Shown here: positions 1-42,755 of the stretch, in pieces
Layout: every line of letters begins with the position of its first letter
Numbering within the stretch: the stretch's first letter is position 1
Source: Thiotrichaceae bacterium
Lineage (GTDB): Bacteria; Pseudomonadota; Gammaproteobacteria; Thiotrichales; Thiotrichaceae
Assembly: GCA_023144895.1 (NCBI GenBank)
Contig: JAGLEV010000037.1
Location: 1 to 42,755, forward strand
DNA: 42,755 nt
Direction: 5' to 3'
Program-made: the position numbers and the translations under genes
Notes under the pieces: model-generated
Database searches by the model: none
Told to the model about the DNA's origin: nothing
Seen by the model: only the letters and a program-made list of their open reading frames with translations

Positions 1-25
1 TGTTGTAGCGAAAGTTACTAAGTAA
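1..25 (+). CDS. tuf: EF-Tu, last codons only (partial)
   Basis: The first bases read in frame as VVAKVTK followed by a TAA stop at 23-25. This matches the conserved C-terminal end of elongation factor Tu (GVVAKV-). The rest of the gene lies outside the window. tuf directly upstream of rpsJ is the usual str-S10 junction in many bacteria. Only 45 nt separate the stop from rpsJ, so the two are probably co-transcribed. The call rests on eight codons plus context. Confidence 0.75.
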
Positions 26-70
26 TCTGTTACTGAAATTATTAAAACCTCACGAATACGAGTATAAATT

Positions 71-382
71 ATGGCAGGTCAAAGAATTAGAATTCGCTTG
101 AAGTCATTCGATCATCTTTTGATAGATCGTTCTTCAAAGGAAATTGTAGAAACTGCAAAGCGCACAGGGTCACGAGTTAAAGGTCCTATTCCATTACCTA
201 CACGTAAGGAACGTTTTACCATACTAGTTTCACCGCATGTCAACAAAGATGCACGTGATCAGTATGAGATCAGAACACACAAGCGCTTGATGGATATTCT
301 TGACCCAACAGAAAGAACGGTCGACGCACTAATGAAGCTAGATCTAGCTGCTGGTGTAGATGTGCAAATAAAGCTTAACTAA
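71..382 (+). CDS. rpsJ: 30S ribosomal protein S10
   Basis: The 103-residue product has the normal length for S10 and opens with the conserved [12 protein letters not shown]. It continues with [20 protein letters not shown], the long loop of the family. S10 sits in the 30S head and, in known systems, also joins NusB in antitermination complexes. The ATG at 71 gives the canonical N-terminus. The gene follows tuf by 45 nt but is separated from rplC by an unusually long 119-nt gap holding a structured RNA element, so expression of S10 and of the genes downstream may be uncoupled. Confidence 0.98.
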
Positions 383-403
383 TAGCAGAATATCTGTTAT
401 ATT
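375..403 (+). promoter_or_regulatory. Candidate promoter upstream of rplC
   Basis: A TTAACT hexamer (375-380) is followed after 17 nt by TATATT (398-403), which is preceded by TG one base away, giving an extended -10. It begins inside the last codons of rpsJ. Transcription would start near 410, at the 5' edge of the hairpin element. The hexamers are only moderately good, and this is a visual call in AT-rich DNA. Confidence 0.35.
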
Positions 404-405
404 CC

Positions 406-476
406 GCCGCTCTCTAAGTGGCTCGGCTTTCCGAGCCACTTTTGTCTAGACAGATAATCTGATCTAGTAGAGCGGC
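406..476 (+). promoter_or_regulatory. Three-way-junction RNA element between rpsJ and rplC
   Basis: Three helices can be drawn. The outer stem pairs 406-413 (gccgctct) with 469-476 (agagcggc), a perfect 8 bp. The second pairs 416-426 with 431-441, a perfect 11 bp with a CTTT loop followed by a T run (440-443), so it also looks like an intrinsic terminator. The third pairs 446-453 with 459-467, 8 bp with one bulged A. The element ends 25 nt before the rplC start and about 15 nt before its Shine-Dalgarno GGAG. In E. coli, L4 controls the S10 operon through a leader upstream of rpsJ. A displaced leader or attenuator is an inference. Confidence 0.7.
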
Positions 477-501
477 AGTTGAAGTACTTTGGAGAAGAAT
501 A

Positions 502-1134
502 ATGTCAATTGGTTTAGTGGGACGTAAAGTTGGAATGACCCGCCTCTATAATGAGGATGGCTCTGCTACGCCCGTTACTGTATTAGAGATGGCGCCTAAC
601 CGCATCTCACAGATTAAAACAGTTGAGACGGATGGTTATACTGCAATTCAGGTAACCGTAGGTGCTAAGAAAGCATCACGTGTCACAAAGGCTCAAGCGG
701 GACATTATGCGAAAGCAGGTGTTGAAGCGGGGTCTGTTACAACAGAATCACGTATTGATAATGTTGCAGACTATACAGTTGGTGGTGATGTTACCGTTGA
801 GATATTTACTGAAGGTCAGTTAGTTGACGTTACAGGTACTTCACAGGGTAAAGGTTTCGCTGGTGTTATTAAGCGTCATCATTTTGCTGGTAAAGATGCA
901 ACACATGGCAACTCAATCAATCACAGAACACCAGGTTCTATCGGTCAGTGTCAAACACCTGGTCGTGTATTTAAAGGTAAGAAAATGACGGGTCATATGG
1001 GTAACGTACAACGTACTCAGCAAGGTTTGACCGTTGTTCGTGTTGATAGTGAGAGAAACTTATTACTTATTAAGGGTGCAGTTCCTGGCTCTAAAGGTGG
1101 TGATGTGGTTGTGAAAACAGCGGTTAAAGGATAA
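502..1134 (+). CDS. rplC: 50S ribosomal protein L3
   Basis: The 210-residue product starts [16 protein letters not shown], the canonical L3 N-terminus. The region around residues 145-170 carries the [17 protein letters not shown] loop that reaches toward the peptidyl-transferase centre. It contains the glutamine that PrmB methylates in E. coli. A GGAG ribosome-binding site lies 6 nt before the ATG. This is the first gene after the structured element at 406-476, so any attenuation there would act on rplC and everything downstream. Confidence 0.98.
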
Positions 1135-1145
1135 GGAGCAGTAAA

Positions 1146-1751
1146 GTGGAGCTTAATGTAATTAATGGTTCGGCACTTGACTTGTCCGAAACTGTATTCG
1201 CAAAAGATTTTAATGAAGCTTTGATACACCAAGCAGTCGTTACCTATATGGCAGGCGGTCGTGCTGGTACTAAAGCTAATAAGAGTCGTTCAGAAGTTAG
1301 AGGCGGTGGTATTAAACCATGGCGTCAAAAAGGAACAGGTCGAGCACGTGCTGGTACTATTCGTAGTCCAATATGGCGTTCAGGTGGTGTGACTTTTGCT
1401 GCTAAGACTCGTGATTACTCAAAAAAATTGAACAAAAAAATGTACAAAGGTGCAATGCGTTCAATTCTTTCTGAACTAGTACGTAGTGATCGCTTGATTG
1501 CTGTTGAAGAGTTCACAATGGATGCCCCAAAGACTAAAGAGTTACTGATTAAAGTAAACGAATTAGCGGGTGCACAAGATGTTTTGATTGTTACTGAAGA
1601 GGCTAATGATAATGTAGCACTTTCAGCACGTAATCTTTATCGCTGTGAAGTATTAACACTATCAAAATTGAACCCAGTAAGTTTAGTTGCACATGAGAAA
1701 GTCATTGTTACTAAAGCAACGCTTGAAAAGATTCAGGAGTGGTTGTCATGA
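1146..1751 (+). CDS. rplD: 50S ribosomal protein L4
   Basis: The 201-residue L4 protein uses a GTG start at 1146, preceded by AAGGAG. The extended tunnel-lining loop is visible around residues 45-85 ([19 protein letters not shown]). In E. coli L4 both assembles the 50S subunit and represses its own operon by attenuation and translational control. If that control exists here, the hairpin element before rplC is the obvious candidate target. The stop codon overlaps the rplW start as ATGA, indicating translational coupling. Confidence 0.98.
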
Positions 1752-2044
1752 ATGACGAAAGACTATATCACGTACTCCGTGGTCAACATGTGACAGAAAA
1801 AACTGCATTGCAGGCTGAAAATTCAAACTTACAGGTTTTTAAAGTTGATACAACAGCCACCAAGTCTGAAATCAAAAAAGCAATTCAAACAATTTTTGAA
1901 GTTGATGTGACGAATGTTCGTACTGTCAACGTTAAAGGCAAGACAAAAACATTCTCGCGTCGTGTAGGCAAAAGGAATGCTTGGAAAAAAGCTTACGTTA
2001 CTTTAGCTGAAGGGCAAAGTATCGGTGATGAGCAAAACCCTTAA
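1748..2044 (+). CDS. rplW: 50S ribosomal protein L23
   Basis: I place the start at the ATG at 1748 ([18 protein letters not shown]), which overlaps the rplD stop by 4 nt and matches the family N-terminus. An earlier in-frame start would add three unconserved residues. The product is 98 residues. L23 sits at the nascent-chain exit and is the docking point for trigger factor and SRP. The C-terminal half holds the basic [16 protein letters not shown] segment that contacts 23S rRNA. Confidence 0.97.
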
Positions 2045-2059
2045 GGTAGGTAGATAGAA

Positions 2060-2896
2060 ATGGCTATTGCAAAGATGAAACCAACCTCACCGGGTCGTCG
2101 TCACCAGGTAAGGATTATAAATAAAGGACTCCATAAAGGTAAGCCACATAAGGCATTACTTGAGTCACAAAGTAAGAGTGGCGGTCGTAACAACGCTGGA
2201 CGTATTACTTTACGTCATCGTGGTGGTGGACATAAGCAACACTATCGTATTATTGATTTTAAACGCAATAGTAAAGATGGCATTGTAGGTGTTGTTGAAA
2301 CGATTGAATACGATCCAAATCGTACCGCTAATATAGCACTTATTCGCTATGCAGACGGTGAACGTCTTTATATCATAGCTCCCAAGGATTTAGAGCTTGG
2401 TGCAAAATTAGAAACGGGTTCTGAAGCCCCAATCGCTACAGGTAACACATTACCAATGATTAACATGCCTGTTGGTACTGTTATTCATTGTGTAGAAATG
2501 AAGCCTAAAAAGGGTGCTCAAATGGCACGTAGTGCAGGAACTTCTGCACAGATCGTTGCTCGTGAAGGACGTTATGTTACTTTACGTTTGCGCTCAGGTG
2601 AAATGCGTAAAGTATTATCAGAGTGTCGTGCTACTATCGGTACAGTCAGCAACTCTGAGCATTCATTGGTTAAGCTTGGAAAAGCGGGTGCAAAAAGACA
2701 TCGTGGTGTTCGCCCAACAGTTCGTGGTGTAGCCATGAATCCTGTTGATCATCCACATGGTGGTGGTGAAGGTAAGACTGCTGGTGGTCGTCATCCTGTT
2801 TCTCCTTGGGGAACCCCAGCTAAGGGATTCAAAACACGTAAAAATAAGCGTACTGACAAGATGATTGTCCGTCGCAGAAATAAGGCTAAGAGGTAA
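2060..2896 (+). CDS. rplB: 50S ribosomal protein L2
   Basis: The 278-residue product matches the family length. It carries the strongly conserved [20 protein letters not shown] segment near residue 230, which includes the histidine placed close to the peptidyl-transferase centre. The basic tail ([17 protein letters not shown]) is intact. L2 helps subunit association and tRNA binding. It lies 15 nt after rplW and 6 nt before rpsS, as in other S10 operons. Confidence 0.98.
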
Positions 2897-2902
2897 TTTG
2901 TT

Positions 2903-3175
2903 GTGGCACGTTCTTTAAAGAAAGGTCCCTTCGTTGATCATCACTTGATGAAGAAAGTTTTGATCGCAGCGGAAAAAAATGATCGTAAGCCAATTAAAAC
3001 TTGGTCACGTCGCTCAATGATTTTACCAGAAATGGTCGGTTTAACCATTGCAGTACATAATGGTCGCCAGCATGTTCCTGTTCTTGTTAATGAGAATATG
3101 GTTGGACATAAGCTGGGTGAGTTTTCTCCCACACGTCTGTTCCGTGGTCACGCGGCAGATAAAAAGACCAAATAG
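2903..3175 (+). CDS. rpsS: 30S ribosomal protein S19
   Basis: The start is a GTG at 2903, giving [19 protein letters not shown], the canonical beginning of S19. The 90-residue product contains the [20 protein letters not shown] core. S19 forms a complex with S13 in the 30S head near the A and P sites. The gene starts only 6 nt after rplB stops, so it probably depends on coupling from rplB. Confidence 0.97.
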
Positions 3176-3184
3176 GGTAATAGA

Positions 3185-3526
3185 ATGGAAACCACAGCAA
3201 AATTAAAATTTGCACGTATATCACCACAAAAGTGTCGCCTAGTGGCTGACCAAGTGCGTGGACTACCTGTAGAGAAGGCACTTGATACACTTAAATTTAG
3301 CCCTAAGAAAGCTGCTAAAATTTTAGGTAAAGTGTTAGATTCAGCTATCGCTAATGCCGAGCATAATGAAGGTCTGGACATTGACGAGCTTAAGATAACA
3401 CAAGTTTTCATTGATGCAGGTCCAACAATGAAGCGTATCCAGCCACGTGCGAAAGGACGGGCTAATCGAATTATGAAAAGAACTAGCCACATCACATTGA
3501 TGGTTGGCGATGGTCAGCAGGCGTAA
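3185..3526 (+). CDS. rplV: 50S ribosomal protein L22
   Basis: The 113-residue L22 protein begins [20 protein letters not shown]. Its C-terminal beta-hairpin ([19 protein letters not shown], about residues 84-102) is the part that lines the exit tunnel and is the site of macrolide-resistance changes in other species. No insertion is visible there. The gene lies between rpsS and rpsC with short gaps of 9 and 12 nt. Confidence 0.97.
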
Positions 3527-3538
3527 CAAGGTTTTATT

Positions 3539-4249
3539 ATGGGACAAAAAATACATCCAATAGGTTTTCGTCTAGGTATCTCTGCTGATTGGCGTTCTAA
3601 GTGGTATGCAGAAGGCAAAGAATACTCTGACTTCTTGCTAAAAGATATTGAAGTACGTGAGTACTTAATGAAAAAATTAAAGAAAGCTTCAGTTGCTGAT
3701 GTTCGTATTGAACGTCCTGCTAAATCAGCTTTTGTTATTATTCATACTGCTCGTCCTGGTGTGGTTATTGGCCAAAAAGGCGAAGATATTGAAAAGCTAC
3801 GCATAGAAGTTGCAAAAATGATGGATCTTCACCCAAATAATGTGAAGGTTAATATCGAAGAAATTCGAAAGCCAGAAATTAATGCAACTTTAATTGCTGA
3901 TAGTATTGCTCAGCAGCTTGAGCGTCGTATTATGTTCCGTCGTGCTATGAAGCGTGCAGTAGCAAATGCAATGCGTCTCGGTGCTAAAGGAATCAAGGTT
4001 CGTGTTGCAGGTCGTTTGAACGGTGCAGAAATTGCCCGTGCAGAATGGTATCGTGAAGGTCAAGTTCCTTTGCATACACTTCGTGCAGATATCGACTATG
4101 GAGTATGCACTGCTGGAACTAGCTACGGCAATATCGGCATCAAAGTTTGGGTATATCATGGAGAAGTATTCAACCTTGAAGACAAGAGAAATCGTGCTAA
4201 GAAGCAACAAGCTTCAGGTGGCGGTGGTCGTAGAAATAATAGAAGGTAG
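3539..4249 (+). CDS. rpsC: 30S ribosomal protein S3
   Basis: The 236-residue S3 protein starts [14 protein letters not shown]. The type II KH domain shows its [15 protein letters not shown] loop near residues 74-90. The C-terminal domain carries [21 protein letters not shown], and the protein ends in a short Gly/Arg-rich tail ([11 protein letters not shown]). S3 lies at the mRNA entry site, where it contributes helicase activity in known ribosomes. It sits in the usual rplV-rpsC-rplP order. Confidence 0.98.
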
Positions 4250-4254
4250 TTGAT

Positions 4255-4668
4255 ATGTTACAGCCTAAAAAGACAAAATTTAGAAAACAGCATAAAGGTC
4301 GTAATCGTGGCCTTGCTACTGTCGCTAACAAAGTTAGTTTCGGTGAGTATGGACTTAAGTCACTTGATCGTGGTCGTTTAACTTCAAGACAAATTGAAGC
4401 AGCTCGTAGAGCGATGACTCGTCACGTAAAAAGACAAGGACAAATCTGGATTCGTGTATTTCCTGATAAGCCAATTACTACTAAGCCACTAGAAGTTCGA
4501 ATGGGTAAAGGTAAAGGTAATGTGGAGTATTGGGTTGCATTAATACAGCCTGGTCGTATGTTGTTCGAAATGGAAGGTGTTGAAGAAGAAATAGCTCGTG
4601 AAGCATTCGAGCTTGCTGCCGCTAAGCTTCCTGTTAAAACAACCTTTATAATTCGGACGGTAATGTAA
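4255..4668 (+). CDS. rplP: 50S ribosomal protein L16
   Basis: The 137-residue L16 protein begins [19 protein letters not shown]. The segment [20 protein letters not shown] (about residues 63-82) is the conserved loop near the A site. It includes the arginine hydroxylated by the YcfD oxygenase in E. coli. The TAATG junction at its end overlaps the rpmC start by one base, so the two are translationally coupled. Confidence 0.98.
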
Positions 4669-4865
4669 TGAACGCAACTGAACTTCGCAATAAATCGGGT
4701 GATGAATTGCAAACCGAACTGATTGAAAATTTAAAAGAACAGTTTGTTTTACGTATGCAACGCTCTTCAGGTCAATTAGCTAGACCTTCAGATATGAAAA
4801 GTGTCCGTAGAAACATTGCTCGAATTAAGACGATTATGACTGAAAAAACAAGAGCAGGTAGCTAA
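4668..4865 (+). CDS. rpmC: 50S ribosomal protein L29
   Basis: The small 65-residue L29 protein has the two-helix pattern ending [18 protein letters not shown]. The [21 protein letters not shown]-terminal helix is typical. L29 lies next to L23 at the exit tunnel. The start is the ATG overlapping the L16 stop. Confidence 0.96.
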
Positions 4866-4867
4866 TA

Positions 4868-5128
4868 ATGACTGATACAGCAACTACTACCGAAAAGGTT
4901 ATGCATTCATTAATGGGTGTTGTTACGAGTGACAAGATGGATAAAACCATTGTTGTTATGATCGAACGTAAAGTTAAGCATCCACTCTACGGAAAGTATA
5001 TTCGTCGTTCTAGTAAATTCCACGTACATGATGAAAACAATGAATGTAGTGTTGGAGACAAAGTTGAATTTCGTGAGTGTCGTCCTTACTCAAAGAGTAA
5101 GCACTGGAAATTAATTAAACGCGTATAA
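4868..5128 (+). CDS. rpsQ: 30S ribosomal protein S17
   Basis: The 86-residue S17 protein has an OB fold that binds early to 16S rRNA. The core motif [20 protein letters not shown] and the [17 protein letters not shown] segment are both present. The N-terminus ([15 protein letters not shown]) is slightly longer than in E. coli, but the ATG two bases after the rpmC stop is the only well-placed start. Confidence 0.97.
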
Positions 5129-5167
5129 CGGTTAAACCGTTGTTACGAAGTAGCATAGGAAGTAGAT

Positions 5168-5536
5168 ATGATTCAGATGCAATCTGTTTTAAAGGTAGCC
5201 GATAACAGCGGTGCGAAACGCGTTCAGTGTATTAAAGTACTGGGTGGTTCACATAGACGTTATGCTGGTATTGGTGACATCATTAAGGTGAGTATCAAAG
5301 AAAGCTTACCTCGTGGCAAGATTAAAAAAGGTGATGTACATTTCGCCGTTGTTGTTAGAACTGCTAAAGGAGTTCGTCGTAATGATGGTTCAATTATCCG
5401 TTTTGATGATAATGCAGCGGTAATATTAAATAGTAAGTATGAGCCAGTAGGTACACGTATCTTTGGCCCTGTTACTCGCGAGTTACGTGGTGATCGTTTC
5501 ATGAAGATCATCTCTCTTGCACCAGAAGTAATATAG
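5168..5536 (+). CDS. rplN: 50S ribosomal protein L14
   Basis: The 122-residue L14 protein starts [20 protein letters not shown], which fixes the ATG. It sits at the subunit interface and, with L19, forms an intersubunit bridge. The 39-nt gap after rpsQ is the longest inside this part of the cluster and holds a small inverted repeat (aacggtt/aaccgtt, 5127-5141). In E. coli this is the boundary between the S10 and spc operons, so a promoter could lie here, but I do not see convincing hexamers. Confidence 0.98.
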
Positions 5537-5548
5537 GTGGATTGAAAA

Positions 5549-5869
5549 ATGCGTAAGATTCGTAAAGGAGATGAAGTTGAAGTAATCTGTGGCAAAGACA
5601 AAGGTCGTCGCGGTGTTATTTCACTAGTAATCGAAGGTGGCAAAGCCATTATTCCAAGCATCAATGTTGCTAAGAAACATGTGAAGCCTAACCCAAATGC
5701 GGGTGTTGAAGGTGGAATCGTTTCTAAAGACATGCCATTGGACTTGTCCAACTTGATGGTTGTTAATCCACAGACTGGTAAGCCAGATCGTGTTGGTATT
5801 AAAGTGCTAGAGGACGGAAAACGTGTACGCGTATTCAAGTCCACTGGTGAACTCGTTGATGCAGGATAG
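5549..5869 (+). CDS. rplX: 50S ribosomal protein L24
   Basis: The 106-residue L24 protein opens with a KOW motif (MRKIRKGDEVEVICGKDKGR) that binds the 5' domain of 23S rRNA early in assembly. The DRVGIKVLEDGKRVRVFKSTGE segment near the C-terminus is also conserved. It is separated by 10 nt from rplE. Confidence 0.97.
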   Translation: MRKIRKGDEVEVICGKDKGRRGVISLVIEGGKAIIPSINVAKKHVKPNPNAGVEGGIVSKDMPLDLSNLMVVNPQTGKPDRVGIKVLEDGKRVRVFKSTGELVDAG

Positions 5870-5879
5870 GTAGCACGAA

Positions 5880-6422
5880 ATGACAAGGTTACAAGATTTT
5901 TACCGGGAGACAGTTGCTCCACAGCTAGGCGAAAAGTTTGGCTATAAAAGCTCAATGGAAATCCCTAAAATCACTAAAATTTCCTTAAACATTGGTTTAG
6001 GTGAAGCGGTTGGTGATAAAAAAGTGGTTGAGCGTGCTGTTGCTGATATGGCTACAATTTGCGGTCAGAGACCAGTAGTTACAATCTCTCGTAAATCAAT
6101 TGCTGGATTTAAAATTCGTGATGGATGGCCGATCGGTTGTAAGGTAACATTACGTCGCGATACAATGTATGAATTTCTAGATCGTCTAGTTAACATTTCA
6201 TTACCACGTGTACGTGATTTTCGTGGTGTAAACCCAAAGTCTTTTGATGGACGTGGTAATTACAGCATGGGTATTACTGAGCAGATTATCTTTCCTGAGA
6301 TTGATTACGACAAGATTGATGCAATTCGTGGTATGGATATCAACATTACGACGACTGCTAAAACAGATGAAGAGGGAAGAGCATTGCTAGAAGCTTTTAA
6401 CTTCCCTTTCAAAAAGAAATAA
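5880..6422 (+). CDS. rplE: 50S ribosomal protein L5
   Basis: The 180-residue L5 protein binds 5S rRNA and contacts the P-site tRNA. Visible motifs are KITLNIG-like [16 protein letters not shown] (about residues 34-49), [15 protein letters not shown], and [18 protein letters not shown] near residue 125. In E. coli, S8 represses the spc operon by binding near the start of rplE. I could not confirm an equivalent hairpin at 5860-5900. Confidence 0.98.
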
Positions 6423-6435
6423 GGGAATAATAGCG

Positions 6436-6741
6436 ATGGCTAAGAAAAGTATGGTTGCGCGTGAACATAAGCGTATTAAGCTAGTTGCGAAGTATGCTGC
6501 AAAACGTGCAGAGCTTAAAGAGATCATTCGTAACCCAGAGACTCCCTACGAAGACTTAATGGTTGCTGTAGAAAAGCTTCAAAAGTTACCACGTGATAGC
6601 TCTTCAGTTCGTCTTCGACGTCGCTGTCAAATTACTGGACGTCCACATGGTGTTTATCGCAAGTTTGGTTTATCACGTAACAAACTAAGAGAACATGCAA
6701 TGCTAGGTGATGTTCCTGGTTTAACTAAGGCAAGTTGGTAG
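6436..6741 (+). CDS. rpsN: 30S ribosomal protein S14 (zinc-independent type)
   Basis: The 101-residue product is the long form of S14 that lacks the CxxC zinc-binding pairs of the short form. Conserved blocks are [20 protein letters not shown] and [17 protein letters not shown]. This contrasts with L36 in the same cluster, which keeps its metal ligands. The gene is followed immediately by an AGGAG ribosome-binding site for rpsH that overlaps its stop codon. Confidence 0.97.
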
Positions 6742-6752
6742 GAGCAGTAACT

Positions 6753-7151
6753 ATGAGTATGAGTGATCCCATTGCTGATATGTTGACCCGCATTCGTAAC
6801 GGTCAAATGGCAAAAAAACAAACAGTATCAATGCCTTCTTCTACTAAGAAAACAGCGATACTTGACGTGCTTAGTTCAGAAGGTTATATCGGCGGATATG
6901 ATATTGACGCTTCTAATAAGGCTAAGCCCGAAGCAATTGTAAAACTACGTTATTATCAAGGTCAGGCTGTTATCGCTAAGATTAGTCGTGTTAGCCGTCC
7001 TGGTTTACGTGTTTTTAAAAATAAAGATGAATTGCCATCAATATTAAATGGACTTGGCGTTGCTATTATATCAACGTCTAAGGGTGTGATGACTGACCGA
7101 GCTGCACGAACTGCGGGCGAAGGTGGCGAAGTTATCTGTGTCGTTGAATAA
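6753..7151 (+). CDS. rpsH: 30S ribosomal protein S8
   Basis: I choose the ATG at 6753 ([18 protein letters not shown]). It has AGGAG about 8 nt upstream and matches the family start; an upstream in-frame start would place the Shine-Dalgarno inside the coding region. The product is 132 residues. The C-terminal motif [20 protein letters not shown] is the 16S rRNA helix 21 binding region, and it is also the part used for spc-operon autoregulation in E. coli. Confidence 0.96.
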
Positions 7152-7166
7152 GATTACGAGTTTTTT

Positions 7167-7700
7167 ATGTCAAAGATAGCTAAAAAAGCCATTGAAATCC
7201 CAAGTGGAGTTGAATGCAAATTAGAAGGTCAAGCCATTAGCATTAAAGGTTCTAATGGTGCATTTGAGTACGTTATACATGATCTTGTTGAAATTAAACA
7301 AGATGATACTAAACTTACTTTTGCTGCCAAAGCTGACGAGCGTAAAGCTTGGGCAATGGCAGGAACTATGCGCCAATTAACGGCTAATATGATTACTGGT
7401 GTAAGTACTGGTTTTGAAAAGAAACTACAGCTTGTTGGTGTAGGTTATCGTGCAAAAGCAAACGGTAATAAAATCGACTTGACTCTAGGTTTTTCTCATC
7501 CTGTTGTACATGATATGCCAGAAGGTATCACTTGTGAAACACCAAGTCAGACAGAAATAACTATTAAAGGTGCGGATAAACAGCAGGTTGGACAAGTTGC
7601 GGCAGAAATACGCGCTTACAGACCTCCCGAGCCATATAAAGGTAAAGGTGTACGTTACTTAGGTGAGCGTATTATTCGTAAAGAAGCCAAAAAGAAATAG
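7167..7700 (+). CDS. rplF: 50S ribosomal protein L6
   Basis: The 177-residue L6 protein is built from two similar domains. The second contains [20 protein letters not shown] (about residues 87-106) and ends in the conserved [21 protein letters not shown]6 lies near the sarcin-ricin loop and factor-binding site. Spacing to rplR is 8 nt. Confidence 0.98.
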
Positions 7701-7708
7701 GTTTTGAG

Positions 7709-8062
7709 ATGAACAAGAAAGACTCAAGAATTCGTAGAGGCAAGAAGGCGCGTGCAAAAATGTTCGAGAAGAAGGTTACTCGTCTTTGTGTACACCGCAC
7801 ATCACGCCATATCTATGCACAGATTATTGATCCCATTGGCAATCAAGTTATTGCTTCTGCATCAACATTGGATAAATCAATCCAAGCTGATATTAAGAAT
7901 GGTGGAAATACTGATGCAGCGAAAGCAGTTGGATCTGCAATCGCAGAACGAGCGAAAGCAAAAGGCGTTGAACGTGTCGCATTTGACCGTTCTGGATTTA
8001 AATACCACGGTCGGGTAAGTGCGTTAGCCGATGCAGCCCGTGAATCAGGTCTGCAATTTTAA
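7709..8062 (+). CDS. rplR: 50S ribosomal protein L18
   Basis: The 117-residue L18 protein carries 5S rRNA into the large subunit with L5. It has the basic N-terminus [20 protein letters not shown], the [12 protein letters not shown] core and the typical end [19 protein letters not shown]. It lies between rplF and rpsE, as in other spc operons. Confidence 0.97.
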
Positions 8063-8071
8063 GGAAACATC

Positions 8072-8587
8072 ATGGCTAGAAACGATAATAACAGAAAAGA
8101 TCAGAACTCTGATGGCTTGATCGAAAAGTTGGTACACGTTAACCGTGTAGCAAAAGTAGTGAAAGGTGGACGTATTTTTGGTTTTACTGCTCTCACAGTA
8201 GTGGGTGATGGTAACGGTAAAGTTGGCGTTGGATATGGTAAGGCGCGTGAAGTTCCTATCGCAATCCAAAAGGCAATGGAAAAAGCACGTCGCAATATGG
8301 TGACTGTACCTCTTGTTGACGGAACGTTGCAGTATGCAATGACTGCTCGGTATGGTGCTGCTAACGTCTTTATGAAGCCTGCATCAGAAGGTACTGGTAT
8401 TATTGCTGGCGGTCCGATGAGAGCTGTATTTGAAGTAGTTGGTGTTAAAGATGTGCTGTCAAAGTGTAATGGCACACGTAATCCAATTAATGTAGTAAAG
8501 GCAACTATTCGTGGTCTTTCAGAAATGAAATCTCCTGAGATGTACGCAGCAAAGCGTGGCAAAACAGTTGAAGAAATTAGAGGTTAG
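8072..8587 (+). CDS. rpsE: 30S ribosomal protein S5
   Basis: The 171-residue S5 protein has its double-stranded-RNA-binding-like N-terminal domain, with [20 protein letters not shown] around residues 30-49. This is the loop altered in spectinomycin-resistant mutants elsewhere and is unremarkable here. The C-terminal domain contains [21 protein letters not shown]5 acts in decoding accuracy and with S3/S4 at the mRNA entrance. Confidence 0.98.
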
Positions 8588-8592
8588 TTTCA

Positions 8593-8775
8593 ATGAATAA
8601 AATTAGATTGACACTAGTCAGAAGCTTAAATGGCCGTTTAAAAAGTCATAAAGCATGTGCAGCAGGCTTGGGTATTCGTAAGATGCACCAAACTGTAGAA
8701 GTTATTGATACACCAGAAAACCGTGGCATGGTAAATAAGATTTCTTATATGCTAAAGGTTGTTGAGGCAGTTTAA
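8593..8775 (+). CDS. rpmD: 50S ribosomal protein L30
   Basis: The 60-residue L30 protein matches the bacterial length. The motif [20 protein letters not shown] follows the N-terminal strand [13 protein letters not shown]. The stop codon lies one base before the rplO start. Confidence 0.96.
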
Positions 8776-8776
8776 G

Positions 8777-9211
8777 ATGAGATTAAATACACTAAAGCCA
8801 GCTGAAGGTAGTACAACAGATCGTAAACGCGTTGGACGTGGAATCGGTTGTGGTAATGGTAAAACTTGTGGACGTGGTCATAAAGGTCAAAAGTCTCGCT
8901 CAGGTGGTTTTCATAAAACGGGTTTTGAGGGTGGTCAAATGCCGCTTCAAAAGCGTTTACCGAAAGTTGGTTTTAGCTCTCGGAAGAAACAGTATTCTGC
9001 TGAAATACGTTTAAATGAACTTGCATCAGTAGAAGCTGATGTTATTACATTAGATGTATTGAAAAAAGCAAAAATACTAGGTCATAAAATTAAAAAAGCT
9101 AAAGTGATCTTATCTGGAACGATAGATAAAGCAGTCACAGTTCAAGGTCTTGGCGCTACTAAGGGCGCTAAAGAAGCCATTGAAGCAGCCGGTGGAAAGA
9201 TCGACGCTTAG
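8777..9211 (+). CDS. rplO: 50S ribosomal protein L15
   Basis: I start this gene at the ATG at 8777 ([12 protein letters not shown]), one base after the rpmD stop, rather than at an upstream in-frame start inside rpmD. The 144-residue product has the extended basic N-terminal region [20 protein letters not shown] and [19 protein letters not shown]. It has a globular C-terminal domain ending [15 protein letters not shown]15 is a late-assembly 50S protein and is followed, as usual, by secY. Confidence 0.97.
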
Positions 9212-9236
9212 CTTATAAGAAAAAGAGATAAGGAAC

Positions 9237-10565
9237 GTGGCAAATACAAAAACAGCAGGAATGATGGGCAATCTGGCCGAAGTTAAAAGCCGAATTATAT
9301 TCGTACTTCTAGCATTGATTGTATACCGTATAGGTACCTATATTCCTGTTCCGGGTGTGAACCCACAGGCAATGTCTAGCTTCTTTGATGACAATAATGG
9401 CACTATTTTAGGTGTCTTTAATATGTTCTCAGGTGGAGCCTTACAGCGTTTCAGTCTTTTTGCATTAGGTATAATGCCTTATATATCAGCTTCTATCATT
9501 GTACAGTTGATGACTAAAGTTGTTCCTTATTTTGAACAGCTCAGTAAAGAAGGTGAAACAGGTAAACGTAAGATCACCCAATATACACGCTATGGTACGG
9601 TTGGATTAGCGCTCTTCCAGAGTATTGGAATTGCCTCTGCTTTAGGTAGTCAAGGTATTGCGATTGATCCTGGTTTTAGCTTTATTATCACAACAGTTGT
9701 TACTTTGGTAACAGGAACATTGTTCCTTATGTGGTTGGGTGAGCAAATTTCTGAACGTGGTATTGGTAATGGTATCTCGTTAATTATATTTGCTGGTATT
9801 GTTGCAGGCTTACCTAGTGCAATCGGTAGTACTTTAGAATTAGCAAACAAAGGTGAGATTTCACCCGGTGTTGTATTACTTATTGTCGTACTAGCCGTTG
9901 CAGTGACAGCCTTTGTAGTATTTGTAGAGCGTTCACAAAGACGTATTACAATTAACTATGCGAGTCGTCAACAAGGTCGGAAGATGATGCAAGGTCAATC
10001 AAGCTTTCTACCTTTAAAACTTAATATGGCAGGTGTAATTCCTCCTATATTTGCATCAAGTATTATCCTTTTCCCTGCAACATTAGGTAAATGGGCGAGT
10101 GGTGATGGTACAGGTGCATTATCTCAGTTTGTAAGTATGTTACAGCCAGGACAGCCAATGTATGTGTTGTTCTATGCTCTGGCTATTATCTTCTTTACAT
10201 TCTTCTACACGGCGTTGGTATTCAACTCTCGTGAGACAGCAGATAATCTTAAAAAATCAGGTGCGTTTATTCCAGGGATACGTCCAGGAAAGCAAACAAC
10301 GGCTTATATTGATACGGTAATGACACGCTTAACAGCCGTCGGTGCTATTTATATTACGCTAGTGTGTTTATTACCTGAGTTTTTAATACTCGGCTGGAAT
10401 GTACAGTTTTACTTTGGTGGCACGTCGCTACTAATTATTGTTGTTGTGGTAATGGACTTTCTTGCACAGTTGCAAGCACATACTATGTCACACCAGTATG
10501 AAGGCCTGATGAAAAAGGCAAACTTTAAATCAAGCAAACCTGGAAAATCAGGCAAGCGTAAATAA
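9237..10565 (+). CDS. secY: Protein translocase channel subunit SecY
   Basis: The 442-residue protein has ten predicted membrane segments, the size and layout of the SecYEG channel. Visible signatures are [16 protein letters not shown] (after segment 1), the plug and gate region [36 protein letters not shown], and [10 protein letters not shown]. The GTG at 9237 has AGGA only two bases upstream. The ATG at 9261 is an alternative and leaves the conserved [19 protein letters not shown] intact. SecY moves proteins across or into the inner membrane, driven by SecA or the ribosome. Confidence 0.96.
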
Positions 10566-10580
10566 CTTAAGGTGAATAGC

Positions 10581-10694
10581 ATGAAAGTACGTGCTTCTGT
10601 AAAAAAAATCTGTCGTAACTGTCGCGTAATTAAGCGTCGTGGTGTTGTTCGTGTGATTTGCACTGAACCTCGCCATAAGCAACGCCAAGGTTAA
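10581..10694 (+). CDS. rpmJ: 50S ribosomal protein L36 (zinc-binding type)
   Basis: A 37-codon frame reads [20 protein letters not shown] and then [17 protein letters not shown]. It is the normal length for L36 and keeps the Cys-x2-Cys and Cys-x4-His zinc ligands (C11, C14, C27, H32). It is 15 nt downstream of secY and has a GGTG ribosome-binding site. This position between secY and rpsM is standard in gammaproteobacteria. Confidence 0.97.
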
Positions 10695-10725
10695 AGCTAT
10701 TTTGTTAAATAGTGACACAAATATA

Positions 10726-10754
10726 TTGACTAATTTTATTAAGTCGGGTATCTT
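10726..10754 (+). promoter_or_regulatory. Candidate alpha-operon promoter before rpsM
   Basis: TTGACT (10726-10731) is followed after 17 nt by TATCTT (10749-10754), with rpsM starting 31 nt later. The -35 is one base from consensus and the -10 is weaker. The leader also contains a small GGG/CCC hairpin (about 10746-10760). In E. coli this leader is the target of S4 repression; I could not draw the pseudoknot with confidence. Confidence 0.4.
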
Positions 10755-10784
10755 CGCCCGTCTTGTATATTCTGGAGAGCTGTA

Positions 10785-11138
10785 ATGGCACGTATTGCGG
10801 GAATCAATATTCCGTTAAACAAACATACAGTAATTGGGTTAACAGCCATTTATGGTATCGGACTTTCACGATCTAAAAAGATTTGTGAGACAACAGGTGT
10901 AAGCCCTGCAACTAAGATTCGCGACTTATCGGAAGATGAAGTTGAGCGTATTCGTAAAGAAGTCAATGGCTTCATGGTTGAAGGTGACTTGCGTCGTGAA
11001 GTCTCCATGAGTATCAAACGTTTAATGGACCTCGGTTGTTATCGTGGTATACGCCACCGTCGTGGATTACCACTACGTGGACAACACACTAAAAATAACT
11101 CAAGAACTCGTAAGGGTCCTCGTAAACCTATCCGTTAA
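10785..11138 (+). CDS. rpsM: 30S ribosomal protein S13
   Basis: The 117-residue S13 protein begins [20 protein letters not shown]. It contains the helix-hairpin-helix-like [13 protein letters not shown] and the basic tail [20 protein letters not shown], which contacts P-site tRNA. A GGAGAG ribosome-binding site precedes the ATG. It is the first gene of the alpha cluster (rpsM-rpsK-rpsD-rpoA-rplQ). Confidence 0.98.
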
Positions 11139-11152
11139 TACAGGATTTTATA

Positions 11153-11545
11153 ATGGCAAAGCAGTCAGCAGCAAAACCACGTAGAAAGGCCAAAAAGTCT
11201 GTAGCAGACGGTATAGCACACGTGCATGCAACATTTAATAACACGATTGTTACAATCACTGATCGCCAAGGCAATGCACTAGCATGGGCTACAGCAGGTG
11301 GTTCTGGCTTTCGTGGATCACGTAAGAGTACACCTTTCGCGGCACAGGTTGCTGCAGAAAAGGCTGGTAAAGTAGCAAAAGAGTTTGGTATGAAAAACCT
11401 TGACGTTATGATCAAAGGTCCTGGACCTGGTCGTGAGTCAGCGGTTCGTTCACTAAACAACGTTGGCTTTAAAATTGGTAACATTATTGATGTTACTCCG
11501 ATACCACATAATGGTTGTCGTCCCCCTAAGAAACGCCGCGTGTAG
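11153..11545 (+). CDS. rpsK: 30S ribosomal protein S11
   Basis: The 130-residue S11 protein has the core [20 protein letters not shown] and the signature [13 protein letters not shown] near residues 86-98. It ends in the very conserved [14 protein letters not shown]11 lies on the 30S platform near the Shine-Dalgarno helix. It starts 14 nt after rpsM. Confidence 0.98.
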
Positions 11546-11564
11546 CTGCTTCGGAGAAATAATA

Positions 11565-12185
11565 ATGGCAAGATATACTGGACCCACTTGTAAACTAATG
11601 CGCCGTGAAGGCACTGATCTTTATCTTAAAGGTCGTGGAACTTCGCTCGAAAACAAGTGTAAAATGGATAAAATACCTGGTGTTCATGGCGAGCGCCGCT
11701 CACGTCCTACCGATTATGCTCTTCAGCTTCGTGAGAAGCAGAAAGTTAAGCGTATGTACGGAATCCTTGAAAAGCAATTCAGAAACTACTTCAAGCGTGC
11801 AGCACGTCAAAAAGGTTCTACAGGTGAAAACCTACTTACCCTTATCGAATGCCGCCTAGATAACGTTGTTTATCGTATGGGATTCGGTGCAACACGTGCA
11901 GAGTGTCGACAACTCACAAGCCATAAATCTGTTTTGGTTAATGGTCAGTCTGTTAATATTCCATCATACCAAGTACAAGCTGGTGATGTAATAAGCATTC
12001 GTGAAAAATCAAAAAAGCAAGTTCGTATCGTAGATGCGATGGCTATTATGGTACAGATGGGCTTCCCTGAGTGGGTTGAAGTTGACGATAAAAAACTGGA
12101 AGGCGTATTCAAAAGTGCTCCTGAAAGAAGTGAACTACCTGCAGAAATCAATGAGTCATTGATTGTTGAGCTGTACTCTAAGTAA
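11565..12185 (+). CDS. rpsD: 30S ribosomal protein S4
   Basis: I place the start at the ATG at 11565 ([20 protein letters not shown]), which has GGAG upstream. The open frame extends earlier but only into rpsK. The product is 206 residues, the usual length. The S4 RNA-binding domain is seen as [20 protein letters not shown] followed by [19 protein letters not shown]4 nucleates 30S assembly and in E. coli represses the alpha operon. Confidence 0.98.
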
Positions 12186-12217
12186 TAACGCGGGATATAA
12201 CTAGGATTTACTCTGTT

Positions 12218-13204
12218 ATGACTAATATTTCAGATCTACTGAAGCCTAATAAAATCGATATAAAAGATTTAGGTGCAAATACTTCTAGAATTACTCTAGA
12301 GCCACTAGAACGTGGTTTTGGACATACACTAGGAAATGCGTTTCGCCGTATTCTTTTGTCTTCATTGCCAGGCACTTCAGTAACAGAAGTTCAGATCGAA
12401 GGCGTCAAGCATGAGTATGAATCAATTGATGGCGTACAAGAAGATGTTTTAGATATTATGCTCAACCTTAAAGAGCTGTCTATTCGTCTTAATGCAAAAG
12501 ACCAAACAGAGCTAACTTTAAGTAAGCAAGGTCCTGGTGTTGTTACTGCTGGTGATATACAGCTAGATCATGATGCTGAGGTTATTGATCCTAATCAGGT
12601 GATTGCACACTTAACGACTGATACTACGTTGAACATGACGATGACGGTTACTACAGGTAAAGGTTATCAGCCAATCACTGCGAGACGTGGTGCGGATGCT
12701 GCTGATTTACCCGTAGGTACTTTGATTATTGATGCAAGTTTTAGTCCATTACGCCGTGTAATCTACACTGTTGATACAGCACGTTCTGGTGAGCGTTCTG
12801 ATATGGATAAGCTTATCCTTGAGTTAGAAACAGATGGTTCAGTTGATCCAGAAGAGGCAATTGCACTTTCTGCACAGATTCTACAAGATCAATTAGCAGT
12901 GTTCTTTAATCTTACCATTGAATTACCTGTTATTGAAGAAGAGCCAACGACAGAAATTGATCCTGAGTTACTTCGTCCTGTTGATGATCTTGAGTTAACC
13001 GTACGTTCTGCAAATTGCTTGAAAGCAGAGCAAGTTAACTATATTGGTGATCTTGTACAGAAGACTGAAACTGAGCTACTTAAAACTCCTAATCTTGGTA
13101 AAAAATCACTGACTGAGATTAAAGATATTTTGGGTACTCGTGGCTTCACATTAGGTACTAAGCTTGAGAACTGGCCTCCTGTTGTACTGGAAGATGCAAG
13201 CTAA
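12218..13204 (+). CDS. rpoA: RNA polymerase alpha subunit
   Basis: The 328-residue protein has the normal size. The N-terminal dimerisation domain shows [20 protein letters not shown] at about residues 31-50. The linker near residue 240 is acidic ([14 protein letters not shown]). The C-terminal domain has [20 protein letters not shown], containing the arginine that contacts UP elements, and the helix-hairpin-helix [16 protein letters not shown]. Alpha assembles the core enzyme and is the contact for many activators. Confidence 0.99.
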
Positions 13205-13265
13205 ATAAAAACAATTCGCTATTGATTGATAAATCAATAACTCGATTTAAGATAGGTTAAAGATA

Positions 13266-13631
13266 ATGCGACACCGTAAAATAGGCAGACAACTTAGTAG
13301 AAATAGTAGTCATCGTAAAGCAACCTTACAAAGCTTGACTGTTGCTATTCTTCGCTATGAAGCGATTAAAACTACTGTAGCAAAGGCAAAAGAACTCCGT
13401 CGTGTAGCTGAGCCTCTTATTACTCGTGCAAAAATAGATAGCGTACATAACCGTCGTATCGTTTTTGCTCGCACAAGAGACGAAGAAGTAACAGCAAAGT
13501 TATTTACAGAACTTGGTCCTCGTTATGCTACTCGCCCTGGTGGTTATTTGCGTATTATTAAATGTGGCTATCGTGCGGGTGATAATGCACCAATGGCATA
13601 TGTTGAATTAGTTGATCGGCCTGAAGATTAA
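13266..13631 (+). CDS. rplQ: 50S ribosomal protein L17
   Basis: The 121-residue L17 protein begins [19 protein letters not shown]. It ends with the typical [20 protein letters not shown] region and a short acidic tail. It is the last gene of the alpha cluster and is followed 19 nt later by a strong terminator. Confidence 0.98.
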
Positions 13632-13650
13632 TTTTTTCAGAAAGCACAAT

Positions 13651-13690
13651 AAAAAAAGCCACTATTGAAACAATAGTGGCTTTTTTTTGT
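13651..13690. terminator. Bidirectional intrinsic terminator after rplQ
   Basis: A perfect 17-bp inverted repeat (13651-13667 with 13671-13687, AAA loop) has a GC-containing core (gccactattg/caatagtggc). It is flanked by A and T runs, so it works in both directions. It ends the ribosomal block on the + strand and the HNH gene on the - strand. Confidence 0.95.
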
Positions 13691-13723
13691 TTACAATATA
13701 TGAAAAATTAAAGACCTAATCAT

Positions 13724-14290
13724 TTATAACAGCTGACTATTTTTAGGAAATCGCATCTTTAAAAAACGTTGTTGATCACCAATAATACGGTGACTATTTT
13801 TCAAATAAAGATATTCAGCCCAATTAGGTGCAAAGGGCACAGCTAAAAGGAAATGACCCCATTCTTCAGGGGTGCGATTGGCTTTTTTACTATTACAGTC
13901 TTTACATGCAGTCGCACTATTTGTCCATGACTCATCACCTAATCGAGATTTTGGAATAATATGATCCCGTGTTAAATAACGTGATGAAAAAATTTCACCA
14001 CAATATAAACACATATTAGCATCTCGTTTAAAAAGACCTTTATTCGTTACTACTGGGCTATAATTTTTTGCCAAGCGATTGCCAGCAACCTTTTCTTTGG
14101 TTAATATAATCGAACTAATAGTGACTTCAGAGTGTTGACCTGATAAGCGATTATAGCCACCATGAAAAGTAAATTCTTCATCGCCTAAATTAGCAATAAT
14201 ACGATCAGCTGCTTCCATACTAATGGCACTTCGGTAAGTAATCCAACTACTGGGATTGCCTGCGATATCAAGTTGTAATATAGGAATCAT
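13724..14290 (-). CDS. HNH endonuclease family protein
   Basis: The 188-residue protein has a clear HNH nuclease fold. There is a zinc-binding CLYC at residues 94-97, the catalytic RDH at 108-110 (LTRDHIIPKSRLGDESW), an Asn near 124, and CKDCN at 129-133. The N-terminal half (residues 1-85) is not recognisable. Such stand-alone HNH proteins occur in many gammaproteobacterial chromosomes as well as in phages, so the domain alone does not show mobility. It converges on rplQ at a shared terminator and forms the left edge of the accessory island. Confidence 0.9.
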   Translation of the reverse strand: MIPILQLDIAGNPSSWITYRSAISMEAADRIIANLGDEEFTFHGGYNRLSGQHSEVTISSIILTKEKVAGNRLAKNYSPVVTNKGLFKRDANMCLYCGEIFSSRYLTRDHIIPKSRLGDESWTNSATACKDCNSKKANRTPEEWGHFLLAVPFAPNWAEYLYLKNSHRIIGDQQRFLKMRFPKNSQLL

Positions 14291-14485
14291 GGGTTTACCT
14301 CAAGCATAACTATAGAATAAATAATAAATAACTTAGTAGAACCAATACCTTCAAAAAAATGAAAACATCTTATTTTTGAGGAATTTACATACTTATAAAT
14401 CATTGATTTATGTGAATCAAGCAATGTTATTTTTGGCTCAAATAAAAATTATCAAAAATATTAAGCACTATTTATTATATATTCT

Positions 14486-14511
14486 TAAAAAATCGATTTA
14501 ATATAATCGAT
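14486..14511 (-). terminator. Terminator at the end of the tRNA array transcript
   Basis: On the - strand a 7-bp hairpin (14505-14511 with 14492-14498, 6-nt loop) is followed by six T (14487-14492 on the complement). The stem is AT-rich, so efficiency may be modest. The stretch 14291-14485 between it and the HNH gene is AT-rich DNA in which I see no gene or RNA. Confidence 0.55.
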
Positions 14512-14662
14512 AAAACTATTAGAATCACGTGTTTGGAGTTTAGTTAAATGAAATTGGTTCCCTCTAAAGTTCTATACGGTTATTAGAAGGGGATAGACTT
14601 ATCAAGTCGATAGGTGAAGCTCATCCTATTGGTAGGGTCGCTTCACTCTGTCAATCAATAGA
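14512..14662 (-). ncRNA. Structured 3' tail of the tRNA array, possible decayed tRNA
   Basis: On the - strand, gtgaagc pairs perfectly with gcttcac (14640-14646 with 14614-14620), enclosing a CCTA/TAGG mini-hairpin. Downstream, a stem with loop TTGATAA resembles a tRNA-Ile(GAT) anticodon arm. A TTCTA/TAGAA stem then leads to GGGAACCA near 14556. I cannot close a full cloverleaf, so this is either a degraded tRNA or a specific 3' structure of the array transcript. Confidence 0.4.
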
Positions 14663-14739
14663 TGGTGTGCCAGATAGGATTCGAACCTATTGCCCTCAGA
14701 TTAGAAGTCTGATGCTCTATCCTAATGAGCTACAAGCAC
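14663..14739 (-). tRNA. tRNA-Arg(TCT)
   Basis: A complete cloverleaf with an encoded CCA (14663-14665). The acceptor stem GTGCTTG/CTGGCAC has one T-T mismatch, and the discriminator is A. The D-loop keeps GG. The anticodon stem is TCAGA/TCTGA with loop CTTCTAA (anticodon at 14703-14705). The T-loop is the canonical TTCGAAT. It would read AGA/AGG. It is the last tRNA of the array and one of four with a normal T-loop. Confidence 0.9.
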
Positions 14740-14744
14740 AAAAA

Positions 14745-14820
14745 TGGTGGGTCTGGTCAGGTATGATCTGACAATCTTCGAATTATGAACTCGCTGCTTT
14801 ACCCGTTAAGCTACAGACCC
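14745..14820 (-). tRNA. tRNA-Met/Ile2(CAT), first copy, non-canonical T-loop
   Basis: The acceptor GGGTCTG/CAGACCC is perfect, with discriminator A and encoded CCA. The D-stem GCTT/AAGC encloses a GG-containing loop. The anticodon loop is TTCATAA (anticodon 14785-14787); its stem has one mismatch and one wobble. The T-stem GTCAG/CTGAC is perfect, but the loop is ATCATAC, with A54 and T58 in place of T54 and A58. The CAT anticodon could be elongator Met or, if modified by TilS, Ile reading AUA. Confidence 0.8.
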
Positions 14821-14829
14821 ATATAAAAA

Positions 14830-14904
14830 TGGTTACCGCGTCTGGCTACGATCCAGAACTGATGGAGTCAAAGTCCATAGTGCTACCTGTTACACTACAC
14901 GGCA
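14830..14904 (-). tRNA. tRNA-Gln(TTG), non-canonical T-loop
   Basis: The acceptor TGCCGTG/CGCGGTA pairs over seven positions with two wobbles, discriminator A and encoded CCA. The anticodon stem ATGGA/TCCAT is perfect, with loop CTTTGAC (anticodon 14869-14871). The D-loop keeps GG. The T-stem TCTGG/CCAGA is perfect but the loop is ATCGTAG, again A54 with T58. It would read CAA and, by wobble, CAG. Confidence 0.82.
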
Positions 14905-14905
14905 T

Positions 14906-14992
14906 TGGCGGAAGAGAGGGGATTCGAACCCCTGAATCCTTTACAGGATCACTGATTAGCAATCAGTTGCATTACCACTTTGCTACACTTCC
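14906..14992 (-). tRNA. tRNA-Ser(GCT)
   Basis: A class II tRNA of 87 nt with a long variable arm (ATCCT/AGGAT stem). The acceptor GGAAGTG/CTCTTCC has one T-T mismatch, and the discriminator is G, as expected for Ser. The anticodon stem ACTGA/TCAGT carries loop TTGCTAA (anticodon 14958-14960). The T-loop is canonical TTCGAAT with a perfect AGGGG/CCCCT stem. It would read AGC/AGU. Confidence 0.93.
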
Positions 14993-15045
14993 AAATAATA
15001 ATCAGAACAGCAGGTCTCGAATCGACGACTTTCTGACTTCGATAA
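14993..15045 (-). other. Spacer with tRNA T-arm-like remnant
   Basis: This 53-nt spacer is much longer than the 1-13 nt gaps typical of most neighbours. On the - strand it holds a TCAGAA/TTCTGA stem enclosing GTC-GATTCGA-GAC, which resembles a degraded T-arm. No acceptor or anticodon arm can be built. A remnant of a lost tRNA is likely, but processing structure is an alternative. Confidence 0.35.
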
Positions 15046-15120
15046 TGGTGCAAATGGCGAGTTTTGATCTCGCTACCTCCGCCTTGATAGGGCGGTGCTT
15101 CCAATTGAAGCTACATCTGC
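15046..15120 (-). tRNA. tRNA-Asp with A34 anticodon (ATC), non-canonical T-loop
   Basis: The acceptor GCAGATG/CATTTGC pairs at all seven positions with one wobble, discriminator A, encoded CCA. The anticodon stem CCGCC/GGCGG is perfect and the loop is CTATCAA, so the anticodon (15086-15088) is ATC. Bacterial tRNA-Asp normally has GTC with queuosine at 34; A34 is otherwise almost confined to Arg(ACG). The D-loop is short (CAATTGG), with C at position 14. The T-stem GCGAG/CTCGC is perfect but the loop is ATCAAAA (A54). Confidence 0.78.
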
Positions 15121-15121
15121 T

Positions 15122-15195
15122 TGGATGGGGGATCAGGAATTGAACCTGAATAGCTAGAATATGAGTCTAGAGTTCTACCGTTAAACTATCCCGCA
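15122..15195 (-). tRNA. tRNA-Met/Ile2(CAT), second copy
   Basis: The acceptor TGCGGGA/TCCCCCA has one C-C mismatch and an unusual T discriminator before the encoded CCA. The D-loop keeps GG. The anticodon stem CTAGA/TCTAG is perfect with loop CTCATAT (anticodon 15161-15163). The T-arm is canonical (TCAGG-TTCAATT-CCTGA). It differs widely from the first CAT tRNA, so it is not a recent copy. One of the pair may be the AUA-reading Ile2 tRNA. Confidence 0.82.
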
Positions 15196-15204
15196 TTAAA
15201 ATAT

Positions 15205-15265
15205 TTCTCTCAAAAGGATTCCAACCAGTTTCATACCAGCCTTATCCTATTTGACCATGAGAGAA
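15205..15265 (-). pseudogene. Truncated tRNA-like element lacking a T-arm
   Basis: A 61-nt unit closes with a perfect TTCTCTC/GAGAGAA stem. It follows with a D-arm-like stretch (GGTCAAATAGGATAAGGC), a CTGG/CTGG hairpin containing TATGAAA, and a T-loop-like TTGGAAT with only two flanking pairs. No CCA follows. Seven perfect acceptor pairs argue against random sequence, yet the arms do not form a cloverleaf. It is a degraded tRNA or a minimal tRNA mimic. Confidence 0.45.
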
Positions 15266-15275
15266 TGGGTTAAAA

Positions 15276-15351
15276 TGGTACATCCGACCAGGAACGATCT
15301 GGCATTGATAGCGTGAAAGGCTACAGTCCTAACCAATTAGACGACGGATGT
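15276..15351 (-). tRNA. tRNA-Glu(TTC), non-canonical T-loop
   Basis: The acceptor ACATCCG/CGGATGT is perfect, discriminator A, encoded CCA. The D-arm GTCT/GGAC has a GG-containing loop. The anticodon stem GTAGC/GCTAT carries loop CTTTCAC (anticodon 15315-15317). The T-stem GCCAG/CTGGT is paired, with loop ATCGTTC (A54, T58). It would read GAA/GAG. Confidence 0.84.
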
Positions 15352-15359
15352 ATAAAAAA

Positions 15360-15434
15360 TGGTTGCTCTGGTGGGTACTGACCCCACAACCACGCCCTTA
15401 TCAAGAGCGGACTCTACCATTGAGTTACAGAGCA
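15360..15434 (-). tRNA. tRNA-Ile(GAT), G54 T-loop
   Basis: The acceptor TGCTCTG/CAGAGCA is perfect, discriminator A, encoded CCA. The D-stem ACTC/GAGT has a GG-containing loop. The anticodon stem CGCTC/GGGCG carries loop TTGATAA (anticodon 15400-15402). The T-stem GTGGG/CCCAC is perfect, but the loop is GTCAGTA, with G at both 54 and 58. It is the only array member with this loop. Confidence 0.82.
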
Positions 15435-15439
15435 AAATA

Positions 15440-15515
15440 TGGTGCGTCTGCTCGGCTACGATCCGAGATCTGCTAGATTAAAAGTCTAGTGTTCTGCCTG
15501 TTGAACTACAGACGC
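15440..15515 (-). tRNA. tRNA-Lys(TTT), non-canonical T-loop
   Basis: Every stem is perfect: acceptor GCGTCTG/CAGACGC, D GTTC/GAAC, anticodon CTAGA/TCTAG, T CTCGG/CCGAG. The discriminator is A and CCA is encoded. The anticodon loop is CTTTTAA (anticodon 15480-15482). The T-loop is ATCGTAG, identical to that of the Gln tRNA, with A54 and T58. A molecule so well paired is unlikely to be a decaying gene. Confidence 0.86.
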
Positions 15516-15519
15516 AAAT

Positions 15520-15594
15520 TGGCTCCTAGGGTGAGATTCGAACTCACATATCTTTGATTAACAGTCAAATCGCCTACCACTGGCGCACCTAGGA
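15520..15594 (-). tRNA. tRNA-Asn(GTT)
   Basis: The first tRNA of the array after the leader. The acceptor TCCTAGG/CCTAGGA is perfect, discriminator G, encoded CCA. The D-stem CGCC/GGCG, anticodon stem TTTGA/TCAAA with loop CTGTTAA (anticodon 15560-15562) and T-arm GTGAG-TTCGAAT-CTCAC are all canonical. It would read AAC/AAU. Confidence 0.94.
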
Positions 15595-15599
15595 ACAGT

Positions 15600-15949
15600 A
15601 TCCTGCGAGGTATAAACCTCATGCCTTTCATGTCGCCACTACTTAGCTGTTTTTTTGGATTTAGGAGCTACCCTTACCCTTCAAACTTCGTTATCGCCCT
15701 TGCGTATTAGCTCGGACTTGTAACGCACCCATTGTTCTTCGTGATTCAGTTAGTTTTTCATGGCGCACCACTTAGCAAATGTGGGCATTAGTTAATACCA
15801 TGCTGACCTTACTCACTATCACCGAGCGTCCCGATGACTTGAGAACTGGGCTTGCGTAAATAGACCGATGACTCGGTGGGGATATGCAGGATATTCCCCT
15901 TTATCACTGATTATAGTGAATATCATTAAGACGTTACGCAGCCTTGTGA
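15600..15949 (-). ncRNA. Structured untranslated leader of the tRNA array (candidate large ncRNA)
   Basis: About 350 nt without a convincing reading frame lie between the promoter at 15956-15985 and the first tRNA. On the - strand a long-range helix pairs 15934-15943 with 15849-15859 (10 bp, one bulge). It encloses three hairpins: TCACT/AGTGA, GGGGA/TCCCC with a TA extension, and ACCGA/TCGGT. The CACCGAG strand can instead pair with CTCGGTG further on, a possible switch. Near the tRNA a GAGGT-TTAT-ACCTC hairpin (15607-15620) stands alone. A near-repeat (15626-15647 and 15756-15776) shares TTTCATG and ACTTAGC on the + strand. Placement beside tRNAs recalls GOLLD and ROOL RNAs, but I cannot match it to either. 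Confidence 0.6.
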
Positions 15950-15955
15950 TTCCAA

Positions 15956-15985
15956 ATTGTAAAAGTACATCCTGCTGTATATCAA
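15956..15985 (-). promoter_or_regulatory. Promoter of the tRNA array and leader
   Basis: On the - strand TTGATA (15980-15985) is followed after 18 nt by TACAAT (15956-15961). Each hexamer is one base from consensus. Transcription would start near 15949 and run through the leader, the ten tRNAs and the tail to the terminator at 14486-14511. It lies just downstream of the terminator at 16000-16040, consistent with an independent unit. Confidence 0.65.
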
Positions 15986-15999
15986 CAGGTGATGGGCAT

Positions 16000-16040
16000 A
16001 AAAAAACCCAGTTGCCTTTGTAAGCACAAACTGGGTTTTT
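16000..16040 (-). terminator. Terminator of small-ORF module A
   Basis: An inverted repeat AAACCCAGTT/AACTGGGTTT is flanked by A and T runs, with a loop containing GTGCTTACAAAGGC on the - strand. It can act in both directions. Its stem and loop resemble the terminator at 16318-16358 (CCCAGT, GTTTGTGC), so the two probably share ancestry. It insulates the tRNA array from upstream transcription. Confidence 0.85.
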
Positions 16041-16091
16041 AAACTCAGAAGGTGCTTTATCAGCAACCCTCCGAAGGACTTCGTTGGAGGA

Positions 16092-16277
16092 TTACATTAT
16101 GTTATGTTTCTTAATTTCTTTTATTTTATGAAGAGCATAAGGTTTATTAATATTTAATTTACTTTGTTTATTACTGCTATGTAATGAACATATATTAGTC
16201 GATAGCAGGCGCAAGTTAGCCATAAGCCGCATAATAAGCGGTTGACCAAAATGGAATGTTATCTGCTGTTGTCTCAT
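16092..16277 (-). CDS. Small hypothetical protein, module A
   Basis: A 61-codon frame starts MRQQQITFHFGQPLIMRLMA with AAGGA placed 8 nt before the ATG. It is basic in its C-terminal half (NKQSKLNINKPYALHKIKEI). I do not recognise it. It is followed by a CCTCC/GGAGG hairpin and then the terminator at 16000-16040. It begins only about 40 nt after the module B terminator, and no good promoter is visible in that gap, so it may depend on read-through. Confidence 0.45.
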   Translation of the reverse strand: MRQQQITFHFGQPLIMRLMANLRLLSTNICSLHSSNKQSKLNINKPYALHKIKEIKKHNIM

Positions 16278-16317
16278 TAAAAAATCCTTTATGACTTACT
16301 ATTAAAATATTGGGCAA

Positions 16318-16358
16318 TAAAAAAGCCCAGTCTGTTTGCACAAACCGGGCTTTTTTAT
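16318..16358 (-). terminator. Terminator of small-ORF module B
   Basis: AAAAAAGCCC(A/G)GT pairs with AC(C/T)GGGCTTTTTT around a loop containing TTTGTGCAAACAG. Long A and T runs flank it, so it is bidirectional. A second hairpin, GGAAGGTG/CACCTTCC (8 bp, 16362-16384), sits between it and the module B stop codon. Confidence 0.88.
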
Positions 16359-16401
16359 TGCTCGGAAGGTGCTTGAACCACCTTCCAAAAATTCTGAAAG
16401 G

Positions 16402-16578
16402 TTAGTTCACCTTGATCTTCATATCTATACTAGGCTGACTTATCGGTTTATTGTGTTCATTATTAATCACAATAATTAAAGAACTTGAATTGCCCATAAG
16501 CATAGTTCTTGAGTTCAGTTGCGTATATTCGCAGCTTGTCTCAGAGTTTCTTTGCAGTTGGATGATGGCTAAATTCAT
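16402..16578 (-). CDS. Small hypothetical protein, module B
   Basis: I choose the ATG at 16578 (MNLAIIQLQRNSETSCEYTQ, 58 residues) because AAGGA lies 4 nt upstream. A longer frame to 16671 would run through the promoter. The protein has no clear domain; the middle (SSSLIIVINN) is hydrophobic. It is transcribed away from the XRE gene and has its own promoter and terminator. A small phage-type or toxin-antitoxin gene is possible but unsupported. Confidence 0.5.
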   Translation of the reverse strand: MNLAIIQLQRNSETSCEYTQLNSRTMLMGNSSSLIIVINNEHNKPISQPSIDMKIKVN

Positions 16579-16630
16579 AAAGTCCTTAAAAAATAAGTAA
16601 CATGCGTTTGTTGCTATGTTGATGTAATGT

Positions 16631-16658
16631 ATTATAGGAGAATGAAACAAGAATGCAA
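16631..16658 (-). promoter_or_regulatory. Promoter of module B
   Basis: On the - strand TTGCAT (16653-16658) is followed after 16 nt by a perfect TATAAT (16631-16636). The start of transcription would be about 45 nt before the module B ATG. The palindrome at 16663-16685 lies directly upstream of the -35, where a regulator could act. Confidence 0.65.
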
Positions 16659-16662
16659 GTAT

Positions 16663-16685
16663 AAAAACCAAGATTCTTGGTTTTT
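16663..16685. promoter_or_regulatory. Perfect 10-bp palindrome between module B and the XRE gene
   Basis: AAAAACCAAG (16663-16672) and CTTGGTTTTT (16676-16685) form a perfect inverted repeat with a 3-nt centre. It lies between the divergent promoter of module B and the XRE-type regulator at 16803. An operator for that regulator fits the position; a weak bidirectional terminator is the alternative, though the loop is short. Confidence 0.5.
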
Positions 16686-16802
16686 ATATATTTGTATTGA
16701 TTTATTTTTCAATTAAAACAATGTGATATGATTGAAAAGAATTAATAAAATAGAGTGGTGAATTATTGTTATGAACGGCTTTATGACGGTGAGTAGTTAA
16801 TT

Positions 16803-17408
16803 ATGCAAGACAAAACAATCAAAGAATATCGCCAAATTGTAGGAGGGCGTATACGGCAAGCACGTATTATGGCGGGTTTTGAAACTATTGTTTCATTAGC
16901 AGAAAGCTTTACAGATTGGGGGGTTAGTCGTTTAGGTAACTATGAAAATGGTACTTCGATGCCCAACCCTGTCGATATTAAACGCATTGCAAAAACAACA
17001 GACACTAGCCCTTGTTGGATTATGTTTGGTATTGGCAGTATTCGCTCCGAGTCACGCGACCTTCAAGCGGTACGTCATCAAAACTTCTCCCAGCTATTTG
17101 AAAAACTCTCATCAGCGGAAAAAATAAGCCTGCGTGGAAAGATTAAGCTCAAGCCCAAAGAAGTAACGAATCACCTTAAAAATCCTTTTCTAAAAATTAC
17201 AGCAAGCCTGTGTCGTAAAATTGAAAAACACTTAGGTAAAAATAAAGGCTGGATGGAAGAGCAACATATTGATAATGATGGACTCTGTCATTTTTTCCCT
17301 GATGATATTCGTGAAGTAATGACAATTTATTCAGACTTAGATAGTAGTGGTCGAATGATATTGCTAGAAACAGCGCGTACGATTCAAAAACATTGTGTGC
17401 CTAAATAA
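16803..17408 (+). CDS. XRE-type helix-turn-helix regulator
   Basis: The 201-residue protein begins with a Cro/CI-type helix-turn-helix (residues 14-72: GGRIRQARIMAGFETIVSLA, then WGVSRLGNYENGTSMPNPVD and a trailing helix). A second half (about 90-155) has a basic, helix-rich segment (SLCRKIEKHLGKNKGWMEEQ) that could be a second DNA-binding unit. There is no LexA-like protease domain. The ribosome-binding site is weak. It is divergent from module B across a palindrome, the arrangement of a phage-type repressor, and probably controls that unit. The direct target is inference. Confidence 0.8.
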   Translation: MQDKTIKEYRQIVGGRIRQARIMAGFETIVSLAESFTDWGVSRLGNYENGTSMPNPVDIKRIAKTTDTSPCWIMFGIGSIRSESRDLQAVRHQNFSQLFEKLSSAEKISLRGKIKLKPKEVTNHLKNPFLKITASLCRKIEKHLGKNKGWMEEQHIDNDGLCHFFPDDIREVMTIYSDLDSSGRMILLETARTIQKHCVPK

Positions 17409-17424
17409 ATTTAACGTCCCATGC

Positions 17425-17733
17425 TTATTTTTTATTACTCCTCTTTGCGAGCCGCTGTTTCATTGCATCAATCCCACTATTCTCATCGACAGGCATAATG
17501 ATTTGGTAGTTTATTGCTTGTAAAGAGTGTGAATATTCTGCTTGGCTAGGATCTATAATCGTATAGTTCTGTCCCGTCCAATCCTTTAATGCTTTGTGAA
17601 AGTCAGGTTTCTTTTCACTGTCTATATTGGCAGATAAAATGGTCAAGCCACTATCAACCCGAATGCCACATTGACTAATAGCGAAGAGATAGCAAAGTCG
17701 GCGGATTGTTTCAGTATTTGGACAATGATTCAT
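17425..17733 (-). CDS. Hypothetical protein
   Basis: A 102-residue frame, MNHCPNTETIRRLCYLFAIS at the start and a basic end (MKQRLAKRSNKK). A ribosome-binding site GGTGAA lies 7 nt upstream. I do not recognise a domain; no signal peptide or membrane segment is evident, and the mix of residues looks like a real soluble protein. It converges on the XRE gene with a 16-nt gap and diverges from the membrane protein at 17821. It marks the right edge of the accessory island. Confidence 0.6.
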   Translation of the reverse strand: MNHCPNTETIRRLCYLFAISQCGIRVDSGLTILSANIDSEKKPDFHKALKDWTGQNYTIIDPSQAEYSHSLQAINYQIIMPVDENSGIDAMKQRLAKRSNKK

Positions 17734-17820
17734 AACCGTTCACCTTTAAAGTCACAAGCCATTATAAGTCATTTCTGATATGCTTTCATTTTCTTGTATT
17801 CTATACAATGAGGGAGTTAC

Positions 17821-18213
17821 ATGATGACTGATGAAAAAAGTAATATTGTTACCGCAAAGCAAGCAAGGGGAGCTGCTAAGATCTTTAATTATGGAACAAT
17901 AGTTTCTGTATTGATCCCTTTTCCTTTATTTATTTTTTGGTTTGGAGCATCGATGTTTGTCTATAGTTTGCATCGACATCATCCCAATCCAAGAGTTGGA
18001 CACTATACACAGGTAGCTGCCTATATATACTATACGCTTGCGGGTGTTTTTGTACCGATTCTAACTTTTGCACCCAAGGGATTTTTTGTAAACTATTGGT
18101 GGCTACTTTGGGGTGGGGCAATACTTGGTGTCGTACCTATTGCCATTTATCAAATATATAAAGCCCATTCAGAAGAGTGGCATGATAGTGAAATTAAAAA
18201 GGAATTTCTATGA
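17821..18213 (+). CDS. Small membrane protein translationally coupled to bioB
   Basis: The 130-residue protein has three likely membrane segments (about 26-50, 65-84 and 92-112) and short polar ends. A His-rich cytoplasmic or periplasmic turn lies between the first two ([11 protein letters not shown]). GGGAG precedes the ATG pair at 17821/17824. The last codon overlaps the bioB start as ATGA, so the two are co-translated. I do not know a family for it. A role linked to biotin, such as a transporter accessory, is speculation based on coupling alone. Confidence 0.75.
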
Positions 18214-19178
18214 CAGCAGTAAGAATGGATTGGAGCTTGGATGAAATAGAAGCATTATTTGCGCTTCCTTTTAATGATCTACTTTTTAAAGCACAACAAA
18301 TACATCGTGAAAACTTTAATCCTAATGAGGTGCAAGTGAGTACCTTATTAAGTATTAAAACAGGAGCTTGCCCTGAAGACTGTAGTTATTGCTCACAAAG
18401 TGCGCGTAATGATACAGGGCTAGAGAGAGAGCGTTTATTGCCCTTATCAGAAGTGATTAAATCAGCTCAAGAAGCCAAAGACAATGGTGCAACTCGTTTT
18501 TGTATGGGAGCAGCATGGCGCAATCCTACAGATAAAAGCTTGAATCATGTCGTTGATATGGTCTCAGCCGTTCGAGAAATGGGCATGGAAACCTGTGTTA
18601 CTTTGGGTATGTTGAGTGAACCACAAGCAGGGCGTTTAAAGGATGCAGGTTTAGATTATTACAATCACAATCTAGATACCTCTCCTGAGTTTTATGGTGA
18701 AGTCATTACCACGCGGAATTATCAAGATCGTTTAGATACTCTGAGTCATGTACGTGATGCAGGAATTAATGTCTGTGCAGGGGGTATTCTGGGTTTGGGT
18801 GAATCGCCTAGAGATCGTGCACGTTTACTGCAAGAGCTAGCCAATATGCCTAAGCATCCAGAATCTGTGCCTATTAATGAGCTTGTGCCTATTCCTGGAA
18901 CACCGTTAGCGAATAATAAAGCGATTGATGCTATTGATTTTGTGCGGTGTATTGCAGTAGCAAGAATTCTCATGCCCTGTACTTATGTGCGTTTGTCCGC
19001 AGGTCGCACGGATATGTCAGATGAAACACAGGCATTGTGCTTCTTTGCTGGGGCAAACTCTATGTTTTATGGTGATCGTTTGTTAACAACCGATAATCCA
19101 ACAGAATCCTCTGATGCACAATTATTTTCAACCCTAGGTTTGCAAGCTGAAAAAGCCGCATCACCCGCAACGGTATAG
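18210..19178 (+). CDS. bioB: Biotin synthase
   Basis: The 322-residue radical-SAM enzyme inserts sulfur into dethiobiotin, the last step of biotin synthesis. The SAM cluster cysteines are C54, C58 and C61 in [15 protein letters not shown]. Downstream blocks include [28 protein letters not shown], and [13 protein letters not shown], and the ladder continues to [24 protein letters not shown] lies before the ATG. No other biotin gene is nearby. The gene is followed 11 nt later by mnmG. Confidence 0.98.
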
Positions 19179-19189
19179 TTAGTAATCTC

Positions 19190-21076
19190 ATGTTTTATAG
19201 TAAATCTTACGATGTTATCGTCATTGGTGGCGGTCATGCTGGCACAGAAGCTGCCTTAGCCGCTGCACGTATGGGAATGCAAACCTTATTGTTGACCCAT
19301 AATATCGATACTCTGGGGCAGATGAGCTGTAACCCTGCAATTGGTGGTATTGGCAAAGGTCATTTAGTTAAAGAAATTGATGCACTGGGTGGCATTATGG
19401 GGAAAGCTGCAGATGCTGCTGGCATTCAATTTCGTACATTAAATGCACGTAAAGGTCCAGCAGTCCGTGCAACACGGGCACAATCAGATCGTGTGTTGTA
19501 TCGAGCCGCAATTCAAGAGGCGATTCAACAGCAAGAAAACCTCGACCTATTTATGCAAGCAGTCGATGACTTGCTGATTGAAAATAATCAGGTGGTGGGT
19601 GTGCAGACCCAAATGGGGATGAGGTTTCATGCTAAAGCCGTTGTGTTGACGGTGGGAACTTTCCTTGCTGGAAAAATACATATAGGAGCTAGCCAATTTA
19701 GTGGAGGTAGAGCAGGGGATCAGCCTTCGATTGCATTGTCTGAGCGCTTGCGTGATCTTGATTTGCGTGTCGGTCGCTTGAAAACAGGAACACCTGCACG
19801 TTTAGATAGTCGAACCATTGACTATAGCCAACTTCAAGAGCAACCTGGAGATGAGCCTCGACCTGTATTTTCCTATTTGGGAACAGATAAAGATCACCCA
19901 CAACAAGTTTCTTGCCACCTCACCTATACGAATACTGAAACACACGAAATTATTACTGAAGGCATTCCACGTTCACCACTTTTTACGGGAGCAATTGAAG
20001 GTATAGGACCACGTTATTGCCCATCAATAGAAGATAAAGTAGTCCGCTTCGCAGATCGTGACCAACATCAGATTTTCTTAGAGCCAGAAGGTTTGAATAG
20101 CTATGAAGTTTATCCTAATGGTATTTCAACGAGTTTACCTTTTGATATTCAAATAAAATTTATTCGTTCTATTGCAGGCTTGGCGGATGTGCATATTACT
20201 CGACCAGGTTATGCGATTGAATATGATTACTTTGATCCACGTGATTTACAACAAAGCTTACAAACTGAAGCCATTGCGGGTTTGTATTTTGCGGGTCAAA
20301 TCAATGGTACGACAGGTTATGAAGAAGCTGCTGCCCAAGGTTTATTGGCGGGTTTAAATGCAGCATTACAAGTTCAAGGTAAAAAACCATGGATTCCACT
20401 ACGAAGTGAAGCCTATATTGGGGTGTTAGTGGATGACTTGACAACAAATGGTACTATCGAGCCTTATCGTATGTTTACAAGTCGTGCAGAATATCGTTTG
20501 TTATTGCGTGAAGATAATGCGGATTTGCGATTAACAGAAATAGGCTATCACTTAGGTTTAGTGAATGAAGAGCATTGGCAAGCTTTTGTGGTAAAACGTG
20601 AAGCTGTTGAGCAAGAAAAACAACGTTTGCAAGCAACCTTAATTCGACCATCCATGTTATCAACCGAGCAATCCAACAGAATTTTTGAGCGTCCATTAAC
20701 ACGGGAATATCGAGTGGATGAATTATTGCGTCGCCCAAATGTCAGTTATGCTGATTTAATGCAGATTGATGGTGTAGGGCCTGGCTTGGCAGAAAAAGAT
20801 AGGGCTGATCAAGTAGAAATTCAATTTAAGTATGCAGGTTATATTGATCGTCAACAGGATGAAATCGACAAACAATTACGCCATGAAAAAACGGTATTGC
20901 CAAATAATATTAATTATGATGATGTTCATGGTTTATCGAATGAAGTATGTCAAAAATTAATGACAGTGCGACCAGAAAGTATTGCTCAAGCAAATCGTAT
21001 TTCTGGAGTCACGCCAGCGGCAATATCATTGCTTCTGGTTTATTTGAAAAAACGAAAACTATTAAATAAAACATGA
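19190..21076 (+). CDS. mnmG: tRNA uridine-5-carboxymethylaminomethyl modification enzyme MnmG
   Basis: The 628-residue FAD enzyme (GidA), with MnmE, modifies U34 of tRNAs reading split boxes (Lys, Glu, Gln, Arg, Leu). The N-terminal dinucleotide motif is [20 protein letters not shown] (residues 10-29), followed by [20 protein letters not shown]. The helical C-terminal MnmE-binding region is present. Its tRNA targets include anticodons seen in the array 3.6 kb away, though the linkage is probably coincidental. It overlaps rsmG by 4 nt. Confidence 0.98.
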
Positions 21077-21696
21077 ATCAGGTAACACTTTCCGCAGGCT
21101 TGGTGGCAATGAAAGTTGAAGCTAATGAGCATCAACTTCAACAAATGGAATCCTTTGTGCAGTTATTATTGCGCTGGAATAAAGTTTTCAATTTGACCGC
21201 AATAAAAAATTATGAAGAAGCATTAGTTTTGCATTTGTTTGATAGTTTATCAGTAGCGCCTTACTTAAAAGGGGAGCGTTGTCTTGATGTGGGAGCAGGT
21301 GGTGGTTTGCCGGGAATTCCATTAGCGATTATGCAACCTGAGCGATATTTTACCTTAGTGGATGCGGTGAGTAAGAAGACTCGCTTTATGCAACAGGCCG
21401 TTATTGAGTTGGGTTTAAAGAATGTCACTGTCATTCATAGCCGAATTGAAAAGGCTACATTAATCGCTGAATATGATGCTATTATTAGTCGAGCCTTTGC
21501 CTCCATTAATGATTTTGTTAATCTTAGTGGGAAGTACTTACAATTGGGTGGAAGCTTGTATGCGATGAAGGGGCGATACCCAGAATCTGAGTTAAAACAA
21601 TTACCCAGTGGTTTCTATGTGACTGAAGAAACTACCTTACATATCCCTTATAAAAATATCGAAAGAATACTAATAGAGATCAAACAAAATGGCTAA
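21073..21696 (+). CDS. rsmG: 16S rRNA (guanine-N7) methyltransferase RsmG
   Basis: The 207-residue SAM-dependent enzyme (GidB) methylates G527 in 16S rRNA. The SAM-binding motif is [20 protein letters not shown] near residues 72-91. The N-terminal part has [20 protein letters not shown], also conserved. mnmG-rsmG-parA-parB is a common bacterial order next to the origin region. It overlaps parA by 8 nt. Confidence 0.97.
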
Positions 21697-22468
21697 AATA
21701 ATTGCAATTGCCAATCAAAAGGGCGGGGTGGGTAAAACAACAACGAGTGTTAATCTCGCCGCATCACTCGCTGTTGTGAAGAAAACGGTACTCATTATTG
21801 ATATGGATCCACAAGGCAATGCAACAACGGGCATGGGTTTGGATAAACATGATCAAGAAATATTGATTAGTGAAGTGTTATTGGAAGGAACAGCCGCTGA
21901 AAAGGCGATTCAAAAAATTCCTGACATCAATGTTGATATGTTAGCTGGTGGACCTTGTTTGACTGATGTGGAAATTGGTTTAATGCGTGAAGATAATCGT
22001 GAGTATCGCTTACGAGAAGCTTTATCAGCAATTAAAGATCAATATGATTATATTATTATTGACTGTCCACCCTCACTCAGCATGCTAACAGTGAATTCTT
22101 TAGTTGCAGCGGATAGTGTGATTATTCCAATGCAATGTGAATATTATGCATTAGAGGGATTGTCGGCATTAATTGGCTCGATTGAGACTATTAAGGAAGC
22201 ATCGAACCCTAGTTTAGAGGTTATTGGCTTATTACGCACCATGTATGACCCTCGAAGCAACCTTGCTCGTGATGTTTCTAATCAGTTGACTGAATACTTT
22301 GGTAAAAAACTGTATAGTACCTCCATACCACGTAATATTCGTTTAGCAGAAGCTCCCAGTCATGGCATACCTGTGCTCTTTTATGATAAAAGATCACGTG
22401 GTGCATTAGCTTATTTAGCAATGGCTAATGAGTTGGTGCAAAGAGAAAGTGGCAGTGTTACTAGCTAA
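21689..22468 (+). CDS. parA: Chromosome partitioning ATPase ParA
   Basis: The 259-residue ATPase of the chromosomal ParA/Soj type has a deviant Walker A, NQKGGVGKTTTSVNLAASLA (residues 8-27). Walker A' is VLIIDMDPQGNATTGMG, and Walker B is YIIIDCPPSLSML. With ParB it moves newly replicated origins toward the poles. The gene starts inside the end of rsmG and is followed after 84 nt by parB. Confidence 0.97.
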   Translation: MAKIIAIANQKGGVGKTTTSVNLAASLAVVKKTVLIIDMDPQGNATTGMGLDKHDQEILISEVLLEGTAAEKAIQKIPDINVDMLAGGPCLTDVEIGLMREDNREYRLREALSAIKDQYDYIIIDCPPSLSMLTVNSLVAADSVIIPMQCEYYALEGLSALIGSIETIKEASNPSLEVIGLLRTMYDPRSNLARDVSNQLTEYFGKKLYSTSIPRNIRLAEAPSHGIPVLFYDKRSRGALAYLAMANELVQRESGSVTS

Positions 22469-22552
22469 TTAAATTGATATTGAGTGTAGAAAAACCACCC
22501 CAATAGAGTAAAGTTTGGATTCTGTTGTGGTCTAAAATTTTAGAGGGATTTG

Positions 22553-23416
22553 ATGGTGAGAAAATCTGGATTAGGGAAAGGCTTAGATATTTTACTAAGC
22601 TCATCCAAGAAAAATACCACGACAGAAAAACGTATTGATCAAGACTCTTCTATGCGTAATCTGCCAATAGAAAAAATAAGTAGAGGGCCTTATCAGCCAC
22701 GGATGTCAATTAATCCTGAATCATTACAAGATTTAGCCGCTTCAATTAAAGCACAAGGCTTGGTGCAACCTGTGATTGTTCGCCCTACTGCTGGTGGGCA
22801 GTATGAATTAGTGGCTGGAGAGCGTCGCTGGCGGGCAGCACAAATAGCAGGCTTGCACAATATACCCGCAGTGATTCGTAAAATTCCTGATCAAGCCGCG
22901 GCAGCTATGTCGTTAATAGAAAATATTCAGCGTGAAGACCTTAATCCAATGGAAGAGGCAATAGCACTGGAGCGTTTGATTCAAGACTTTGGTTTAACTC
23001 ATGAACAAACGGCTAGCGCGGTAGGGCGATCTCGTTCTGCTGTATCCAACTTATTGCGCTTACTTATCCTAGAAGATTTGACTAAGATGTTATTAGAAGA
23101 TGGGTCTCTGGAAATGGGTCATGCCCGTGCATTGCTAGGCCTGAGTGGTAATCAACAAGTTGAAATTGCTAATAAAGTTGCTGATCGTGGTATGAGTGTG
23201 CGTGATACTGAGCGCTTAGTGAAGAAGCTTAATCAACCTGTGGCAGAAGCTAAAATCCTAATAAAAAGCCCTGATGTTGCTAAATTAGAGCAAAAAATAG
23301 GTGAGAAGTTGGGGGCTAATGTACAGATTAAATATAATAATAAAGGTCAGGGAAAATTAACAATTGAATATAATAGTCTAGATGAGCTTGATGGAATCTT
23401 AGTGCATATTACTTGA
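22553..23416 (+). CDS. parB: Chromosome partitioning protein ParB
   Basis: I use the ATG at 22553 (MVRKSGLGKGLDILLSSSKK), with GAGGGA upstream. It gives 287 residues. The N-terminal ParB/Srx domain, now known to bind CTP, shows GPYQPR, LVAGERRWRAAQIAG and LIENIQREDLNPMEEA. The helix-turn-helix is LTHEQTASAVGRSRSAVSNL. The C-terminal dimerisation region is present. I see no convincing parS site in the window. Confidence 0.96.
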   Translation: MVRKSGLGKGLDILLSSSKKNTTTEKRIDQDSSMRNLPIEKISRGPYQPRMSINPESLQDLAASIKAQGLVQPVIVRPTAGGQYELVAGERRWRAAQIAGLHNIPAVIRKIPDQAAAAMSLIENIQREDLNPMEEAIALERLIQDFGLTHEQTASAVGRSRSAVSNLLRLLILEDLTKMLLEDGSLEMGHARALLGLSGNQQVEIANKVADRGMSVRDTERLVKKLNQPVAEAKILIKSPDVAKLEQKIGEKLGANVQIKYNNKGQGKLTIEYNSLDELDGILVHIT

Positions 23417-23478
23417 TTATGATTCTAATTTTTTTATTATAGAGAGCAAAGAGCAATCGATTGATCAGAGAATATCCA

Positions 23479-23514
23479 AGAGAGATAATACAATATTCTT
23501 ATTATCTCTCTTTA
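23479..23514. terminator. Terminator downstream of parAB
   Basis: A perfect 12-bp inverted repeat (AGAGAGATAATA at 23479-23490 with TATTATCTCTCT at 23500-23511, 9-nt loop). It lies 62 nt after the parB stop, between the convergent parB and bamB genes. The T tract is short, so efficiency is uncertain. Confidence 0.65.
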
Positions 23515-23643
23515 GCATAAACTTATTTAAGATAGTCAGTGACTCAGTGTTTTCTCAAGTTTTTTATCTATCGTAAATCTTATTAACGATTCATTGATAC
23601 TGATTTTTGAGTGGGTTAATACTGTTTTAATAATGAGTGATGA

Positions 23644-24852
23644 TTAAAACTGAAAAGCACTCAACATACCCCGTTTACTCAAGGTGTAAATCTTATTACC
23701 TTGTTTCAATGGTGCGACAGTATAGCCTGAAGGGTCACCAAGAATACGACCAGAAGCCTTACCATCTAGGCGAGTATACCAGTGTAAATAACCTAGTTTA
23801 TCACCCACAACAAGATGGTTAGGGCTGACAATAGTGGGAGCAGTAGGCTGTCTTCTCAGTAAGTCATTATTCTCCCATAACGGAGCACCTGTTAGTGGGT
23901 TAAACTTCCAAATTTTTCCTGTATCTTCAGTGATAAATAATTCTTTCTTATTGGCATCTATACCAGAGTGACTAGAAAACTTACGATCCCAGCCAATACT
24001 CGCAGTGGGTATATCGATAGCTGCTAAGCGACCTTGGTAGCTATTGGCAAACAAGGTTGTACCGACAATCTTGAGCTCAGCATCAATATCCTTGATGCGT
24101 GCTAATTCAGTCATGCTACTTTCAGCACCTAGGTTAATAGCCCATGCTTGTTTACCCGTTTTGAGTTTATAGGCAATAAGAGAACCATTATCAAAACCAA
24201 CGACAGCATAAGGTCCAGCAAGTACTGGAGCACTAGAGCCATGTAATGATAGTGCGGGTGTCGGTTGGCTTGCTTGCCATACTAGAGCACCATTAGTTGT
24301 CGATAGTGTGTGTATATTGCCATTGATAGTACGGAATACCACTTTGCCATCTTTCTCTGGTGAGATTGATACAATTTTATGTTTTAGTAGTTTAGCCCAG
24401 CGTGTTTTACCTGTTTTGCTATCCAAGGCAACCGCACCACCATTCGCAGTACCAACAAAAATAATATTATCATTACCTGTTACGCCTGCGGTAATCGTTT
24501 GACCTAGCTCTTCAGTCCAATTTATCGCACCTGTTTGTAAGTTCCAAGCACTCACACTACGCTGACCGACAGCAATAACATTGTTTCCACTAATAGCAGG
24601 TGCTAGTCGTACATGTCCTCGGTGGTGACTATTGAGGTTTTTTGTCCAAAGTAACTTGGGTTGAATCTGTATATTTTTAAGCTCAGTGAGGCTTTTAGGT
24701 GGTGTCTCTATTGCTTGTTGACCTAGTACAGCCTGTTGTTGACCACAACCACTTACTGATAGACCGACAAGGCTAATGAGAGCAAAATGAGTGAGTGGAG
24801 AGGTCTTATTATAATGCCACTTATTTGAGTGTGTCAGGTTATGCTCCTTCAC
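23644..24852 (-). CDS. bamB: Outer membrane assembly lipoprotein BamB
   Basis: The 402-residue protein has a lipoprotein signal peptide ending in VSGC (Cys36). A PQQ-like beta-propeller follows, visible as repeats around A/GLxxxTGKxxWxxxL (for example LDSKTGKTRWAKLL, YKLKTGKQAWAINL, FNPLTGAPLWENND). BamB is anchored to the outer membrane and helps the BAM complex fold beta-barrels. The start overlaps the yfgM stop by 14 nt. The family order puts the GTPase gene der after bamB; here bamB converges on parB instead. Confidence 0.95.
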   Translation of the reverse strand: MKEHNLTHSNKWHYNKTSPLTHFALISLVGLSVSGCGQQQAVLGQQAIETPPKSLTELKNIQIQPKLLWTKNLNSHHRGHVRLAPAISGNNVIAVGQRSVSAWNLQTGAINWTEELGQTITAGVTGNDNIIFVGTANGGAVALDSKTGKTRWAKLLKHKIVSISPEKDGKVVFRTINGNIHTLSTTNGALVWQASQPTPALSLHGSSAPVLAGPYAVVGFDNGSLIAYKLKTGKQAWAINLGAESSMTELARIKDIDAELKIVGTTLFANSYQGRLAAIDIPTASIGWDRKFSSHSGIDANKKELFITEDTGKIWKFNPLTGAPLWENNDLLRRQPTAPTIVSPNHLVVGDKLGYLHWYTRLDGKASGRILGDPSGYTVAPLKQGNKIYTLSKRGMLSAFQF

Positions 24853-25456
24853 CTATATTATCGAGTTTCATCTGTAAATATCGAGGTGGTTGGCCCTTAG
24901 ATAGTTGAATAGCCTTAGTGTAGGCTTCAGCTGCTTCTTTACTTTTATTCTGAGCACGATATAGGTCGCCCTTGAGTTCTTCAATCAAAGAAGCATAAGC
25001 GGTGCTATAGCCTTGATTGAGAGTGGTTTTTGCTAAATCATATTGTTTATCTGCAATATAGATTCGAGCCAAACGTATATTGGCAACTTCAACTAAAATC
25101 TTATCACCACCTTGTGATATTGCCCATTTTAGCTCAGTAATTGCCGTTTTATTATCACCTTGTTCACTGGCTTGTTTTGCGGCATCTAAAGCAGCAAGAG
25201 CAGCATAAGGTGATGAGCTTGTTGCTTTTTTTAATGCACTAAATTCTTTACTAGTAGAGCTCGCTTCTTTTTTAATGTGTTGAGCATAAGCTGCTGATGA
25301 ATTTTGTGCAGACTCTACTTGATAAGCCTGCCATTTTTGCCAGCCTAAAACAGCACTTATTGCTAGTGCTGAGCCAACAATGACGGAGATTCCATTTTCT
25401 TTCCACCAGCGTTTTATTTCTTCAGCTTTTTCTGTATCAGTTTTTAATTCATTCAT
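24839..25456 (-). CDS. yfgM: YfgM-type tetratricopeptide membrane protein
   Basis: The 205-residue protein has a short cytoplasmic start, one membrane segment (about residues 24-42, ISVIVGSALAISAVLGW) and a periplasmic TPR domain. Repeats are visible in YIADKQYDLAKTTLNQGYST and LYRAQNKSKEAAEAYTKAIQ. In E. coli YfgM works with PpiD at the SecYEG translocon and is linked to stress regulation. The N-terminal motif TEKAEEIKRWWKENG is typical. It sits between hisS and bamB in the usual order. Confidence 0.92.
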   Translation of the reverse strand: MNELKTDTEKAEEIKRWWKENGISVIVGSALAISAVLGWQKWQAYQVESAQNSSAAYAQHIKKEASSTSKEFSALKKATSSSPYAALAALDAAKQASEQGDNKTAITELKWAISQGGDKILVEVANIRLARIYIADKQYDLAKTTLNQGYSTAYASLIEELKGDLYRAQNKSKEAAEAYTKAIQLSKGQPPRYLQMKLDNIGEGA

Positions 25457-25509
25457 GTTATCGGTCTATTGTCATTAATATTTGAATGGTACTGTTAAAA
25501 AGCCCAAGT

Positions 25510-26790
25510 TCAAACCATTTGATTTAGTAATATTGCGATGAGTTTATCTTCTGCAATTGTTTGTTGTGGTTGTTCACGGTCACGTAGTGGATTGAATATA
25601 ATTTGCTGATTCTCTAGCGCTTTATTATCAATAATTAATGCTATTTTAGCCCCTGATTTATCGGCTCGCTTTATTTGTGACTTAAAGCTACCCTCTCCAC
25701 AATGAGTGATTAATTTTACATTCGGTATTTGTTGGCGTATTTGCTCAGCAAGTTGCATTCCTTTGGCTAATGTACCCTCACCAATCATCATAAGATAAAA
25801 GTCAGGCTTATTTTGTTTAGGAACAATACCCTGTGCTTCCATTAAATCAAGCACACGCTCAATACCCATACCAAAACCACAGGCTGGAGTATTTTTACTC
25901 CCTAGCTGTTCTACGAGCCCATCATAGCGACCACCTCCACAGACAGTTCCCTGTGATCCAAGTTCCGTCGTAACCCATTCAAAGACAGTTTTGCTATAGT
26001 AGTCTAGTCCACGAACCAGTCGAGTGTTGATAGTATATTGAATTTCCATAGCATCTAGCAAGTTTTTAAGCTGGTCAAAATGCTGTTGTGAGTCATCATC
26101 AAGGTGATCTAGGATGCTAGGTGCGGTAGCAATTAGCTTGGCAAGCTGTGGATTCTTGCTGTCAAGAATACGCATCGGATTGGTGCTAAGGCGACGCTGA
26201 GAATCTTCATCTAGAGCATCATAGTGTTTCGTGAAATACTCAACAAGCACGGTCTTATATGCCTGTCGTGATGCATTGCTACCAATAGAGTTAAGTTGTA
26301 GCTCTATATTTTTTAAGCCGAGTAATTGCCATAACCTAGCCGTCATTGCAATCAGCTCAGCATCAATATCAGGGCCTGTTATTCCAAAAGTCTCAACACC
26401 GACTTGGTGAAACTGGCGATAACGACCTTTTTGTGGACGTTCGCGACGGAACATTGGTCCATTGTACCAAAGACGTTGTTGCTGGTTATAAAGTAGACCA
26501 TGTTGGATACCTGCACGAACACAGCCTGCTGTACCCTCAGGGCGTAATGTTAGGCTACTTTCATTACGGTCAGTGAAAGTATACATTTCTTTTTCGACAA
26601 TATCGGTGACCTCACCAATTGAGCGTTTAAATAACTCTGTCGATTCAATAATAGGCATTCTAATTTCAGAATAACCATAGCTATCGAGTAGGCTACTAAA
26701 TGTTTTCTCAAAATGCTGCCAACTAGGTGAATCTGTTGGCAGTATATCGTGAACCCCACGTATTGATTTAATCGTCCTTGTTTTACTCAT
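25510..26790 (-). CDS. hisS: Histidyl-tRNA synthetase
   Basis: The 426-residue class II synthetase charges tRNA-His. Motif 2 is seen as GPMFRRERPQKGRYRQFHQV. The family-specific LVRGLDYYSKTVFEW and GGGRYDGLVEQLG (histidine-binding) blocks are also present. The C-terminal anticodon-binding domain is intact. It follows rodZ by only 21 nt; the isoprenoid gene ispG, which normally lies between them in gammaproteobacteria, is missing here. Confidence 0.98.
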   Translation of the reverse strand: MSKTRTIKSIRGVHDILPTDSPSWQHFEKTFSSLLDSYGYSEIRMPIIESTELFKRSIGEVTDIVEKEMYTFTDRNESSLTLRPEGTAGCVRAGIQHGLLYNQQQRLWYNGPMFRRERPQKGRYRQFHQVGVETFGITGPDIDAELIAMTARLWQLLGLKNIELQLNSIGSNASRQAYKTVLVEYFTKHYDALDEDSQRRLSTNPMRILDSKNPQLAKLIATAPSILDHLDDDSQQHFDQLKNLLDAMEIQYTINTRLVRGLDYYSKTVFEWVTTELGSQGTVCGGGRYDGLVEQLGSKNTPACGFGMGIERVLDLMEAQGIVPKQNKPDFYLMMIGEGTLAKGMQLAEQIRQQIPNVKLITHCGEGSFKSQIKRADKSGAKIALIIDNKALENQQIIFNPLRDREQPQQTIAEDKLIAILLNQMV

Positions 26791-26811
26791 GATATTTCTT
26801 ATTATGTGATT

Positions 26812-27882
26812 TTATTCGATACCAAAAGTGGCAACACTACCGCGAGTAAAGTCACGGATATCCATTTCTTCACCATCAACAAAGAGCTTAAGATGACTTG
26901 CATTACCAACTTTAAACTTTAATGGTGCATTGAGTTTAAGCTCTTTCGTCACACCCGCACCATTAGTGGCTTCATAAAGTGTCTTTCCCTTATCATTTCT
27001 TATCCGTAGCCATACCTTATCAGTAAATACCAGTTTTAAATGAGTATCACCACTACCTTCAGGCTTACTTTTTGGGTCTTCATCGGTCGCTTCATCGGTT
27101 TGGCTGTCAGCATTTTCATTTTCATTTGCATTTGCATTTTCAGTATTAGTATCAGCAGTCTTTACTTGATCATTTGTTGCCGTATCGGTATTCTCAGGAT
27201 TTTCTACATTGCTATCCGTTTGCTGACCATTCTGTGTTGTATTTTTAGCGTTTTCAGTGTTGTTAGCTGGTTGAACACTATTTCCATTCTCTGTATTTGC
27301 TGTTTTGACAATACCACCAAGCCCTAAAGACTCTGTATTATCACCAGGTAGAGGTATGTTGCCTGCTAATGTAGCGAGACCTGAATTTGAAGAGGTTTCT
27401 GTTGTTTCTGAAAAACCATCCCAAGTCTTTGTTGCCCAGTCTCTAACAGCAGGAATCATGCTCAGTAATATTAATGATAAAAGTAATACTGTGATCAGTG
27501 CAAAGCGAAAACGTGTTGTTGTAATAACAGGGCTAGGCTCGTTACCATGGTTATAGCTTGATGATGCTGTAATTGCAGATTCTACTTCAGCCACTTTTTC
27601 AATACCAGCACGTTGATGATAGACATCAATAATATGTGCAGGATCTTTGCCCGCAAAACGTGCATAGTTGCGTAAATAACCACGCATATAAGGTGGTTCA
27701 GGGAGCTTGTCAAACTCTTCATTTTCTAATGACTTAATCGTTGAAACTGTTAAGCACAGTGTTTCAGCGGCTTGCTCGATATCTAGATCTGCAATTTTAC
27801 GATATTCTGCTAATAAGGCACTGAGACTTTCAGAGCTTTGCTCATTATCGTGCTTATTGCTATTTTCAGTTTCGTTTACCAT
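26812..27882 (-). CDS. rodZ: Cytoskeletal protein RodZ
   Basis: I start at the ATG at 27882 (MVNETENSNKHDNEQSSESL, 356 residues), since an upstream in-frame start would lie deep inside pilW. A helix-turn-helix domain of the HTH_25 type fills about residues 20-90 (LLAEYRKIADLDIEQAAETL, then PYMRGYLRNYARF). It is followed by one membrane segment (about 124-144). A long Asn/Thr/Glu-rich periplasmic linker comes next, then a C-terminal beta domain (LKLVFTDKVWLRIRNDKGKT). RodZ links MreB to the cell-wall elongation machinery. Confidence 0.93.
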   Translation of the reverse strand: MVNETENSNKHDNEQSSESLSALLAEYRKIADLDIEQAAETLCLTVSTIKSLENEEFDKLPEPPYMRGYLRNYARFAGKDPAHIIDVYHQRAGIEKVAEVESAITASSSYNHGNEPSPVITTTRFRFALITVLLLSLILLSMIPAVRDWATKTWDGFSETTETSSNSGLATLAGNIPLPGDNTESLGLGGIVKTANTENGNSVQPANNTENAKNTTQNGQQTDSNVENPENTDTATNDQVKTADTNTENANANENENADSQTDEATDEDPKSKPEGSGDTHLKLVFTDKVWLRIRNDKGKTLYEATNGAGVTKELKLNAPLKFKVGNASHLKLFVDGEEMDIRDFTRGSVATFGIE

Positions 27883-27892
27883 CTTCTCACCA

Positions 27893-28630
27893 TTAATTGA
27901 TACTGATAGCTTCTGGGCTATTAGGGTATTGTTGCAATAATTTTGACGCACATTGCTCTGCCTGACTCGTATTGCCCAGTTGGGTAGAAGTTAATCGGCA
28001 AAGATTTAATGTTTTGGCATTATTACCTGCTACTTCATTATAGCGGAATAAAAATGCTTGTGAGTGCGAAAAATTATGTTGATCATAAGCTAATTTTGCC
28101 AAAGCATAAAGAGCAGGAGCAAAATTTGATTGTTTTTTTAGTGCACTGCGGAGAAAGTTGTCAGCTTTAACGAGTTGACCAGCGTCATGGGCACAAATGC
28201 CTGCATTGGTTAGGGCAAAGTAGGGCGTACTATAGAGGGGGTCTTTAATGGCAACATCAAAATGCTTTTCTGCTTGTGGGTATTTCTTCTGCTTGCATAA
28301 AAAAGAACCATAGTTGTTGTTTATTTCAGGATTTTTGGGTTCTAGATGAATGGCGGTAAGGAAGTGTTGATTGGCAAGCTCTGTTTGCTTCAAAGTCTGT
28401 TGCAAGACAGCAAAGTAATGATGAGCATTAGCAGAGCGAGGGTTTTGTTCAATCGCTTTGCTGAGCTTTTCATGAGCTAGTTTCAAGCGACCTTTTTTTA
28501 AATATTCTGCACCTAGTAAGGCATTAAAGCGTGAAGCTGACTCTGGCTTATTTGCTGTATTTGTTGGGGTGCATCCTGTGGTTGCTAAACTAAATGTTAG
28601 CGCCACAAAAAAAAGTAATGTTTTGCGCAT
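27893..28630 (-). CDS. pilW: Type IV pilus biogenesis lipoprotein PilW/PilF
   Basis: The 245-residue protein has a lipoprotein signal (MRKTLLFFVALTFSLATTGC, lipid Cys20) and a TPR superhelix. Repeats include LLGAEYLKKGRLKLAHEKLS and SANAHHYFAVLQQTLKQTEL. In Pseudomonas and Neisseria this protein helps the PilQ secretin multimerise. The symbol differs among species (pilF, pilW). It lies between rlmN and rodZ, the standard location, and no other pilus gene is in the window. Confidence 0.9.
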   Translation of the reverse strand: MRKTLLFFVALTFSLATTGCTPTNTANKPESASRFNALLGAEYLKKGRLKLAHEKLSKAIEQNPRSANAHHYFAVLQQTLKQTELANQHFLTAIHLEPKNPEINNNYGSFLCKQKKYPQAEKHFDVAIKDPLYSTPYFALTNAGICAHDAGQLVKADNFLRSALKKQSNFAPALYALAKLAYDQHNFSHSQAFLFRYNEVAGNNAKTLNLCRLTSTQLGNTSQAEQCASKLLQQYPNSPEAISIN

Positions 28631-28718
28631 GGGCGGAATGCTCGTTGTTATTTTTATTTTATAAACTGTGTTTGTTGTGTAATTTCTTTATCTTTGAACC
28701 TCTATCATGACACAAGCA

Positions 28719-29825
28719 CTATTTTCCTTTTTCTAATTCGATAAAGTGTCGTTCACGGCGGCTTTTATCACTGATTTTTCCTGCTAGCTGACCACAAGCA
28801 GCGTCAATATCTTCCCCTCGTGTTCTCCGAGTCATTGTTATTAATCCTGCATCAACAAGGATTGCTTGAAAACGATGAATACGATTATTACTAGAGCACT
28901 GATAGCGTGTTTCTGGAAAGGGATTAAATGGAATAAGGTTAACTTTTGATGGCGTGTTTTTTAATATCTTGATAAGTTGACGTGCATGTTCATCACTATC
29001 ATTAATCCCTTGTAATAAAACATACTCCATCGTAATCCGTTCACGAGCCGCTTTATTGGCTAAAAAGCGCTGACAAGATTCAAGTAGTTGCTGAATAGGA
29101 TATTTTTTATTAATGGGAACTAGCGTGTCACGTAGCTCATCATTTGGAGCATGAAGAGAGACGGCTAATGCGACATCAACTGCTTTAGTTAATCGATCAA
29201 GTGCTGGCACAATACCAGAAGTACTGACAGTCACTCGGCGTTTGCTTAATCCATAGGCATTGTCATCCAGCATAAGGTGAATACTATCGATCACATTGTC
29301 ATAATTTAGTAGTGGCTCACCCATACCCATAAAGACAATATTACTAATCACACGGTCACCCGAGGGATCGGCTTGTAAAATCTTCTTTGCAATCCAAAGT
29401 TGACCAATAATTTCAGCAACGGTGAGATTGCGATTAAAGCCTTGTCGAGCGGTTGAGCAAAAAGTACAAGCTAAAGCACAGCCCACCTGTGAGGATATAC
29501 ATAAAGTGCCTCGTGTACTCTCAGGAATAAAAACCGTTTCAATACAATTGCCATCATCTAAGCGTAACAACCACTTGTGTGTACCATCGGCAGAATGTTG
29601 GTCTAAGACGACTTTAGGGGCACGAATTTCAGTGGTTTTTTCTAAAGCATGACGTAATGTTTTACTGAGATTAGTCATCTTATCAAAGTCGGATTCATTC
29701 TGTTGATGTATCCATTTTATTAACTGAGTCGCACGAAAGGGCTTTTCATTAATCTCAGTAAAGTATTGTTTTAGTTTTTGCTGGCTAAAATCGAGAAGGT
29801 TTAACTTGGTTTGTGTCGTGCTCAT
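28719..29825 (-). CDS. rlmN: Dual-specificity rRNA/tRNA methyltransferase RlmN
   Basis: The 368-residue radical-SAM enzyme makes m2A at 2503 of 23S rRNA and at position 37 of some tRNAs. The cluster cysteines are C116, C120 and C123 (QVGCALACTFCSTARQGF). The conserved VFMGMGEPLLNYDNV and VSLHAPNDELRDTLVPIN are also present, with the second catalytic Cys in DIDAACGQLAG near the C-terminus. The gene is the first of the minus-strand cluster and is divergent from the coiled-coil gene. Confidence 0.98.
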   Translation of the reverse strand: MSTTQTKLNLLDFSQQKLKQYFTEINEKPFRATQLIKWIHQQNESDFDKMTNLSKTLRHALEKTTEIRAPKVVLDQHSADGTHKWLLRLDDGNCIETVFIPESTRGTLCISSQVGCALACTFCSTARQGFNRNLTVAEIIGQLWIAKKILQADPSGDRVISNIVFMGMGEPLLNYDNVIDSIHLMLDDNAYGLSKRRVTVSTSGIVPALDRLTKAVDVALAVSLHAPNDELRDTLVPINKKYPIQQLLESCQRFLANKAARERITMEYVLLQGINDSDEHARQLIKILKNTPSKVNLIPFNPFPETRYQCSSNNRIHRFQAILVDAGLITMTRRTRGEDIDAACGQLAGKISDKSRRERHFIELEKGK

Positions 29826-30007
29826 GGGTATTTCTTAGTATTTGTCTTTGTAAAGTGCGTCATTGTACAAGGGGGATCGTTAGTGAACTAGCCCTTTATC
29901 ACTCTAGATTAACCAAGTTACCTAAACTTTGTTATTTTTTTTAGCAAAATGTGTCAAAAATAACCAAACTCTCTTGTTCCTAACAATAAAAGACAGGCAT
30001 ATTTAAA

Positions 30008-31114
30008 ATGGAAAACTTATGGTTATTTTTAGTGCCCTTTGCATTAATTTCAGCACTATTTGGCTGGGTATTACGTGGTAGTTGTCAGCGTCAATCACAG
30101 TTAGCTAGGGAGTACAAGGAGCGTTACAAGGAGCTAAAAACACGTTGCCATCAATATAAAGAGAACCTGTCAACGTTAAAACAGCAGAATAAAAAATTGT
30201 CATCCCGTTTAGCCAGACAGCAATCATCAATGCATCGCCTAGAGACGGGTCAACAAACAGTGCCTTCCTTGGAGCATAAAATTAAAGAGGTTCAGCATTT
30301 TGCAAAAAGATTACAAACTCACGTACAGAGTCAACAGCAAGAATTAGCTCATTATAAAAAGACAGAACATAAGATTAAAGAAATTCAAGATTTTGCAAAA
30401 AAATTACAAGCTCATGTGCAGAAGCAACAACAAGAATTAGTTCATTATAAAAAAACAGTAGATCAGGCAAAGTCTGTGATTGGAAAGAGAAACCAAGTCA
30501 TTGAACAATTAAAATCAGAGAATAGCCTTAATGAATTGACTCAAAATGACTTAAAGCAAAGACAGGTAGAAGCAGAATCCTCACAACTAGAAATAGCGAC
30601 ACTCAGCTCACAGTTAAATAATCAACAGAACTTACAACAGCAACTAGAAGGTATTGAGCAGGCTAGAGCGGAGCAACATCTTGAAATTGAGACACTACAA
30701 AAGTTTGTACAGCAAGCAGAGGAGGATAAGCAAGCCGTCATTAATGAGCTAGATGCATTTAAAGGTCAGGCACAAGAGTTTCTTACAACCGCAATGGAAG
30801 ATACCCAAAACTATCGCCAAGGAGTGGAGTTTTTACATTCAGAGCTAACACAATGCCAGTCTGAGTTAAAAGAGATTATAGAAATAACTGATACTGAAGA
30901 GGATATTGATCCTATTGAGGAAGAAAATCAGTATGAAGAAAAATTCTCACTAGAGGTTATAGAGCCTACTAAGACGGTTTTAGTGGTTGATAAAGAGCCT
31001 GAGTTTCCTGAAGAAGACTTAGTGGAGGAGTTAACAGGCTCTGGTGATGCTGAGAATAAGCCATTACATCAACAGAGAATAAACCGACAATTACGTCGTA
31101 AGCGCCGTAGATAG
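30008..31114 (+). CDS. Membrane-anchored coiled-coil protein of unknown function
   Basis: The 368-residue protein has one N-terminal membrane segment (about residues 4-22, LWLFLVPFALISALFGWVL) and then an almost continuous Gln/Glu/Lys-rich coiled coil to about residue 285. Two tandem 31-residue repeats occupy residues 89-119 and 120-150 (EHKIKE(V/I)Q.FAK.LQ pattern), encoded at 30272-30457. An acidic segment (about 292-350) precedes a basic tail (INRQLRRKRRR). No enzymatic domain is visible. It resembles structural or scaffolding proteins, but the family is unknown to me. It converges on the response regulator. Confidence 0.8.
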   Translation: MENLWLFLVPFALISALFGWVLRGSCQRQSQLAREYKERYKELKTRCHQYKENLSTLKQQNKKLSSRLARQQSSMHRLETGQQTVPSLEHKIKEVQHFAKRLQTHVQSQQQELAHYKKTEHKIKEIQDFAKKLQAHVQKQQQELVHYKKTVDQAKSVIGKRNQVIEQLKSENSLNELTQNDLKQRQVEAESSQLEIATLSSQLNNQQNLQQQLEGIEQARAEQHLEIETLQKFVQQAEEDKQAVINELDAFKGQAQEFLTTAMEDTQNYRQGVEFLHSELTQCQSELKEIIEITDTEEDIDPIEEENQYEEKFSLEVIEPTKTVLVVDKEPEFPEEDLVEELTGSGDAENKPLHQQRINRQLRRKRRR

Positions 31115-31123
31115 TACTGAGGT

Positions 31124-32494
31124 TTATTTATTGCGTTGTAAGCGCTTGTACAAAGCTTGACGAGTGATGCCTAATAACTCAGAGGCATTGATCACATTAT
31201 CATCTGTTCGTTTCATTGCCTCATTGATTAAACCTGAGGTAATATTATGAATACTAGGTAGGCTTTTGAGTTGAGCAAGCATTTGTATATATTCTTGATC
31301 ATTTTGTGTATTAGCTGAGAAACCAGACAGTACTTGTTCGATAGGCGCTAATGGTAAAATATCATTGGCTTGAATAACGGCATTATAAAGCACCGTTTCT
31401 AGCTCTCTAACATTACCAGGAAAGCTATAGTCGGTTAGGTACTGCATGACCTCCTTAGGGATTGTTGGTGGGGGTTTTCCTAATTCTTCACTAATTTTTT
31501 CTACTAAATATTCAGAGAGTAGAGGAATATCATCAGGTCTTTCAGCAAGATTGGGAATTTTTACAATATGTACTTGTAGGCGGTGATACAGGTCACGGCG
31601 AAAGCTTCCTTCTGTAATAAGCTCATCTAAATTGTGATTTGTTGCCGCAATAATTTGTGCTTTATTATAATGGAGCTTATCAGAACCGAGCGGATAGTAA
31701 CTACCATCTTGTAATAAACGTAATAATTTTACTTGTGAATTTTTGTCTAAATCACCAATTTCATCAAGGAAAAGACTACTATTTTGTGCTCTTTTAACGA
31801 GTCCATCACGAGTCGTTGCTGCTCCCGTAAAGGCACCTTTATAGTGCCCAAATAAAGTGTCAGAGAAGGTCGTATTATCTAACCCCGCAATATTAACCGT
31901 CACCATTTCTGCTGGCTGTTTTATACGAACTTTATGTATTGCTTGAGCAAAAAGTTCTTTTCCTGTGCCTGTATCTCCAGTAATGAGTACAGGGCGAGTT
32001 GAGTTTGAAATCGCTTGAATATAAGAAAATAAACTTTGCATCAGTTGATTTCGAGTAATAATCTTTTTGAAAGGGCGATCTTTTTGCGCTTGGCTAACAA
32101 TCATTGTTGGACTGTTATTCGCGTCTTTTTGATAGGGAATAGAGTTAATTGACAGGATCAGGCGTGATTGGTCAACAGGCTTTACAAAATAATCGTGTGC
32201 TCCCATACGAACACAATCAACAGCAACATCAATTTGTTCGTCTGCGGTAATAATAATGACAGCAATACTTTGATAAGACTTTTTAATATCAGCGAGTATT
32301 TCAATGCCATTAACTTTGGGCATATGCAGATCAAGTAAAATAATATCAGGTTTATATTTATGCACAAAGGGCATAACTTTTTCAGCAGAGCTAATGGTAT
32401 TAACGGATGAAAAATTATGTGTGCGTAGCATTAATTTAAGCCCACGCAGTACATCTTTTTTATCATCAACAATAAGAACAGATTGTTTACCCAT
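31124..32494 (-). CDS. Sigma54-dependent (NtrC-type) response regulator
   Basis: The 456-residue protein has three domains. A receiver domain has the phosphoacceptor Asp55 (IILLDLHMPKVNG). An AAA+ domain has Walker A GDTGTGKELFAQAIH and the sigma54-contacting GAFTGA loop (HYKGAFTGAATTRDG). The C-terminus is a Fis-type helix-turn-helix (NVINASELLGITRQALYKRL). It activates sigma54 promoters when phosphorylated, most likely by the kinase encoded 227 nt upstream on the same strand. The target genes are not evident; I did not find a convincing -24/-12 promoter nearby. Confidence 0.95.
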   Translation of the reverse strand: MGKQSVLIVDDKKDVLRGLKLMLRTHNFSSVNTISSAEKVMPFVHKYKPDIILLDLHMPKVNGIEILADIKKSYQSIAVIIITADEQIDVAVDCVRMGAHDYFVKPVDQSRLILSINSIPYQKDANNSPTMIVSQAQKDRPFKKIITRNQLMQSLFSYIQAISNSTRPVLITGDTGTGKELFAQAIHKVRIKQPAEMVTVNIAGLDNTTFSDTLFGHYKGAFTGAATTRDGLVKRAQNSSLFLDEIGDLDKNSQVKLLRLLQDGSYYPLGSDKLHYNKAQIIAATNHNLDELITEGSFRRDLYHRLQVHIVKIPNLAERPDDIPLLSEYLVEKISEELGKPPPTIPKEVMQYLTDYSFPGNVRELETVLYNAVIQANDILPLAPIEQVLSGFSANTQNDQEYIQMLAQLKSLPSIHNITSGLINEAMKRTDDNVINASELLGITRQALYKRLQRNK

Positions 32495-32531
32495 GTATTG
32501 TATCTTGAATTAACTTTAAGTTGTGTAGTTA

Positions 32532-32561
32532 GAGAATCCTTTGTTTATGGCAAAGATTCTC
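32532..32561. repeat. Hairpin between kinase and regulator genes
   Basis: GAGAATC pairs with GATTCTC and TTTG with CAAA around a 7-nt loop (32532-32543 with 32551-32561), with one bulged base. No T tract follows in either direction, so it is not a standard terminator. It could stabilise the kinase mRNA end or limit read-through into the regulator gene. Confidence 0.5.
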
Positions 32562-32721
32562 ACGGATGACTCTTGATTGGTAATAATATCATTTGGAGCT
32601 TGTGATTTTATCAAAAAACTTACCTATTATGACGTACGATCAATGATAAAGGTTTAATAATATAGTCTAGCAGTAAGCTAATAAATTAAGCAATTGAAAA
32701 ACCTGAATAGCTTACGCTATT

Positions 32722-34542
32722 TTATTGTTGAATAGGCAAGGTGACATTAAAAATAGACCCTTTACCCACCTCACTTTGCACATCAATAGTACCTTGATGG
32801 AGTTGTATTAAACGATAAACAATCGCCAGCCCAATACCTGTACCACCAGTATCTTTCTTGGAGGAATGAAATAGGTCAAAAATATTCTTTAATCTTTCTT
32901 TCTCAATACCATAACCATTATCTTTTACTCTAAACACAACATTATTTTCAACCTGTTCAACGGTAATCTTCACCACTCCTGTATTCTTTTTACAGGATTG
33001 AATCGCATTAAGGATGAGATTAACAAACACTTGATTAAGATGTGTTTGTTGTGCTTCTATTTGTAAATCAGGGCTTGTGGGTAGATAGCTGACATTGATG
33101 CCTCGTTTTGAGATATGAGGTTGTAATATATGCAAAACATCATGAATAGTACTATTGACATTACAATAATTAAAGGGTGCAGAGCCTTTGCTACGGATAA
33201 AGTCTTTTAGATCCGTAATAATATTCTGAATCTGGATACTACCTTGTTTAATATCTCTGATAGCGACAGGGAGTAAAGGTTTGATTTCAGAATAAGGGAT
33301 ATTACTAAGATGCCAATCAGGGTGCTGAGTGGCGTAGTGATCAAGGATTGGTTGTATTTCCTCCCATATCCGTGACAAGGTATCAATATTAATACGAATG
33401 AGGTGATTAGGGTTGTTAATTTCATGAGTAATACCTGAAACCATGACACCTAATGAATTCATTTTATCCGCTTGAATGAGGTGAGCTTCTTGCTGTTTAT
33501 TCTTTTTCTCTAATATTTTTACTGCAGTAATATCAATAAAGAAATGTACTGTTGCAGGTTCACCACTCCAAAGTACATTATGGAAAAAATGCTGAACGAT
33601 TCTTTGCTCGCTATCGGTGGATTTATTTTTAGGAATACTAATTTCTAGCATGGGGGGTAGCTGATTGGGATGTCTATTATTTAGATCTTTTGCACTAGCA
33701 TTAATGGTATTAAGGTGCTGCTTAAATTCATCAATGGTCTTGATGTTAAATAATTTTAAAATTTCCTTGTTACAATGAATACTTTGAGTTTCATTATTAA
33801 TAAGAATACCTTGACCCGAGTTGTCAATAATATGGCGATAGTTTTGTTCACTCATTTGTAACTGAGACCATAGTCTTTTGAGCTTAGAGCGCATTTGATT
33901 AATGGCGAGAACGACGGAGTCAATTTCATTTTTGTGATTTCGCTTACTCATTAACACAATATCACCCTGCAAGGATTCAAAACTTTGTGCCTTATCTAAG
34001 TCATCTGCTAGATGCTTTAAGTGACGAGTAATCAAATATTCAACCAGTAAAATAAGAAAAGTGGCGATAAAGAACATCTTGATAAAATTAGTAAACAGTG
34101 TCATTTTTATTTCATCATAGAGTGACTCTAATGGGGCTTTTGTGCTGATTTGTACGATGATTTTGCCGATATATTTATTCTCATCCGAGAATAGCTTCCA
34201 TTCGTGAGGTATTATGTCGCTACTATGGGTTGACATTTTACCCGCTTGGGCATAAACTTTTTTTTTCATAATAACTCCAACATAACAGACATTAGGGTAA
34301 ATTTCTAAACCTTCGATTAAGGTCTGAAGTTGCTCATCATTAAAATTCCATGCGGCTGTTGTCAAACTTTTCAGATAGCTTTTTTTCAGTATGTTGCCAG
34401 AGGCTTCAATGACGGTCATTTCTTTATTGTAATTAAGAGAAAGTTGTACCGTTGTTGTAATTAATGTGACTAATGAGCTAAATAAATAAAGATAAATAGC
34501 CAATGTTTTACTGAGTCTTCCGGGGGTATTTTTTCTAAACAT
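32722..34542 (-). CDS. Sensor histidine kinase
   Basis: The 606-residue protein has two membrane segments (about residues 13-34 and 152-171) flanking a periplasmic sensor. This contains the SYLKSLTTAAWNFNDEQLQT pattern seen in a group of bacterial extracellular sensors. Then come a HAMP-like linker, a PAS-like domain (about 228-345), the phosphoacceptor His373 (VSGITHEINNPNH), and a full ATPase domain (NQVFVNLILNAIQ, VKDNGYGIEKER, TGGTGIGLAIVYRL). It pairs with the sigma54 regulator downstream. The signal is unknown. Confidence 0.94.
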   Translation of the reverse strand: MFRKNTPGRLSKTLAIYLYLFSSLVTLITTTVQLSLNYNKEMTVIEASGNILKKSYLKSLTTAAWNFNDEQLQTLIEGLEIYPNVCYVGVIMKKKVYAQAGKMSTHSSDIIPHEWKLFSDENKYIGKIIVQISTKAPLESLYDEIKMTLFTNFIKMFFIATFLILLVEYLITRHLKHLADDLDKAQSFESLQGDIVLMSKRNHKNEIDSVVLAINQMRSKLKRLWSQLQMSEQNYRHIIDNSGQGILINNETQSIHCNKEILKLFNIKTIDEFKQHLNTINASAKDLNNRHPNQLPPMLEISIPKNKSTDSEQRIVQHFFHNVLWSGEPATVHFFIDITAVKILEKKNKQQEAHLIQADKMNSLGVMVSGITHEINNPNHLIRINIDTLSRIWEEIQPILDHYATQHPDWHLSNIPYSEIKPLLPVAIRDIKQGSIQIQNIITDLKDFIRSKGSAPFNYCNVNSTIHDVLHILQPHISKRGINVSYLPTSPDLQIEAQQTHLNQVFVNLILNAIQSCKKNTGVVKITVEQVENNVVFRVKDNGYGIEKERLKNIFDLFHSSKKDTGGTGIGLAIVYRLIQLHQGTIDVQSEVGKGSIFNVTLPIQQ

Positions 34543-34624
34543 AGTGAAAATTTAATCATCATAGTATATCACTCGATCAGTGATACATTATAATCGGCTA
34601 ATTTGTCAACCGATAGATTGCTGA

Positions 34625-35470
34625 TTATATCTCCAGTGTAATATTATCGATCAATCGGGGCTGTCCTAATTGTGTCGCAGCAAGAATCACTAAGTCTTTA
34701 TCTTTTGCAGTGGGTATTGCTAAATCATATTGTCGGCATACTGTAATATAATCTGTCTTAAATCCGAGCTGGTTGAGCTTTTGGCTAGCCTGTTGACTTA
34801 ATGATAAAAAATCACGATGTCCCGATTTAATGTTTTTCTTAATCCATTGTAGTTGGCGATAAAATGCTGAGGCAATTATACGTTCTTTATCCGTTAGTTG
34901 GCTATTACGTGAACTCATCGCTAAGCCATTCTTTTCTCGTGAAGTTGCTTTACTTATCACTTTAATATCAAAATTTAGATCACTGACCATTTGGCGTATC
35001 AGTAGTAACTGCTGAAAATCTTTTTCACCAAAAATAGCATAATCAGGCGTGGTGAGATTAAATAGCTTGGCAACAATCGTAGCGACACCAGAGAAATGAC
35101 CCGGGCGGGATGCGCCTTCAAATAGTGTACTGATCCCCGTGACTTCTATGTGGGTAGAGAAGGCTTGCGAGGGATACATAACATCAGCATCAGGAGTAAA
35201 AACTAAATCACAGGTTGACTGTTTTAATTGTTTAAGGTCTGCATCTAAGGTACGTGGATAATTGTGTAGATCTTCGGCTTGACTAAACTGTGTGGAATTA
35301 ACAAAAATACTAGTAATAGTAATATCTGCATGTTGTTTTGCTTCAGCAACTAAACTCAGGTGACCTTGGTGTAAATTGCCCATCGTTGGAACGAGAGCAA
35401 TGGTTTTTCCTTCTTGTCGCCACTGTTTAATATATTGACGTAAAGGTTTTATATCATCACAAACAATCAT
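34625..35470 (-). CDS. panC: Pantothenate synthetase
   Basis: The 281-residue enzyme joins pantoate to beta-alanine using ATP. Visible motifs are VPTMGNLHQGHLSLVAEAK (HIGH-like, about residues 27-45), YAIFGEKDFQQLLLIRQM, and the KMSKS-like AMSSRNSQL. It overlaps panB by 4 nt. panD (aspartate decarboxylase, the beta-alanine source) is not in the window. Confidence 0.97.
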   Translation of the reverse strand: MIVCDDIKPLRQYIKQWRQEGKTIALVPTMGNLHQGHLSLVAEAKQHADITITSIFVNSTQFSQAEDLHNYPRTLDADLKQLKQSTCDLVFTPDADVMYPSQAFSTHIEVTGISTLFEGASRPGHFSGVATIVAKLFNLTTPDYAIFGEKDFQQLLLIRQMVSDLNFDIKVISKATSREKNGLAMSSRNSQLTDKERIIASAFYRQLQWIKKNIKSGHRDFLSLSQQASQKLNQLGFKTDYITVCRQYDLAIPTAKDKDLVILAATQLGQPRLIDNITLEI

Positions 35471-36270
35471 AGAAAGCAGTGTTCTTCTTGTGGGAACTGA
35501 GAGCTTTTGACTGCCTCAATATAATTTTTAACGGCCTCAGCAATACTTTTTGCATCATTCATAAAGTTGGCACTGAATTTAGGAGCATTCTCTGTGAGAC
35601 CGATCAAATCATGTAAAACCAGAATTTGCCCATCACAATCAACAGAGGCACCGATACCAATCGTTGGAATTTCCAAAACAGTCGTAATTTCACGTGCAAG
35701 AGCAGGGGGGATACATTCTAATATTACAGCATCAGCACCCGCTTCTTGCAGATCACAGGCATCAATTAACATCTGTTGAGCAGCCTGTTGACCACGACCT
35801 TGTACATGATAGCCACCAAGTTTATAAACAGACTGGGGAGTTAGACCAAGATGAGCACAAACAGGAACACCGTGGTGGCTGAGTTGTCGAACTGTTTCAA
35901 CTTGTGGAGCGCCACCTTCTAGCTTAACCATTTCTGCATTACCTTCCTGCATTAACCTAGCCGCATTGCGTAGTGCTATTTCAGGCGATGTATAACTCAT
36001 AAAAGGCAGGTCGACCATTAACAATGCAGATTCATTCTTATTAGCAACTGCTTTAGCATGATAAATAATATCATCCATACTCACGGGGACAGTTGTATTG
36101 TGTCCTTGAATAACCATGCCTAATGAATCACCAACAAGGATAATATCCATGCCTTGCTGGTCAATCACACGAGAAAAACTAGCATCATAGGCAGTCAGCG
36201 CCGCAATTTTTTCACCCGTTTGTAACATTTTTTTAAGCTGTGTAACGGTTACTTTTTTGCGTTTAGTCAT
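35467..36270 (-). CDS. panB: 3-methyl-2-oxobutanoate hydroxymethyltransferase
   Basis: I place the start at the ATG at 36270 (MTKRKKVTVTQLKKMLQTGE), which has TTTGGAG upstream and overlaps the end of folK by 8 nt. The open frame extends further only into folK. The 267-residue enzyme makes ketopantoate using methylene-THF. Motifs include ALTAYDASFSRVID, GDSLGMVIQGHNTTVPVSMD, and GIGASVDCDGQILVLHDLIG. Confidence 0.96.
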   Translation of the reverse strand: MTKRKKVTVTQLKKMLQTGEKIAALTAYDASFSRVIDQQGMDIILVGDSLGMVIQGHNTTVPVSMDDIIYHAKAVANKNESALLMVDLPFMSYTSPEIALRNAARLMQEGNAEMVKLEGGAPQVETVRQLSHHGVPVCAHLGLTPQSVYKLGGYHVQGRGQQAAQQMLIDACDLQEAGADAVILECIPPALAREITTVLEIPTIGIGASVDCDGQILVLHDLIGLTENAPKFSANFMNDAKSIAEAVKNYIEAVKSSQFPQEEHCFL

Positions 36271-36748
36271 TGTGTTTCTCCAAAATCCAACAGTCATTAT
36301 TAATATTGGATTGATAGTGGGAAAGTTCAAGCCCATTCGGGAAAATAAGTCCCTCAGCAATTTCAGCTAGAGGAAAGATAACAAAGCTACGTTTCGTCAT
36401 TCGAGGATGAGGCACAGTGAGAGTGGGTAAGTTGATGTATTCGTTGTTATATAAGAGTAAATCAAGGTCTAGTGTGCGAGGTCCCCAGCGTTGCTCTCGT
36501 CGACGGAGAAAATCATTTTCTATTGCTTGTAATGCTTTGAGGAGTTCTAATGGTTTGAGACTGGTATTGATGTGGGCGACAGCATTAATAAAATCAGCTT
36601 GCTCTGTGACTCCAACGGCTTGACTACCATAAAAACTAGAATGAGTGATTAGTGTCATTTGGGGGTGCTTATTTATAGCATCTAAAGCACCATGCAAAGT
36701 AGTGATAGTGTCACCCATATTGCCCCCTAAGCCAATATAAGCATCCAT
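36263..36748 (-). CDS. folK: Dihydropterin pyrophosphokinase (HPPK)
   Basis: The 161-residue enzyme transfers pyrophosphate to 6-hydroxymethyl-dihydropterin in folate synthesis. The start AYIGLGGNMGDTITTLHGAL and the signature RWGPRTLDLDLLLYNNE (about 86-102) are typical, as is the PHPRMTKRSFVIFPLAEI block. It overlaps pcnB by one base and panB by 8. Folate is also the one-carbon donor for PanB, so the grouping is sensible. Confidence 0.97.
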   Translation of the reverse strand: MDAYIGLGGNMGDTITTLHGALDAINKHPQMTLITHSSFYGSQAVGVTEQADFINAVAHINTSLKPLELLKALQAIENDFLRRREQRWGPRTLDLDLLLYNNEYINLPTLTVPHPRMTKRSFVIFPLAEIAEGLIFPNGLELSHYQSNINNDCWILEKHND

Positions 36749-38016
36749 TACTTTTTCTTACGGCGACGGCGTTTCTTGCGAGGGCGAGCAAATTCTTTAC
36801 ACTGTTCAAGTTGCTCTTCATGGTTGAGTTTTTGGAACTCTGTCCACCACTCACATTCACTTATATCAATATGCCCTGCTTGGGCTCGTAAGCAATGGAA
36901 GTCATAGGCTGCACGAAAACGACGGTGCTCAATCAGTGCTAATGATGATCCACAATCTTTACGTTCAAAGCGACTTTGTAATATCCATATTTCTCGACTG
37001 ACATTACTAAAACGCCGTGGAATTGCCGTTGACTTTACTTGTTCATTTAAGGCATCAGTGGCAGCAAGATGAGTGGACTGGTAGATCGGTTGACCACTTT
37101 CGCGATAGAGCATAAAACGTTGTTGCACTCTAGCCCACAATAAAACCGAATAAAGAAAGGCTGGCGTTGTGCTCATACCACTATTAATACGCTGATCTGT
37201 ATTCTTTAATGCTTGCTCAATAAAGGTAAGGAAAGATTCATCCTGTTCTTCTAATAGATCATTTTCTGTTTGTGGGAATAAATATTGGAATAAATCATAA
37301 CGACGTAAAGCTTGAAATGTTTCCAATGCTTGTCCACCATGAAAAAGTTTGAGTGCTTCATCAAATAAACGTGCAGGAGCAATGTTTTTTAGTAAACTAC
37401 CCATCTTATAGATAGGTGCTTCGGTTTCAGGATGAATAGTAAAATCGAGTTTTACTGCAAAACGTATAGCCCGCAACATCCGCACAGGATCTTCACGATA
37501 ACGTACTTCAGGATCACCAATCAGACGTATTTGCTTATCTTGAATATCTTGAATGCCACCCGCATAATCTTTAATCTCTTTATTTTTTAGATCATAGAAT
37601 AGGGCGTTAATTGTGAAGTCACGTCGTAAGGCATCTTCTTCTAATGTGCCATAAACATTATCATGAGTGATACGACCATCATTGGCAGTTTTTCCCGCAT
37701 TTTCGGAGCCCGCATCATGAGGCGCTCTAAAAGTAGCAACTTCCAAATACTCTCTGCCAAAATAAACATGTGCCAAGCGGAATCGACGACCAATCAAACG
37801 ACTGTTACGAAAAGTCCGTTTTACCTCTTCAGGATGGGCTGCTGTTGCTATATCAAAGTCTTTGGGAGTTTTGTCTAACAATAAATCACGCACAGCGCCA
37901 CCAACAAGATATGCCTCATGGCCAGCTTTGTTGAGAGACTCAAGAACTTTGATTGCTCTTGGGCATAAGTCTTTTTTTGTTATGGAATGGTTTTTATAAG
38001 TATGGCTATCTACCAA
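36748..38016 (-). CDS. pcnB: Poly(A) polymerase I
   Basis: The 422-residue enzyme adds 3' poly(A) tails that promote RNA decay. The start is a TTG at 38016, with AAGGA 7 nt upstream. The nucleotidyltransferase core is YLVGGAVRDLLLDKTPKDFD with DIAT, about residues 36-58. The RNA-binding region has DPVRMLRAIRFAVKLDF, and a strongly basic C-terminal tail (RPRKKRRRRKKK) follows. The related CCA-adding enzyme lacks such a tail, and the pcnB-folK order supports PcnB. Confidence 0.93.
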   Translation of the reverse strand: MVDSHTYKNHSITKKDLCPRAIKVLESLNKAGHEAYLVGGAVRDLLLDKTPKDFDIATAAHPEEVKRTFRNSRLIGRRFRLAHVYFGREYLEVATFRAPHDAGSENAGKTANDGRITHDNVYGTLEEDALRRDFTINALFYDLKNKEIKDYAGGIQDIQDKQIRLIGDPEVRYREDPVRMLRAIRFAVKLDFTIHPETEAPIYKMGSLLKNIAPARLFDEALKLFHGGQALETFQALRRYDLFQYLFPQTENDLLEEQDESFLTFIEQALKNTDQRINSGMSTTPAFLYSVLLWARVQQRFMLYRESGQPIYQSTHLAATDALNEQVKSTAIPRRFSNVSREIWILQSRFERKDCGSSLALIEHRRFRAAYDFHCLRAQAGHIDISECEWWTEFQKLNHEEQLEQCKEFARPRKKRRRRKKK

Positions 38017-38174
38017 GGTGTAATCCTTATTTTGCGTAACAGCTCAAATCGGTGTGACAGAATGAGTGACAACGCGTGATAGTAGCATCTTTGAGAATAA
38101 ATAAGGAGTGGCTTAGTCTAATTAATTATTATTCTTTGAAAATTAACCGCTAAGCAGGGGTGGGAGTTTTATAA

Positions 38175-38203
38175 GTACGCCCAACAACAAGTGAAGGACG
38201 TAC
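38175..38203 (-). terminator. Possible terminator of the first beta-barrel gene
   Basis: On the - strand GTACGTCC pairs with GGGCGTAC (8 bp, one wobble, 13-nt loop), 8 nt after the stop codon at 38211. A TTATAAAA stretch follows instead of a clean T run, so this is a weak call. Confidence 0.45.
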
Positions 38204-38210
38204 CCATATT

Positions 38211-38777
38211 TTAGAAGTGGTAGCTACCACCAATAGAAAGCATGTCAGTATCACTATCAAATTTTTCGTATTCTGCACGAACTTTGAATTTTTTATTCAC
38301 TGAATACATGAGTCCAAGACCACCAGAAATACCCGTATCACTTGTATTGCCAGTACTTAGATCTTTTTTCACACGAGAAACACCGATCTTTGCAAAAGGA
38401 GTAACACGTGAAGAATTAAATGGAGTAATCACTGCTGAAAGACTCGTCGCTCGAACATCATAAGCTGTAGGGGCAGGAGCTTGAGTACCATCCATTTTAG
38501 CGTGCTGTAATTCAACCGCAAATTTCTTATTAAGCTGGTATCCACCAAAAACCTTATGAGCTGTATCATCAATATCTGTACCAGGATCAACATCTAATCT
38601 TAATTTTCCCACACCTGCACCAAAATAAGCGCCTGAAGTTTTCGCTTGAGCTTTAACCTGAGCTTTTGCTGGATGCTGATGAGTATGGCTACTATAAAGG
38701 TGAGATCCATGAGCGCTAGCCGTTCCAGTAAATCCAAGAAGCCCAATTGTTAAAGTTGCAATAAGTGTCTTATTCAT
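38211..38777 (-). CDS. Outer-membrane beta-barrel protein with His-rich N-terminus (paralogue 1)
   Basis: The 188-residue protein has a signal peptide (MNKTLIATLTIGLLGFTGTA, cleavage after ASA). A His-rich stretch (HGSHLYSSHTHQHP) follows, then a short eight-strand-type barrel of the OmpA/OmpX-like kind. It ends YEKFDSDTDMLSIGGSYHF, with the C-terminal aromatic that BAM recognises. It is clearly paralogous to the protein at 39308-40009 (shared SGxYxGAxVGKLRxDV, VTPFAKIGVxRVK, SDTGISGGLGxM). The His tail suggests metal binding, but function is unproven. Confidence 0.85.
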   Translation of the reverse strand: MNKTLIATLTIGLLGFTGTASAHGSHLYSSHTHQHPAKAQVKAQAKTSGAYFGAGVGKLRLDVDPGTDIDDTAHKVFGGYQLNKKFAVELQHAKMDGTQAPAPTAYDVRATSLSAVITPFNSSRVTPFAKIGVSRVKKDLSTGNTSDTGISGGLGLMYSVNKKFKVRAEYEKFDSDTDMLSIGGSYHF

Positions 38778-39255
38778 AATACATGTCCTAATTTGTTATA
38801 ATTATTAAAATCAAACCACTAAAAAGTGTGTCTATTCGTATTAATAATATAGTAAGAAACTATTGTATTTGCTTGATTTAATGTGGCTATTATAATTTAG
38901 GTCACTATTTTTAAGCAGCTTTTTATTATAGCTTTTGGTGTTTTTTACCACAGTTATTGGTTAGTTTTTGTTACAAATTGGTAGGAGTATTAAATAGAGA
39001 CAGGCATAAGTTGTAGGGATTGTTGAGAAAAACATAATATTTTGATAAATATTTAAGAATAGAGAGATTTAATTTGATTTTAATCGTAAATAATGAAACA
39101 AATAGTAAAAATGATCGTTTCTTTCATTTGTTCTAATATGGCATATCCTGAATTTTTGTTATTATTGAGGGTAGCCTATTAAATAACCGGCTTGTATTGC
39201 TGATTTTTATTAGGTAAAGGGAGGCGTAATAAGAAATAATGGATAATACAAATAA
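38778..39255. other. AT-rich intergenic region between the two beta-barrel genes
   Basis: About 480 nt with no supported gene. It presumably holds the promoter of the downstream barrel gene (candidate -10 TATATT near 38851 on the - strand). A short AT-rich stretch (ttgttataattatt) lies close to that start. I could not identify a regulator-binding palindrome or an RNA. Confidence 0.5.
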
Positions 39256-39284
39256 TAATGCCCTCTACTCTAGAGGGCATATTA
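39256..39284 (-). terminator. Terminator of the second beta-barrel gene
   Basis: TGCCCTCTA (39259-39267) and TAGAGGGCA (39271-39279) form a perfect 9-bp stem with a 3-nt loop, extended by AT pairs, 24 nt after the stop at 39308. T-rich sequence follows on the - strand. It is GC-rich against an AT-rich background, so it stands out. Confidence 0.8.
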
Positions 39285-39307
39285 CTTTACTCGATTTAAA
39301 CGATATT

Positions 39308-40009
39308 TTAGAAGTGGTAGCTAGCACCTACTGATAAAAGATCGGTATTGCTATCAAACTTTTCGTATTCTGCACGAAGCTTTAAGCGTTCGTTAACAGG
39401 AAACATAACACCTAAACCACCAGAGATACCTGTGTTACTAGTTGATGATAATGTTCCTGGAATAACTACACCAAGTGATCTACTTGCAGGTGTTGTTGTC
39501 TTTGTTTTAACTCTAGTTACACCGATTTTAGCAAAAGGTATGATTTTGTGAGAGTTAAAAGGTGTCAGTACAAGAGAAAGACCTGTTGCCTTTACTTCAT
39601 GTTTTGCCGCCATATCATAAGAGGTACCAAAAATAATATCGTTTCCTGTTATGTTCTCATCTGAATTAAAGTGATGTGCTTCAACAGCAAACTTACTATT
39701 AAACTGATAACCAGCAAAAACTTTTTGTGCAGGCTCATCATATCTATCAAAAGAAAAGTTAGGAGTCGGTGTAATAAGTGTGCCAAAGAGAGTTGCAGGT
39801 ACAGCAACATTATTAACATCTGATCTTAATTTACCAACACTAGCACCGAGATAAAGACCAGAATTTTTAGTGTGATTATTGTAATTACCATGATTATTTC
39901 CATGGTTGTGGCCACCAGTAGTGGTGGTGTGAATATTCCCATGTGCATGAGCAGCTCCTGCTAGTGCAAAAAGGCTAAGCGCTAAAGTTGTAATAAGCGT
40001 CTTTTTCAT
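39308..40009 (-). CDS. Outer-membrane beta-barrel protein with His-rich N-terminus (paralogue 2)
   Basis: I start at the ATG at 40009 (MKKTLITTLALSLFALAGAA), because AAGGA lies about 11 nt upstream, too close to the earlier ATG at 40018. The 233-residue product has a signal peptide and a longer His/Asn/Gly tract (HGNIHTTTTGGHNHGNNHGN). A barrel ending YEKFDSNTDLLSVGASYHF follows. Compared with paralogue 1 it has extra loop sequence (about residues 60-80 and 160-180). The pair arose by duplication. A metal-related or surface-binding role is inference from the His tract. Confidence 0.85.
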   Translation of the reverse strand: MKKTLITTLALSLFALAGAAHAHGNIHTTTTGGHNHGNNHGNYNNHTKNSGLYLGASVGKLRSDVNNVAVPATLFGTLITPTPNFSFDRYDEPAQKVFAGYQFNSKFAVEAHHFNSDENITGNDIIFGTSYDMAAKHEVKATGLSLVLTPFNSHKIIPFAKIGVTRVKTKTTTPASRSLGVVIPGTLSSTSNTGISGGLGVMFPVNERLKLRAEYEKFDSNTDLLSVGASYHF

Positions 40010-40018
40010 AATATACAT

Positions 40019-40474
40019 CCTTATATATTGGGTTATCTATAATTAATTGACCACATTGCTGTGAGCCAGTCGTATTATGAATGTAGACATAAAATGAAGC
40101 TTTGCTCTGTTTTGGGGACTCCTATTTGTCCTAGTGTCGTTTATTGCCGATTACTGGTGTCAATATCTGTAATATGGATAATTGATTGGCAATTTGAGGA
40201 TAAACTAAGTGATTATTTGTCTCTTATAAGGGAATAAGTGAAATAGTTGGCTTATTAGAACGTGTTGTTGTCAGCTGTTGGCTCTGTGAAGTGAATGACA
40301 AAAAGTTCTAAAATTTTGTGATTTTTGCCTTTTTTTAAAAGAATGGCATAGGATCAACCTCCAGCTAAAATCTAACAGAAGCTACTGTTGTTTAACTGTC
40401 CCAATGATTTTCTTGTGTTTTTAGTACGGCATAAAGTACTATTCTGTTTTTAGATTATTTAACTGGAGAAACGG
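40019..40474. other. Intergenic region upstream of dapA
   Basis: About 456 nt with no supported gene. It must hold the divergent promoters of the second barrel gene and dapA. A TAGTAC/GTACTA 6-bp hairpin (40422-40427 with 40436-40441) lies 34 nt before dapA; a weak TTGTGT-18-TACTAT overlaps it. Nothing resembling a lysine riboswitch is apparent. Confidence 0.5.
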
Positions 40475-41356
40475 ATGTTTCGCGGCAGTATAGTAGCATT
40501 GATAACCCCGATGCAGGGTGTGGGTGAAGTGGATGAAGCGGCTTTAGAAAGATTGGTCGCCTTTCATTTAGAAAGTGGCACGAATGCCATTGTAGCGATG
40601 GGAACAACAGGAGAGTCAGCAACCTTCTCTCATGTTGAACATACCGCAGTTGTCAAACGTATTGTAGAGCTGGTCGCAGGAAAGATTCCTGTTATAGCAG
40701 GAACAGGTTCTAATAGTACACGAGAGGCAATTGAATTAACTCAACAGGCAAAAGAAGTCGGTGCAGATGCAGCACTATTAGTAACTCCTTACTACAATAA
40801 GCCTACTCAAGAGGGTTTGTACCTCCATTATAAGGCGGTTGCGGAACAGGTGGATATCCCACAGATATTATATAATGTTCCTGGTCGCACAGCAGTTGAC
40901 CTACTACCTGAAACCGTTGCACGCTTAGCAAATATTGAAAACATCATTGCTATTAAGGAAGCCACGGGTGATTTAGAGAGAGCACAACAGCTAATAGATC
41001 TCTGTGCTGATCGAATTGATATTATCAGTGGTGATGATGGCACAGCGATGGAATTAATGTTGATGGGGGGTAAGGGCGATATCTCAGTGACAGCAAATGT
41101 TGTACCTGAGGCCATGCAAATCATGTGTGCCGCTGCTATTGCAGGTGATCGGCAGCGTGCAGAAGAGATCAATGTACACTTAGAAGCATTACATCAACAG
41201 TTATTTGTTGAGCCGAACCCAATACCCGTAAAATGGGCATTACATAAGATGGGCTATGGCGGTAATGTTAACCGCTTACCATTAACCCCGATGGAAGCTA
41301 ACCATCATGCAGACTTATTGGAGGCCATGCATGAAGCAGGAGTCGATGTAGAATGA
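40475..41356 (+). CDS. dapA: 4-hydroxy-tetrahydrodipicolinate synthase
   Basis: The 293-residue class I aldolase condenses pyruvate with aspartate semialdehyde, the first step toward lysine and meso-diaminopimelate. The Schiff-base Lys161 (IAIKEATGDLER), catalytic Tyr133 (ILYNVPGRT), Thr44-Thr45 (MGTTGESATF), Tyr107 and Arg138 are all present. GGAG precedes the ATG. It overlaps bamC by 4 nt (ATGA), a pairing conserved in gammaproteobacteria. Confidence 0.98.
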   Translation: MFRGSIVALITPMQGVGEVDEAALERLVAFHLESGTNAIVAMGTTGESATFSHVEHTAVVKRIVELVAGKIPVIAGTGSNSTREAIELTQQAKEVGADAALLVTPYYNKPTQEGLYLHYKAVAEQVDIPQILYNVPGRTAVDLLPETVARLANIENIIAIKEATGDLERAQQLIDLCADRIDIISGDDGTAMELMLMGGKGDISVTANVVPEAMQIMCAAAIAGDRQRAEEINVHLEALHQQLFVEPNPIPVKWALHKMGYGGNVNRLPLTPMEANHHADLLEAMHEAGVDVE

Positions 41357-41967
41357 ATAAAAAAAATAGGATAGTTAAGGGAATCCTTATTATGACGGCA
41401 GTAGGGCTACTGTCATCATGTGCGCAAATCAATAAGACATTTGATAATAAAACAACGCACTATCAACAAAGCAATAGTATTAAGTCATTAGAAGTACCGC
41501 CAGATTTAAGCTCACCAGAATATGATAAGACCTTTGTCTTTAAATCACGTGGTGGTCAGCGCTCTGTACCAACCCCAGCTCCAGCCCCACATAGTGTAGG
41601 AGTAAGAAGAGTATCAACGGCTAATCTAGCAAGTAATGCACCTAAATTAATGATTCGTGATAAATACAAGCGAACATGGGCAAGAACAGGTGTTGCACTA
41701 CGTCGTATTGGTTTTACTCTAGAAGGGCAGAATGAAGCAAAGGGCTTATATGCTGCTTTATGGGGTAAGGATGCACCTCGTGGAAATCAGTTGACTCGTT
41801 TGATAGAATCTCAAAAAGCTTACTTACCTAAAGGTACACAAATTGTTGTTCAGGTGAAAGCAATGGGTTCAACGACAGAGTTACGTTTACTTGACAACAC
41901 TGGAAAAGCATTGCCTGCAATACATGCTAAAAAAGTATTAGCTAGTTTGCGAGAAGCATTAAACTAA
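41353..41967 (+). CDS. bamC: Outer membrane assembly lipoprotein BamC, short form
   Basis: The 204-residue protein has a lipoprotein signal (LLSSC, lipid Cys23). A disordered N-terminal part contains SLEVPPDLSSPEYDKTF, which binds BamD in E. coli. Only one helix-grip domain follows (about 105-203, WARTGVALRRIGFTLEGQNE). E. coli BamC is about 344 residues with two such domains, so the second is missing. The gene sits in the usual place after dapA. A few gaps in similarity remain, hence moderate confidence in the symbol. Confidence 0.82.
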   Translation: MNKKNRIVKGILIMTAVGLLSSCAQINKTFDNKTTHYQQSNSIKSLEVPPDLSSPEYDKTFVFKSRGGQRSVPTPAPAPHSVGVRRVSTANLASNAPKLMIRDKYKRTWARTGVALRRIGFTLEGQNEAKGLYAALWGKDAPRGNQLTRLIESQKAYLPKGTQIVVQVKAMGSTTELRLLDNTGKALPAIHAKKVLASLREALN

Positions 41968-41971
41968 GCTT

Positions 41972-42745
41972 ATGCTGAAATTTGCCTCTATAGGGAGTGG
42001 GAGTAGGGGCAATGGTCTTATTGTTGAATCAGCCACAGGGCGGATACTATTAGATTGTGGTTTCTCCTTAAAGGAAACCGAGCATCGGTTGAATAAGCTA
42101 GACTGCCCTCCTGACTCACTCGATGGTATTGTGGTGAGTCATGAACATGGTGATCACATCACAGGCGTGGGTCGTCTCTCCAGAAAGTACAAACTCCCTG
42201 TATGGATTACTGTTGGCACTTATAATGCTGCCAAGGATAATCGCTTTTATCAAACCTATTTTTTTAAAGCTGACGATACACTCACTGTTGGCGATCTTAC
42301 AATCCAACCCTTTGCCGTTCCTCATGATGCGAGTGAACCCTGTCAGTTTGTTTTTTCATCCAATCAGCAATCATTAGGTGTACTCACTGATACTGGTCAT
42401 ATTACTCCAATCATAATAGAGCGGCTTAGTCAGATGAATGCTTTGCTCTTAGAGTACAACTATGATGAGCATTTACTTGTAACGGGAAAGTATCCCTATA
42501 ATTTAAAGCAAAGAGTTGGGGGGAAATATGGTCATTTAGAGAATAATCAGTCCACTTCGTTAATGAGTCAGATTGATTGTTCACATTTGCAATGTTTGGT
42601 CGCAATGCATTTGAGTGAGAATAATAACGATTCTGAGAAGGTCAATGCTTTATTGGAAAACTTATCTTTCTTGCAAGTTGTTGAAAAATATATTTCTTCT
42701 CAGAAAGATGGATTTAATTGGAAAATAATCGAAAATAAGGGTTGA
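41972..42745 (+). CDS. Metallo-beta-lactamase-fold hydrolase (WalJ/YycJ-like)
   Basis: The 257-residue protein has the HxHxDH metal site as SHEHGDH (residues 56-62), preceded by ASIGSGSRGNGLIVES and LLDCGFSLKETE. These are typical of the YycJ/WalJ group of predicted nucleases. Members commonly follow dapA-bamC in gammaproteobacteria. The last ten bases of the window (42746-42755) hold no further gene I can identify. Confidence 0.88.
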   Translation: MLKFASIGSGSRGNGLIVESATGRILLDCGFSLKETEHRLNKLDCPPDSLDGIVVSHEHGDHITGVGRLSRKYKLPVWITVGTYNAAKDNRFYQTYFFKADDTLTVGDLTIQPFAVPHDASEPCQFVFSSNQQSLGVLTDTGHITPIIIERLSQMNALLLEYNYDEHLLVTGKYPYNLKQRVGGKYGHLENNQSTSLMSQIDCSHLQCLVAMHLSENNNDSEKVNALLENLSFLQVVEKYISSQKDGFNWKIIENKG

Positions 42746-42755
42746 CGTGAAATAG

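Follow-up and report, generated by a model that had tools for sequence, protein, structure and literature searches.

The pair formed by positions 54 and 58 of the T-loop is regarded as a nearly universal signature of tRNAs. Exceptions have reportedly been obtained by laboratory selection in E. coli, where Zagryadskaya 2003 recovered suppressor tRNAs with G54-A58 or G54-G58 from a library with a randomised T-loop; we know of no A54-U58 among those clones. In eukaryotes, initiator tRNA and tRNA-Ala(AGC) carry A54-A58 together with a purine at position 60 and A48, and A54-A58 pairs are stated as not observed in bacterial tRNAs (PMC7566577). In our literature search A54-U58 did not turn up as a recurrent class in any paper, although subscription papers were poorly covered and an earlier description is possible.

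The ICE arrays of Acidithiobacillus are examples of tRNA arrays carried on mobile elements. Mycobacterium array units likewise place an extra set of tRNAs on an acquired island (PMC5966550), as does the locus described here, which differs from bacterial and mobile-element arrays in its small size of ten tRNAs and in lacking integrase and conjugation genes. Phage tRNA gene clusters, as summarised in the abstract of a survey (Morgado and Vicente 2019, PMC6409571), and the tRNA region of T5 resemble the locus in being dense, multi-isotype arrays on one strand, with CCA and nearby HNH genes. That abstract makes no mention of T-loop swaps, and the stretch of T5 examined differs from our array in having no A54 tRNA.

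The window, by which we mean the whole 42,755-nucleotide stretch analysed, comes from a Thiotrichaceae bacterium whose 2.64-Mb genome (103 contigs) belongs to a set of 63 family members. It is chromosomal, running from the S10/spc/alpha ribosomal operon to rplQ and then, past an insertion, through bioB, mnmG, rsmG and parAB. Ten tRNA-like genes lie on the minus strand at 14663-15594, in the gene order Asn, Lys, Ile, Glu, Met2, "Asp," Ser, Gln, Met1, Arg. A preliminary description of this DNA had reported all ten and listed their T-loops, and both statements agree with the sequence. All ten exceed the gathering score of Rfam RF00005 (48.5 to 66.6 bits against a threshold of 29), a family whose membership does not require T54-A58, and ARAGORN called nine, its sole miss being the A54-A58 "Asp" gene. 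The expectation that gene finders would miss the A54 members therefore proved wrong. We consider it probable that the array is an acquired phage-type cluster and that its non-canonical members belong to a recurrent, mainly phage-borne set with an alternative 54-58 pair.

Four members have a canonical T-loop: tRNA-Asn(GUU) (15520-15594; TTCGAAT), the first gene of the array, tRNA-Ser(GCU) (14906-14992), tRNA-Met2(CAU) (15122-15195; TTCAATT), and tRNA-Arg(UCU) (14663-14739; TTCGAAT). The A54-T58 swap is found in another four, namely, tRNA-Met1(CAU) (14745-14820; ATCATAC, a loop also present in 5 viral tRNAs), tRNA-Gln(UUG) (14830-14904; ATCGTAG, present in 3), tRNA-Glu(UUC) (15276-15351; ATCGTTC, present in 24), and tRNA-Lys(UUU) (15440-15515; ATCGTAG). 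tRNA-Ile(GAU) (15360-15434; GTCAGTA, a loop shared with 4 viral tRNAs, including one Ile-GAT) has G54-G58, which reportedly also replaces the reverse-Hoogsteen pair in Zagryadskaya 2003 clones, and the gene with anticodon AUC ("Asp"; 15046-15120; ATCAAAA) has A54-A58. All five unusual loop sequences occur in viral tRNAs. It had been proposed that half of the members carry a swapped pair, with T58 in four of five A54 cases. The second count is exact (Met1, Gln, Glu, and Lys), and the first is right as to a real deviation and wrong in its extent, since six of the ten depart from T54-A58 and four are true swaps.

Around these positions the array is conservative. T55, C56, and an encoded CCA are kept, and the D-loop GG is present in all ten tRNAs rather than in nine, as first counted. 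The T-stems are perfect, so that the earlier statement that stems are perfect stands for these; a mismatch lies elsewhere in each of Met1, Met2, Arg, and Ser. We define an A54-U58 class by A54 with T58, T55 and C56, and a perfect T-stem, to which Met1, Gln, Glu, and Lys belong. These four have C60 or G60 and not the A60 usual in phages, where A60 is common in the class without being obligatory. The set of GluRS identity elements established in E. coli is present in tRNA-Glu: U11-A24, U13-G22, A46, and a variable loop of four bases. The "Asp" gene has A34 (anticodon AUC), A38, A73, and the D-loop CAATTGG, lacking A14 and A21. Its A34, A38, and A73 do not match the usual AspRS determinants known from E. 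coli, so it may not be a working tRNA-Asp, and from its sequence a normal tRNA-Asp identity and efficient charging are both unlikely. Among the other 37 tRNAs of the host, 36 have T54-A58 and the last has a TTC loop that ARAGORN placed in the wrong register; the T-loop deviation is thus confined to the array. Two neighboring A54-T58 arms did not arise in any of 100 shuffles of the window.

A pattern of two such neighboring T-arms matched 103 viral stretches, 85 of which contained at least one with a fully paired T-stem, and ARAGORN found arrays of 11 or more tRNAs in 15 of the 17 of these viral contigs on which it was run. Because this sample had been selected for the swap, a second was fetched without any T-loop criterion, relying solely on patterns for Lys and Ile tRNAs that cover the D-arm and the anticodon loop. 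A detector blind to the T-loop (it uses the stems, U8, U33, and CCA) identified 1,227 unique viral tRNAs there and none in reversed-sequence controls. Some ARAGORN entries without CCA show a shifted T-loop; they were excluded from these CCA-anchored counts. The 54/58 states were T-A in 1,109, A-T in 69, A-A in 30, G-G in 8, C-A in 7, T-G in 2, and C-G and C-C in one each. The preliminary description had made 54/58 covariation a test of its reading, and the covariation is there: all 69 tRNAs with T58 have A54, and T54-T58 is absent from the 1,227. When each state was counted once per 80%-identity cluster, 26 A-T, 17 other A54, and 0 other T58 cases remained (Fisher p = 4e-33). Leaving out Ile-GAT, A-T accounts for 32 of 1,140 viral tRNAs (2.8%). 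A bias of ARAGORN as the cause of the missing T-T state was ruled out by mutation of 200 tRNAs, which showed the program to be nearly indifferent to positions 54 and 58.

Position 60 is part of the same coupling. The two largest mutual-information values were those of 54-60 (0.32) and 54-58 (0.31); shuffled data reached at most 0.03. In the viral set, position 60 is T or C in 98% of T-A loops and A in 29 of 30 A-A and 8 of 8 G-G loops; in A-T loops, the commonest of which is ATCGTTA, it is A in 47 of 69, C in 19, and G in 3. Close relatives switch between loop classes while the rest of the molecule remains about 90% identical; for example, TTCGATT and ATCGTTA alternate in Ile-GAT tRNAs that are 91% identical elsewhere. 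The phage A-A class shares A48 and a purine at position 60 with the eukaryotic A54-A58 tRNAs (PMC7566577), whose A58, as a point of difference, is m1A. The phage combination of A54-A58, A48, and A60 matches that of eukaryotic tRNA-Ala, an apparent convergence. Within the leading 15-48 types, 27 of 60 A-A viral tRNAs had A48, compared with about 3% of T-A tRNAs.

That the stems, T55-C56, D-loop GG, and CCA are kept while positions 54, 58, and 60 covary points to a structural alternative. We postulate that the alternative pair replaces the T54-A58 reverse-Hoogsteen pair and closes the T-loop, that A54-U58 (or A54-A58) would stack on G53-C61, and that T55 and C56 would dock with the D-loop GG, so that the tRNA fold is kept. 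The change most probably began with A54-A58 replacing T54-A58, generally alongside A60, and A58 then gave way to T58; A-A is common and T-T was never seen, which makes A-A a plausible intermediate. Judged by their sequences, the array tRNAs most likely do function, using a different pair to close the T-loop. They would be transcribed from one promoter, processed, and charged, and could serve in translating genes of the acquired element or as replacements for host tRNAs that have been cut. The strict coupling of the swap across many isotypes and unrelated phages indicates that the elbow can be closed another way, and the variants occurring naturally in culturable phages offer a means to probe the actual requirements of T-loop modification enzymes, EF-Tu, RNase P, and T-loop nucleases.

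Many isotypes, in phages not related to one another, carry the swap, and cellular genomes almost entirely lack it. Swapped tRNA-Phe genes were found in Aeromonas phages LAh_6, Akh-2, and AhP_Mru1 and in Bacillus phage CM1, and a swapped tRNA-Met was found in Pseudomonas phage Astolliot; the stretches of T5, EcS1, and CHI14 examined had none. Phage KVP40 (1-20000), which carries no tRNA annotation, was left out. Among viral Ile-GAT tRNAs, 37 of 87 are swapped, and a single Ile-GAT cluster is kept across 52 contigs. The Ile-GAT swap pattern gave 2 matches in 299 Pseudomonadota genomes, neither with a proper T-stem, leaving no real case. For Lys-UUU, even viral contigs seldom show the swap (2 of 99); in the same 299 genomes the pattern gave 4 matches, with a paired T-stem in two, this window and one other genome (G201), and a canonical Lys tRNA was found in 58 of 60 genomes. 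The two-arm pattern also matched at least 118 loci in bacterial genome contigs, but the detector confirmed two A-T tRNAs at just two of these (L161 and L220), the rest being chance matches. Both are MAG contigs of about 9 to 11 kb bearing tRNA arrays with swapped members, and they are possibly phage contigs binned with bacteria.

The array lies in an insertion of about 3.8 kb (13632-17424), bounded by rplQ on one side and by a conserved small gene (17425-17733) on the other. The corresponding gap after rplQ is about 0.1 kb in relatives, where homologues of the genes at 17425-17733 and 17821-18213 and then bioB come next, and none of 29 relatives' loci has a tRNA between rplQ and the next conserved gene. 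A junction that is so short and tRNA-free in relatives places the array on an acquired island, and we envisage the horizontal acquisition of a phage-type tRNA cluster that inserted between rplQ and the bioB neighborhood. The insertion encodes an HNH endonuclease (13724-14290, minus strand), downstream of the array and on its strand, and an HTH repressor-like protein (16803-17408, plus strand); no integrase, phage structural, or conjugation genes were found in it, and no att-type direct repeats of 9 or more shared bases were found near its two ends. It thus falls outside the definitions of a prophage or an integrative element. Homologues of the HNH gene, at 40 to 45% identity, occur at other places in family genomes.

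A phage or phage-like source of the array is likely from these comparisons, in which its tRNAs reached at most 75% identity to any tRNA compared. In equal-sized samples, Gln, Ser, Glu, and Met2 were clearly nearer to viral tRNAs, and Arg, Asn, Asp, and Met1 were not; with identities this low and viral closeness limited to four tRNAs, a phage origin of this copy is something we can only infer. A similarity search with the whole array against phage and plasmid records gave single-tRNA matches covering up to about 8% of the query, and no homologous array was found in the 63 family genomes.

The array could be viewed as decaying junk with random loop changes, as the degenerate "Asp" gene and two inter-tRNA stretches resembling tRNA remnants might suggest (14993-15045 and 15196-15275, with T-arm- and acceptor-like pieces recognized by eye; Rfam made no tRNA call there at E up to 1). 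Against this stand the 54/58/60 covariation and the retention of perfect T-stems, T55, C56, D-loop GG, and encoded CCA. Decay is already contradicted for the class of swapped tRNAs, and for the array we consider it very improbable; the earlier proposal of paired substitution rather than decay is upheld by strong 54/58 covariation in independent viral tRNAs that keep their stems and D-loop GG. Neutral drift deserves far more weight, and we rate it at somewhat less than an even chance. The pair would then be merely tolerated, and phage or island tRNAs under weaker selection would have reached it via A54-A58 without benefit, which makes drift a variant of our preferred explanation that departs from it on the question of benefit alone. 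The A54-A58 intermediate does exist (30 cases in the unbiased set), as do G-G, C-A, and C-G pairs and clusters of mixed loop class. However, a narrow consensus, ATCGTTA or ATCGTAA with A60, dominates, and the Ile-GAT cluster is kept in 52 contigs, which together suggest some constraint.

The preliminary description suggested that the tRNAs avoid TrmA, and selection against m5U54 methylation might favor A54 tRNAs that mature faster or escape recognition. A54 cannot be a TrmA substrate by established chemistry, and both TruB and TrmA additionally serve as chaperones for tRNA, working on its elbow (PMC11301382). However, the best TrmA match in the host scores 82 bits against a cut-off of 335 and is RlmD by NCBIfam, and no TrmFO exceeds its cut-off, the match being MnmG in the window. 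T54 may therefore be unmethylated in this host, and escape from methylation cannot easily explain the array there. TrmA exceeds the cut-off in only 3 of the 63 family genomes, all of one genus; moreover, 4 of the 10 array members retain T54, and A54-A58 would suffice for escape without T58. We give TrmA avoidance very little credence, although the swap might be relevant to TrmA in other hosts. Escape from T-loop-specific tRNases, with the 54/58 change removing a cut site while keeping the fold, seems improbable as well, if slightly less so. It would resemble the way in which other phage tRNAs withstand tRNA-cutting defenses through a changed sequence or a high dosage. The CDI toxin CdiA-CT E479 cleaves tRNA within the T-loop, at the step from the conserved T to pseudouridine (PMC9086364), phage tRNAs rescue phages from tRNA-cutting defenses (PMC11555353), and the swaps are mostly in phage arrays. 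Yet only some tRNAs within one array are swapped, and the isotype bias, with Ile-GAT far ahead, corresponds to no known nuclease. None of the present results links a T-loop-cutting toxin or phage tRNA counter-defense to the swap, and we know of no phage defense that cuts the T-loop. A broader idea is that A54-U58, with A54-A58 and G54-G58, forms a distinct, selected T-loop architecture of phage tRNAs, which would need no T-loop modification enzymes and would shield these tRNAs from having their T-loop modified or cleaved by the host. It is unlikely on present evidence, though less so than either specific escape.

A candidate promoter for the array, recognized as the best match to the consensus (TTGATA-18-TACAAT; 10 of 12 positions), lies on the minus strand at 15985-15956, directly after a T-tailed hairpin, and would give a leader of about 360 nucleotides. 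The 391 nucleotides upstream of the array have mild structure only (z of -2.3), and the z of -8 over 806 nucleotides is probably due to terminator hairpins. A very strong 20-pair hairpin with a T tail is found at 16314-16361, between the array leader and position 16402, and a second long T-tailed hairpin is found at about 16000-16050. A strong terminator-like hairpin, likewise called by consensus match, closes the HNH end (13687-13651). As a further observation on the phage genes, the swapped tRNA-Phe of LAh_6 (9752-9826; ATCGTTA) is unannotated, whereas an identical copy in phage 4_4572 is annotated, and its 17-base T-arm recurs in Bacillus phage CM1.
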